Shown here piece by piece: positions 1 to 48,688 of a stretch of 48,688 bases of DNA. How positions within the stretch are numbered: the stretch's first letter is position 1; every line of letters starts with the position of its first letter. The position numbers and the translations under genes were made by a program. Below the pieces are notes generated by a model. The model saw only the letters and a program-made list of their open reading frames with translations, made no database searches and had not been told where the DNA came from. The stretch lies in NCBI GenBank assembly GCA_016288795.1, contig JAEELI010000015.1, positions 1 to 48,688 on the forward strand. Direction: 5' to 3'. Source of the stretch: Caryophanales bacterium (GTDB taxonomy: Bacteria; Bacillota_I; Bacilli_A; RF39; UBA660).

Positions 1-375
1 AGGGTTTGTTTCTTTTGGATTATTCTCTCCTTCTTTTTTACTTCCTCCAGGATTTGCATCTTTAACTTGATTACTATAATCCTCTGGGGGATTACTATTT
101 AAATATCTATCATTATTGGGATTTGATGTATCCAAAGTTTCTATATTTCCTTCAGGATTAATTTGAGTGATTTCTTCTGGACTGACTGAGCCTGAAGTAT
201 CTTCGGACGATACAATCATATCATCCAATTTATTTTCTAGAACACTTAAATTATTTACATCAAAAGAAACTAGGCCAACTTGTCTAGCAATACTTATAAT
301 TATTTCTGTATCAACCTTGCCATCAATACTTAAATTTAGTTTTTGTGCTTTTTCTTTAATTCTATCACTTTGCAT
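1..375 (-). CDS. Hypothetical acidic protein, N-terminal part (cut by left edge)
   Basis: An open frame starts at ATG 375 and stays open to base 1, giving at least 125 residues with no stop. A GGTGAT ribosome binding site lies 5 nt before the ATG. The N-terminal 60 residues look helical (MQSDRIKEKAQKLNLSIDG...). After that the chain becomes low-complexity and rich in Pro, Asn, Ser, Glu and Gly, probably a disordered linker. No signal peptide or membrane segment is visible. It follows the terminator that closes the T4SS-like operon, so it probably starts a new transcript; I saw no clear promoter. The C-terminal part lies outside the window, so no function can be assigned. Confidence 0.7.
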   Translation of the reverse strand, partial: MQSDRIKEKAQKLNLSIDGKVDTEIIISIARQVGLVSFDVNNLSVLENKLDDMIVSSEDTSGSVSPEEITQINPEGNIETLDTSNPNNDRYLNSNPPEDYSNQVKDANPGGSKKEGENNPKETNP

Positions 376-415
376 TTAAGTATCACCCACATAATAATTT
401 TAGCATACTTTACAT

Positions 416-446
416 TCAAAAAAAAGAAGTCATTAAGACTTCTTAA
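416..446 (-). terminator. Rho-independent terminator of the VirB4-containing operon
   Basis: Arms AAGAAGTC and GACTTCTT (424-431 and 437-444) form an 8-bp stem with a 5-nt loop, followed on the minus strand by a run of T (A's at 417-425). The stem overlaps the stop codon of the preceding gene. It ends the transcription of the hybrid secretion/pilus locus. Confidence 0.85.
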
Positions 447-1204
447 AAATTAATTTTAAAATCATTTGGATATTCTTCAATTATTTCTAAAGAATAACCT
501 TTGTCATTACTTACTTTATATATATTTTTATTATCACTAATAGAGACATCATACTTTGAAATATTAGTTCTAATGACTCTATTAATTGAATTAATATTAT
601 ATTTAAATACAGCCACATTACTATATTTTTCCTTAGTTAATTCCCCAAGCATACTATATGCTCTATCTGGGTCAATACCAAGTAAGTTTTTATACATAGC
701 TATATAACCAATAATCTTATTTTGTTCAGAAACATAATAAGAAGGTAATTCTTTTCCATTCAATTCAATATTTCTGATATCATATTCTTTAGCATAATTT
801 AATATATCTATATTATTTTGTAATTTTTCAATAGAGTATTTATTATTTTTAACTATAATTAAATAATTAACATTTTTGTTATAATCAGAATCATAGTCAA
901 AACTATATGAATAGCCATTAATAAAATAATAATTTATTGTTTTATCATTATTATAATATATTGATGTTGCTATAAAAGATGATGATATCATATCTTTTTG
1001 AATAACATTTTGTAGTCTAAAGAATAGTTCTTCAGACTTTAGTCTTGTTATCTCTTTATTAACTACAATATCCTTAGAACCATTATTACCATTATTATTG
1101 CCATTATTATTTATATTGTTGGCTAAAATAACAACAATTATTGTAACCACTACTAATAATAATGCTATAAATAATAAAATTTTTGCTTTTGCTTGCTTGT
1201 CCAT
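443..1204 (-). CDS. Membrane-anchored extracytoplasmic protein, VirB8-like candidate
   Basis: A 253-residue protein. A short basic N-terminus (MDKQAKAK) is followed by one strong transmembrane helix (about 9-28), an Asn/Gly-rich linker (30-42) and a roughly 200-residue soluble domain outside the cell, so the topology is N-in/C-out. The soluble domain is rich in Tyr, Asn, Ile and Lys and has no motif I recognise. It is the last gene of the T4SS-like operon, 6 bp after the VirB4-like gene. Gram-positive T4SSs usually include a single-pass protein with an outside NTF2-like domain (VirB8/TcpC/OrfG), and length, topology and position fit that role. This is inference from architecture, not sequence identity; it could equally be an unrelated assembly factor. 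Confidence 0.75.
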   Translation of the reverse strand: MDKQAKAKILLFIALLLVVVTIIVVILANNINNNGNNNGNNGSKDIVVNKEITRLKSEELFFRLQNVIQKDMISSSFIATSIYYNNDKTINYYFINGYSYSFDYDSDYNKNVNYLIIVKNNKYSIEKLQNNIDILNYAKEYDIRNIELNGKELPSYYVSEQNKIIGYIAMYKNLLGIDPDRAYSMLGELTKEKYSNVAVFKYNINSINRVIRTNISKYDVSISDNKNIYKVSNDKGYSLEIIEEYPNDFKINF

Positions 1205-1210
1205 AGATTA

Positions 1211-2995
1211 TTAATAACCACCACCAGATCCAAATGAATCTAATTCTTCTTGTGTAACAACTACATTTATTCTCATTCTTCTATTACCACAAACAAATAA
1301 TCCTTGTCCTTGAGTATAGAATTTGATTCCTTCTTTTTCTGATTCATTTAAATCAATTAATTGGGCTAAATCATCTACTGCTTGTTTACGTAATCCCATT
1401 ACTAAATAATATGATGCATTATCAAATATTGCTTTTCCGTGTTGGATTATGTTTGGTGCAGCAAAGTCTGTTGGTTGTTGAGTTATTATAATAGTTCCTG
1501 TGTTATATTTTCTACTTCTTCTTTGAATTTGTGCTAAGAACTCTGCTCCTAATTCATTATGAGAAGCAAGCAATGTATGTGCTTCATCTACCATCATTAC
1601 TGTATTGATAGACTTATCTAAACATAATCCCCAAGCATACTTCAAAATATTGAAGAATAAAGCATTCTTAATATTTTCGTCACTATTCATTAATTCTTTT
1701 ATATTAAATACTATAAAATCACTATTAATTTGAATTGTTGTATGACCAGTAAAATAGTATCTTAATTCTTTTACTAAAGGTCTAACTTTTAACTCTAATC
1801 TTTCCATAACATCTCTTTCATGAGTTGCATCTGTCATTGATAAAAGTCTTCCTTTAATAGTTGCATATACATCATCAAAAGTTGGATACATATCACTAGT
1901 TATTTTAGTATAATCAGTATTATAATCTATTTGAAATCTCTTATAAGTATCTTGAACTACTTCACTAAATAAGGTTAATACATCCTCTTCAATAGATGGA
2001 TTATAATACTTCATAAATGCTTTTAATTGTTGAATTGTTCTAGTTAAAACAGTATAACCTAATCCTTGGGCGATTTCATCTTCATCAACATCTATTACTA
2101 TTTCTAGTGGGTTAATCATTCCGAATTCTCCACCTTTTCCTAAATCTAGGAAATCGCCTCCAATCATAGCTGTCATATCTTCAAGTTCACCTTCAGGATC
2201 AATCGCAACTATTTTATAATTATTTCTCAAATGAGTTCTTAATAATAATTTTGCTGCAGTTGATTTACCACTTCCAGATGTTCCTAAAAGAATCAGGTTA
2301 GCATTATTTCTATTTGATTCTTTTTTTATTTGATATAAGAACTGATTAAATAGAACAACTCCACCAGAGTAATCAACTCCAAATAAACATGCAGAGCCAG
2401 GATCTTTAATACTATCAAATACAAATGGATACATAGCTGCTACTGTTATAGATGGAATTGGAGTTCCAATTCTTGTTTCAATATCTTGTTTTGGGAAGAT
2501 TGGAATAACACTCTTTAAAACTTTTTCTTGTTCAAACATCAAGGCTACGCCACCCATACCCAAAGCATTTAAATATGATTTAACTTCCATCTTTTTGTTT
2601 TCTAATTCTTCTTTAGAATCAGCCGTAAGCATTAAATGCATTTGGAAATCAAATATTCTTGCTTGAGTTGCAGCTAACATAGATACAAATTGTTCTAATG
2701 ATTCATAATCTAAACGAATCCTTTCTTGCATAGTTTGATCTTTTTCTGTTTGGTATCTATTTTTTAAATCTGCTATTTCTTTATTAATCATTTTTTGTAA
2801 AACATTAAATTGTATAGGAATATGTTTTACAACTACTTTAACACCAGATATATTTGTTATATCAGATAAGTAACCTACATATATATTCTTTGGGAAAGAT
2901 ACGATTGTAATAATAGTTGAATACTTACCACCAATTCTAAATTCTGTTGGTTTAAACTCCATTCCTTTTGGAGCTATTTCATTCTTCAAAGCCAT
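1211..2995 (-). CDS. VirB4-family T4SS ATPase, main (C-terminal) part of a split VirB4
   Basis: A 594-residue protein of the VirB4/TrbE/HerA-FtsK superfamily, the energising ATPase of type IV secretion. Walker A GTSGSGKS is at 238-245, a following AIDPEGE motif at 264-270, and Walker B VMMVDEAH at about 466-473. Near 506-520 a Thr- and Gln-rich ITQQP segment gives the usual sensor region. Residues 1-230 match the domain preceding the motor in VirB4. The first part of a normal VirB4 (about 800 residues) is missing here and is supplied by the adjacent 187-residue gene, whose stop overlaps this start as TAATG. A GGTGAT-type ribosome site lies inside the upstream gene, so translation is probably coupled. 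The protein is expected at the inner face of the membrane with PrgI/VirB3 and VirB6. Confidence 0.92.
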   Translation of the reverse strand: MALKNEIAPKGMEFKPTEFRIGGKYSTIITIVSFPKNIYVGYLSDITNISGVKVVVKHIPIQFNVLQKMINKEIADLKNRYQTEKDQTMQERIRLDYESLEQFVSMLAATQARIFDFQMHLMLTADSKEELENKKMEVKSYLNALGMGGVALMFEQEKVLKSVIPIFPKQDIETRIGTPIPSITVAAMYPFVFDSIKDPGSACLFGVDYSGGVVLFNQFLYQIKKESNRNNANLILLGTSGSGKSTAAKLLLRTHLRNNYKIVAIDPEGELEDMTAMIGGDFLDLGKGGEFGMINPLEIVIDVDEDEIAQGLGYTVLTRTIQQLKAFMKYYNPSIEEDVLTLFSEVVQDTYKRFQIDYNTDYTKITSDMYPTFDDVYATIKGRLLSMTDATHERDVMERLELKVRPLVKELRYYFTGHTTIQINSDFIVFNIKELMNSDENIKNALFFNILKYAWGLCLDKSINTVMMVDEAHTLLASHNELGAEFLAQIQRRSRKYNTGTIIITQQPTDFAAPNIIQHGKAIFDNASYYLVMGLRKQAVDDLAQLIDLNESEKEGIKFYTQGQGLFVCGNRRMRINVVVTQEELDSFGSGGGY

Positions 2996-3558
2996 TAATA
3001 CATCACCGTCCCAAAATTAATGGTTTCGCCACCATTAAGTAAATTATCTAATATAATTCTTAAGTCTGCATTACTTGTTTGACTAGCTTGTAATCCACAT
3101 CCTGCTAACCCAGATATTAAATTATGTAATTTCTTTTGTAAAATTTCTAATTTCTTTTCTTGGAAAATGAAATAATATTCAGTATCAACAACATTATACT
3201 CTACACTCATAAATTGATTTGCTTTGTTAATATCTTGTAATATTAATTTTCTTATCTCATTACTTTGAGTATTGTTATACATTTTTTGTAATTCAGCTAA
3301 GTATAAATTAATATCAACAGGACGATCAGCAATTATTAACCAGAATTCATAATCTATAGTATTGTAAAAATTTCTTAAATTATAAATCATAGCGTCTTGA
3401 GCTTGTTGATCCATTATAAAGATATTTCTAGGTTGAATTTTTACACCAGTTACATAATAACCGCTATCAAGTTGAATCATTCCATTCATGATTTGCTTAA
3501 CCGGTAACCATGCATTTGTAAACTTAGAATTACTTGTCGTTTCCGGAGAATTCTTCAT
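2995..3558 (-). CDS. VirB4 N-terminal domain, encoded as a separate gene
   Basis: A 187-residue protein with the look of a VirB4/TrsE N-terminal domain. It opens with NAWLPVKQIMNGMIQLDSGY, matching the I/V-x-DG-x-L/I opening of VirB4 proteins that follow PrgI. It continues with a mixed alpha/beta region (VDINLYLAEL) and ends in helices that would lead directly into the next gene. It has no ATPase motif. Together with the downstream 594 residues the total is 781, the expected size of one VirB4. Its start overlaps the end of the PrgI gene by 29 bp, with AAAGGATGG as ribosome site inside that gene. Both halves have clean starts and Shine-Dalgarno sites, so this looks like a stable split rather than a recent frameshift. 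Confidence 0.82.
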   Translation of the reverse strand: MKNSPETTSNSKFTNAWLPVKQIMNGMIQLDSGYYVTGVKIQPRNIFIMDQQAQDAMIYNLRNFYNTIDYEFWLIIADRPVDINLYLAELQKMYNNTQSNEIRKLILQDINKANQFMSVEYNVVDTEYYFIFQEKKLEILQKKLHNLISGLAGCGLQASQTSNADLRIILDNLLNGGETINFGTVMY

Positions 3559-3853
3559 ATATATTCCATCCTTTCCAATAATATTGTCTTCTATTCATAT
3601 AGAAGTTAAAAACATTTGTTAATAACTGAAGTATATTGTGATAATGTGGCACTGGCATTACCAAGAAAGCCGCGACAAGACCAGGTAATAATATAAGTAT
3701 TACTAAGCCCAATGTTAGTGAGTGAAATGCCATCAACATTATAAACGACCACAAAAGTCCAATTATTAATATGGCTAAATCCAGTTTAGTAAAAAATCCA
3801 AGAATATACTGTGATTTTTTACTATTTGCCGGTATTAAATAATCATTTTGCAC
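3530..3853 (-). CDS. PrgI/VirB3-family T4SS inner membrane protein
   Basis: A 107-residue protein starting at GTG 3853, with AAGGAGG eight bases upstream. Two adjacent transmembrane helices (about 23-42 and 45-66) form a hairpin, followed by a short conserved-looking tail (VPHYHNILQLLTNVFNFYMNRRQYYW). Length, the N-terminal YLIPANSKKSQYILGFFT segment, the hairpin and a position directly upstream of VirB4 are all typical of PrgI in Gram-positive conjugation systems, where it acts as VirB3 and docks VirB4 at the membrane. It overlaps the VirB4 N-terminal gene by 29 bp and lies 20 bp after the VirB6-like gene, so translation is probably coupled. Confidence 0.9.
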   Translation of the reverse strand: MQNDYLIPANSKKSQYILGFFTKLDLAILIIGLLWSFIMLMAFHSLTLGLVILILLPGLVAAFLVMPVPHYHNILQLLTNVFNFYMNRRQYYWKGWNIYEEFSGNDK

Positions 3854-3873
3854 ACTAATTACCTCCTTTTAAA

Positions 3874-6522
3874 TTACTTTCCTTCAGCATCTTTTTTCCT
3901 TTTTTCGCGTTCTTGAGCCCTTGCAATTTTTTCCGCAGTTTCTCCACGAACAATAGTCATTGTATCCTTTATTTTGCTTAATTCATTATAAGTCAAACCA
4001 TCTATTTCCTCAAATTTTATTTCATGTTTCTCATGTTTTCCATCTGGCCCTATTGTATCTAGGTAGTAATAATTAATATCTGCATAATTTGCTTTAATGA
4101 AGTTTCTAATGTCCTCAATTGCCAATTTAGAATCCGTAGCATCTGCTTGAAAATCAACAGTTCCACTTTCATAATTATCCATGACATATTGAGAATAGAC
4201 TTTTTCTATATCATTATTATATGTATTATATGTATATTGCCTATCTTGTAGTTGTTTTGTTAACTCACTAGCAGTTTGTGTCAGTTCTTTATATGCTTTA
4301 TTTGTATCAATTTCTCCAGAAACTAAACCTTGCTCAACTGCTTGCAATTTAACAACTTGTTTTTCTTTTTCAAACCATTTAGATGTTAGATTATTTATCA
4401 TTTCAAGAGCAACAGTATCAGAAATTTCTCCATTTTGTAAACGATTTTGTATCTTCTCTAATTCATCATTATATTTCTTTCTTCCAGTTAGTTTACCCGA
4501 ATCAACTCTAATCTGTTCAATTTCTTCAACACTTATTGATTTCTTGTCTCTAGTAAATGCGTTATATGCAGCCAAAAATTGTGCTCTATCCTTATTGTCA
4601 CCAACTGTCATAGTTTTTATTGAGCCTTGAATTTTAGTTAGCAATTCACCTTGTGACAATGGTTTTCCTGATTCATTAGTCAATTGCGAAATTGCTTGGG
4701 AAAGAATATCTATTTCCTGTTTTTCACGAACTAATTTAGATAAACCATAATATTTCTTACCTGTTCTTTCATCTTCCAAAACTCTATCGTCATTAATAAC
4801 TACATTCCCGTTTGCGTCAGTTCTAACTATCTTCTTTCCGTCTACTTCATCAAATTCAGCACCATAGAATTTTATTACAAAATCATCGCCATATTTTTTC
4901 CTTGCAGCATTTGCTGATAAAGTTTTAAACTTATCAAGATTCTTATTACTACTTGATTTAATATTTGAAACTTTTCCAATTCCTTCAGAAAATGATTGTG
5001 ATAACTTATATGCAGATTGTTCTTCTCCGGTAAGAAATTCCATAAAGCTATCTTTTCGGTCTTGATTTTTAGCTCGCATTGCGCCAGAAATTGTTTTATT
5101 ACCAGCTAAGTAATATGAATCTGCAACCGATTGCTTCTTTTGAACTGTTTCTGCTACATTTATAGCGCCTTTCTTAACATCCTTTAGTGATTTTGCGTCA
5201 GACTTAATTCCTGCTCTAACACTAGTGGATACAGTTCTCCCTAATGCGCCAAGTATTCTAGCTGGACGTTTCATATTAGGATCTTTCATAATCTTTCTTC
5301 CCATTCTAAAGCCAGATAACGCCAAATTAGAAGTCACAGATGCTGCTTTATAGAAGCCGCCATCTTTAAGTTTTTCTCTAATACCAAGTTTCATACCGCC
5401 TGAATCGAAACCAAATACTTTAGATAGTAATCCTGGGGCTTGTTTCATAAATGTAACAATACCCATTAATACAAACGCTTTTGCTAATAAACCTAGTAGC
5501 AAACCATAGTTAGAAACTGCATTAGCAATAAATGTTGAATCTATTAAACTTTTACATAAGAATATACCAAAATAGAATATGAATATTCTAACATAAACTT
5601 CCATATAGCAAGTTAATGTTATTTTTAACCAATTATTAAATACGCCATTCCATTTATCATTGGGAGGGACTCTTAAAAATATTGGAATTGGAGCAATTAT
5701 TTGATAGAAAACTAATTTAACTAATCGAATAGCCATGTCAAAACAGAATGAAACTCCAATATAACATAATAATGCTGCTGCCACTAATGATAATATAAAA
5801 TGAAAATCAATTTCACCATCGTCAACTGCATCAGCAAAATGAGTATACATTCCAAATGTTCCCATATGCTCTACCTCATCTATGGCACATAAGAAAGAAT
5901 CGTGATCATCGGTAATAGTACACTCAAATCTGGTTCTTGATAGTTTCCATAATTTCCAGTCACTCTTAACTGTTGCTTGGCATTCATATAACGATAATTC
6001 ACTATCTATACTACTACATGTATCATCATTAACATTGAAGAAAGCAGTAAATACGCCATTAGCCATGGCATACGCCCCACTTTCAATCATCTCGAAATTC
6101 GTTTGATAATCAGGTCCACTATTTGAATACGATCCATATCCAAAGAATTTACCAATTACGTTTCTACTTAAAATTGAATTTTGAAAATCATACATTAACC
6201 CAAATATTGTTGGGAGTAATGCTATCATTACTCCAGAGGAAACTAAGTTAATAATTACTTTTTTTACAACAGTTGTTCCTTGCTTTTCATTCTCAGGATT
6301 AACCATTGCTCTTAGCAAGGCAAAAGCCAACATAAAAAGAAGAACCACGCCTAAAATAATGTAGCTATTCTCTATCATTACCTTATAATCTTTAACGTCT
6401 AATAAATTGCCACTAGCTAATATCAAGAATAATTTGAACACAAAAGCAGCAATTTTATAAACACCAGCAACTAGCCATACGCCAATTCTGATGAACGTTT
6501 CGCTAATTAATCCAATTAACAT
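3874..6522 (-). CDS. VirB6/TrbL-family T4SS channel protein with long cytoplasmic tail
   Basis: An 882-residue polytopic membrane protein. Transmembrane segments cluster in the first 370 residues (near 12-37, 50-70, 90-110, 240-262, 265-290, 305-328 and 335-362), with an extracellular loop (about 115-235) holding several Cys. A Gly-Met-Lys-rich switch (GFDSGGMKLG) follows, then about 500 charged residues with long helices and probable coiled coils (600-760). This is the TrbL/VirB6/PrgH architecture of a central channel subunit, with an extended tail as often seen in Gram-positive T4SS. It starts at ATG 6522 after a strong AGGAGG. It lies between a VirB2-like fusion and PrgI, in the usual T4SS order. 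Confidence 0.85.
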   Translation of the reverse strand: MLIGLISETFIRIGVWLVAGVYKIAAFVFKLFLILASGNLLDVKDYKVMIENSYIILGVVLLFMLAFALLRAMVNPENEKQGTTVVKKVIINLVSSGVMIALLPTIFGLMYDFQNSILSRNVIGKFFGYGSYSNSGPDYQTNFEMIESGAYAMANGVFTAFFNVNDDTCSSIDSELSLYECQATVKSDWKLWKLSRTRFECTITDDHDSFLCAIDEVEHMGTFGMYTHFADAVDDGEIDFHFILSLVAAALLCYIGVSFCFDMAIRLVKLVFYQIIAPIPIFLRVPPNDKWNGVFNNWLKITLTCYMEVYVRIFIFYFGIFLCKSLIDSTFIANAVSNYGLLLGLLAKAFVLMGIVTFMKQAPGLLSKVFGFDSGGMKLGIREKLKDGGFYKAASVTSNLALSGFRMGRKIMKDPNMKRPARILGALGRTVSTSVRAGIKSDAKSLKDVKKGAINVAETVQKKQSVADSYYLAGNKTISGAMRAKNQDRKDSFMEFLTGEEQSAYKLSQSFSEGIGKVSNIKSSSNKNLDKFKTLSANAARKKYGDDFVIKFYGAEFDEVDGKKIVRTDANGNVVINDDRVLEDERTGKKYYGLSKLVREKQEIDILSQAISQLTNESGKPLSQGELLTKIQGSIKTMTVGDNKDRAQFLAAYNAFTRDKKSISVEEIEQIRVDSGKLTGRKKYNDELEKIQNRLQNGEISDTVALEMINNLTSKWFEKEKQVVKLQAVEQGLVSGEIDTNKAYKELTQTASELTKQLQDRQYTYNTYNNDIEKVYSQYVMDNYESGTVDFQADATDSKLAIEDIRNFIKANYADINYYYLDTIGPDGKHEKHEIKFEEIDGLTYNELSKIKDTMTIVRGETAEKIARAQEREKRKKDAEGK

Positions 6523-6536
6523 TTTTTCCTCCTTTC

Positions 6537-7691
6537 TTAGGTTGTCGCATTAATACAAATATCCACAGCCTTATCATTAATTATTGATAAAATAAACTCT
6601 ATTAGAAGTGGTAATAAAAATATTACAACACAAATAACAATTCTTATAGCAGCCTTTTTCAACACTTTTTGTAATTCATCTTCATTATGAGAAGCAGTTG
6701 CGCTTATAAAATCCATTCCAGTCAATACTACTAAAAGCGCTATTGCAACATATCTAAGTATTTTAAATGCTTGAGATAAATACCAAGCCGGAGTTCCACT
6801 TGCAGTAGGATCTCCAAGCATGGATTCACAATTTGATGGAACTATAATTGGTGTTGCATTATCATCAAATTTTAATTTGTTTTTTATTTTTTCTGGATCA
6901 GATGTATCATCCATTGCTGTCATTTTAGTAAATCCACTTATTCTAGTGTATGATGGATAGTATATATATGAATCTTCACCATCAGATAATTTTTTAACCT
7001 TAACATACATAGGCACATTATCACACACTGTATTTTCCAAATATTTTTTATGTTTATCTTTTACATAAACAAAATTTTCTTTATAACTATTACCTCTATC
7101 ATCAGTTACTTTAAAAACAGCCTCTTCAGTATCAGGGTTATATGTCACTTTAAAATTTGGTATCTTATCATCGTGAATAGCAAATAAACACACTTTTGAA
7201 GTTGATGGTTCCTTTTCGCTTCCCTCAGGACGAAATGGTTTATTATTTGATTCCATTTTAGGAGTGATTATTCTACCAGTCTTTTGTGTAGTGCTATTAT
7301 ATTCAATTACAAATGTATCGTCCCCATCAACATCCAATAACCAATCTTTTGTTAAAACAATGTTTGGACATATTAATCCTTTAGGTTCTTCCTCACTTAT
7401 AAAGTCTCCATCAGTCATATGAGATTTTATGATTATAGTTTTATTATTATATTTTTTAGTCGTTGACAAATTGTTCTTTTCTACAATTTCAGCACTCCCA
7501 TTACCATCTGCTTTAATAATATAGAAAAAATTTGGGTCAGTAAACGCACTCTTAGCAGTGCCTTCGTATGTATAAGTACATTTAATACATTGAAGTGATT
7601 CGCTAGAACAATCAACAGCCGCCATTACTTTTACTTTTAATAAAGTTAATAAACAAATTGAGAATAAAAAATATTTTAATAATTTATTCAT
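6537..7691 (-). CDS. Secreted Cys-rich domain fused to VirB2-like two-helix domain (paralogue 1)
   Basis: A 384-residue protein. I place the start at ATG 7691 because GGTGAT lies 4 nt upstream; a TTG 12 bases earlier is also open. A signal peptide (1-25, ending VKVMAA) is followed by a mature N-terminus with spaced cysteines (DCSSESLQCIKCTYTYEG) shared with the next gene, and then an extracellular region of about 260 residues. The C-terminus has two transmembrane helices joined by an acidic-to-basic segment (ILRYVAIALL...HNEDELQKVLKKAAIRIVICVV), the pattern of T4SS pilin/VirB2-like proteins. It is first in its transcript, 14 bp before VirB6. The likely role is an envelope component of the secretion apparatus; the exact function is unknown. 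Confidence 0.75.
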   Translation of the reverse strand: MNKLLKYFLFSICLLTLLKVKVMAAVDCSSESLQCIKCTYTYEGTAKSAFTDPNFFYIIKADGNGSAEIVEKNNLSTTKKYNNKTIIIKSHMTDGDFISEEEPKGLICPNIVLTKDWLLDVDGDDTFVIEYNSTTQKTGRIITPKMESNNKPFRPEGSEKEPSTSKVCLFAIHDDKIPNFKVTYNPDTEEAVFKVTDDRGNSYKENFVYVKDKHKKYLENTVCDNVPMYVKVKKLSDGEDSYIYYPSYTRISGFTKMTAMDDTSDPEKIKNKLKFDDNATPIIVPSNCESMLGDPTASGTPAWYLSQAFKILRYVAIALLVVLTGMDFISATASHNEDELQKVLKKAAIRIVICVVIFLLPLLIEFILSIINDKAVDICINATT

Positions 7692-7715
7692 AAAAATCAC
7701 CAACTATTCATAATC

Positions 7716-7724
7716 ATTTTAACA
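7716..7724 (-). promoter_or_regulatory. Extended -10 promoter for the VirB6/VirB3/VirB4 unit
   Basis: Reading the minus strand, TGT immediately precedes a TAAAAT -10 box (7716-7721), 25 bp upstream of the start at 7691 and just after the terminator of the preceding gene. No good -35 is seen at 17 bp, consistent with an extended -10 promoter. Placement is by motif only. Confidence 0.45.
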
Positions 7725-7756
7725 CATATAAGAAATAAAAACCACTCTTTTTTATT

Positions 7757-7786
7757 TAAAAAATAAGGAAGTTTTACTTCCCTATT
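7757..7786 (-). terminator. Terminator between the two Cys-rich VirB2-like fusions
   Basis: On the minus strand GGAAG, a TAAAA loop and CTTCC (7767-7781) are followed by TTATTTTTT. It lies directly after the stop codon of the gene ending at 7788 and separates it from the VirB6/VirB4 unit. The 5-bp stem is short, so partial read-through is possible. Confidence 0.7.
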
Positions 7787-7787
7787 T

Positions 7788-8741
7788 TTACCTAGTACTC
7801 CTTTTTCCCTTTTCTTTATTGCCATCATTATTATTATCATTTTTTTCGTCTTTTTTTGTAGAATCATCATCGTTTTTCTTTTGCTTTTTACTTTGATCTT
7901 TTTTGTTATCATCATCAGATTCAGATGATTCAGGACATTCATTTACTTTAAAAATACACTTCGTGCAGTTACCAAACTGCGTATTATTACCATCTAATTC
8001 GTCTCCTACTACACCAGTAATATTTAAAAGGCCGTAAACTATAGATGGTGCCAAGAAAACTGCAAAGCCAGCTATTACCCTTTTCAGCAATGATTTACTA
8101 GCTTTATTGATTGCGTTTTCATCATTTGAAGTAATTGCTTTAAAGAAGTCTAAAACCCCAAATACTATTATTAAAATTGGAACTAGGTATTTGGATACCA
8201 AAACTACATAGCCAATTATTTTCATTGATTTTCTTACTCCGTCATTTTGGCAAATGTTTTCTAAATCAACATTAGGAACATACTTTGTTTCATCTGGTTC
8301 TTCTTCATCATATACTTGTAAGCCATTGGCGTTTTGAGAAATGGAAAAAGTAAGTTCCTTTCTAGTAATACCATTAGTTGAATAAACTCTAATTTGATGA
8401 TTCGGACCATCTTTAGGAGTATCTACCGTCGTTTCTTCATAAAATAACTCTTTAGAACATGTGAATTTATTATTGTCATCAACAAAATCTTCATCATGAA
8501 TATCTCCGCTTAGTATCTCATAATGATCTTCGTATGAACTTCCCCAAGTTCTATCTGAAATTAATTCATGGGAAACTTTTTTTCCATTACTATAAAATCT
8601 ATAAATTATCGATTTATTTTTGTATTTATACACACACTCTATACATGCATTAGTTTTGCAATCAGTAGCAGCATATACCTTTGTTAAACATAAGGATGCC
8701 ATAATTATTAAAAGACAACCCAAGAGCTTAATTTTATTCAT
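7788..8741 (-). CDS. Secreted Cys-rich domain fused to VirB2-like domain (paralogue 2)
   Basis: A 317-residue protein from ATG 8741 (GGTGAT 4 nt upstream; upstream ATG and GTG codons at 8747 and 8750 are also possible). A signal peptide ending KVYAA is followed by the Cys motif ATDCKTNACIECVYKYK, the same pattern as in the 384-residue neighbour, and an extracellular domain to about residue 160. Two transmembrane helices then flank NDENAINKASKSLLKRV, the VirB2-like domain. The last 60 residues are an extreme Lys/Asp/Ser/Asn-rich tail, probably disordered. It is flanked by terminators on both sides and so appears to be transcribed alone. It is a paralogue of the 384-residue protein, with the same domain order but a smaller outside domain. 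Confidence 0.78.
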   Translation of the reverse strand: MNKIKLLGCLLIIMASLCLTKVYAATDCKTNACIECVYKYKNKSIIYRFYSNGKKVSHELISDRTWGSSYEDHYEILSGDIHDEDFVDDNNKFTCSKELFYEETTVDTPKDGPNHQIRVYSTNGITRKELTFSISQNANGLQVYDEEEPDETKYVPNVDLENICQNDGVRKSMKIIGYVVLVSKYLVPILIIVFGVLDFFKAITSNDENAINKASKSLLKRVIAGFAVFLAPSIVYGLLNITGVVGDELDGNNTQFGNCTKCIFKVNECPESSESDDDNKKDQSKKQKKNDDDSTKKDEKNDNNNDGNKEKGKRSTR

Positions 8742-8765
8742 ATTCATCACCCACTATGTAATAAT

Positions 8766-8774
8766 ATTTTATCA
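8766..8774 (-). promoter_or_regulatory. Extended -10 promoter for the monocistronic VirB2-like fusion
   Basis: On the minus strand TGA precedes TAAAAT (8766-8771), about 25 bp upstream of the chosen start. No convincing -35 is present. The site lies between the preceding terminator and the gene, where a promoter is needed. Confidence 0.45.
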
Positions 8775-8803
8775 TATAAAAAGTATATTTACTAGATTTA
8801 TTA

Positions 8804-8834
8804 ATAAAAAAGCACTTCATTATTGAAGTGCTTT
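8804..8834 (-). terminator. Strong terminator after the VirB2-like pilin gene
   Basis: Arms GCACTTCA (8812-8819) and TGAAGTGC (8824-8831) make a perfect 8-bp stem with a 4-nt loop. On the minus strand it is followed by TTTTTTATTAA. It isolates the small pilin-like gene from the next gene. Confidence 0.9.
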
Positions 8835-8852
8835 AATGACTAATATAATCTA

Positions 8853-9263
8853 TTATTTGTTTGTTTTTTCTTCTGTAGTGTCATTCTTAGGTTCTAATGT
8901 TCCAGTATCAACAGTTAATTCTGATTTACAAATATCTTTATGAGCTGCTATATTAGTTAAACATTGCATACAAGTATTAATATCTTTAGTTGTATCATTA
9001 TAATTCATTTCAAATAATAAATTGAATAATGCACTAACTATAGTAGGAATAAAGAATACTATAACTGCAGCGATAAATCTTCTTATTAATTTACCTACAG
9101 CTTTATTAATTTCATCTTCCTTACTTGAAATAACTGCCTTTCCTAAATCGATCATTCCTAAAATGATTAAAACTAAAGGAATAACGATTTTAATAACCAT
9201 TACGAAATATCCTGCAGCACCCCATGCACCAGCAGTGTCTGCACAAAAACCACCTAATAACAT
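8853..9263 (-). CDS. VirB2/T4SS-pilin-like small membrane protein
   Basis: A 136-residue protein with two transmembrane helices (about 16-41 and 60-84) separated by SSKEDEINKAVGKLIRR, a layout close to the T4SS pilin-like family seen in Gram-positives and candidate phyla. The N-terminus (MLLGGFCADTAGAWGAAGY) may itself be the short exported end. A hydrophilic Cys-containing tail (about 85-136) follows. It has its own near-consensus promoter and a strong terminator, as expected for a subunit needed in large amounts. An AGAAGG site precedes ATG 9263. The same domain occurs in three other proteins of this locus; this is the minimal form and the best candidate for a structural VirB2 subunit. Polymerisation into a filament is inference. 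Confidence 0.8.
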   Translation of the reverse strand: MLLGGFCADTAGAWGAAGYFVMVIKIVIPLVLIILGMIDLGKAVISSKEDEINKAVGKLIRRFIAAVIVFFIPTIVSALFNLLFEMNYNDTTKDINTCMQCLTNIAAHKDICKSELTVDTGTLEPKNDTTEEKTNK

Positions 9264-9298
9264 ATTTCAAACCTTCTTTCTCTCTCTAATCTAACTTA

Positions 9299-9327
9299 AT
9301 TTTATCTAATCTATCGTTATAAGTCAA
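9299..9327 (-). promoter_or_regulatory. Near-consensus sigma-A promoter of the VirB2-like gene
   Basis: The minus strand reads TTGACT (9322-9327), a 17-nt spacer, then TAAAAT (9299-9304). It lies in the 90-bp gap between the TadZ-like gene and the VirB2-like gene and is among the best promoter matches in the window. Confidence 0.75.
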
Positions 9328-9353
9328 GGAAATAAAATAATTTTAACTACTTT

Positions 9354-10322
9354 TTACCATATCTTTTTATTTTGATTTGTTTCATTTAATCTTGAAAAAC
9401 CTAAAGCGATTAAAAAATCATTTATTATTTTTATATTATCTAATTTTTCATCCAAACAAGGAATATTGTAAAAAACTTTACTTCCTGATTCATATTCAAA
9501 GTCAGATACATCTTTACTATCTAAGACACTTCTATTTAAAATTATTTTCTTATTATGTAATTTATCAAATATTTTTTTATCATGTCTTATCAATTTATTT
9601 AACTTAAGAATACCTGGTTCAATTAAGTATATTACTTCTGTACATATACTTTCATCTCCATCATTCAAGTCTATAAATATAACTTCATATTCACTACTAT
9701 TTGCTATTTTATCTTTTATAGTCATAAAATCAGCATTTTCTAAACTTTTATCATTAAAGTATTCAAAGTCACTATTATTTATTTCTATTGCTTTAACTTT
9801 ATAATTTTTTTGTAAATGTTTCTTTAACATATAAATAAGTGTAGTGGCTCCTGAATGTTCAGTAACATTCTTAAATCCTATTATTCTTTGTTCTATTTTA
9901 ATACTACTCTCTTTTTTATTTTGAGGAGCCTCATAAGTAGTATTTAAATGTTGATAAGCTGCAACATCTTTATAAGAATTTGGATTATCAATTAAAAATG
10001 GAATGGCATCAACACTTCTAGTAAAATTATAAATACCTATAGATACTAATTGTGATAAATACATATCAGAATTGACTGTTGGTGAATCATCTAGTAAAAC
10101 TATTACTTTATCCATATCAAAATTGATAGATAATTCGCGCATAGTATTTACGTTTTCATAGTCTTGAATCGCTGTTATATCTATAATTAATTTGTTGTAA
10201 TAGAAATTATTAAATTGATTAATTAAATCTTGAACAGTAAATACGCCATTGATAGATTTAATAACATCAATATTTAGCGTTCCTAGTAATGTTTGATACT
10301 TATTTGAAACTATTACATTCAT
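9354..10322 (-). CDS. TadZ/CpaE-like P-loop protein (pilus localisation factor), degenerate Walker A
   Basis: A 322-residue soluble protein. Residues 1-115 resemble the divergent receiver-like domain of TadZ/CpaE (alternating strands and helices such as NKLIIDITAI and KVIVLLDDS). From about 146 a MinD/ParA-like fold begins, with IGFKNVTEHSGATTLIYML at 148-166, where the P-loop should be. The hallmark lysines of the deviant Walker A motif are absent (HSGATT in place of GxGKTT). VIFIDLND near 214-221 takes the place of Walker B. TadZ proteins mark the pole or site of Tad pilus assembly and bind ATP; this one may bind it poorly or not at all. It is last in the pilin unit, 2 bp after the 163-residue pilin-like gene. 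Confidence 0.72.
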   Translation of the reverse strand: MNVIVSNKYQTLLGTLNIDVIKSINGVFTVQDLINQFNNFYYNKLIIDITAIQDYENVNTMRELSINFDMDKVIVLLDDSPTVNSDMYLSQLVSIGIYNFTRSVDAIPFLIDNPNSYKDVAAYQHLNTTYEAPQNKKESSIKIEQRIIGFKNVTEHSGATTLIYMLKKHLQKNYKVKAIEINNSDFEYFNDKSLENADFMTIKDKIANSSEYEVIFIDLNDGDESICTEVIYLIEPGILKLNKLIRHDKKIFDKLHNKKIILNRSVLDSKDVSDFEYESGSKVFYNIPCLDEKLDNIKIINDFLIALGFSRLNETNQNKKIW

Positions 10323-10324
10323 AA

Positions 10325-10816
10325 TTAACTCTCCCGCTCTAATTTTTGGATAGCAGAATATAATTTAATAGCTTTAGTTTGCCCACGAATTTTAAAGTTA
10401 ATCAAATCACCCATAATTGGTAATTTAAATTTATAAAACAAACTTAAATCATACATTATAGTGCTATCGCTTTTAATCTTACAACCAGAATAGTTGCATC
10501 TTAACTTCAAACAGTAATAGTAGGTTTCATTTTTTTTGGCTTTTTCAAAGTTAGTAGTATTTAAATCACTAACTCCATATTCTTTTCCTTCTTCACATTT
10601 GCCTTTTTCTGTATATCCACTATTAACTAAATAATTATTAATAATACCTAAAGACTTATCACTAACGCCTTCATACTTTTCTATTATAGCTAAACTACCA
10701 TTTTTTAATCTAAATACTCTACTATAAGAAATTGCTACAGCTAAAAAACCAGCAAACAAGAAAGTAAACACTAGAATATATTTAAAAGTTGTAGTTGTAC
10801 CTGTCGCTTCTCTCAT
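10325..10816 (-). CDS. Pilin-like/TadE-like protein with MREATG start
   Basis: A 163-residue protein beginning MREATG, followed at once by a hydrophobic helix (about 13-32) and an exposed C-terminal domain with Cys pairs. It is a paralogue of the 170-residue neighbour: both have the MxEATG start, a TM, a G-x-C segment near residue 70, and a similar end (YDLSLFYKFKLPIMGDLINF here, YDVKVFYRLDVPIIKQLLNN there). The layout fits TadE/TadF minor pseudopilins, which have a short leader before the helix. The canonical Glu at +5 after the Gly is missing (TTTTF follows). It lies 9 bp after its paralogue and 2 bp before TadZ. The role as minor pilin is inferred from context. Confidence 0.75.
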   Translation of the reverse strand: MREATGTTTTFKYILVFTFLFAGFLAVAISYSRVFRLKNGSLAIIEKYEGVSDKSLGIINNYLVNSGYTEKGKCEEGKEYGVSDLNTTNFEKAKKNETYYYCLKLRCNYSGCKIKSDSTIMYDLSLFYKFKLPIMGDLINFKIRGQTKAIKLYSAIQKLERES

Positions 10817-10825
10817 TATATCCCC

Positions 10826-11338
10826 CTAGCTAGCACTTCCATATAATATTTTAGTTGATCCATCTAATGATAGATTATTCAATAATTGTTTAATAATAGG
10901 AACATCTAATCGATAAAACACTTTAACATCATAATAATACATTTTTCGCACTTCTTCGCTATATTTACACTTATCGTTAGTACATGCTTTTTCAGCAATT
11001 TTGCCATTAATTTTGTCCACATTATGAACTCTAATACAAACAACTGCATCGTTATTATTTTTGGTTCCATCCCTTTGATATCCAATCCAATCATTTGGAC
11101 AAGTTCCAGTAATACGATGTCCAGTTTTTTCTAAATGACTTACCATCTCTGATATAGCTGCAGAACTCAAGTTATTCGGAGCAGTGCTTAACTCATTATT
11201 TTGAATTATATTAATTACTTCATCTTTAACCGCAAATGCTTTTGAGTGATTAATTGTTAAACACATTATTCCCGTAAATAGTAAGATAAAAAGAATTACA
11301 ATTTGAACAACTGATATTCCACCTGTCGCTTCTTTCAT
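10826..11338 (-). CDS. Pilin-like/TadE-like protein with MKEATG start
   Basis: A 170-residue protein starting MKEATGGISVVQIVI, with one transmembrane helix (about 9-28) and a roughly 140-residue outside domain containing five Cys (some likely in disulfides, for example KACTNDKCKY). It is the closest relative of the next gene in the operon and shares the short conserved leader with the two small pilins upstream. The GKIAEK...VFYRLDVP region resembles the end of TadE-type proteins. It is likely a minor pilin or pilus-assembly subunit. Translation starts at ATG 11338 with AGGAGT upstream. Confidence 0.75.
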   Translation of the reverse strand: MKEATGGISVVQIVILFILLFTGIMCLTINHSKAFAVKDEVINIIQNNELSTAPNNLSSAAISEMVSHLEKTGHRITGTCPNDWIGYQRDGTKNNNDAVVCIRVHNVDKINGKIAEKACTNDKCKYSEEVRKMYYYDVKVFYRLDVPIIKQLLNNLSLDGSTKILYGSAS

Positions 11339-11348
11339 TTAATCACTC

Positions 11349-11600
11349 CTATCCTTTATATACACATTCGAATATATTTGATTCGTCACCTGGTAAATGA
11401 CACTTCACTGTTTTACAATTTGTTTTTGGTTTGCCAGCTGCATTAACACATTTTTCACAAACTGCTTTACTACATTGAGAATTATTATTAACATCTTGCC
11501 TAACTATAGGCCAAATTACATAGTAAAAAAAGGCCATTAGAACTCCAATAGCCAAAATCACAAAAACCGTGCTATTTAATTCTCCTGATGCCTCTTTCAT
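11349..11600 (-). CDS. Small pilin-like protein, MKEASG type
   Basis: An 83-residue protein. MKEASGELNSTVF leads straight into one hydrophobic helix ending FFYYVIWP, then a Cys-rich tail of about 50 residues with seven Cys. It is a paralogue of the 95-residue pilin upstream: both have ELN after the leader, FFYxVIWP and a Ser-x-Cys-Ser at the same spacing. The size and single N-terminal helix are like Flp-type pilins. No strong ribosome binding site is visible, so expression may depend on coupling to the gene 10 bp upstream. Confidence 0.8.
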   Translation of the reverse strand: MKEASGELNSTVFVILAIGVLMAFFYYVIWPIVRQDVNNNSQCSKAVCEKCVNAAGKPKTNCKTVKCHLPGDESNIFECVYKG

Positions 11601-11610
11601 AATTTATACT

Positions 11611-11898
11611 CTAGTTTCTATTGTCATTACATGTTCTAGTTGATGTCTTACTGCCTTGCTTATATTCACATTTTTGTGTAGCTCCTGCTGCTGCTGGTGG
11701 GCAAGTTATTTTCCAAGCATTGCTTCCTTCACCACCACTTGTCTTGTATTCTGCACCATTTGCAGCACTACAAGCACTAGACAAAGTCATACCTACCTTT
11801 AAGTTTGGCCATATAACTAAATAAAAGAATGCCAATAATGCAGCAACTGCAACTACAGTTACAACAGTCATATTTAATTCACCAGTTGCTTCTTTCAA
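11611..11898 (-). CDS. Small Flp-like pilin candidate (TTG start)
   Basis: A 95-residue protein starting at TTG 11898, with GGAGGAG six bases upstream; no ATG precedes the conserved KEATG leader. KEATGELNMT is followed by a hydrophobic helix (about 11-30, VVTVVAVAALLAFFYLVIWP), then a Gly/Ala/Ser-rich tail with four Cys. It is first in the pilin unit, behind a near-consensus promoter, as expected for a major pilin. In Flp prepilins a Gly-cleavage leader is followed by Glu at +5; here Glu is at +1 and +5 is Thr, so processing must be non-canonical or absent. Paralogous to the 83-residue neighbour. Confidence 0.82.
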   Translation of the reverse strand: MKEATGELNMTVVTVVAVAALLAFFYLVIWPNLKVGMTLSSACSAANGAEYKTSGGEGSNAWKITCPPAAAGATQKCEYKQGSKTSTRTCNDNRN

Positions 11899-11935
11899 AT
11901 TAATCTCCTCCTCTATACTCTATTTTTATATTTTC

Positions 11936-11964
11936 ATTATAACCAATAATTATTAAAAAAACAA
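11936..11964 (-). promoter_or_regulatory. Sigma-A promoter of the pilin-TadZ unit
   Basis: The minus strand reads TTGTTT (11959-11964), a 17-nt spacer and TATAAT (11936-11941), 38 bp before the TTG start. The -35 lies inside the T-tract and stem of the preceding terminator, so the terminator and promoter are nested. Confidence 0.7.
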
Positions 11965-11992
11965 TGTCAAATTTGAAAATTGGACATTGTTT
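11953..11992 (-). terminator. Terminator after the 187-residue gene
   Basis: Arms ACAATGTC (11961-11968) and GACATTGT (11983-11990) with an A/T-rich internal segment, followed on the minus strand by seven T's. It separates the wall-hydrolase unit from the pilin unit. Confidence 0.8.
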
Positions 11993-12009
11993 ACATTTTT
12001 GTGTTAATT

Positions 12010-12573
12010 CTAACTTTTCATATACTCTATAATTCTATGATCTTTTATAAGTAATTTGGCGTAATAGTAAAAGTCTTCAATATCACTTTCAATATCATCA
12101 CATAAAGACTTATATCCACTATCGAAGGAAAATCCATGAGTATATTCTAAATAACATGTCATATCCTTTCCATCATAGTCACCTTTAATAATTGCGGTTC
12201 CATTTTCATAGGTAATACGATATGTATACTTAAGTTCATCTGTAACATAGTAATACGATGGTGTTAATTCCATATACACTCCATCATATAAAATATTTTT
12301 ATTCATATATAATTCATAAGAATATATATCAAAGTATTTAGATTCTCCTTCACAATTAGTTGCTTCATCTTCTCTACAACTTCCTGCAGGATTATCTATA
12401 TTATCATTTACATATAAACTATTATTTAGCGTAAATCCTTTTCTCTCTAGAAGATTTGTCATTTTTTTTTGATAAACTATATCTTTTCTACCCATTCTAA
12501 TCAAGAATAATATTCCAAAAAGAACTACAAAAACTATTCCAATTATAATCAATACTTTTCTTCTATCTCTCAT
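12010..12573 (-). CDS. Single-pass membrane protein of unknown function
   Basis: A 187-residue protein: basic start (MRDRRK), one transmembrane helix (about 7-24), then an outside domain of about 160 residues rich in Tyr, Asp and Glu, with four Cys. I recognise no family. It follows the VirB2-like/hydrolase fusion by 11 bp, with an AAAGGGG ribosome site, and ends at a terminator, so the two form a two-gene unit. The topology is like that of the 253-residue protein ending the locus. A structural or assembly role in the envelope machine is a guess from position. Confidence 0.65.
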   Translation of the reverse strand: MRDRRKVLIIIGIVFVVLFGILFLIRMGRKDIVYQKKMTNLLERKGFTLNNSLYVNDNIDNPAGSCREDEATNCEGESKYFDIYSYELYMNKNILYDGVYMELTPSYYYVTDELKYTYRITYENGTAIIKGDYDGKDMTCYLEYTHGFSFDSGYKSLCDDIESDIEDFYYYAKLLIKDHRIIEYMKS

Positions 12574-12584
12574 ATATTCCCCTT

Positions 12585-13628
12585 TTAATCCACATAATTA
12601 GGTTTGTCTTGATTCTTTTGATATTCATTATAAGCCGAGTTGGTATACCCAAATGGATCACAATTTGGGCATGGGAACGAATAGAACTTATAATGATATT
12701 CCCCTTTATCACCATAGGTATAAATAATTGTTTTATCCCTAACATATTCATTTTTATTTTCTTTATTTCCCGTAGAACCATTGTTAACAATTTTAGAAAT
12801 ATCACCAAAATTATCATGTTCGTCAACGTATGGTGCTAAAAGCGTTCTATCACCATTTTTTACAACTGATCTAACCACAGAAACATAAGAATCGCCTGGC
12901 TCTTTATTTAACTCCAACCCTTCACAATTATCACCGGTTCCAGCATAACAATGGCCACAATGAAAGAAACTTCCTTTTGTTACATAATCATAAATATTTG
13001 AAAAACTACTACCATATAACTCATATCTATTAACCATGAGTTCTGCCTCAGCCCTTGCTCCTTGAACAGAACCTTGTTCACATTTAGCGATAACCGCTAA
13101 TGCTTTAATATCGCTATCGCTAATATTATATTTTCTACCTGTATTTGAACCTCCATCTGGAGTGCTAGGATTATATCTTGGAATAAAATACTTTTTAGAA
13201 TTTTCTTTTTTCTTTTCAGCTTCTTTTCTCAATCTTTCGGCTTCAATTTCGTTTTCTCTTTCATCTTTAGATATTTGGTTTTTCTTTTCTTTTTCATATA
13301 ATTCCTTATAGAAAGCTAAGTTATCAGAATTTTCTATACAACTAGATAAATCTAATGGAACTATAAAAGATTCATTGAATACATTAAATAGACTTTCTAC
13401 TAATGTCGGCATTATAAAAATAACTATTCCAGCAATAATTCGTTTTATTAAAGCATTAGTGGCTTTTTTTATCGAATCATCATCTTTATCAAGGACAGCT
13501 TTAAAAAAATCTATCATGCCTATAACTATTATTATTAAAGGAATAATTATGAGTAACACTCTAAAAGATTTTCTTAAAATTGAAAAAATATATAACGTTG
13601 GATAATTAGTACAAAAATCAGTATTCAT
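12585..13628 (-). CDS. VirB2-like two-helix domain fused to SleB-like cell wall hydrolase
   Basis: A 347-residue protein; ATG 13628 is chosen because AAGAGGAG lies 7 nt upstream (an earlier ATG at 13649 has none). Residues 17-80 hold the VirB2-like domain: helix, GMIDFFKAVLDKDDDSIKKA, helix. Next comes a charged coiled linker (about 105-150). The C-terminal 180 residues resemble SleB/CwlJ-type hydrolases: IKALAVIAKCEQGS with the probable catalytic Glu (about 184), then AEAELMVNRY (NR about 200-201), APYVDEHDNFGDIS, and a DPFGYT end. Such enzymes open peptidoglycan. In T4SS a VirB1-type hydrolase clears the wall; here it is tethered to a pilin-like membrane anchor. It follows TadC after a terminator. 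Catalytic activity is inferred from the motif. Confidence 0.72.
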   Translation of the reverse strand: MNTDFCTNYPTLYIFSILRKSFRVLLIIIPLIIIVIGMIDFFKAVLDKDDDSIKKATNALIKRIIAGIVIFIMPTLVESLFNVFNESFIVPLDLSSCIENSDNLAFYKELYEKEKKNQISKDERENEIEAERLRKEAEKKKENSKKYFIPRYNPSTPDGGSNTGRKYNISDSDIKALAVIAKCEQGSVQGARAEAELMVNRYELYGSSFSNIYDYVTKGSFFHCGHCYAGTGDNCEGLELNKEPGDSYVSVVRSVVKNGDRTLLAPYVDEHDNFGDISKIVNNGSTGNKENKNEYVRDKTIIYTYGDKGEYHYKFYSFPCPNCDPFGYTNSAYNEYQKNQDKPNYVD

Positions 13629-13667
13629 ATCAATACTCCTCTTAACCATTATACAACATCAAACAAA

Positions 13668-13694
13668 TAAAAAAAAGAAGTAAAACTTCTTTTA
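13668..13694 (-). terminator. Terminator after tadC
   Basis: AAGAAG (13675-13680) and CTTCTT (13686-13691) form a 6-bp stem; the minus strand continues with eight T's. It overlaps the tadC stop codon and ends the adhesin-CpaB-TadABC transcript. Confidence 0.8.
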
Positions 13695-14480
13695 TATATT
13701 CATCATTTGAACTACGGCTAAAACCAAAAGTATCATAACTCCAAAACCAGTGGACAATAACATCTTCATGGTTTTACCTTCCATCTTATCTAATCTATTT
13801 TTATACTTAGTCTCTCTTGCCTTTTGTTGTAGATTAGATATTGTTCTTGAAAACATTACCATTTGTTCTTGCTTTCTATCTTGACTACCAATACTCAAAC
13901 GGTATAAAAGTCTCATCATACGCATTGAGTCACGAACGGGATATTTTCTAGCAAAGTTCATGTATGGATTAATTGAATCATCACCGGCATTAATCTCGTT
14001 AATCATTTCTTGTAATCCATCTTTGAAAATATCTGGAGCGTCTAAAACACTCTTTCCTATGGCAACAGGAACAGTATAGTGTTGAATTAATATTTCGATA
14101 CTTTTCAAATAATGTGGCAACATACTATCTATTCTAAACATGTGACTTTTATATTTAGATTTATAATCAAAATAATCTAACTTAAATGTAATGAATCCTA
14201 AAACAATGGATAACAATATTTTCAAGCCATCTAAACTATTTAGAAAGAAGAATATTGCTATTACCATGACAATTAAACCATTTCTAATTCTTTTAGTAAA
14301 GATTGCATCTGAATTTACACTATCACCATGTCTAGCTCTAACATAGAAATCCCAATCGCTTTCTTTTAATTTCCTAAACAAATAGAAATTATCATTTACA
14401 AACTCTTTAATACTTAATTGTCCATTGTAAGACATTACGATGAAAACTAGAACTGTTAATATAATTATCTCAACTTGCAT
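13692..14480 (-). CDS. tadC: TadC-like inner membrane platform protein (GspF fold)
   Basis: A 262-residue protein of the T2SSF/TadB-TadC class. Transmembrane segments are at about 4-20, 67-80, 82-100 and 240-260. The cytoplasmic helical domain between them carries LPHYLKSIEILIQHYTVPVA and a distal RQDRK/REIS-like RTISNLQQKA stretch. This is the standard layout, with the F-domain helices preceding the last TM. It shares a TAATG overlap with tadB, so translation is coupled. TadB and TadC form the membrane platform above TadA. The family and order (CpaB-TadA-TadB-TadC) are clear; the split between TadB and TadC is by position. Confidence 0.85.
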   Translation of the reverse strand: MQVEIIILTVLVFIVMSYNGQLSIKEFVNDNFYLFRKLKESDWDFYVRARHGDSVNSDAIFTKRIRNGLIVMVIAIFFFLNSLDGLKILLSIVLGFITFKLDYFDYKSKYKSHMFRIDSMLPHYLKSIEILIQHYTVPVAIGKSVLDAPDIFKDGLQEMINEINAGDDSINPYMNFARKYPVRDSMRMMRLLYRLSIGSQDRKQEQMVMFSRTISNLQQKARETKYKNRLDKMEGKTMKMLLSTGFGVMILLVLAVVQMMNI

Positions 14481-15382
14481 TATTCAGCCCCCACATCTTC
14501 ATTATAATATTTTTCTCCAGAAATCAAGAAATAAGCATTTAATAAAATTATTGCATGCAGTATCAATTGAACATACCAGGTTCCTAATAACTCAATAAAG
14601 TTATCTTTTCCAAGTAATAATTCAACTACTAAAACTAGAGAAGATAAAACTAAGCCGAATGTTATAAATCTTGTGTGAAAGTTTCTTCTATCCATTTGGT
14701 CTCTATATACACCTTCAACAAGGGCGTCTATATCCATTGACATATTTTCTAATGATTCTCCAGCATCTTTAGCACCTTCTTTTGTAATTTGTAAGAATAA
14801 TTGATGCATGTTTTTAACCATATAGAATGGGTATTTTGAATTAAAATACTCAATTGATTCATCTATAGTTCCATTTTTATAAGATAAATCTATCATTTTA
14901 GATATATCTCCTAAAACCGGCTCTTCTACGATTCCAGAGTCACGAACACCTTCAAGTGACTTAACAAAACTTTGTGTTGTATTAAACTCCATTATAACGT
15001 TTGTTGTATAAGTTTGAATTTGTTCAAATATAAATTCACTATATATTCTTTGGCATCTTAGATATGCTAAATATGGAATTATAGCAATTGCTGCAGTAGC
15101 ATAAACTATTCCCCAAATAATACTATAAAAATAGAAATATCCAAGGATTCCTGCTACACCTCCCAAAGCAACAACTTGAAAAGCATATTGTCGAGTTGTA
15201 TATTCTTGTCCTAATTCTTTAGCTTTTTCCCTAACCATCTTAAATGAGTATGGTGAAAAGCGATCATAAACAGCTCCTGCTTGTTCTAAAAAGTTTTTAT
15301 ATTTACTCTGATCTTTAGTTCTAGCAATCACAATTATTAATCCTATGAGTAATAATATTCCAAGTTCTGGCAAAGTTTTCAT
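14480..15382 (-). CDS. tadB: TadB-like inner membrane platform protein (GspF fold)
   Basis: A 300-residue protein. An N-terminal helix (about 8-20), paired helices near 70-105, a cytoplasmic GspF-like domain (about 110-230; EQIQTYTTNVIMEFNTTQSF, GAKDAGESLENMSMDIDALV), and C-terminal helices near 235-258 and 270-290. The Gly-Glu-Ser-Leu-Glu-x-Met-Ser segment is typical of T2SSF domains. It lies directly after tadA with an AGAAGGTG site before ATG 15382 and overlaps tadC. It acts with TadA in pilus assembly. Confidence 0.85.
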   Translation of the reverse strand: MKTLPELGILLLIGLIIVIARTKDQSKYKNFLEQAGAVYDRFSPYSFKMVREKAKELGQEYTTRQYAFQVVALGGVAGILGYFYFYSIIWGIVYATAAIAIIPYLAYLRCQRIYSEFIFEQIQTYTTNVIMEFNTTQSFVKSLEGVRDSGIVEEPVLGDISKMIDLSYKNGTIDESIEYFNSKYPFYMVKNMHQLFLQITKEGAKDAGESLENMSMDIDALVEGVYRDQMDRRNFHTRFITFGLVLSSLVLVVELLLGKDNFIELLGTWYVQLILHAIILLNAYFLISGEKYYNEDVGAE

Positions 15383-15396
15383 TAGACACCTTCTTC

Positions 15397-16491
15397 CTAT
15401 AGCGAATCTATTTCATCTTTTGAATTATTTTCTGTGTATTCACTAAATATTTCTTCTTTTAATATAACACCCTGACTTCCTAAATACTCTCTTAGGTATT
15501 TAGTTGGATTTTTAAATGCTATTTTTCCATCCAAGCTTTTCTTAAAAATAACATTATATAAAGCCTCATTATCTTCAGTTACAAAGAACTCAGTAACTTC
15601 AACAATCTCTCTTTGGAAACGTCCTAGTTCTTGACTCATGTAGCCTTTAACATGAATAGCTAATTGAACATACCTATGAATAGATTTTAAGAATTGATCT
15701 ATATCTTGATTAGATTCAAGCAAACTATACATACGCATAGGAACGTTTCTAGCACTATCAGAGTGGATTGTTGATAAAATATTATGACCTGATGATATTG
15801 AGTTACGAACGGCCATTACCGCTTCAGCACTACGAACCTCGGATAGTAATATCCATCTTGGGTTTTGTCGCATACATGCAACTAAAACGTCTGAATATCC
15901 AGCAATATTATTGGTTTTCATAGCTACTATGTCTCTATGAGGAAATATTTTATCTAAGTGTAATTCCAAAGTGTCTTCTATTGTAATTACTTTTTCATTT
16001 TCACCTATATGACTAGCTAAGTATTTAACAAGTTCTGTTTTACCTGAGCCAGTTTCTCCACTAACAATAATATTGCAATGGCCTTGAACACAAGTTAATA
16101 AGAAATTTAATAATTCCTCAGTAACATATTTTTCATTTATTAATTTTTCTTTATTTAGTCTTATTTTTGCTGGCGTTTTTCTTATTGTGCAAGCAATTCC
16201 ATTGGTAGCAATGGAATCATGCACAAAGTTTAAACGTAATTCAGCACTTTCGGCATCGAGTAAAGGATGAGCCATATTAAAGGTTTTACCCATTACATTA
16301 GAGCATTGAAAAGCTAGCTTTTCTAATAAAGCATTATTTATTTCTGGCCTTTCAATTGGATATACACCTTTATCTAAAGTTTTTAAGTGAATTTGACCAC
16401 CATTACTATAGGAAATATCGGTAACGTTGTCGTCATCTAAAAATTCTTTTAAAGGACCAAAATCAATTTGTGAAAATATAGCATCATTCAC
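15397..16491 (-). CDS. tadA: TadA/CpaF-like (VirB11-superfamily) secretion ATPase
   Basis: A 364-residue protein from GTG 16491, with GAGAGG five bases upstream. An N-terminal domain (1-130) includes LRLNFVHDSIATNGIACTIR. The motor follows: Walker A GETGSGKT (145-152), Asp box TIEDTLEL (170-177), Walker B WILLSEVR (213-220), His box GHNILSTIHS (235-244) and MRM (252-254). All catalytic elements are intact. TadA powers Tad pilus assembly and belongs to the same superfamily as VirB11, so in this locus it might also serve the T4SS proteins, which otherwise lack a VirB11. The gene follows CpaB and precedes tadB by 14 bp. Confidence 0.93.
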   Translation of the reverse strand: MNDAIFSQIDFGPLKEFLDDDNVTDISYSNGGQIHLKTLDKGVYPIERPEINNALLEKLAFQCSNVMGKTFNMAHPLLDAESAELRLNFVHDSIATNGIACTIRKTPAKIRLNKEKLINEKYVTEELLNFLLTCVQGHCNIIVSGETGSGKTELVKYLASHIGENEKVITIEDTLELHLDKIFPHRDIVAMKTNNIAGYSDVLVACMRQNPRWILLSEVRSAEAVMAVRNSISSGHNILSTIHSDSARNVPMRMYSLLESNQDIDQFLKSIHRYVQLAIHVKGYMSQELGRFQREIVEVTEFFVTEDNEALYNVIFKKSLDGKIAFKNPTKYLREYLGSQGVILKEEIFSEYTENNSKDEIDSL

Positions 16492-16530
16492 TTTAACCTC
16501 TCCTTTTTATTTTTTTTGTTATAAATATTA

Positions 16531-17298
16531 TTAATATACTATAGTAGCAGATTTATTCATTATATAATTATATAGAAAATCACTAACTATTTTTGTTTCC
16601 CCTGGATTCTTTGTATAAGATGAGTTTCTTGGAACTGGTTTAATTTTGATATTTGCTTCTTCAGCTACTTCTAATAATTTTGCATATTCATCAGGAACAG
16701 CAAATAATAGGTATGAAGAATCTCCAGCGCTTGAATCCCAGAATACATCTCTACCACTTGAATCTCTAACAGATAAAACATTAATACTTTCAATTAGTTT
16801 TCCGTATAATATTTGACCATCATCGCCTCTTGATAGAACATATAAGTCTATGTAATCGCCTGGATATATTGAATTGGCGTAAGTAGTTTCCATATTAACA
16901 CTAAGTTCATATAATGTGTAACCATCAGCAATATTGTCTAATACTGAATTAGGTAAAGCATCTTTTTCACAAACTTGAGATTTGTAAAAGAATCCATTAG
17001 TTGGAATACTTGTTCCAATACAGACATATTTTCCTTCAAGATAACTAGCATCAGTAACAATATCACTATCTTTAACTGTTGATCTGGTTATTTCTTTATA
17101 CTCAATATTGTCAGATTCAATCAATTTTCCAGTATCAATCTTCTCAACAGCATAGGGAATGCTTATTGTAGTTATTGCTTGACTAACTCTATAGTTATAG
17201 AAATACCATAGAACAAGAACACCAGCAATTACAGCAATTAATGTAACTGTGTTTTTGTTTCCTATAAATCTTTTAATTGTATTTACTAAACTTCCCAT
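16531..17298 (-). CDS. cpaB: CpaB/RcpC-like SAF-domain pilus assembly protein
   Basis: A 255-residue protein with one N-terminal transmembrane helix (about 18-35) and an outside SAF/RcpC region: TISIPYAVEKIDTGKLIESDNIEYKEI at about 44-70, then YELSVNMETTYANSIYPGDYIDLYVL (about 128-154), the characteristic GDxVD element. It ends with a variable tail. CpaB guides Tad pilins across the outer layers. It sits in the expected place before TadA. The family assignment rests on fold-like motifs and synteny. Confidence 0.83.
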   Translation of the reverse strand: MGSLVNTIKRFIGNKNTVTLIAVIAGVLVLWYFYNYRVSQAITTISIPYAVEKIDTGKLIESDNIEYKEITRSTVKDSDIVTDASYLEGKYVCIGTSIPTNGFFYKSQVCEKDALPNSVLDNIADGYTLYELSVNMETTYANSIYPGDYIDLYVLSRGDDGQILYGKLIESINVLSVRDSSGRDVFWDSSAGDSSYLLFAVPDEYAKLLEVAEEANIKIKPVPRNSSYTKNPGETKIVSDFLYNYIMNKSATIVY

Positions 17299-17312
17299 TT
17301 TATTCTTCCTTT

Positions 17313-17717
17313 CTATTTTCTAGTTTCTAATATTGCATCAACTCTTGTAGCCATATCAAATGTTTCTGAAGTAGTTGTTACTGTATATGGTTGAGTTCCA
17401 CTAACAATTTCTACGCTCGCTTTAGGAGGAGCTTCATAAACAGCAGTAAATGTCAAAGTATAATCTGTTGTAATATCTGCTACATCAGCAAATCTTCTTA
17501 AGAAACTTTCAATATACTTCTCTTTGTTTATTTTTAACTCCCCGTATTCGCGATAATAAGCGTAATCAACAGCTTCAGTCATCGCTGCTTCTGATATTTG
17601 CTTTATAGTATAAGAGTCGAAGGTGTTATTGGAGGTAACATTTCTAATTAGTAGCATTATAACTACTACGAATATACCTAAAACAACTAACCAATATCCC
17701 CAATAAGCTTGCTTCAT
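17313..17717 (-). CDS. TadE-like single-pass protein at head of the Tad genes
   Basis: A 134-residue protein. MKQAYWG is followed by a hydrophobic helix (about 8-26), then a roughly 105-residue outside domain (VDYAYYREYGEL, ESFLRRFADV, AVYEAPPKASVEIVSG). It looks like a minor pilin of the TadE kind, with a short leader and N-terminal helix, but has no conserved Glu after the leader. Strong AAGGAGG upstream. It is 14 bp before CpaB and 18 bp after the large adhesin, linking the two. Confidence 0.72.
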   Translation of the reverse strand: MKQAYWGYWLVVLGIFVVVIMLLIRNVTSNNTFDSYTIKQISEAAMTEAVDYAYYREYGELKINKEKYIESFLRRFADVADITTDYTLTFTAVYEAPPKASVEIVSGTQPYTVTTTSETFDMATRVDAILETRK

Positions 17718-17735
17718 AAAATGTTTCCTCCTTTT

Positions 17736-20700
17736 CTATTTCCAAGATGGTCCAACATTTATATTAGAACCATAACCTGTTTTAAAGTATGCTAATTCAT
17801 GAGTTGTAGTAATACTCCATCTAGCTGCGTCTTTATCAATTGCTTCAGTCCATAATGTCCAGTATTCAGTATTTGCACCATTATTTCTCTCTGATTTACT
17901 TCTTGGTCTAGGAACACCAAATTTAATTTCAGAACTATAATGATCTACTAAATCATCAATAAAGTCACTATAACACATTATATTACTATAAGTATTTCCA
18001 TCGTCATCGTTATAATCATAACAAGTTAAATTTCCATTTACATATGTATCAATCTTTTCATTTTCTTCTCTGATATGACTAATAATGCCACTAGTCATAT
18101 GAATCTTCATAGCAAATTTGTTACTCTTGACTACATTATCGGTTTCAAGATCATATATCTTTTCACCATCTTCAATAATCTCTTCAGTTGTAACTTTTGC
18201 CTTTAATTCTTCAGCAGTATCAACATTTTCACTATATTGCCAGTTGCTTCCAAGTTCTCTATTATTTGGATTTAAATCACTTGTTGTAACTGAACGATAG
18301 TCAAATTCATATCCACCGTTTCCAGGTTTACAAACCTTAGTGAATGAAACCTTATCAGGTAATATTTGTCCAGCTGGTCCATAATATACTCCATTAACCT
18401 TTAGACATTCATAGACTTGTGGACAATCAGGTTCATCACATGTTTTGCATAATTCTGCAAATTGTTCCCTGGCCGTTTTAGCTATTGTTCCGCCTGAATA
18501 TATATCTTTTAATACCTCAGAATTTGGCCCATAATATACACCATTAACCTTTTGACATTTATAATATGTTGGGCAATCAGGACAACAATGTCGTTGAACA
18601 CAGACTTCTCTGCCTTCTTCAGCAACACATTCGGTTATATCTCTATCTTCAAATGGAGGTGGACAATATTCTCTTTCATCCGGACAATTATGTTCAATAC
18701 AATAATTTAAGTTATGTGTTTTTAAACAATCGGATATATCCACATTTTCAAATGGAGGAGGACATTTATCTTTCAACTTACAATTGTTTTCAACACAGTA
18801 ATCTAAATCATGTGTTTTTAAACAATTTGTTAAATCGATGTGTTCCATTGGTGGTGGACATGGATGTCCTCCACCACCTGGACAGTATTCTTGAATACAT
18901 TGTCCCTCAGTCTTAGTTTCCATACATTCTGTAATATCTATCTTTTCACCACTAGATGTTTCACAATAATAAGGTCTATCATCAATAGAATATTTACATG
19001 TCCAAATTCCGTTTTTATTTAGATTGCCTTTAGATTTAGATTCAGCTTTACATACAGTATTATCTTCTAAATATTGTGTTAGAACACTTTTACTTCCACC
19101 TATTAATCTTCCAAGTTTTTGAGTTTCAAAGTATTCACCAACATTTTTAAGAGTAAGTGAGAAATCATAAGTTCCTTTAGCATTAAATCTAACAGGTAAT
19201 CCGTTTTCTAATTCTGTAGCGGTTGTTCCTGATAAATCATCATATTTACTAACAATTGTTCCACTATCGTGTAGTGTTGCAAATTGTGTTGGAGTTTTAT
19301 AACTTGCTGTTTTATTAATTTTTCTAGTTACATATCTAACGTCATCATATTCTACACTCATAGAATGTGTTCCACTATCATCAGTATATGAAACTGTTTT
19401 TGTTTTTGTAGCTGGAGAACTAGCCATATTTGAACCACCACATGAGGTGTAATTGTTATCGATGGTATCTTTTGAACAATATGAACTTGCTTCACTTGTT
19501 GCTGTTGCACCTTTTTCTAGTTCGGCAGTTTTCTTAATATTATAATAACCAGTTTCTTCATATTTAAATGTTATTGTTGGATCAAATTTATAATCAATTG
19601 AATTTAAATCAGTACAACTAGAATATTGTTTAACATAACTGTTAATTTTTGATTTAGTTCCAGCTTTTTCCAAATCGCTTAAAAATTTATCTGTATTTAT
19701 TTTAGAGGTGTAACATGTTTTTGATCCAGTTACTTTAGCGGTTAATTGGAAATATCTACCACTATCTACATTTTGATTTCCTGGTAAAGATAACTTATAA
19801 TCTTCTTTACAATAGACCTTACAATATCTATTATCTGAAACCTCATATGAGTTACCAACAGGGTCTTCATTATTAATAATACATTCTTTAACATTTAATT
19901 TATTTGTAACAGTACAATTACCAGCAGGTCCAGATATTTCATAACCTTCTTTTATTGAAACAGCAGAACTTGCTCCAGTGCTTGAACAACTACCATTTTC
20001 TACTCTTACTTCACATTGTGGTTTAGAACAAGAACTTTCATATTTCTCTTCAAAAAGTTTACAATCCTCTTCATTTTTGTCTACATTACAACTTTTTTCT
20101 AATTGTTCACAAGTAGGTTCACATAATCTGAAGTCTTTATTATCAACGTCTGCGTCTGCATCCTTAGATGATGGTATTAAGCCATCAATATCTGTGAAAT
20201 AGAAACTTTGAACATTTCCTTTTTTACTTGCACTAGAATGCATGTCATAATATTTTGAAGATAATTCAGCATCACTATATTTCACTTTTAAGAAGTATTC
20301 TACTGTTTCAGCATTACACTCCTCTTGAGATACTTCAACAATAACTTTAACTTTTCCAGTTCCATTAGTTACACTATCCGCATTTAATAAGTTTGCTCTA
20401 ACAATAGTTTTTGCCGAATCAGCATACGTTTTAACTGGGTTTTTACTATCATTTATATATAAATTATATTTAACGTTATTAGCTTTGCAATCTGGACAAC
20501 TCAAATCAAGATAAGCATAAGATCCAGAAGATTTAAAGTTTTTTAAAGTAAATTCATATTGATAAGCCTTAGCATTTTTCGCACCAGTTGAAACTGCTTT
20601 TGCAGAATTTTTCCAAGTTATAGATGAGCCTGATATTCCTTTTTTATAATCGATAGCTGCATCCAACCCTTTATTAACTAAAGTCCTAATATTTTTAATT

Positions 20701-21440
20701 ATAGTTTCTTCAGAATGGCCATCAACTCCACTCCATTCAATATTAACACTTTTTATATTACGCCAATTTAATTTAACTATATTGTTTTTGCATCCTCCAG
20801 ATGATGCACAGAATGTATCTTTTAATTGTCTTAATTTTGCTTTAGTTGTATCATCATTCAAAACTTTATCTGTTACATAAACGTGCATATAATGATATGA
20901 TTTACTTAAAATTCCACTAAAATTATCAACTAAACTACTATAATTTGGGGCCATCATCTCATATGTTCTTAATGCAAATTGAGTTATGAAATAATCGTAG
21001 TCAGAATTTCTTGTTTTTCCGTTATAACCTTGTTTAAATATTTCTGTAATACCTGCCCAGTAGATATTTGCGTCAGGTCCAGATTCTGGTTTAACTTGAT
21101 CAAAAACTAGCTCATCACATGAGAATTTTTTATCGCTATCACTTTTCCTAGCTTCTCTACCAGGGTTACGACAGTATCCAACATATTCCTTTCCAGTTCC
21201 ATCCTTTTTTCTATTAAGAATATATTTATAAAGCGTTCTATTCGGTGCTGTATAAGTCTTTGTCTTTCCATCACTTGTATATTTTACCGTAATTTCATAA
21301 TGAACCTTAGTTGGTTTTTTAAAATCACCACTATCATAAAGATAAAAACCGCTCGGACAAGAAGCCGCTCTAGCAACATTCAATCCAAATACTGACAACA
21401 CTATTGCTATAATTATTTTACTTAATTTTTTCATAATCAT
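17736..21440 (-). CDS. Large secreted Cys-rich adhesin with thioester-type (TED) domain
   Basis: A 1234-residue secreted protein: signal peptide to about residue 25 (VARAA), then a region with the two hallmarks of Gram-positive thioester domains, YVGYCRNPG (Cys90) and FITQFALRTY (Gln154), 64 residues apart. Those residues would form an internal Cys-Gln thioester that can bond covalently to host or surface amines. The middle part is beta-rich with many Cys. Residues about 820-960 hold tandem Cys-rich units, and about 960-1020 hold two copies of a C-x-KVNGVYYGP unit. No LPXTG, C-terminal helix or wall-binding motif is present, so retention is by another route, perhaps as a pilus tip subunit. 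Start ATG 21440 overlaps the previous stop (ATGA). Thioester chemistry is inferred; the Trp of the usual TQxAxW motif is Arg here. Confidence 0.75.
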   Translation of the reverse strand: MIMKKLSKIIIAIVLSVFGLNVARAASCPSGFYLYDSGDFKKPTKVHYEITVKYTSDGKTKTYTAPNRTLYKYILNRKKDGTGKEYVGYCRNPGREARKSDSDKKFSCDELVFDQVKPESGPDANIYWAGITEIFKQGYNGKTRNSDYDYFITQFALRTYEMMAPNYSSLVDNFSGILSKSYHYMHVYVTDKVLNDDTTKAKLRQLKDTFCASSGGCKNNIVKLNWRNIKSVNIEWSGVDGHSEETIIKNIRTLVNKGLDAAIDYKKGISGSSITWKNSAKAVSTGAKNAKAYQYEFTLKNFKSSGSYAYLDLSCPDCKANNVKYNLYINDSKNPVKTYADSAKTIVRANLLNADSVTNGTGKVKVIVEVSQEECNAETVEYFLKVKYSDAELSSKYYDMHSSASKKGNVQSFYFTDIDGLIPSSKDADADVDNKDFRLCEPTCEQLEKSCNVDKNEEDCKLFEEKYESSCSKPQCEVRVENGSCSSTGASSAVSIKEGYEISGPAGNCTVTNKLNVKECIINNEDPVGNSYEVSDNRYCKVYCKEDYKLSLPGNQNVDSGRYFQLTAKVTGSKTCYTSKINTDKFLSDLEKAGTKSKINSYVKQYSSCTDLNSIDYKFDPTITFKYEETGYYNIKKTAELEKGATATSEASSYCSKDTIDNNYTSCGGSNMASSPATKTKTVSYTDDSGTHSMSVEYDDVRYVTRKINKTASYKTPTQFATLHDSGTIVSKYDDLSGTTATELENGLPVRFNAKGTYDFSLTLKNVGEYFETQKLGRLIGGSKSVLTQYLEDNTVCKAESKSKGNLNKNGIWTCKYSIDDRPYYCETSSGEKIDITECMETKTEGQCIQEYCPGGGGHPCPPPMEHIDLTNCLKTHDLDYCVENNCKLKDKCPPPFENVDISDCLKTHNLNYCIEHNCPDEREYCPPPFEDRDITECVAEEGREVCVQRHCCPDCPTYYKCQKVNGVYYGPNSEVLKDIYSGGTIAKTAREQFAELCKTCDEPDCPQVYECLKVNGVYYGPAGQILPDKVSFTKVCKPGNGGYEFDYRSVTTSDLNPNNRELGSNWQYSENVDTAEELKAKVTTEEIIEDGEKIYDLETDNVVKSNKFAMKIHMTSGIISHIREENEKIDTYVNGNLTCYDYNDDDGNTYSNIMCYSDFIDDLVDHYSSEIKFGVPRPRSKSERNNGANTEYWTLWTEAIDKDAARWSITTTHELAYFKTGYGSNINVGPSWK
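18583..18980 (-). repeat. Cys-rich tandem repeats in the adhesin
   Basis: Four imperfect units, each about 27-33 codons, with the pattern CPPPxExxDIxxCLxxxxLxYCxxxxC (first unit lacks the CPPP start). DNA copies are recognisable by tggaggaggaca-like blocks near 18655, 18755 and 18850. The conserved CxxxD..C...C spacing suggests small disulfide-linked modules. Confidence 0.75.
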
Positions 21441-22174
21441 TTTTTCCTGCTCTTTCTTTTCTTAATAACCACTACTGGAGTTATTATCGCAACAATGCCA
21501 GCACCAACACCAATTATTATCCATTTATTCTCGTCAATAAATTTAAAGACATTATCAAAGAAAGTTGTTTTACTTTTTGTTTCTTCCCCTTTATCATTTA
21601 TTTTACCAGCTTGAAAGCTTTCAAGTTTTTTATAAAACGTTTCCGAATCGATTTCATCAAAAGTAACATATCTTTTACATAGATAAAATTCTTCTAAATC
21701 ATCACACATAGCTAAATATGAAAAATTATTAAAATGGGGAGTTGTTAGATAAAGTTTTTTATAAGATTCGCCAGTGCATGAAGTTTTGTTTGAAGAATAA
21801 ACTTCAATAGTCCAGTTTGTTACCTCTTCATTGTTCTCCCATTTAAAGGTCAAAACTCCATTTTGGGTATCACTATAATTATATACTTTATTAACGATTC
21901 TTTCTTCCTCTTCTGTTTCTTTTTTGTCTCTTTTGACTACAACATAAAATTCTTCAGATAAGTTATATATGGATATATTAAAATACTCTTCTATTCCCTC
22001 ATCTTCACCATCAGTTACTAAATTTGAGACAACTTCATAATTCGCTGTTATATTCGCGGCTTTTTGTTTTAAGCTTGCTTCTTCATTAACATCGCATGCC
22101 GATGCAGCATAAACATTTATGCCAAGCAAAAAGAAAGCAATCATAAAAGTTAAAAATTTCTTCACCAAAAGCAC
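21437..22174 (-). CDS. Secreted protein with C-terminal membrane anchor, first gene of the Tad transcript
   Basis: About 245 residues. The start is uncertain: GTG 22174 or GTG 22165 (which reads VKKFLTFMIAF) both fit the AAGGTAGG region. A signal peptide ends at VYAASA, followed by an outside domain with several Cys, a helical segment, and a C-terminal transmembrane helix (about 213-234, NKWIIIGVGAGIVAIITP) with a basic tail KKRKSRKK. The layout resembles sortase-anchored proteins but no LPXTG is present, so it is a type I membrane protein. It overlaps the adhesin start and is probably its membrane partner or anchor; that role is inferred only from coupling. Confidence 0.75.
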   Translation of the reverse strand: MLLVKKFLTFMIAFFLLGINVYAASACDVNEEASLKQKAANITANYEVVSNLVTDGEDEGIEEYFNISIYNLSEEFYVVVKRDKKETEEEERIVNKVYNYSDTQNGVLTFKWENNEEVTNWTIEVYSSNKTSCTGESYKKLYLTTPHFNNFSYLAMCDDLEEFYLCKRYVTFDEIDSETFYKKLESFQAGKINDKGEETKSKTTFFDNVFKFIDENKWIIIGVGAGIVAIITPVVVIKKRKSRKK

Positions 22175-22192
22175 ACCTACCTTCTATATAAA

Positions 22193-22221
22193 ATAATAAC
22201 ACAATGCAAGTTTATTATCAA
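22193..22221 (-). promoter_or_regulatory. Sigma-A promoter of the adhesin-Tad transcript
   Basis: The minus strand reads TTGATA (22216-22221), a 17-nt spacer and TATTAT (22193-22198). The leader to the first GTG would be very short, which favours the GTG at 22165. Confidence 0.6.
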
Positions 22222-22228
22222 GGTTAGA

Positions 22229-22257
22229 TTGAATACTTTTTTTACTTATGATATATT
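22229..22257 (+). promoter_or_regulatory. Divergent promoter of the CAAX protease unit
   Basis: TTGAAT (22229-22234), a 17-nt spacer, TATATT (22252-22257). It lies back to back with the minus-strand promoter of the Tad transcript, only 7 bp apart. Confidence 0.5.
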
Positions 22258-22274
22258 ATATCTAGGTGAATGGT

Positions 22275-22955
22275 ATGGAAATAATAAAAAATATTTTTGA
22301 GGCTACTGTTAAACAAATAATTATTATTTTTGTTTATATTTTTGTCTTAATTAGTCTACAGCTGCTATTCAGAGAAGTATTGCTTGGTTCAAATTTATTT
22401 TTAAATACTATTATATATATAATGATAGAGTTAATTCTTTTAATAATTTTCCTATTTATATTTAGAAAAATATATGTTCCCGACTATTACGATTTTAAGA
22501 AAAATGGTCGCAAATATATTGATAAATACTTCCGTTTTTGGTTACTTGGTTTAGTTGTAATGTTAGTAAGTAACATTTTAATCGGTTTATTTGTTAAAAT
22601 ACCCTCAACTAATCAAGATTTAAATGAATCTTTATTAATAACTATGCCGATTTATGGAGTATTATCAACTATAATATTTGCTCCATTTGTAGAGGAAGGT
22701 TTAACTAGAATATGTTTTAAAGATGTTTTTAAAAACAAATATATTTATTTTACTTTATCAGGATTAATATTTGGTGCCCTTCATTTAATTAATGCAAAAA
22801 GTCCTCTTGAATATCTTTATATAATTCCATATGGTGCCTTAGGTTATTCTTTTGCAGCAATATATAAAGAATCTAATAATATATGGACTAATATTTTCTT
22901 CCATGCGATGCATAATGCTATAGCAATTACAATCATATTCCTAGGAGCCCTATAA
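22275..22955 (+). CDS. CPBP-family (CAAX/Abi) intramembrane metalloprotease
   Basis: A 226-residue polytopic membrane protein. ATG 22275 is preferred (AGGTGA five bases before it), though GTG 22266 is open. Transmembrane helices cover most of the chain (about 15-37, 43-64, 90-110, 125-140, 158-172, 180-197, 205-225). The family motifs are all present: VEEGLTR (EExxxR, about 139-145), FGALH (about 166-170) and HAMHN (about 210-214). These residues bind the metal in glutamic intramembrane proteases of the CAAX/bacteriocin-processing type. Substrate unknown. The TAATG overlap with the next gene indicates co-translation. Confidence 0.9.
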   Translation: MEIIKNIFEATVKQIIIIFVYIFVLISLQLLFREVLLGSNLFLNTIIYIMIELILLIIFLFIFRKIYVPDYYDFKKNGRKYIDKYFRFWLLGLVVMLVSNILIGLFVKIPSTNQDLNESLLITMPIYGVLSTIIFAPFVEEGLTRICFKDVFKNKYIYFTLSGLIFGALHLINAKSPLEYLYIIPYGALGYSFAAIYKESNNIWTNIFFHAMHNAIAITIIFLGAL

Positions 22956-23746
22956 TGAAAAGACTGTTTTTTTCTATTATTATAATTATAGTATTTCTAT
23001 TTCTTTATGGTAGATATGTTGAAGTAGATAATTTTAAAGTTCATGAAATAACTATAGATAATTCTTCAGTTCCAGAAAGTTTTCATGAATTAAAAATAGT
23101 TCACTTCTCTGACCTACTATATAATAAGGATGAAAAAAAACTAGATAAATTAAAAAATGAGATTAATTCATTAAAGCCAGATGTTATTATATTTACTGGA
23201 GATTTAACTAGCAAAAAATTTAAATATAAAAATAAAGATTATGATATATTAAAAAGTTTTTTAAAAGACTTAGAGGCATATTTATATAAATATGCCATCG
23301 TTGGTGATAATGATAAAAAAGATTTAAAAAGATATAAAGATTTAATGTTTGAAAGTGATTTTAAATTATTAGATGATGAAAGTGAATTACTTTTTTATAA
23401 AGACGAGAGACCGATTAATATAGTTGGAATTAATAAAGGAAAAAATATTGATGAGTTATTAACTAATGACATTGAATATGATTATAGTATTATATTAGTT
23501 CATGAACCAGATAGAATTAGTTCTTTACCTGGTGGAAATTTATATTTATCTGGCCACTCTCTTGGTGGAATAATAAATATTCCTTATTATGGAGGACTAA
23601 TAAAAAAGAATGGTGCTAAAAAATATATAAGTGGCAATTATAAAGTTGGAGATAAACAATTATATGTATCCAATGGTTTAGGTTATGAATCATTTGAATA
23701 TAGACTATTTAATACTCCATCTATAAATGTATATAGATTTAATTAA
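22955..23746 (+). CDS. Metallophosphoesterase-fold membrane protein with eroded active site (YkuE-like)
   Basis: A 263-residue protein with an N-terminal membrane helix (about 3-19) and a calcineurin-like phosphoesterase fold outside. The expected motifs are visible but altered: DxH reads D53-L-L55, GDxx reads GDLTS (82-86), GNHD reads GDND (117-120), H183 of the second His position is kept, and GHTH reads GHSL (200-203). At least three metal ligands are replaced, so catalysis may be lost or much changed. YkuE-like enzymes act on UDP or phospholipids at the membrane; this one may be a scaffold. It is translated with the CAAX gene and followed by a strong terminator. Confidence 0.75.
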
Positions 23747-23774
23747 GAATTACTTAGTAATTCTTTTTTTTTAT
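23745..23774 (+). terminator. Terminator after the phosphoesterase gene
   Basis: AAGAATTAC (23745-23753), a 3-nt loop, GTAATTCTT (23757-23765), then a run of T. The hairpin begins at the stop codon and sits 45 bp before uvrB. Confidence 0.9.
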
Positions 23775-23779
23775 TTTTA

Positions 23780-23788
23780 TGATATTAT
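23780..23788 (+). promoter_or_regulatory. Possible extended -10 promoter for uvrB
   Basis: TGA directly precedes TATTAT (23783-23788), about 23 bp before the uvrB start, after the upstream terminator. The -35 is weak. No clear LexA box was seen. Confidence 0.4.
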
Positions 23789-23810
23789 ATTTTTATTAGG
23801 AGGTGGCAAT

Positions 23811-25763
23811 ATGTTTGAATTAGTATCAAATTATAAACCTAGCGGCGATCAGCCTGAAGCTATTAAAGAATTAGTTGAAGGAATAAAGCAAGGAAAGAAA
23901 AAACAAGTTTTACTGGGAGCAACTGGAACTGGTAAAACATTTACTATGGCCAATGTAATTAAAGAAGTTAATAAACCTACTTTAGTTCTTGCTCATAACA
24001 AAACTCTAGCGGGTCAATTATATTCTGAATTTAAAGAATTATTTCCTAATAATCATGTTGAATATTTTGTTAGTTATTACGATTATTATCAACCTGAGGC
24101 CTATGTTCCTTCTAATGATACATATATTGAAAAAGATGCCTCAATTAATGATGAAATTGATGAGTTAAGACATAGCGCCACTTGTGCTTTAATAAATTAT
24201 TCTGATGTCATAGTAGTGGCTTCAGTATCCTGTATATATAATATTGGAGAAAAAGAAGACTACGAAAAAAACATGTTTGTCTTGAGACTTAACGATAAAA
24301 TAAAAAGAAATGAAGTTATAGATAAATTAGTTGATATGACTTATGAAAGAAATGATATAGACTTTAAAAGAGGAACTTTTAGAGTTAGAGGATCACAAAT
24401 AGATATTATTACTTCTAGTGATAAAAATGAGGGAATTAGAATTGAATTAGATGATGATAAAGTATCCTCACTAACTATTTTCGATCCTCTAACCGGAGTT
24501 ATTAAAGAAGAGAAAAAATCTGTAGTTATCTCTCCTGCTTCTCTATTTGTTACTAGTCCAGAAAAATTAGATGAAGCAATTAGAAGAATTAAAGAAGAAT
24601 TGGAAGAAAGAACCAAGTATTTTCACGATAAAGGAAAATTTATTGAAGAACAAAGAATTAAAGAGAGAGTTAATTATGATATGGAAATGCTTAAAGAAAC
24701 AGGATATTGCTCTGGTATTGAGAATTATTCAAGACACTTAGCACTACGAGGCGAAGGGGTAACACCAACCTGTTTAATAGATTTTATGCCTGATGATTTT
24801 TTGATGTTTATTGATGAATCACATGTGACATTACCTCAAGTTAGAGGAATGTTTAATGGCGATAGAATGCGAAAACAAACTTTAGTTGATTATGGGTTTC
24901 GCCTTCCTAGTGCATTAGATAATAGACCATTAAAGTTTGAAGAATTTGAAAAAAAATTAAATAATGTGGTATATGTTTCAGCAACTCCTGGAGATTATGA
25001 AATTGAAGAGTCAAATCATCAAATAGTTGAGCAAATTATTCGACCTACCGGACTATTAGATCCAATTATTGAAGTTAGACCTACTAAAGGACAAATTGAT
25101 GAAATAATCGGAGAAATAAATGAAAGAATTAAACAAAATGAAAGAGTTTTAATTACTACTCTGACAATAAGAATGAGTGAAGAATTAACAAATTACTTAA
25201 AAGAATTAGGTATTAAGGTTGCTTATCTCCATAACGAAATAAAAACATTAGAAAGATTAAAGATTATTCATGATTTAAGAAGTGGTATTTATGATGTTCT
25301 AGTAGGAATTAATCTTCTTCGTGAAGGAATAGATATTCCTGAAGTATCTCTAATATGTATTTTAGATGCTGATAAACAAGGTTTCTTAAGAAGTAGTAGA
25401 AGTTTAATTCAAATTGTTGGAAGATGCGCTAGAAATAGTAATGGAAAAGTTATAATGTTTGCAGATTCTATATCAGAATCAATGAATATAGCTATTAATG
25501 AAACTAAAAGAAGAAGAGAGATTCAAGAAAGATTTAATGAAGAACATGGAATTGTTCCTAAAACTATAGTTAAAGAAATTAAGGAAGTAATCTCTAACCA
25601 AATTGAAAAAACTGCAACTAAACAAAAAAGAAGTAAAAAAGAGATTAAAGATATGTTGATTAAGATTGAAGAAGAAATGAAAGATGCAGCTAAAAAATTA
25701 GATTTTGAAAGAGCAATGGAATTAAGAGATATATTATTTGAATTGAAAGGAGATATAAAATAA
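23811..25763 (+). CDS. uvrB: Excinuclease ABC subunit B
   Basis: A 650-residue UvrB. The start is ATG 23811 because GGAGGTGG lies 5 nt before it and the protein then opens [18 protein letters not shown], the normal UvrB N-terminus; an upstream in-frame extension is not coding. Walker A is GATGTGKT (36-43), the beta-hairpin is at [12 protein letters not shown], the DEAD-like box reads FIDESH, helicase motifs include SATPGDYE and QIVGRCARN, and a C-terminal UVR domain (last 35 residues, [18 protein letters not shown]) binds UvrC. Full length and intact. UvrB verifies DNA lesions in nucleotide excision repair. uvrA does not follow here, unlike the uvrBA arrangement of many Bacilli; an SDR gene does. 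Confidence 0.98.
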
Positions 25764-26524
25764 TGAAAGCATTGATTACTGGAGCCTCTTCGGGCATTGG
25801 GAAAGATATGGCTAGATACTTAGCAAGTAAAAAAATTGATTTGATTTTAGTAGCTAGAAGGAAAGAAAGATTAGAAGAATTAAAGAAAGAATTAGATTGT
25901 AATGTTAAAATAATAGTTCTAGATTTAAATGAAGAAAAAAATGTTTATAAATTATATGAAGATTGTAAAAATGATAATATAGATATCTTGATTAATAATG
26001 CTGGTTTTGGATTATTCGGAGACTTTGTTGACACTGATTTATCTAGAGAATTAGAAATGATTAATGTTAATGTTAAAGCCCCACATATACTAACAAAATT
26101 ATTTCTAAAAGATTTTGTTAAAAAAGATGCTGGATATATACTAAATGTATGTTCTTCTGCTGGATTTATGGCAGGCCCAAAATTAAATACCTATTATGCT
26201 TCTAAAAACTATATTACTAAATTAACTATGGCAATAAATGAAGAACTAAGGCATAAAAAAAGCAAAGTGCACGTTTGTGCATTATGCCCTGGGCCAACTA
26301 ATACTGAATTTAATAAAGTAGCTAAAGGAACATTTAGTATAAAAGAAGCTTCATCAAGTTATGTAGCTAAGTATGGCATTGATAAAATGTTTAAGGGTAA
26401 AATGATTATTTTGCCTAAACTAAGCATGAAGTTAGGAAATTTTGGTTTAAGATTTTTACCTTATAGAGTTCAATTAATGATTGCATATAAAGTTCAATGG
26501 AAAAAAAGTAGACCAAAAAAGTAA
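25763..26524 (+). CDS. Short-chain dehydrogenase/reductase (DltE/YqjQ-like)
   Basis: A 253-residue classical SDR: nucleotide-binding TGASSGIG (6-13), NNAG (78-81), catalytic Ser (131/132), Y144-x-x-x-K148, and PG at about 184-185. RR after the second strand (32-33, ARRKERL) suggests NADP(H) preference. The substrate cannot be told from sequence; the nearest pattern is the DltE/YqjQ/YdfG group. It shares a TAATG overlap with uvrB, so it is translated with it, and ends at a shared terminator. Confidence 0.88.
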   Translation: MKALITGASSGIGKDMARYLASKKIDLILVARRKERLEELKKELDCNVKIIVLDLNEEKNVYKLYEDCKNDNIDILINNAGFGLFGDFVDTDLSRELEMINVNVKAPHILTKLFLKDFVKKDAGYILNVCSSAGFMAGPKLNTYYASKNYITKLTMAINEELRHKKSKVHVCALCPGPTNTEFNKVAKGTFSIKEASSSYVAKYGIDKMFKGKMIILPKLSMKLGNFGLRFLPYRVQLMIAYKVQWKKSRPKK

Positions 26525-26545
26525 CATATTATATGTTACTTTTTT
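26518..26545. terminator. Bidirectional terminator between the SDR and GH25 genes
   Basis: AGTAACATA (26520-26528) and TATGTTACT (26532-26540) with a 3-nt loop, flanked by A's on the left and T's on the right. It serves both converging genes. Confidence 0.85.
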
Positions 26546-27731
26546 AATGATATAAAATATCTATATCTACATCTCCATTAATGCCATCTACTCTACCATT
26601 ATTACATAATTGCCACATTACATATTTTCCTTGATAAGATGTTTTACTAGTGTAATGTGCTAACCATACCGGATAGTTATGTTTATTAGTCCAAATGGTT
26701 TCTAAGTAAAATTTACTACTATAAAGCATACTATCATAACCATTATCTTTTATAGTTTTCATAAATGTATTAGCTATTTCATTAATATCATGGAAACTAA
26801 TTTTATAAGTATTCCATTTAGACCAGTTTTCCCAGTCAAACACTATTGGTAATTCTAATTTTTCTCCTTCTAAAGTTTTAATAACCCATTTAGCATGTTC
26901 TTCTGCTTCTTCTTTAGTTAAGGCTATGCTATATAAATAAATACCTACTTTTAATCCTGCATCATGTGCTTTTTTAATATTCTCTTTATAAAATGCATCA
27001 ATACTTAATTCTCTAGTTTGTGATCCTTGAACACCAATTCTCATCATAACAAATGATACACCAGCAGCTTTAGCTTTTTCATAGTCAATGCTTCCTTGCC
27101 ATTTAGAAACATCTATGCCTATTTCATTATTATCATTTTTATAATTCTTATAGACATCACTAAAATATGTTTTTTTCGTATTTGTTGGAGTGCTAGATCC
27201 ACTAGATAAAGGTTTCTCTATGACATTTAAAGTTACATCTACTTCCCTAGTGTTATTACTACTATCACTAATAATATACTTTAATTTATAAGTTCCGGTT
27301 TTATGAATATCATAATTACCTTCAATAACACACTTCAAATCACCATCATAATTATCACCAAATGTTATTGCATTACAAACATCATCTTCAGAATCTTTAT
27401 ACATAGTTCTATTAGTTCCGCTAAAAACTAATGGTGCTTCTTTATCAACTACTTCTACATTAAATTTGTAATCATACTTTTTATTATCTAATTTATAGAT
27501 TAGGTCGATTGGCACACTTCCCAATTTATCTGTATCAATTTTATAATTGTCACTAATCAATTCCACATCTTTATTTTTTATTTCAATTATGTCTTTTAAA
27601 TAAAAATCAGAATAAACAAATAATTCATTTTCTTTTATTACTATATCTTCGGTCTCTTCAATTTCATATACTTTCTCACTACAACCAGATAGTAATAATA
27701 AAAAACTAATCAAAACTAAGATTTTTTTCAT
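26544..27731 (-). CDS. GH25 muramidase lipoprotein with Ig-like linker domain
   Basis: A 395-residue lipoprotein: signal with lipobox LLSGC (Cys17), a short beta domain (25-95), an Ig-like/DUF5011-like domain (about 95-172, DKEAPLVFSGTN... GTYKLKYIISDSSNN), a Ser/Thr linker, and a glycosyl hydrolase 25 domain (205-395). The catalytic pocket is present: IGIDVSKWQG (D207), then PIVFDWEN (D299, E301), and YSSKFYLETIW near 340. GH25 enzymes cut the MurNAc-GlcNAc backbone. The lipid anchor makes it a resident cell-wall remodelling enzyme rather than a phage lysin. Start ATG 27731 has GGAG upstream, and a TATAAT is at 27754-27759 with a weak -35. Confidence 0.93.
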   Translation of the reverse strand: MKKILVLISFLLLLSGCSEKVYEIEETEDIVIKENELFVYSDFYLKDIIEIKNKDVELISDNYKIDTDKLGSVPIDLIYKLDNKKYDYKFNVEVVDKEAPLVFSGTNRTMYKDSEDDVCNAITFGDNYDGDLKCVIEGNYDIHKTGTYKLKYIISDSSNNTREVDVTLNVIEKPLSSGSSTPTNTKKTYFSDVYKNYKNDNNEIGIDVSKWQGSIDYEKAKAAGVSFVMMRIGVQGSQTRELSIDAFYKENIKKAHDAGLKVGIYLYSIALTKEEAEEHAKWVIKTLEGEKLELPIVFDWENWSKWNTYKISFHDINEIANTFMKTIKDNGYDSMLYSSKFYLETIWTNKHNYPVWLAHYTSKTSYQGKYVMWQLCNNGRVDGINGDVDIDILYH

Positions 27732-27760
27732 TATACTTCAACTCCATATGTATATTATAC

Positions 27761-27790
27761 ATAAAAAAAGATGCTTTTTAAAGCATCTAT
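27761..27790 (-). terminator. Terminator of the four-gene helical-protein unit
   Basis: AGATGCTTT (27769-27777) and AAAGCATCT (27780-27788) with a minimal loop, followed on the minus strand by seven T's. Confidence 0.88.
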
Positions 27791-28080
27791 AGATATTCTA
27801 TTATTTTTATATTCTTATTTAACTTCTCAATTAAATCTTCAGGTTCATATTTTGAAAAAACTTCTACAAAGTTACTATGATCCATTAAGAACATATCATA
27901 ATACTCTAAAAATATATCTCGATAATTATTTACTCCTAAATCTTTAAGATAACTAATATTTTCACCAACTAATTTTTTATTATCTTTTATTGAGTCTATC
28001 AACGCTTTAGGAGAATTATTTAAGAATTCAGCAATTTCTTCTTTATTAAAATCATATTTCTCTAAAAATTTCATAATCAT
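27787..28080 (-). CDS. Small helical protein resembling its 374-residue operon partner
   Basis: A 97-residue soluble protein with no signal or membrane segment. It is almost all helix: FNKEEIAEFLNNSPKALIDSIKD, ENISYLKDLGVNNYRDIFL, YYDMFLMDHSNFVEVFSKY. The alternation of a short FxxxxEExxxFL helix with LKxLGV and a following helix also occurs in the C-terminal 110 residues of the 374-residue protein of the same operon, so the two seem related. The spacing recalls mTERF-like repeats, but I cannot confirm this. It overlaps the preceding gene (ATGA) and ends at a terminator. Confidence 0.7.
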   Translation of the reverse strand: MIMKFLEKYDFNKEEIAEFLNNSPKALIDSIKDNKKLVGENISYLKDLGVNNYRDIFLEYYDMFLMDHSNFVEVFSKYEPEDLIEKLNKNIKIIEYL

Positions 28081-28553
28081 CTACCCCCGATTTTATATTC
28101 ATCTGGTTTGATTTGATCAATTGGAACAGTATAATTAAATATTTCAGCGTTATCAAGTATATCAGTATTATCAAGATTATTTAACTCACCTTTAACTCTT
28201 TCTTCTATAGAAGCATTTGGACCGGTTAATGCTTGACCTTCTAGTCCATCCCTAATGGCTTCAAAATTAGTTGTTTTAGCTAATTCTTCATCATCTGTTT
28301 CAGAAATCATTTCATCACCTGATACTGGAGTTAAATCAGTGGAATCCAATTTAAATTGATCATCATCTAAATCAGCAAAAGATATTACTTCTGAAGGTTG
28401 TTGAGGTGAAGTGAAAGCTTCAAATAAATTAGCATTTGGTGTATCTATTTTAGGCTCATCTGCTTTAACTTCTTCAGTAACCTTTTCATCAGATTTTTTT
28501 ATCATTTCGCGAAATTTTCTTTCACTTTTTATGAAATCTGCATATTTAGTCAT
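28077..28553 (-). CDS. Acidic, mostly disordered hypothetical protein
   Basis: A 158-residue protein; ATG 28553 is chosen over TTG 28580 because GGAGG lies 9 nt upstream. A basic helical start (MTKYADFIKSERKFREMIKK) is followed by a long acidic, low-complexity region rich in Asp, Glu, Ser and Thr (ISFADLDDDQFKLDSTD and further). No membrane segment. It overlaps the genes on both sides (8 bp and 4 bp). It could be a protein-interaction linker for the adjacent helical proteins; nothing more can be said. Confidence 0.7.
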   Translation of the reverse strand: MTKYADFIKSERKFREMIKKSDEKVTEEVKADEPKIDTPNANLFEAFTSPQQPSEVISFADLDDDQFKLDSTDLTPVSGDEMISETDDEELAKTTNFEAIRDGLEGQALTGPNASIEERVKGELNNLDNTDILDNAEIFNYTVPIDQIKPDEYKIGGR

Positions 28554-28902
28554 TTTTTGAATCCTCCCACTTGTATTCAATGTTATTAGCTATACAGTAT
28601 TTAATTCTTTTATATATATCTATAACATTAAGTGTTAATACTGAAGGATCATCTCTATAGATATCAGACTCTTTTATTTCATCTAATATACTAAATTTTT
28701 TCATTAATTCATCTTTGGGAATACATAAAACTTTAACATCTTTTGCTTTATTAATATCAACATTCTTATCATGTAAAAATTCTAATCTTTCTGTTAATTC
28801 ATTATCACTTACATTAGCAAGTGAAGCAAAAAATTTTTGAATTACTTTTTCCCTTTCTCCTTCAGGCAAATTAAGCAAATCTAACTTTTCAACTAATGTC
28901 AT
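28546..28902 (-). CDS. Small helical hypothetical protein
   Basis: A 118-residue soluble protein (MTLVEKLDLLNLPEGEREKV), helical, with an LxLPEGEREKVIQKFF opening and repeated leucine-rich helices (ELTERLEFLHDKNVDINKAKD). AAGGAGG precedes ATG 28902. The ELTERLEFLHDKNVDI part is similar in rhythm to the helical repeats of its operon neighbours. No catalytic motif or membrane segment. Second gene of the unit that starts at 30037. Confidence 0.72.
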   Translation of the reverse strand: MTLVEKLDLLNLPEGEREKVIQKFFASLANVSDNELTERLEFLHDKNVDINKAKDVKVLCIPKDELMKKFSILDEIKESDIYRDDPSVLTLNVIDIYKRIKYCIANNIEYKWEDSKND

Positions 28903-28912
28903 AATAACCTCC

Positions 28913-30037
28913 TTAATATGCGATTAATGGCACCTTTTTAGGATCTAATCCACTACTCTTTAATCTATCAACAATCATATCTAAATCACTTTTACTATAC
29001 TTAACTAAAATGCTTGGATTTAAATAGATGTCATTTGGTTCTTTACCAATTTCTATTATCTTTTCTATTTTTGCTTTAAATTCTTTATCATATAATAATT
29101 CAGCATTATCAACAAATAAATCTAATTTTAATCCTTTATTCTTAGCAAATTCAACATTATCTTTTAAAGTATTTTCGTTATAATTTGCTAATATTCTATC
29201 AACATCACTACTAGTAAAATCTAAATAATCAAATCCTAAATCTTTTAATAAACTAATTAATGATTCTTTTGGAGATTCTTTAGATATTACTGGAGAAGAC
29301 ATTTCCTCTTTTTCTTCTACTTCAGAAGTATTATTATCTTTTAATTCAAATACTGGCGATTTTGCTTCTGCAAAAACATCAGAAATACTCATTCCTGAAT
29401 TATCTTTTAACTTTTCTTCATACTCGTATAAAGCATCTTCTGGGAACATTAATATCTTAGCGGCTTCTCTTTGTTCATCTTCATTAAAATCAAATTTTTC
29501 TAACAATGAAGTAATGGAATCTCTTGTAATATTAATATTTCCATTCAAAGCTAAATCAAAGTATTCATTTAATCTTGTTTGGTTAGCTATTGCTTCATCT
29601 TTTCTAATTGCTAACTCTTCAATTGTTGCTACTGCAGTATTCATTTCTGATTCAACTTTTACTAACTCAGATTTTGCACTTTCCTTTTCTTCTTTAACTC
29701 TATCTATTGTCTTAGGCAATAATTCATTAACATCTTCACTTAATTTATCAGGATTAAAATTAATTTTTAATTTATCTAAAACAAACTTAAAATCATCAGT
29801 CTTAATATTCTTAAGAACTGATACTAATTTTTCGCCTTCTTCTCCTAAAATTGTTTCTTCTTCAGTTAATGCTTCAATTTTATCTTGAAGGGCACTTTTT
29901 TCTACTTCATTTCTTTCTTTTGTTTCTTCTGCTTTCTCTCTTTCTGCTTCCATCTTAGAAAGGATCACACTATTATCACCACGTAAATTATACAATTTAT
30001 CTAATAATTTCGTAATTTCTGAAGTTAACATTTTCAT
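28913..30037 (-). CDS. Coiled-coil protein with C-terminal helical repeats
   Basis: A 374-residue soluble acidic protein. Residues 1-165 are a long coiled coil (SKMEAEREKAEETKERNEVEKSA, IDRVKEEKESAKSELVKVES). Residues 175-215 hold a short FNEDEQREAAKILMFPEDALYEY unit, followed by an acidic linker (225-255) and helical repeats (260-374, LLKDLGFDYLDFTSSDVDRI, VEFAKNKGLKLDLFVDN). The coiled coil followed by repeats suggests a scaffold or cytoskeletal-type role; no enzyme motif is seen. It is first in the unit, behind a near-consensus promoter, and lies downstream of sigH. Confidence 0.75.
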   Translation of the reverse strand: MKMLTSEITKLLDKLYNLRGDNSVILSKMEAEREKAEETKERNEVEKSALQDKIEALTEEETILGEEGEKLVSVLKNIKTDDFKFVLDKLKINFNPDKLSEDVNELLPKTIDRVKEEKESAKSELVKVESEMNTAVATIEELAIRKDEAIANQTRLNEYFDLALNGNINITRDSITSLLEKFDFNEDEQREAAKILMFPEDALYEYEEKLKDNSGMSISDVFAEAKSPVFELKDNNTSEVEEKEEMSSPVISKESPKESLISLLKDLGFDYLDFTSSDVDRILANYNENTLKDNVEFAKNKGLKLDLFVDNAELLYDKEFKAKIEKIIEIGKEPNDIYLNPSILVKYSKSDLDMIVDRLKSSGLDPKKVPLIAY

Positions 30038-30067
30038 GTTTTCCCCACTCCCTCTTATTATGTATAA

Positions 30068-30096
30068 ATTATATCAAAGCCCACCTAATTTGTAAA
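30068..30096 (-). promoter_or_regulatory. Near-consensus promoter of the coiled-coil/helical unit
   Basis: The minus strand reads TTTACA (30091-30096), a 17-nt spacer ending TGA, then TATAAT (30068-30073), so it also has an extended -10. It follows the sigH terminator and is one of the strongest-looking promoters in the window. Confidence 0.75.
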
Positions 30097-30100
30097 CAAT

Positions 30101-30137
30101 CCTAAAGAAAAAATGTGATTTTTTCTCACATTTTTTC
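30101..30137 (-). terminator. Terminator after sigH
   Basis: AAAAAATGTGA (30108-30118) and TCACATTTTTT (30126-30136) with a 7-nt loop. On the minus strand the descending arm ends in six T's. It overlaps the sigH stop codon. Confidence 0.85.
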
Positions 30138-30755
30138 TAAATTCTCAATCAATTTTTTTGTCTTTTTCTTCACTCTTTGAATTGTATTATCAATTTGTTT
30201 TGGACTTTGGTTTAAAATGCGCGCTATTTCTTGGTAATTTATCCCTCTAGTCATTAAAGCAAACACTTCAAATTCCTTTTTAGATAAAGCCTTAGTTATT
30301 AAAGTAACTAAATCATCATATCTTTCTTTATCAGTCATGTTTTTTAACGGATCGCTTTCAGAATCACCAATTATATCCATTAGTCTTAAATCAGTTCCAT
30401 CGTACATAAAATCCAAAGAATAAGCATCTTGAACAACTTTATATTTTTCTCTACTATATTTTCTAATAACCGAACTAATCTTTCTTTCTACACACAAAGT
30501 AATAAAAGTAGCTAAACTAGCATTTCTATCATCTTTATACTTTTTTAAACCATCACTAAAACCAACACTACATTCACTATAAACCTCTTGAATATCTATA
30601 TTTAAATCGTCTATATATTTTTTATATTTCTTTATTAAAATATCAATTATAAAACGATATTTCATATATAATATATTCTTAGCGTCCTCATTGTTTTCGT
30701 GATATAACATCAATAATTCGTTATCATTAGTATTTAATATATCTTCACTAATCAT
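30126..30755 (-). CDS. sigH: RNA polymerase sigma factor, SigH/Spo0H-like
   Basis: A 209-residue sigma-70 family protein. Region 2 starts with NDNELLMLYHENNEDAKNILYMKYRFII and includes YSECSVGFSDGLKKYKDDRNASLATFITLCVERKI (2.2-2.4). Region 4 is KALSKKEFEVFALMTRGINYQEIARILNQSPKQIDNTIQRVKKK, with a clear helix-turn-helix. The ELL..Y..N opening and direct linkage to rlmB match the rlmB-yacP-sigH order of Bacilli (yacP absent here). SigH controls early stationary-phase, sporulation or competence genes in Bacilli; its regulon here is unknown. It overlaps rlmB by 8 bp. Confidence 0.85.
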   Translation of the reverse strand: MISEDILNTNDNELLMLYHENNEDAKNILYMKYRFIIDILIKKYKKYIDDLNIDIQEVYSECSVGFSDGLKKYKDDRNASLATFITLCVERKISSVIRKYSREKYKVVQDAYSLDFMYDGTDLRLMDIIGDSESDPLKNMTDKERYDDLVTLITKALSKKEFEVFALMTRGINYQEIARILNQSPKQIDNTIQRVKKKTKKLIENLEKM

Positions 30756-31413
30756 TTCTGGTCATACCATATAATAGAATACCTGCTGATGTACTAGCAT
30801 TTAAACTATTAATAGTTCCTTTCATAGGAATACTTATTATTACGTCACTATTATTCTTTACAATTTGACTAATACCAGATCCTTCATTACCAATTATTAG
30901 AACTTTTTTAGGAGCATAACTCATAGTTTGATAATTCTCTCCATCCATATCCGCAGCATATATAAAATAATTCATCTTTTTTAATTTATTAATTGCGTTT
31001 ACTAAGTTAGAAACCATAACTATTTTTACATGTTCAATTGCCCCGACAGATACTTTTTCTACAGTGCCATTTACCGAAACACTTCTATCTTTAGGAATTA
31101 TAATAGTTTTTACTCCCACACATTCGCAACTGCGGATTATGGCTCCAAAGTTATGGGGATCCTCTAAGTGATCAAGGATAACTATAAAATCTCCTTCAAT
31201 ATCATCCATAGTCCAGTAATTATAATCCAATATATCTAAAACTATACCTTGATGATTACCATCAACCATTGTATCTAATTTTTGTTTAGGAACCATATTA
31301 TATTTAAGATTTTTTTCTTTTAAATAAGGAATTAATTCCGAACTACTAATGTATATCTTACGGATTTTATCTTTATCTAATTCTTTTAAAACATTTCTTC
31401 CATAAACAAGCAT
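30748..31413 (-). CDS. rlmB: 23S rRNA 2'-O-methyltransferase of SpoU/TrmH family (RlmB-like)
   Basis: A 221-residue SPOUT methyltransferase, a little shorter than typical RlmB (about 245). Motif 1 is NFGAIIRSCECVG, motif 2 IGNEGSGIS, motif 3 IPMKGTINSLNASTSAGILLYG, forming the knot and SAM site. The N-terminal substrate-binding domain is short and begins MLVYGRNVLKEL. RlmB methylates G2251 of 23S rRNA; assignment to RlmB rather than another TrmH paralogue rests on linkage to sigH. Start ATG 31413 is preceded by AAGGTGAT. Confidence 0.9.
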   Translation of the reverse strand: MLVYGRNVLKELDKDKIRKIYISSSELIPYLKEKNLKYNMVPKQKLDTMVDGNHQGIVLDILDYNYWTMDDIEGDFIVILDHLEDPHNFGAIIRSCECVGVKTIIIPKDRSVSVNGTVEKVSVGAIEHVKIVMVSNLVNAINKLKKMNYFIYAADMDGENYQTMSYAPKKVLIIGNEGSGISQIVKNNSDVIISIPMKGTINSLNASTSAGILLYGMTRND

Positions 31414-31429
31414 AATATCACCTTTAAGT

Positions 31430-31458
31430 ATTGTAACATAATTTTATAACTTGCACAA
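31430..31458 (-). promoter_or_regulatory. Promoter of rlmB-sigH
   Basis: The minus strand reads TTGTGC (31453-31458), a 17-nt spacer ending TGT, then TACAAT (31430-31435). The leader would be very short (the start is at 31413 and the ribosome site at 31417-31422), which lowers confidence. Confidence 0.5.
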
Positions 31459-31479
31459 AAATATTTTATTAGGTATATT
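31451..31479 (+). promoter_or_regulatory. Promoter of the radical SAM gene
   Basis: TTGCAC (31451-31456), a 17-nt spacer, then TATATT (31474-31479), 20 bp before the ATG. Its -35 overlaps the -35 of the divergent rlmB promoter. Confidence 0.55.
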
Positions 31480-31498
31480 ATTTAATTAGTGATGTGAT

Positions 31499-32428
31499 AT
31501 GTTTAAATATTCTTTAGATAATAAAAGATATCAAACTTTAAATTATTTTTATCGTTCTAAGTTTAATAGTAAAGTATTTAAAGTTCCATTGGATGCTCAT
31601 ATGAGTTGTCCAAACAAGAAAAATGGTCAAGGATGTATTTATTGCTATAATAGTAGTAGGGCCAATATTATTGAGAATAATGATTCTTTAGAAGAACAAT
31701 TTATTAAGAATATAAAAATATTGGAAAAGAAATGGCCCAATAGTCTATATATCCCTTATTATCAATCTGGAACTAATACTTATGATAGTTTAGATAATTT
31801 AAAAAGTATTTTTGAAAAATATATTAACTATCCTAAAGTAGTAGGACTTGCTATAGCAACAAGACCAGATACTATTAGTGATGCAGTTTTAGATTATTTA
31901 GAAGAACTTAATAAAAAAACATTTCTAACTATTGAATTAGGATTACAAAGTAGTAACGATAAAACATTAAAACTAATAAATCGAGGTCATAATGTTCAAG
32001 CATTTACTAATATAGTAAAAAAATTAAAAGATAGAAATATTTTTGTCGTAGCTCATGTAATTAATGGATTACCAAATGAAAAAGAAAAAGATATGTTAAA
32101 TACTATTAATTATTTGAATGATTTAGGAATAGATGGAATAAAAATACATATGCTTTATGTATCTAAGAATACTCCCTTAGCACAGATGTATGATAATAAA
32201 GAATTTTCTTTATTATCTAAGGAAGAATACATAGATATAGTAGTTAAACAACTAGAATTATTAAATCCTGATATAGTTATTGAAAGAATTACTGGCGATC
32301 CAATTAAAGAAGAATTAATTGCTCCAACTTGGTTATTAAAAAAGTTTTGTGTCCTTAATGATATAGACAAAGAAATGGTTAAAAGAGATACATATCAAGG
32401 AAAGAAATATAAAAAAACTATAGATTAA
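31499..32428 (+). CDS. Radical SAM protein, YtqA/YhcC (TIGR01212-type)
   Basis: A 309-residue radical SAM enzyme. The cluster motif is C37-x8-C46-x2-C49 (SCPNKKNGQGCIYCY), the spacing of the YtqA/YhcC family rather than CxxxCxxC. The barrel carries GLAIATRPDT, TIELGLQS, HVINGLP and GIKIHMLYV, in order. The protein ends in RDTYQGKKYKKT. A [4Fe-4S]-dependent reaction is expected; the substrate of the family is not well established (some members act on tRNA). Start ATG 31499 with GTGATGTGAT upstream. Single-gene unit ended by a bidirectional terminator. Confidence 0.9.
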   Translation: MFKYSLDNKRYQTLNYFYRSKFNSKVFKVPLDAHMSCPNKKNGQGCIYCYNSSRANIIENNDSLEEQFIKNIKILEKKWPNSLYIPYYQSGTNTYDSLDNLKSIFEKYINYPKVVGLAIATRPDTISDAVLDYLEELNKKTFLTIELGLQSSNDKTLKLINRGHNVQAFTNIVKKLKDRNIFVVAHVINGLPNEKEKDMLNTINYLNDLGIDGIKIHMLYVSKNTPLAQMYDNKEFSLLSKEEYIDIVVKQLELLNPDIVIERITGDPIKEELIAPTWLLKKFCVLNDIDKEMVKRDTYQGKKYKKTID

Positions 32429-32441
32429 TCTATAGTTTTTA
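32411..32441. terminator. Perfect-palindrome bidirectional terminator
   Basis: A 28-bp palindrome (32413-32440), stem AAAAACTATAGATT with its complement, flanked by A's and T's. It overlaps both converging stop codons (radical SAM and 501-residue gene). Confidence 0.88.
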
Positions 32442-33944
32442 ATTAGTTAATTTTTGATATTCTAAGTATAATGAAATATCATCTAATTTAATACCAGATT
32501 TTACAATATCCTCGTATTCGATTATTCTTTTAATATCTAAAATAGTATTATCTATATTCTCATCTAATAGTTGATCTATAGTAATATTTATATGTTCTAT
32601 ATTATATTTATCCACTATTAAAGACTTTAATTGTAATTCATCTAATAGATGAATGTTATTTAACAAATAGAAATTATTAGTATTAATATAGTTTCTTAAT
32701 TTATTATATTTTTCATTAATAGTTGCTATACTCTCTTCTTCATTAACTTCTAAAGTTTTATTAACAAAATATAAATAATTAGATGTTATTAACTTTAATA
32801 TTTCCAATAAATCAGAATCTTTATTTAATTTAGTAAAAACTAATTCATCATAATTAGATGTATCTAATTCTTTATACAATTCTATAATATTATTTAATGA
32901 TGTTTTATAATCAAAAATCCATTTTTCATCATACTTTTTCTTGCCAAACAACGGCTTTTTACTTTGCTTTTTATTAATTTTATTTAATTTTCCTTCTTCA
33001 GAATTAATCTTTTTCAAAGTAGTTGCCCTAACATTTTTCAAAGTATCTTTTTTCTCTAATTTGTCTTTCATATCAGTAAATAAATACTTATAATTAATAA
33101 CTATTTTATATTCATTTAAGATATTATACAATTCCATTAAACTATTATAATCATAGCTATCTTCTGAAAAATATTTACTCTTTTTATTATCCATGTCTTT
33201 ATAATCCCCAAGTTGATAAGTTCCTTCTTGAAAGTTTTTAAATATTAAATATTTATCTATATTTTTTAAACTATTTAACTTTTGACTTAAATCAATACGC
33301 ATATTATACAACTCGGAGTCTTGATGACTTTTTAAAAATTCTTCATGTCTTGTTTCATAGTATTTATTTATTAATTTTTCATTTTTTAAATAAAGACTCT
33401 TGAAATTAACCTCTATTGTTCTTATAATTTCTGGATTTTTCCAATATAAACTTTCAAAACTACTTGCTAATTCTTCTGAAGATGCATTACTAAATATTTT
33501 TTCCATATACTCTTTAGAGAATTTATTAAAACTAAAATCTTCCTTATTTAAATTAATAGATACATTTTTAAAAGACTCTAATATTCTATAAATACAATCA
33601 TTTAAGCTTTCTAAATCCTCTTTATAATACCTATTTAATTGGTATAAATAATAATCTAAATGCATCTTTTCATAAGAAGTATTGTAAGGATTCCATTCAT
33701 TAATAACGTTGCACTTATTAATTTCTTCTTCTAAAGTTCTAAACTCCGGATTAGGTTTTAAATCTAATAATTTTTTTATCCTAAACTCTATTTCTTTTTT
33801 AATATCATTTAATCTTTTTTCGTCTTTTTTTTCTTCTTCTATAATGTAATCATATTTTCTTTTACGATTATATTTAGTATTAGTTGGTAGAACATCAATA
33901 ATACCTTTTAATTCTTCATATTTACTTGATAATTCTTCACTCAT
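32439..33944 (-). CDS. Large helical/coiled-coil cytoplasmic protein, unknown
   Basis: A 501-residue protein from ATG 33944 (GGAGAAG six bases upstream; a TTG at 33959 is also open). It is highly charged, predominantly helical, rich in Lys, Glu, Asn and Leu, with no signal or membrane segment. Coiled-coil stretches occur at about 45-65 and 300-330 (KNVRATTLKKINSEEGKLNK). No enzyme motif is seen. It follows a 40-residue gene (8-bp overlap) and the giant surface protein gene in the same direction, so it is likely co-transcribed with them. It might be a cytoplasmic factor for the surface protein; that is only inference from linkage. Confidence 0.7.
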   Translation of the reverse strand: MSEELSSKYEELKGIIDVLPTNTKYNRKRKYDYIIEEEKKDEKRLNDIKKEIEFRIKKLLDLKPNPEFRTLEEEINKCNVINEWNPYNTSYEKMHLDYYLYQLNRYYKEDLESLNDCIYRILESFKNVSINLNKEDFSFNKFSKEYMEKIFSNASSEELASSFESLYWKNPEIIRTIEVNFKSLYLKNEKLINKYYETRHEEFLKSHQDSELYNMRIDLSQKLNSLKNIDKYLIFKNFQEGTYQLGDYKDMDNKKSKYFSEDSYDYNSLMELYNILNEYKIVINYKYLFTDMKDKLEKKDTLKNVRATTLKKINSEEGKLNKINKKQSKKPLFGKKKYDEKWIFDYKTSLNNIIELYKELDTSNYDELVFTKLNKDSDLLEILKLITSNYLYFVNKTLEVNEEESIATINEKYNKLRNYINTNNFYLLNNIHLLDELQLKSLIVDKYNIEHINITIDQLLDENIDNTILDIKRIIEYEDIVKSGIKLDDISLYLEYQKLTN

Positions 33945-34059
33945 GTTTATCTTCTCCAACTTTTTCTTTTTCAGATTTTAAGTATTCTTGATGTTCTACT
34001 ATTAGACGATATAGTTTCAATAATTCTTCGTTAGATATTTCTTTTAAATCTTTATTCAT
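33937..34059 (-). CDS. 40-residue charged small protein
   Basis: A 40-codon gene: ATG 34059, stop TGA 33937-33939, with GAGG five bases before the start. It opens MNKDLKEISNEELLKLYRLI and continues as one charged helix to KEKVGEDKHE. It begins 7 bp after the giant gene ends and overlaps the next start by 8 bp; this tight packing with good ribosome sites is the reason to call it. Perhaps an adaptor or coupling peptide; function unknown. Confidence 0.6.
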   Translation of the reverse strand: MNKDLKEISNEELLKLYRLIVEHQEYLKSEKEKVGEDKHE

Positions 34060-34066
34060 AGCTACC

Positions 34067-37000
34067 TCACTTTACTATTATATATCTTATTATTTCACCA
34101 ATCATTGTATCATTATCATATAGTCTAAATGCCAACCTATACGTTCCGGTTAATAATTCATCTTCCATTAATAATACAAATTCATTAACGGCATTTGGAT
34201 CATCAACCAGTAAATATTCATTAGTATTAGTCGTTCCAAATAATTGTTGATCTATATAATCTTGTAAATCTACTAATTCATAATTAGTATCATATACTGT
34301 ATCATATTTTCTACGGTATAGTGCTAATCTAATATTTGGATTTTCTAATAATGAAGTATAATTAATTGTAAATTTTAAATTCTTATCATTATTAGCACTA
34401 AAGATAACACTATCATCATCCATAATTGGATTTAATCCATAGACACTGCTAATTATAGTTATTGGAATATTAGTAACTGTTGGGTTACCTTTACTATAAT
34501 ATATTCCATCTGGAGATGCAAAGTTTTCTACTACAAAGGTATAACTACCTGAGGCTAATGTTGAGTTATCACTATTAAAAATCAACCATTTTTCTGTATT
34601 ACCTACTTTATTAGCTAACTTAATATGGGTATAGCCATTTATATCCGGATAGTAAATAGTATTATCCACCATAAAATATGTTCCGGTTAAGTCTGTTCCA
34701 GATAAAACATTTCCTTGACTATTCTTAATATATATTTGTGCCCCTAATTTATTATCAAAATATTGAGTATCAGTAATACTTACACCATTTAAAGTTGTAC
34801 TTTCATAGCCGATTACAGCATCAAATATATCATCATAACCAATATATAATGGATTATCACTAGGTGTAATTGTAACATCTAGTTGAGAATCACTATTAGC
34901 ATATAAATTATAAGTTAATTGAGAATGTTGAATACCTAAAACAGTTATTATAGTTTCTTCATTAGCGTCCCGCATCTCTATTAAGAGAGTATTACCTAGT
35001 TGATTTTGGTTTATTTGGGTATCACCAAAATCAACAATGAACACAAACTCTTCACTACTATCTGTTCCATCATAATATAAGGCATTTTTAGTTGCATCCA
35101 CATAATTACTTGTATTACTCTTGCTGCCCATTTTAGTAAATAATGAGAAAGCATACGAGCATTCACCTTCAAGATTATACTCTGCTACTGCATTGTTATA
35201 ATCTGTTTGAGAAATAACATGATAATAGTATTCAGGGGTTCCTTGAACAAAATCTAACATTGTTATTTTTGTTCCAACTGGAAGTATGTAAGATGATGAT
35301 AAAACACGATGATATCCAGTTTGATATAGATTTGTATTAGAAGCATAAATACCATAATATGCACTTAATTTACTCTTAGTAGTTATGTTATTAGCAGTAG
35401 ATGCAAATAACTCATATTTATCACCAGGAGTCATAGCTCCTTCATATTCAGTAGTTTGGAACATTGCTGTAGACATATTAACATTTATAACTAATCTTTT
35501 TACTTCATTAGATAAAGCACTAAGTTTAGTTATTGCCATAACTGATATTCTTACTGTTCCTAAATCTTGAGTTAATGAAATATTTTTAGAGTGGTATAAA
35601 TAGAATAACATAGTTGGCACAACGTTAGAATTTTCACCTTCATAATATGTTGTTCCACCAATACTTGGCTCTCTAGTATAGAATGATGTTTTACCAGTTG
35701 TTAGCCAACCATTGTTAGATGATTCCATAGATAATCCAAATTTAGTATTAGCATCATTTTCAGTCGCAGCAATTCTAGGAATATTATTTTTATCTATTAA
35801 TGAAATACCTGAAGCAATTTCACTACTATCAAATGTTAATATTTGGAATGAAGTATTAGGTTTAGAGAACTCTAAGAATGATGTTTCAACAGAACCTAAA
35901 GTAGAATATTTAGATGCAACTAGGTTAACATTATATTCTATAACATTTTCACCAATAAACCACATATAGAAACGTCCACTTTCAGGAGTAGGATTAATAT
36001 AATCTACTTCATTTATTTGGGTTTCTTCATTAATGAAATTACTATAAAATCCGTCTACTTTAATATTATGATTTGCAACGTGAGCTCCTAAAACATAACT
36101 ACCACGACTAAATGTTCCTTCCCATGGCAATGTTGCTCCAGCAGCATAGCTACTGTTATAAATACCATTATTAACGTTATTATCATTATCATAATTGAAT
36201 ATTCCAAAGAAAGTCATTCCTTTAACTTCTCCGTAATCAGTAACTTGTTGGTCTTTTGCTATATTTAAGTTTCTACCTTCATACATATAAATACGATTAT
36301 CGGTTGTTCTTGATAAAGTATTTGTATCTGTATTTATTGTAACAGACGCATAATTATTATTATTATCTAAACTTTCAAATCTTTCTAATAAGTTTGCTCC
36401 AGTTTCAAAATATACTTCTGTATTATTCTTAATCTTAAATAATTTAACACGGCTGACAGAGAATAATTCAGTATCATATTCATTTGCTCTATCTATTGCA
36501 CCTTTTAATAATATAGATGAATTATCTATAGTTACATAATCTACTCTTTGGATAGAAACATTTCTCTTAATATTACTTCTAGATCCATAATTTTTGATTA
36601 ATAAGTAACTATCTCCACTTGCAGATGATGCATTACCACCACCATAGAATGATCCACCAATTGTTAGATTATTATAATTACTACCATCTACAATAATATT
36701 TGTTCCTTCGGTAACACTGATGAAATACCAGTCGTATATTTCTGATCCACTTGCATTAGCTTCACCACCACCGAAGATATGACCTTTTATATAAATGTCG
36801 CTTTTTATTAAATTACTATTAGTTAAGGCTTGAGCACCAATATTTACATTAGTATTACCATATATTACCGCTGTATTGGCACCTCCATAAACGTTACCGT
36901 AAATAGTGCCTCCAACTATATTAACTGAAGTTGTTACATCAGACATTTCTGTTCCTGTGTATGCTTGATTTCCTCCACCAAATACACTTCCAGAATGAGG

Positions 37001-40000
37001 AGGCACTGAGGTAGGAGTTCCAATTACAGTTGAACCATCAATTGTTATAGAAGTATTACCTCCAACTGTTGCAGTTACACCATTACCTCCAGCATAAGCA
37101 CTACCTTGAACAGTAGCATTAGTAATTGTAACTGTAGTAGTTCCATAAACACCAGCTTGATTTCCTCCACCATAGACATTACCAGTAGTTGTTCCACCAT
37201 TAATATCTACTACTGTATATCCAGTAGCAGGTGCTAAGTTTCCTCCACCGTAGATATTTGTAAATGAACCATCACTTATCTCAATTGAAGTATTACCAAC
37301 TGGAGCATTATTTCCTCCACCAAATACTGCAGTTACAGTATTATTTGTATCATCTATTAAAATGTTTGTATTTGTAACAGTTCCTGAACTATTTGAGCCA
37401 CCATAGATATTTGTTAAACTTCCATCAATAACATGAATATCTGAAGAAGTTAAACCAGCACTATTTCCTCCGCCAAATAAAGTCCCAACTGTTCCGTTTC
37501 TAATTATTATTTCTGAAGTTCCACCATTTGCTTGGTTTCCTCCACCATAGATAGTGGTAGCAGTTCCGTTTTTAAAATCAATTTTTGAAGAAACTGTAGC
37601 ACCTCCAGCATTGTTACCGCCATATAAAGTTGTAACAGTTCCACTATTGTGAATAATATTTGCTGTAGTCACTGTTCCAGAGGAATTAGAACCACCAAAC
37701 ATATTTGTTACAGCAACACCATTATTAGTTACATTACTTGTTGTAACACTAGCACTATTTCCTCCGCCATAGACATTTGGAATACTTCCGGATACAGAGT
37801 TTAAAACTATATTTGTTGTAGTTGTATCTACAGCGTTTCCTCCTCCATAAACCGTTCCAGTAATTGAAGTAGTTCCTGTAATATCTACATCAGTTGTTCC
37901 ACAAGTTCCACCTTCATTATTTCCACCATAGATATTATGAACCGTTCCACTAATTATATTAACATCTGTAGTGGCAACATCACCTAAGGTATTTGACCCA
38001 CCATAAAGATTAGTAACAGTTGAACCATTTAAAGTTACATGAGTATTAGTAACACTAGATTGGTTACCTCCACCATATACTTCATCAACTGTTCCTCCAG
38101 TTAAGAATATACTATTTAATTTATCATGTGTTCCGGCTAAATCGTTTCCACCAAAGACTTTACCAATATCGCCGCCTTCAATATTAACAGTTATAGGTCC
38201 TACTACTTTTGGGGTATAACTAACATTTTCCAAAGTTCCACCTTTTCCACCACCAAATACTGAGCCAGTTACTATACCATCACTAACTGTTACATTAACG
38301 CCATATGAAGATGTTGTATCACTTTGATTTGTAGTATTAACAGAACCATAAGCAGATCCACCATATACAGAACCAGAGACTGTTAAATTAGTTGTATCTT
38401 CACTACCAATATTAACATCGACATTACAAGAAACATAAGTTCCTGGATTATTAGCATCAGCATATCCACCTTTTCCTCCGCCATAAACACTACCAACAGA
38501 ACCATTTTCTACGTTAATAGATACATCTCCATAAACTACACCTTTAGAGTTTGCTCCTCCATAAATTGCTTGAGCAACACTTCCTCCAGTCATATCAATT
38601 TCTATTTTTGATAGAGCAACTCTACCATTTGATCCTTTTGTATTATTACCAGCACCATTATTATTACCAGCACCATATACAGAACCAGATATTGTTCCAC
38701 CAATTATTTCTATATGAGTTCTATTTTGATAATCTGAATCTTCATGAACAATTATTTCAGGTTCATCAGGTTCATCAGGTATTATTGTAGATGGATGCAT
38801 TAATTCATAGATAATATCCGTAAGTCTATCATCAGATGAACCAATAATATATGGATCACTTGCAGTTCCCGTTCCACCAGATATTGTTACATCGTCTTTT
38901 AAGAAGAATGAAGGATATGCAGCATAAGTGCTATAACCACCATTGTATATACGATTTCTTTCTAGATTACCATTGGAATTAAGTGTATATCTATGATAAT
39001 AATATCGAGAATTATAATTACCAGTAACATAGTATGTTGAAGGAGTCATTGTCCAAGCTGATCTTGTAACTATGCCCTTAATCCAGTTATCACTAGTACA
39101 ATCAGAATTATTACCATAAGCACTCAAATTAGATGCCAAACAAGTGCTATCATTAGTTGCAAAACCATAATCAGATGGATAAAATAAACCAATATTAAAG
39201 TTATAAGAAGTCACTGAATAGTTATCACCTGGAGTTGATCCACGTTCTATATCGTAGAATTGAGAAGCAGTTCTTTCAGTAACATCATATGCTCCTAAAG
39301 GCCAATTAACGCTTTGAATATAATTTCTATATGTTGAACTTAAGTTGTTATAAAATGTTGTATTTAAAGCATTGTAAATTGTTGATTTAGTTGCATTATT
39401 ATCATTTCTAACATAATAACTTGAATAATGTCTGTATCCTCCTCCGGAAATATAACTATTTGCCCAGGCTTGATAATTTGAACTAGTTGTTGTCCTCATA
39501 ACACGAATTAAATTCTTATCTCCAGAAGAAGTACTTACATTATTAAACAAACCTATAATACGATAGTTTTCACCGTTAAATTGAATGTAGTTAGCCGGGT
39601 TTGAACCATAGAAACGAATATTATTGTCGGTAGTTCCGTCTTCATAAACACCACCACTAGTAGTATCGCCACTACCACTACCACTTCCATCAAGTTGATA
39701 GGTTCCTGTAGTATTTCCACCAACAGCTCCATTGTTTCCGCCACCATATACGCTTCCTGTAATTGTAGCGCTTGGGCCAATTATTACATGAGAATTATTA
39801 ACGGCACCAACATCAAGTTCACCACTACGGCCATTACCAGCACCATAAACATCTCCAGATGGAACTGTAAATAATGTATCATTTTTAGTTCCAACTGTTA
39901 CATTACCACCAACGTATAATAATGTATTACCATCAATCTTACCATATGGGTTAGTTGTATTTGAGGCATATTCATTGGCATTTGAACCACCTAATATGGA

Positions 40001-42808
40001 ATAATTTATAGTTCCACCAGTAACATTAATAATCTTATTACCAACGGTATCGGTAGCACCAGCACCACCAAATACCAAATCGATATTTCCACCTTTAACA
40101 TTTATAATAATATCATTTTTAGAAGCTCTGGAACTAGATGAAGCGGGACCACCTATTAGGTTATAAATATATCCGCCTTCAACTAATATTTCACGAAGAG
40201 AATAATGTGTTCCTCCTGCTCTACCACCAACATAAACACCAGCAGCATAGTCTTCTTTATTAGTTCCATAAGAACCACTTTTTATAATAGAATAAACTGA
40301 TGGCACATCATAAGTGTTAGAGGTTCCAGAATCACTATATAAGTTAGATCCCCATGAACCAGCATAACAGTAATATACAATTAAATCATCATTGTTATTA
40401 TCTATTCTATCGTAATCGCTACCCAAGATAACCGTTCCTTGAACATGGTGATCATATGAAGAATATCCAGTTGCACTACCATTTTGATAGAAACCAGACT
40501 CAACTATCATCTTATATTTTGTGAGTGAGCTTGTATCATTAGCATTTCCTCCTACAAAAGAGGTAGCAGTTAGATATTCATTATTCCAAGTGGTATACCT
40601 TTTCAAGCCACGTCCTAATTTAACATTATTAAAGTTTCCTAAAATTTTATAACCACTCGAACTAAATGCATCAACAGTAGTTGATGTTTCATTAACGTAG
40701 AATGTAATGAATTCAACGCGTAAATCCGAACTAATTGACCAGTTATTACTTAACTGAATTACTCTATTATCACTATTGTCTGTTCCATTATTTATACCAG
40801 TTATTGTCATTGGAACACTTGTAGAAATATTACCAGTAGTAATAGTAGAAGTGCTGTTTGGAGCAAATATATTTGTATCTCTTGTAGCCAAATAGTAATA
40901 TGTTTGAGAATTATCTACAGTTCCATCACTATATTGAAGTAATTTATAGCAGCTTCCACCACAAGTTGTTAGTTTTTCACCAGTATTTGAATATATGTTA
41001 TTTGTTCCACTAGTTACTCTAATAAATAACCCAGCTACATAATCACCAGTAGTATAGTAATCTATTGCTACTAATTTTGCTGGATATACTCTAGTAACTG
41101 TTGCATTATTACCATATGGAACCACTGAATAATAATCATATCTAGGATTATACACATTTGAAGGTGTTAATCTTAAAAAATCGCAACCATTTCTGGTATA
41201 ACAATATGTAGCGGTAATTCTAGCTCCAGCTAAAGTATATAAGTTACCTCCTGTATTAGTTGGATAATAATCATATCTATCAATATGATCAGAAATATAA
41301 TAACCAGCTACACTTTCATAAGTGCCTGGAACTTCATGCATTTGAGCACTTTTCAATTCCGAAGATATTTCACCAGTGGTTTCAGCTAAAGAAGCCACTG
41401 TCCAGCTAGAATAAAATGTAATTGAAATTGGTGAACTAATATCACTAACAGGAATTTTAACATGTCTTGTATAAGTGTCTTTATCATATGATATTACAGC
41501 TCCTGTAAAATCTGTTACCCATCCATTAAATGCCATGTCATTAGGTCTATTAGCCCAAGGATTATCTATTAAATCGAACTCAATGTAGCCTTCAGAAACC
41601 GGGAATTTTTTGTAATAATAATAATTACTTACAGTTTCTGATACACTAACTGTTCCGTATACTGATGGATAGTTAATGTCTGCGCCACTATATCTAATAT
41701 AAACTGTAGCTAAATTAGAACTAGTATAAAGATTTTGATTATTTCCATCAGGAATTGTTCCATTGGTGTTATCAAGTTCAATATAATTACGACCAGTGTA
41801 GTAATTTTGATCTGCGACTAAGTCATTTATATATATACTGTCACCACTAATTCCAGAATCATGTAATGATATACTTGCACTCCTTGATGGAGCTTTTGAA
41901 GGACCAGAAGGGTTAACAGTTTCTTCTTTTTCTTCAACTATTGTTTCTTGAATTGTAAAATAATTATCATCAAGGATTATTTCATAATCATCCGTTTTTA
42001 AATTATCTAAAGCTTTTTCAGGAATGATTAATTCATCTTGTTCTTTTTCAAATTCAATAACACCGGTTAATTCGGTTTCATCAGATGTTAAATCATGTCC
42101 TTTTAGAACTAAAATATTTTCTAAATCAGTTTCATTAACAGTTCCAACTACTGAATAATAGTTAACAGTTTCTGAAACATTAACATTTAAAACTATATTT
42201 TTAAATGATGATGATTCGTCACTGTAACTAATCCCAGCCATTGAATATGTTTCTTCTTCATCTTCTAAATCCGGGTTTTCTAAAACATTTCCAGTAATAA
42301 TTACTAAAGATATATCAGAACTCTTAGTTTCCGAACTGATAATACCACTATTTTTATTATTAGTTATGCTCAAAGTGCTATATTTAATATTCTTAATATT
42401 GGCTCCATCTAAACTATTAAATAAACCATTTGTAACTGTTGCGTTATCAATTGTATTGCCTAAGCCATCGATTGAACCCTCGAAAGGAATAGTATTATTT
42501 ATAGATATATCATGTTCACCATAATTAAAGCTTTTAGTAATTTTATAATTTTTATTAACATAGGCACTAGCATCTTCGCTTTCTAAAACTTCCTTAAAGT
42601 AAGCATAATCAGAAGCGCTACTTATTAGATATGGGTTTTTTGCAGTTCCTGTTCCACCCGAAAATGATCTAGATACAACTCCATCCCAAGATGAATCAGT
42701 AATATCTTCACTATAAGTATTAAAAATAGGCAATATTAAAAATATAGCAATTAATACAATTGATATTATTAAAATGTTACGACGTTTTAATGCATTTTTC
42801 AACAACAT
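34067..42808 (-). CDS. Giant secreted repeat protein (2913 residues) with Gly-rich beta-solenoid
   Basis: An N-terminal signal/anchor helix (about 11-33) after a basic start (KNALKRRN). Residues 50-270 resemble a right-handed beta-helix entry module (TAKNPYLISSASDYAYFK, PFEGSIDGLGNTID), then an acidic linker (250-300). Residues 310-880 are Tyr/Ser/Thr-rich beta modules. Repeats with a YGGGN core run at about 890-1060 and 1380-2060. Between them (about 1065-1320) lies an inserted domain starting NYIQFNGENYRIIGLFNN and ending TASDPYIIGSS, like the DUF6273-type units of Firmicutes surface proteins. Residues 2100-2913 are beta-rich modules. No LPXTG or C-terminal helix was found, so it may stay anchored by the N-terminal helix. 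The ORF is uninterrupted. Likely an adhesin or matrix fibre. Confidence 0.85.
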   Translation of the reverse strand: MLLKNALKRRNILIISIVLIAIFLILPIFNTYSEDITDSSWDGVVSRSFSGGTGTAKNPYLISSASDYAYFKEVLESEDASAYVNKNYKITKSFNYGEHDISINNTIPFEGSIDGLGNTIDNATVTNGLFNSLDGANIKNIKYSTLSITNNKNSGIISSETKSSDISLVIITGNVLENPDLEDEEETYSMAGISYSDESSSFKNIVLNVNVSETVNYYSVVGTVNETDLENILVLKGHDLTSDETELTGVIEFEKEQDELIIPEKALDNLKTDDYEIILDDNYFTIQETIVEEKEETVNPSGPSKAPSRSASISLHDSGISGDSIYINDLVADQNYYTGRNYIELDNTNGTIPDGNNQNLYTSSNLATVYIRYSGADINYPSVYGTVSVSETVSNYYYYKKFPVSEGYIEFDLIDNPWANRPNDMAFNGWVTDFTGAVISYDKDTYTRHVKIPVSDISSPISITFYSSWTVASLAETTGEISSELKSAQMHEVPGTYESVAGYYISDHIDRYDYYPTNTGGNLYTLAGARITATYCYTRNGCDFLRLTPSNVYNPRYDYYSVVPYGNNATVTRVYPAKLVAIDYYTTGDYVAGLFIRVTSGTNNIYSNTGEKLTTCGGSCYKLLQYSDGTVDNSQTYYYLATRDTNIFAPNSTSTITTGNISTSVPMTITGINNGTDNSDNRVIQLSNNWSISSDLRVEFITFYVNETSTTVDAFSSSGYKILGNFNNVKLGRGLKRYTTWNNEYLTATSFVGGNANDTSSLTKYKMIVESGFYQNGSATGYSSYDHHVQGTVILGSDYDRIDNNNDDLIVYYCYAGSWGSNLYSDSGTSNTYDVPSVYSIIKSGSYGTNKEDYAAGVYVGGRAGGTHYSLREILVEGGYIYNLIGGPASSSSRASKNDIIINVKGGNIDLVFGGAGATDTVGNKIINVTGGTINYSILGGSNANEYASNTTNPYGKIDGNTLLYVGGNVTVGTKNDTLFTVPSGDVYGAGNGRSGELDVGAVNNSHVIIGPSATITGSVYGGGNNGAVGGNTTGTYQLDGSGSGSGDTTSGGVYEDGTTDNNIRFYGSNPANYIQFNGENYRIIGLFNNVSTSSGDKNLIRVMRTTTSSNYQAWANSYISGGGYRHYSSYYVRNDNNATKSTIYNALNTTFYNNLSSTYRNYIQSVNWPLGAYDVTERTASQFYDIERGSTPGDNYSVTSYNFNIGLFYPSDYGFATNDSTCLASNLSAYGNNSDCTSDNWIKGIVTRSAWTMTPSTYYVTGNYNSRYYYHRYTLNSNGNLERNRIYNGGYSTYAAYPSFFLKDDVTISGGTGTASDPYIIGSSDDRLTDIIYELMHPSTIIPDEPDEPEIIVHEDSDYQNRTHIEIIGGTISGSVYGAGNNNGAGNNTKGSNGRVALSKIEIDMTGGSVAQAIYGGANSKGVVYGDVSINVENGSVGSVYGGGKGGYADANNPGTYVSCNVDVNIGSEDTTNLTVSGSVYGGSAYGSVNTTNQSDTTSSYGVNVTVSDGIVTGSVFGGGKGGTLENVSYTPKVVGPITVNIEGGDIGKVFGGNDLAGTHDKLNSIFLTGGTVDEVYGGGNQSSVTNTHVTLNGSTVTNLYGGSNTLGDVATTDVNIISGTVHNIYGGNNEGGTCGTTDVDITGTTSITGTVYGGGNAVDTTTTNIVLNSVSGSIPNVYGGGNSASVTTSNVTNNGVAVTNMFGGSNSSGTVTTANIIHNSGTVTTLYGGNNAGGATVSSKIDFKNGTATTIYGGGNQANGGTSEIIIRNGTVGTLFGGGNSAGLTSSDIHVIDGSLTNIYGGSNSSGTVTNTNILIDDTNNTVTAVFGGGNNAPVGNTSIEISDGSFTNIYGGGNLAPATGYTVVDINGGTTTGNVYGGGNQAGVYGTTTVTITNATVQGSAYAGGNGVTATVGGNTSITIDGSTVIGTPTSVPPHSGSVFGGGNQAYTGTEMSDVTTSVNIVGGTIYGNVYGGANTAVIYGNTNVNIGAQALTNSNLIKSDIYIKGHIFGGGEANASGSEIYDWYFISVTEGTNIIVDGSNYNNLTIGGSFYGGGNASSASGDSYLLIKNYGSRSNIKRNVSIQRVDYVTIDNSSILLKGAIDRANEYDTELFSVSRVKLFKIKNNTEVYFETGANLLERFESLDNNNNYASVTINTDTNTLSRTTDNRIYMYEGRNLNIAKDQQVTDYGEVKGMTFFGIFNYDNDNNVNNGIYNSSYAAGATLPWEGTFSRGSYVLGAHVANHNIKVDGFYSNFINEETQINEVDYINPTPESGRFYMWFIGENVIEYNVNLVASKYSTLGSVETSFLEFSKPNTSFQILTFDSSEIASGISLIDKNNIPRIAATENDANTKFGLSMESSNNGWLTTGKTSFYTREPSIGGTTYYEGENSNVVPTMLFYLYHSKNISLTQDLGTVRISVMAITKLSALSNEVKRLVINVNMSTAMFQTTEYEGAMTPGDKYELFASTANNITTKSKLSAYYGIYASNTNLYQTGYHRVLSSSYILPVGTKITMLDFVQGTPEYYYHVISQTDYNNAVAEYNLEGECSYAFSLFTKMGSKSNTSNYVDATKNALYYDGTDSSEEFVFIVDFGDTQINQNQLGNTLLIEMRDANEETIITVLGIQHSQLTYNLYANSDSQLDVTITPSDNPLYIGYDDIFDAVIGYESTTLNGVSITDTQYFDNKLGAQIYIKNSQGNVLSGTDLTGTYFMVDNTIYYPDINGYTHIKLANKVGNTEKWLIFNSDNSTLASGSYTFVVENFASPDGIYYSKGNPTVTNIPITIISSVYGLNPIMDDDSVIFSANNDKNLKFTINYTSLLENPNIRLALYRRKYDTVYDTNYELVDLQDYIDQQLFGTTNTNEYLLVDDPNAVNEFVLLMEDELLTGTYRLAFRLYDNDTMIGEIIRYIIVK
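36650..38560 (-). repeat. YGGGN solenoid repeat block 2 of the giant protein
   Basis: About 24 tandem units with core (V/I/L/M)(Y/F)GG(G/S/N)N, spaced mostly 20-27 residues, with VTxxNI-type strands between. DNA copies read tttcctccaccatag-like on the plus strand. The regular 22-residue rung length suggests a beta-solenoid. Copies vary in third codon positions and spacers, so this is an old amplification, not a recent one. Confidence 0.8.
39700..40150 (-). repeat. YGGGN solenoid repeat block 1 of the giant protein
   Basis: About five units (LIGGPASS, VFGGAGATD, ILGGSNANE, VYGAGNGRSG, VYGGGNNGAV) of the same type as block 2. They lie N-terminal to an unrelated inserted domain encoded at about 38850-39610. 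Confidence 0.7.
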
Positions 42809-42833
42809 GTAACTGCCTACTTTCCTATTATTT

Positions 42834-42842
42834 ATTGTATCA
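42834..42842 (-). promoter_or_regulatory. Extended -10 promoter for the giant-protein operon
   Basis: TGA immediately before TACAAT (42834-42839) on the minus strand, 26 bp before the start and after the upstream terminator. No strong -35. Confidence 0.45.
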
Positions 42843-42872
42843 TATAATAGATTAAAATTAAAGAATTTAGCA

Positions 42873-42899
42873 TAAAAAAAGAAGATTAAATCTTCTTAA
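42873..42899 (-). terminator. Terminator after the 344-residue TasA-like gene
   Basis: AAGAAGAT and ATCTTCTT arms (42879-42886 and 42890-42897), loop of 3, followed on the minus strand by T's. It separates the TasA-like pair from the giant gene. Confidence 0.85.
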
Positions 42900-42908
42900 T
42901 TTTTATTA

Positions 42909-43943
42909 TTATGATCCATTAGCACTTGAATCTGTGCTTAATTGAACATTGAATACTATATCTGAACCAGTAGCACCGTTTTCACAGTCGATATCTTGTC
43001 CTTCAATCCACATATAAACGCGGAATTTTGTAACACCAGCATTTAATTGGAATATTTGATTATATGAAGTATTTCCATAAATTGTTTGAATATCCGGACT
43101 CATTTCATCAGCATCTGTAGTATTTGTTCCGTTAACTAATTGAATTAAATCTACTGGACTTGAAATTGCCTTATTAACACCATAGTATGTTGTGAAATTA
43201 TCAGCAGTTGTTCCTAAAGTTGCATCTGTTGGTTGGTTTCCTAATGTAACACCATATTCGCTAGCAATTTGTGAAACAACTAATTGAGAGTGAGTATCAC
43301 AGTTTGGTTCCCAAATAATTGCAGATGATGCAATTTGGTTATTTAATGCAGTCAACGTTCCAGGAGCTGCAGTAGATAATCCATGTCCTTGTTTAACGAA
43401 AGCTACACGAGCCGCGTTTTTCAATCCTTTATCTTCAGTATTTTGTCTTGGAATAACATTTGAATCAGATGTTAAATAAATTGTTTGGTCACTATCAACA
43501 CGTAAGAATATATCAAACGCAATGAAGTTTCCTGTAGTTCCAGCAGTTTCAGTATCTGCTTGAGTTGTAATGTTATATTTTCCGGTTGTAGTATCTGTTC
43601 CAATTACTGATTTATACATATTCATTCTTCCTGTTGATGAATTAACCGCACCATTTGTAGATACGTTAGTAACATTTGCAGGAACCATATTAGTATTTCC
43701 TGAATATGCATAAGTTGTAATATCTGAATTTGTTATTACTGATTTCCATGAACTAGCATCCGTTGAAATTTGTAATCCGTTACTTGCTTCTACATGGACA
43801 TTCAACGAACTAATTGTAACCATTCTATTTGCAGTAAACCATGCATAGGTTGCTGTTCCAAACATAATGATTGTTAAAAATAGTAATAATATTAACGATC
43901 TTAGTTTTTTCCTTTTCTTTTCATTTTTTTGCTTGTTTGTCAT
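42909..43943 (-). CDS. SipW-dependent TasA/camelysin-like secreted protein
   Basis: A 344-residue protein: basic Lys-rich N-terminus (1-15), hydrophobic helix (16-32), then TATYAWFTANRMVTIS, the signal-cleavage pattern recognised by SipW-type peptidases. The mature part begins with beta strands (LNVHVEASNGLQISTDASSW) and ends with VYMWIEGQDIDCENG and a strand. WIEGxDxDC also occurs in the adjacent 242-residue protein. Camelysin/TasA proteins form matrix fibres. The gene overlaps the stop of the 242-residue gene by 4 bp, so translation is coupled. Fibre formation is inferred from the family. Confidence 0.82.
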   Translation of the reverse strand: MTNKQKNEKKRKKLRSLILLLFLTIIMFGTATYAWFTANRMVTISSLNVHVEASNGLQISTDASSWKSVITNSDITTYAYSGNTNMVPANVTNVSTNGAVNSSTGRMNMYKSVIGTDTTTGKYNITTQADTETAGTTGNFIAFDIFLRVDSDQTIYLTSDSNVIPRQNTEDKGLKNAARVAFVKQGHGLSTAAPGTLTALNNQIASSAIIWEPNCDTHSQLVVSQIASEYGVTLGNQPTDATLGTTADNFTTYYGVNKAISSPVDLIQLVNGTNTTDADEMSPDIQTIYGNTSYNQIFQLNAGVTKFRVYMWIEGQDIDCENGATGSDIVFNVQLSTDSSANGS

Positions 43944-44668
43944 TGTCTCTCACTCCTACCCTTTTCTGTATGTTCTTCTGTAATTACCATGTGCATTTTT
44001 ATTTCTCCACCGATTAAAGCATCTGTGCAATCAGGATCATCTCCCTCAAGCCATATCAGAACAGTATATCTGTCTAAATCATCCGGCTTAAAGTCTGTAA
44101 CCTTTTCCAAGATTATTGTGCCATCGGCATTTTTTATATCTTTAAATGGAACCGTATCTTTCTCTGGTTCATTACCCAAAGAACTTTTTTTGGCATACGT
44201 TGTATCTTCTCCATTTCGATATATCCGTATTCTTATCGCGTTGTCGACATTTTTAATTATGTCATCAACTATTATTTCATAATGATAATTCAGGACATCG
44301 TTTCCTTGATTTTCCACATAAAAACTATACGCTATATAGTTATCGCCGTTATGTGGCCCATCAGCTTCTTTGTCAACATTCTCCGGAATCCATTTAAATG
44401 ATATGTTATCCATAAATCTAATTGGAGTTGCTTCCAGTTTTCGCTTTCCATGAGAATTGTTCAAACTATCAAAGACAGCCAATCCACTTTCAAGGGTTCG
44501 ATTTGAATCCAAGATAACTGTAAATCTTCCTTCATTATATATAATCTCCAAAATTATATATAACACAATTAGAAATATCAGCAGTATTAATAAACTAATT
44601 CTAATAATACGTGATATTTTCTTCCGATTTTTAACTTTTTTCGCTGTTACAATTACTTCCTTGGCCAT
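43940..44668 (-). CDS. Membrane-anchored partner of the TasA-like protein
   Basis: A 242-residue protein with a Lys-rich start, one transmembrane helix (about 25-47) and an outside beta domain of about 190 residues. Its C-terminus YTVLIWLEGDDPDCTDALIG matches the WIEGxDxDC end of the 344-residue neighbour, so the two share a domain. Unlike that protein, no SipW-type cleavage pattern follows the helix, so it likely stays in the membrane. GGTGAT lies 5 nt before ATG 44668. It may be an anchor or assembly partner of the secreted protein; that is inference. Confidence 0.78.
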   Translation of the reverse strand: MAKEVIVTAKKVKNRKKISRIIRISLLILLIFLIVLYIILEIIYNEGRFTVILDSNRTLESGLAVFDSLNNSHGKRKLEATPIRFMDNISFKWIPENVDKEADGPHNGDNYIAYSFYVENQGNDVLNYHYEIIVDDIIKNVDNAIRIRIYRNGEDTTYAKKSSLGNEPEKDTVPFKDIKNADGTIILEKVTDFKPDDLDRYTVLIWLEGDDPDCTDALIGGEIKMHMVITEEHTEKGRSERQ

Positions 44669-44682
44669 AAATCATCACCAAC

Positions 44683-44715
44683 ATATGATACTCTCTATCA
44701 TATATAAATATGATA
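44683..44715. promoter_or_regulatory. Three ATATGATA copies: probable operator
   Basis: ATATGATA occurs at 44683-44690 and 44708-44715 (plus strand) and as its complement TATCATAT at 44696-44703. The first two arms form a perfect 8-bp inverted repeat with a 5-nt spacer, placed at the expected transcription start of the 242-residue gene. The third copy overlaps that gene's -10 box. This arrangement suits a dimeric repressor. Confidence 0.5.
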
Positions 44716-44738
44716 AAATATTTTTGAGAAAAAAGCAA
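44710..44738 (-). promoter_or_regulatory. Promoter of the 242/344-residue pair
   Basis: The minus strand reads TTGCTT (44733-44738), a 17-nt spacer and TATCAT (44710-44715). Confidence 0.55.
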
Positions 44739-44816
44739 CTAAAAAATATAAAAAATCGACACAAATTCCAAAATTATTATCTATGTCTATAGGCGACAAT
44801 TTATAGTGTATAATTA

Positions 44817-44841
44817 ACGTAAATTTCTGTTGTTTTTACGT
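44817..44841. repeat. Inverted repeat in the TasA-like intergenic region
   Basis: ACGTAAA (44817-44823) and TTTACGT (44835-44841) with an 11-nt spacer, upstream of the plus-strand promoter. It is short and may be chance; if real it would be an activator or repressor site. The 230-bp intergenic region holds no other feature I can support. Confidence 0.3.
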
Positions 44842-44847
44842 ATTGTT

Positions 44848-44877
44848 TAACACTTGTCTTAACATATCTAGTATAAT
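44848..44877 (+). promoter_or_regulatory. Promoter of the plus-strand TasA-like gene
   Basis: TATAAT at 44872-44877 is a perfect -10. The -35 is weak (TAACAC, 18 bp upstream), so activation by another factor is plausible. Confidence 0.5.
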
Positions 44878-44905
44878 TATGGTATAGAGTAAAGGAGGAA
44901 TGTGT

Positions 44906-45514
44906 GTGATAAATATCCTGAAAAAACGCCAGTTTAGAATACTTTTAGCATGTATTTCTCTTTTACTATTGATTAACATGATACAAGAAACTTATGCTAA
45001 ATATATTTCTAGTGCAAACGCTAATAGTGAATTCTCTATTGCTAGATGGGCATTTTTAGTTAATACCCAAGATGTTTTAAGTAACTCAGATTTTTCAAAT
45101 ACAATAATTCCAACTTTTGATACTGATACAAATATTGCAACTGGAGTAATTGCACCAACTAGCACTGGTTATTTTGATATTGTAATAGACTCTTCGGATG
45201 TAGATGTTGCTTTCAATGAAACAATAACACTTTCTCAAAATGAAGACAATACCGTAACGGACTTAGTATTTACAGGTTATAGTCTCAATAATGGACAGGT
45301 AGTTTCTTTAAATAATTTAACTTCTACAACTATTACATCTTCACATGCTTTAAATGAACAAAACACGGTAAATACTTACCGTGTATACATAGCTTGGAAC
45401 GATAATGCTTCCACCGAAACAATGGACAATGCAGACGATGCTGATGCTGCTGTTAATGGTGAAGCTATTATAGATATTAATATTAACTTTATCCAAAGCG
45501 CTAGCTCGAGTTAG
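44906..45514 (+). CDS. SipW-dependent camelysin-like secreted protein (plus strand)
   Basis: A 202-residue protein. GTG 44906 is chosen because AAGGAGG lies 7 nt before it; ATG 44900 is too close to that site. Basic start (NILKKRQF), hydrophobic helix (about 9-27), then ETYAKYISSANANSEFSIARWAFLVN, a typical SipW-type cleavage region and camelysin N-terminus. The rest is beta-rich with DININFIQS at the end. It is the only plus-strand gene of this surface module. It converges on the 211-residue gene with a 14-bp overlap and no terminator between. Likely a matrix or surface fibre subunit. Confidence 0.82.
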   Translation: MINILKKRQFRILLACISLLLLINMIQETYAKYISSANANSEFSIARWAFLVNTQDVLSNSDFSNTIIPTFDTDTNIATGVIAPTSTGYFDIVIDSSDVDVAFNETITLSQNEDNTVTDLVFTGYSLNNGQVVSLNNLTSTTITSSHALNEQNTVNTYRVYIAWNDNASTETMDNADDADAAVNGEAIIDININFIQSASSS

Positions 45515-46136
45515 GGTTTTGAGTTATTGTTAACTTAACTATAAGACTAATACTTGGCAAGGTAGGATTATTAGCTTTAAAAGTGCTGGCATTTATGCCC
45601 CAAGTTGTATCAAGTTCATCTTGATTATTTTCATATGGCCATTCAACTTCTAAATTAAAATCTTGATGACCATTATTCATATTTATTAATGTGCCTGATG
45701 TTGATAATGTAATAGTGAATGGATAATCGCTAGCTAATTGAGATTCCAAAGCAGCACTCGTAAGATCTTCTGAAAGTATTTGTTGTCCCCTGGATTCCCT
45801 TCCTTCGACAGTTACATATGTAGTCCCAAGTATTCTAGCCTCAATTATTACATACGAAAGATTTGCTGTAACTTCACTATTGTTATATGCACTTATTTCA
45901 TATTCATAATCATCCATACCTGGATATAAATCATCTACAATAATATTTAATTCATTTGTTACTTGGCTATCATTAGCTTCAAATGTTACATTCCAGCCTT
46001 TAACGTGAACATCAATACTATTGTCAATTTTACTTGCATAAATAAACCAAGCAAAAGTATTTGCTGAAATCAAAACAATCAAGAAAATAATTCTTGATGG
46101 TTTTATTATTCGTTTTTTTGAAGATTTACTCTTCAT
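45501..46136 (-). CDS. Camelysin-like secreted protein, co-operonic with signal peptidase
   Basis: A 211-residue protein with a basic N-terminus (MKSKSSKKRIIKPSR), a hydrophobic helix (about 16-28) and SANTFAWFIYASKIDNSIDVHVKGWNV, a pattern close to TasA/CalY (helix, then AWF). Beta strands follow and the end is LIVKLTITQNP. Its start overlaps the signal peptidase stop by 11 bp, so enzyme and substrate are translated together. Family assignment by N-terminal pattern. Confidence 0.8.
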   Translation of the reverse strand: MKSKSSKKRIIKPSRIIFLIVLISANTFAWFIYASKIDNSIDVHVKGWNVTFEANDSQVTNELNIIVDDLYPGMDDYEYEISAYNNSEVTANLSYVIIEARILGTTYVTVEGRESRGQQILSEDLTSAALESQLASDYPFTITLSTSGTLINMNNGHQDFNLEVEWPYENNQDELDTTWGINASTFKANNPTLPSISLIVKLTITQNPNSS

Positions 46137-46671
46137 CTTTTATATCCTCTTTATCATCATCATCTTTAAGTATAAATGATGTGACTATTTCGTAGGCAAA
46201 AGCAACTCCCACTGCCACAAATAATAAATAATAAATAACAATATTAGTCATCAATCTACCTACAAAAGAGAATAATAATGTATGATATACTACTTTTCCA
46301 TATATATCTTCTTGACTTATTTCTGGGTCTTCTATTTGATTAGCGATTCCCTTAGTTACAAAATACTTTGTTCCTTCTTCTTCTCTTTCTCTAATAACTC
46401 TATGGGTAACAATTAATCCCTTTAAATTAACTTCTTTTCCCAAATAAGTTACATCGTCATCTATTTTTATATTAGATGCGGGAACTTTTTGAACCACGAT
46501 AATATCCCCGATTTTATATTCGGGAACCATACTATCAGATACTACTTGGAATATATAAATATTACCTATAGCTAATTTATTATTAGTAACTTTTTGAAAA
46601 ATAACAACTAATAAAACAATTACTAAAAATGTTGTTACTATCCCCTTAAGAACTCTTAGGATAACCTTCAT
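46126..46671 (-). CDS. SipW-type (ER-type) signal peptidase I
   Basis: A 181-residue membrane protein: TM at about 9-26, catalytic VVSDSMVPEYKIGD with Ser47, then GLIVTHRVI with His90 in place of the Lys of ordinary bacterial signal peptidases, which marks the SipW/ER type. DIYGKVVYH is a further family element. A second TM (about 140-165) leads to an acidic tail (DDDDKEDIKDEE). It likely cleaves the camelysin-like proteins encoded nearby. ATG 46671 lies 12 bp after the DUF2357 gene. Confidence 0.9.
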   Translation of the reverse strand: MKVILRVLKGIVTTFLVIVLLVVIFQKVTNNKLAIGNIYIFQVVSDSMVPEYKIGDIIVVQKVPASNIKIDDDVTYLGKEVNLKGLIVTHRVIREREEEGTKYFVTKGIANQIEDPEISQEDIYGKVVYHTLLFSFVGRLMTNIVIYYLLFVAVGVAFAYEIVTSFILKDDDDKEDIKDEE

Positions 46672-46683
46672 TTAGAACCACTC

Positions 46684-47790
46684 CTATATTTTTAAATCTT
46701 CTATCTTTTCTAAATAACTCTTAATATGTTGAGAAAAAGTGTTTTGAATTTCCATTAAACTAGCTTCTTTACGATATTTAATAATTGCTATTTTATCTCC
46801 TATTTTCTCTTTCAATTCACTTTCTGGTAAATCAACGTTTAATTCAACTATTCTTTGAATTAAATTCTCTGTTATTTCTTCTATTATTTCTTTCTTTTGT
46901 TTTCTATTAACACTTTCATTTAAAGTATCCATAGCTAAGAAATCCAATAAGAATGTATTATTTAAATACTCTTTTAATATACCATTATCTTCATATTTTT
47001 TATTAGCTTTAACTATTTTTGTATCATCAGCAACATGATTTTGTAAATAATCCCATAGCTTCATTGCATATTGAAAATTAGTATTTTTTAAAATAACATT
47101 GGTCTTCTTAATTGGAGGAATTACTCTAGCTACGTGTAATTTCTTTAGTGTTTTAAACACCTCGGTGTTAGTAAGCATAGATATATCGTCATCTAGTTTT
47201 TGAATTCTCTTATCTATAGGAACATCTCCTTGAAAATCCTTTTTATCTATTAAACTAGATGTATAATTTAATTCCAAAAATACTTGTTCTTTTCCTATGC
47301 TAGAACGAGCATTATATTTAGCTTTTTTTACATCTTTAACACTAGATGCCGTGATTAAACTCTTCTTTTTTATTTCGACGAAGTTACGCATATTATCTAT
47401 TAAAGTATAAATTAATCTATTTTCATATGTGTCATAACTTTCATCTTTATTAATATTAAGTATTTTAGATGGTTTAACATCTCCATTATCTTCAATTTTT
47501 TGAATAAAGTTAGTATGCTTAGATAAGTGTCTAATACTCTCTACAGTAGTTCTTCTCGCTAATTCTATCTTAACTATTTCTTCTTCATTAATAATGAAAC
47601 GATTAGGATTTCTTAAGATATTATCTAGATATCTTATTGTATCTTCCATCAAATCTAACCATTCAAAATCAGTTTCTACTCTTTTTAAATCAGTATTAAC
47701 TAAAAGACTACTACGGATATTATTTGTAAACCTTTCTTGATCTTTTTCACTAGAATTCTCTAATAATTTAATTATCTTAAGTTTTTCCAT
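46684..47790 (-). CDS. DUF2357/McrC-like partner of an McrB-type ATPase
   Basis: A 368-residue soluble, charged, mainly helical protein. The segment YDTYENRLIYTLIDNMRNFV (about 117-136) resembles the conserved ExxxxENRxxxxxL core of the DUF2357 domain found beside McrB-like ATPases. I see no PD-(D/E)XK nuclease motif (the usual McrC catalytic residues), although the region IKYRKE near the end should be checked. GGTGAT precedes the start. It lies 8 bp after the ATPase gene, so the two form a complex-like pair. Whether it acts in restriction or in surface assembly is open. Confidence 0.65.
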   Translation of the reverse strand: MEKLKIIKLLENSSEKDQERFTNNIRSSLLVNTDLKRVETDFEWLDLMEDTIRYLDNILRNPNRFIINEEEIVKIELARRTTVESIRHLSKHTNFIQKIEDNGDVKPSKILNINKDESYDTYENRLIYTLIDNMRNFVEIKKKSLITASSVKDVKKAKYNARSSIGKEQVFLELNYTSSLIDKKDFQGDVPIDKRIQKLDDDISMLTNTEVFKTLKKLHVARVIPPIKKTNVILKNTNFQYAMKLWDYLQNHVADDTKIVKANKKYEDNGILKEYLNNTFLLDFLAMDTLNESVNRKQKKEIIEEITENLIQRIVELNVDLPESELKEKIGDKIAIIKYRKEASLMEIQNTFSQHIKSYLEKIEDLKI

Positions 47791-47798
47791 AATATCAC

Positions 47799-48688
47799 CT
47801 ATGCCATTTTCTTAAGTCTTAATAAGAACTCAATACATTCAGCCATTTTATTCTCACCAAAAGTATCATTTAAGAACTTAACAAATCCATCTATTTCATC
47901 TCTAATATAGGCAACATTTAATTGTTCAAATTTTCTTAAAATTTTACGAGCTATGAAGTAATCGATTCCTCTTATTTCATCGCCACCACAAGCTACAAAT
48001 ACAGGCACAAACTTTCTCATATGTGCAACAATTCTGTTACCGAATGCGATACGGAAGTGTTGAATAACATAATCATCCATTTGTTCTATTTTCTTTAAGT
48101 TCTCTTCATGAATTGGATTATTCTTAATAGCATCTTGGAATTTACCATCTAAATAAGAATAATTAATATCTTGTGCAGGAGTATCAATTGGTTCAAAAAC
48201 TTGACCTTTATCATTTATATCGATTGGCATAGCACGGTCGTATACTTTATCAGTAACCATAAATGTTGAGTCATCGTTATTGATTGTTCCTATATACCAC
48301 ATATTAGGTGGTATTTTTAATTTACCACCACTTAAATGAACTGGGTCATTTTTCCATGCACTAGGAACTATTTCAACTATCCATTCATCTTTGTTAGGCA
48401 TTTCTAGAATAGATAGCATTTCCGCAAAGTAATACTCGACACGAGAGATATTCATTTCATCTAGGATAACTGTATAAACATCATCTGTATATCCAGCAAT
48501 ATACATTTCTTTTAATACTTCTGTTTCATTAAATCTCTTTGTAAATTCGTTGAAATATCCAAATAACTCAGTTCTATCACGCCAAGACGGTTGAACTGAA
48601 GCAATACATGAGTCATGTTTTAAGAATTTTCCCCAAGCATAAGCTAAGGAAGTTTTACCAGTTCCGGAAATACCTTGTAATATAACTA
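47799..48688 (-). CDS. McrB-like AAA+ ATPase, C-terminal 295 residues (cut by right edge)
   Basis: Open to base 48688, with the N-terminus outside the window. Visible parts are Walker A GISGTGKT just inside the edge, then PSWRDRTELFGYFNEF (the McrB/MoxR-group element after the P-loop), Walker B TVILDEMNIS, the sensor region MWYIGTINNDDSTFMVTDKVYDRA, and an arginine-finger-like R in the following helix. This is the McrB subfamily of AAA+ proteins, GTPase in E. coli McrB and ATPase in other members. The internal ATG at 48506 is not the start. It is followed after 8 bp by the DUF2357 gene and then by a SipW-type peptidase in the same direction. Confidence 0.85.
   Translation of the reverse strand, partial: VILQGISGTGKTSLAYAWGKFLKHDSCIASVQPSWRDRTELFGYFNEFTKRFNETEVLKEMYIAGYTDDVYTVILDEMNISRVEYYFAEMLSILEMPNKDEWIVEIVPSAWKNDPVHLSGGKLKIPPNMWYIGTINNDDSTFMVTDKVYDRAMPIDINDKGQVFEPIDTPAQDINYSYLDGKFQDAIKNNPIHEENLKKIEQMDDYVIQHFRIAFGNRIVAHMRKFVPVFVACGGDEIRGIDYFIARKILRKFEQLNVAYIRDEIDGFVKFLNDTFGENKMAECIEFLLRLKKMA

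Follow-up and report, generated by a model that had tools for sequence, protein, structure and literature searches.

A predicted Class II-like thioester domain in a cysteine-rich secreted protein encoded beside Tad- and T4SS-type genes

Within the stretch of DNA analysed here (the window, 48,688 nucleotides), from an uncultured bacterium of gut type, a gene adjoining Tad-type genes encodes a 1234-residue protein, P0001, which a first-pass annotation took to be a thioester-domain (TED) adhesin without a sortase signal. The locus raises the questions of whether P0001 carries a TED, which two residues would form its internal thioester, and what such a protein would do beside a Tad-type machine. 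By combining conservation among relatives, family searches and structure comparison, we hypothesize, with a probability of roughly three in four, that P0001 is a Sec-exported surface adhesin with a Class II-like TED, whose bond would join Cys90 to Gln411, and that it serves a Tad/T4SS-like apparatus. The original proposal is thereby upheld as to the domain (by conservation, near-threshold Pfam TED matches in relatives and the structure comparison) and the setting, and abandoned as to the Gln. The features of the gene and its neighbours are collected in Table 1.

Table 1. Coordinates of P0001, its parts and its neighbours in the window
Feature	Position	Strand	Basis
245-aa partner (signal peptide, C-terminal TM, basic tail)	21437..22174	-	4-base overlap with P0001
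P0001, 1234-aa secreted Cys-rich TED protein	17736..21440	-	ORF and coordinates confirmed
Signal peptide, about residues 1-26 (approximate boundary)	21363..21440	-	hydrophobic N-terminus; predicted cleavage site ...ARA-AS
Thioester domain, about residues 27-425, Class II-like	20166..21362	-	AF2 model, structure matches, conservation
Cys90 codon, predicted thioester Cys	21171..21173	-	79/79 relatives; codon checked
Gln154 codon, earlier candidate; helix motif TQxxPhi(W to R)	20979..20981	-	Gln in 5/79
Arg158 codon, conserved Arg at Trp position of TQxxPhiW	20967..20969	-	74/79
Gln411 codon (VQSFY), predicted bond-forming Gln	20208..20210	-	74/79; motif control; codon checked
Stalk region, about residues 505-830; conserved, beta-rich, Cys-containing	18951..19928	-	
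Cys/Pro-rich tandem repeat, period 96 bp (32 aa)	18627..18861	-	
C-terminal module, residues 1050-1175	17916..18293	-	in 100/108 proteins of the slot
C-terminal tail GPSWK	17739..17753	-	GP[AS][WYFM][KR] in 44/56 related TED proteins
DUF5411 protein	17313..17717	-	PF17424, E 3.9e-49
CpaB/RcpC-like protein	16531..17298	-	TIGR03177 E 7e-9, RcpC E 2.8e-5, both below cut-off
CpaF-type ATPase	15397..16491	-	T2SSE, E 9.5e-30
Two membrane proteins, TadB/TadC-like	13692..15382	-	position and size; no family match

The N-terminal domain of P0001

The only residues fully conserved in TEDs are the bond-forming Cys and the bond-forming Gln (PMC4450167, PMC6194298). The Cys sits in a [YFL]C-Phi-zeta motif, whereas the Gln has a weak motif of its own, PhiQzetaPhiPhi, which lies on a late strand; a third motif, TQxxPhiW, is helical, occurs in most but not all TEDs, and contains a Gln and a Trp that are both dispensable for the bond (PMC4450167, PMC6194298). 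In SfbI the bond Gln is Gln261 (PMC4450167).

At the level of sequence the domain is hard to recognise. P0001 itself has no match to the Pfam TED family (PF08341) or to a TED model in NCBIfam, and a PF08341 search of its own genome was without match, with the controls likewise silent. Among 33 relatives, PF08341 was the Pfam family matched by most members, and the five that matched it scored no higher than 21.5 bits, where the cut-off is 22. A phmmer search with P0001 found nothing among PDB sequences, and a profile of the 33 domains retrieved designed helical proteins and a weak match to Cpa (2xi9, E 0.88). The sequences suggest a divergent TED subclass that the Pfam model would miss, with an Arg at the position of the helix Trp and a long spacing between Cys and Gln.

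The structural comparison is more informative. An AlphaFold2 (AF2) model of residues 27-452, built from 33 sequences (pLDDT 80.4, pTM 0.82), contains the barrel and three-helix bundle of the TED fold: Cys90 ends a strand, residues 154-158 are helical, a beta-sandwich follows the helices (model strands 247-376, between the last long helix at 218-240 and the Gln strand at 386-391), and Gln411 starts a late strand. The annotation had proposed comparing a predicted structure with TED folds, and the five best solved matches of the model are indeed all TEDs (6fwv, Z 12.0; 6fwy, 11.9; 2xic, 10.1; 4bug, 9.7; 5a0l, 8.3), the last of them, SfbI, standing barely above the first unrelated structure (Z 8.0). 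Foldseek likewise placed BaTIE first (E 6.5e-5), with low TM-scores (0.33). Given the beta-sandwich insertion and the identity of the two top matches, Class II is the better description. The structure alignments end at model 393 with SfbI 269 and at model 391 with Cpa 581, which is consistent with Gln411 lying on SfbI Gln261 and on Cpa residue 575 (which we take to be the bond Gln), if the last strand is ungapped. As computed from model, matches and conservation, the N-terminus of P0001 is very probably a TED.

The rest of the protein was characterised by sequence scan. P0001 contains 51 Cys and starts with a signal peptide of the Sec type, so Sec export is indicated. The annotated lack of an LPXTG was borne out, as the scan found no LPXTG-like sortase motif; nor did it find, as a membrane anchor, any hydrophobic segment past the signal peptide. 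The stalk has no Pfam match to Cna-type isopeptide or ester domains, and its model (pLDDT 63) is too weak to assign a fold.

The probable partner of Cys90

A codon check confirmed the positions of Cys90 in GYCRNPG and of Gln154 in FITQFALRTY, the two residues that had originally been paired. The computed conservation, by contrast, favours a different Gln. In the 33-domain alignment 19 of the 33 fragments ended 40 residues past the candidate Gln, and one earlier alignment had been cut at the Gln motif and was thus biased toward Gln; because these fragments had been cut relative to the candidate, the comparison was repeated on 79 relatives with fixed windows, from Cys-45 to Cys+440, that were not selected on Gln. 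In this main alignment Cys90 is Cys in all 79 sequences (preceded by Y, F or L in 78), the Gln411 column is Gln in 74, the Gln154 column is Gln in 5, and the Arg158 column, at the Trp position of TQxxPhiW, is Arg in 74. Across the 33 aligned domains the invariant residues are Cys90, Arg158 and Gln411, and the closest relatives all keep Cys90 and a Gln within VQSFY, CQHFY, CQEFY or RQRFY, while column 154 holds T, N, E, A or S. In 36 of 49 independent relatives the expected span contains a strict Q-motif, compared with 8% of control windows taken downstream and 7% of shuffled ones. P0001 departs from the published motifs at two points: it reads TQFALR where the helix motif has TQxxPhiW, and its Cys motif, YCRN, has R at the Phi (+1) position, which is usually hydrophobic (L, I, M) in relatives. 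The Cys90-Gln411 spacing is 321, compared with 171-204 in Class II examples (from residue numbers in PMC6194298).

These alignments point to Gln411 as most likely the bond partner of Cys90. Conservation among orthologues, named in the first-pass annotation as a check, fails for Cys90-Gln154 and holds for Cys90-Gln411, and IFKQGYN, which had been listed as an intervening TED motif, is absent from the TED motifs described in PMC4450167 and PMC6194298. That the thioester joins Cys90 to Gln154 is hardly credible: both residues are present in P0001, and Gln154 lies in a TQxA-like motif that is near the Cys in known TED folds, but few relatives keep a Gln at that column, and Cpa does not need the equivalent Gln to form its bond, which in solved TEDs is made by a different Gln (PMC4450167, PMC6194298). 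Since TQxxPhiW is separate from the bond-Gln motif, FITQFALRTY is to be read as the helix motif. The residue to mutate is accordingly corrected to Gln411, with Gln154 as contrast.

It is also quite improbable that the fold is TED-like without a thioester and that Cys90 is engaged in a disulfide, for example with Cys108. The richness of P0001 in Cys, and a Cys at the 108 column in 39 of the 79 relatives, would suit such a bond; the retention of Cys90 in every relative would not. Moreover, Gln411 is kept about equally in sequences with a second nearby Cys (44 of 47) and without one (30 of 32), so a second Cys does not predict it. This argues against Cys90 being conserved for a disulfide with Cys108, and that explanation of its conservation was rejected.

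A conserved locus with variable heads

The gene does not lead its transcript, as had been supposed, but comes second, after the overlapping 245-aa ORF upstream. On the minus strand the order is the 245-aa protein, P0001, DUF5411, CpaB-like, CpaF, the two membrane proteins and a T4SS_pilin-like protein, continuing with pilin-like ORFs, more T4SS_pilin-like proteins, a large membrane protein, a PrgI-like protein and VirB4 in two ORFs. Tad-type genes follow P0001, as annotated; within this machinery CpaF is clear and CpaB weak, while TadB/TadC and the pilins are assigned by position only. The best-placed promoter-like site (22221-22193) precedes the 245-aa ORF, in a scan that yielded 97 sites against 94 by chance, and a terminator-like hairpin lies at 8834-8809. 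Elsewhere in the genome there is one prepilin peptidase match, and the genome has three sortase matches; no VirD4-type coupling protein was found in this 93% complete genome.

Several further features of the window, all on the minus strand, were observed in passing. T4SS-type genes follow the Tad-type genes at 1211-9263, with the VirB4-like ATPase split over two ORFs. Four consecutive small ORFs at 10325-11898 have N-terminal hydrophobic segments and all start with MKEA[ST]G or MREATG; they are pilin-like in look, with no strong match to a pilin family. At 12585-13649 a T4SS_pilin-like membrane segment is fused to a C-terminus that resembles, by inspection only, a SleB/CwlJ-type hydrolase, and a 2913-aa ORF occupies 34067-42808.

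A protein search of 145 family genomes gave matches in 18. Synteny was used to depend less on similarity: DUF5411 is present in 119 of the 145 genomes, and 116 stretches were collected, nearly all around its gene, from which 108 ORFs of at least 380 aa directly upstream of DUF5411, the window's own included, make up the slot set. A scan of genome contigs added 61 loci, mostly from MAGs titled uncultured Bacilli. In a sample of 288 genomes from the order, 66 genomes, in 22 of 102 genera, matched the TED profile. As computed over independent loci, DUF5411 lies directly downstream of 48 of 56 TED genes (four others are at a contig edge and four have other neighbours), and a small ORF lies directly upstream of 55 of the 56. 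Gene order kept to this degree argues for a functional link but does not place the protein, so the earlier proposal that P0001 is a pilus tip or is secreted through the machine stays a conjecture.

The slot itself is heterogeneous. Judged by a profile of the Cys/helix region and inspection (the last few, of the TQxxPhiW kind, by eye), 28 of the 108 slot proteins are TED-type. A profile of residues 505-605 nevertheless matches 84 of the 108, including 58 of the 80 without a recognised TED, and one of residues 1050-1175 matches 100, including 72 of those 80; among 1211 other ORFs at the same loci, used as a control, the two profiles match 5 and 14, which from their lengths and positions we read as tandem copies or fragments of the slot protein. 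This sharing across the slot indicates a single protein family whose members mostly have the C-terminus in common and differ at the N-terminus. None of the profiles matches eight of the slot proteins, which may be unrelated to the family.

At some loci (L082, L149, L150, L161 and L200) two TED proteins of the slot type stand in tandem. Slot proteins without a TED (L055, L072, L075, L098 and others) share an N-terminal pattern, R[IL]T[VF]VD..G with LVEP, perhaps a different adhesive head. The motif GP[AS][WYFM][KR] directly abuts the stop codon in 44 of 56 related TED proteins, as against 2 of 80 proteins without a TED, and is possibly a sorting or docking signal.

Proposed function and comparison with known systems

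The mechanism that we infer, from bond formation through covalent adhesion to docking, would run as follows. P0001 would be exported by Sec and fold with disulfides; Cys90, which lies on a barrel strand, and Gln411, on a late strand beyond the helices and the beta-sandwich insertion, would condense spontaneously to an internal thioester with loss of 17 Da. A target nucleophile, probably a Lys side chain, would open the thioester, leaving the cell covalently attached through Gln411. The Cys-rich stalk is probably disulfide-bonded, and the C-terminal module would tether the adhesin either to the 245-aa partner in the membrane or to the Tad/T4SS-like apparatus itself, near which that module or the partner would display it.

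Two other functions deserve consideration. P0001 may be an effector of the machine that is released or exported and modifies its target covalently after leaving the cell; we consider this unlikely. The absence of a sortase motif or TM anchor, despite the genome's sortase matches, and the conserved C-terminal tail would fit an effector, but the Sec-type signal peptide speaks against one, and the large stalk and the membrane-anchored neighbour at 55 of 56 loci better suit a surface protein that is held. Very improbable, in our judgement, is a role in DNA transfer, with the adhesin joining donor and recipient for conjugation. VirB4 and T4SS_pilin-like genes share the locus, and TIE-pLS20, a Class II TED without LPXTG, is required for conjugation (PMC8092201); however, no VirD4-type protein was found in the 93% complete genome, and the prevalence of DUF5411 in the family fits a core chromosomal locus better than a mobile element.

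A held surface adhesin remains our preferred reading, and it would widen the range of covalent thioester adhesins to include a locus that is widespread among uncultured Bacilli, and link TEDs to Tad/T4SS-like genes; the literature searched contained no paper combining 'thioester domain' and 'Tad pili'. More tentatively, and at rather less than even odds, these Bacilli may display or deliver TEDs without sortase by a hybrid Tad/T4SS-like machine, with interchangeable heads on a shared C-terminal docking module.

The closest structural counterparts of the P0001 model are the Class II TEDs BaTIE (6FWV, Z 12.0) and EfmTIE86 (6FWY, Z 11.9), which have the same YC-motif Cys, late-strand PhiQzetaPhiPhi Gln and beta-sandwich between the helices and the Gln strand. 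P0001 differs from them by its longer Cys-Gln spacing, the Arg for the helix Trp, the lack of LPXTG, and a Cys-rich stalk, in which Pfam matched none of their Cna-type isopeptide domains. Cpa (Spy0125), at the pilus tip of Streptococcus pyogenes, is likewise a pilus-associated TED adhesin (2XIC, Z 10.1; 4BUG, Z 9.7); its pilus is sortase-assembled, whereas P0001 occurs with Tad-type genes and without a sortase signal. An operon predicted to be secretion-related unites CpaF, a PilC/GspF-type protein, DUF5411 and an adhesion/invasion-type protein, but belongs to Clostridia genera and has an Internalin-B-like protein, with no TED mentioned in the portion of the source consulted (PMC9523054). TIE-pLS20 (p34), the conjugation adhesin of Bacillus subtilis pLS20, resembles P0001 in its Class II TED, signal peptide, lack of LPXTG and accompanying T4SS-type genes (PMC8092201). 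It belongs to a plasmid conjugation system, whereas P0001 belongs to a family-wide Tad/T4SS-like locus with no VirD4 found; even so, TIE-pLS20 is a precedent for a Class II TED that lacks LPXTG and yet works in a T4SS-linked process (PMC8092201).
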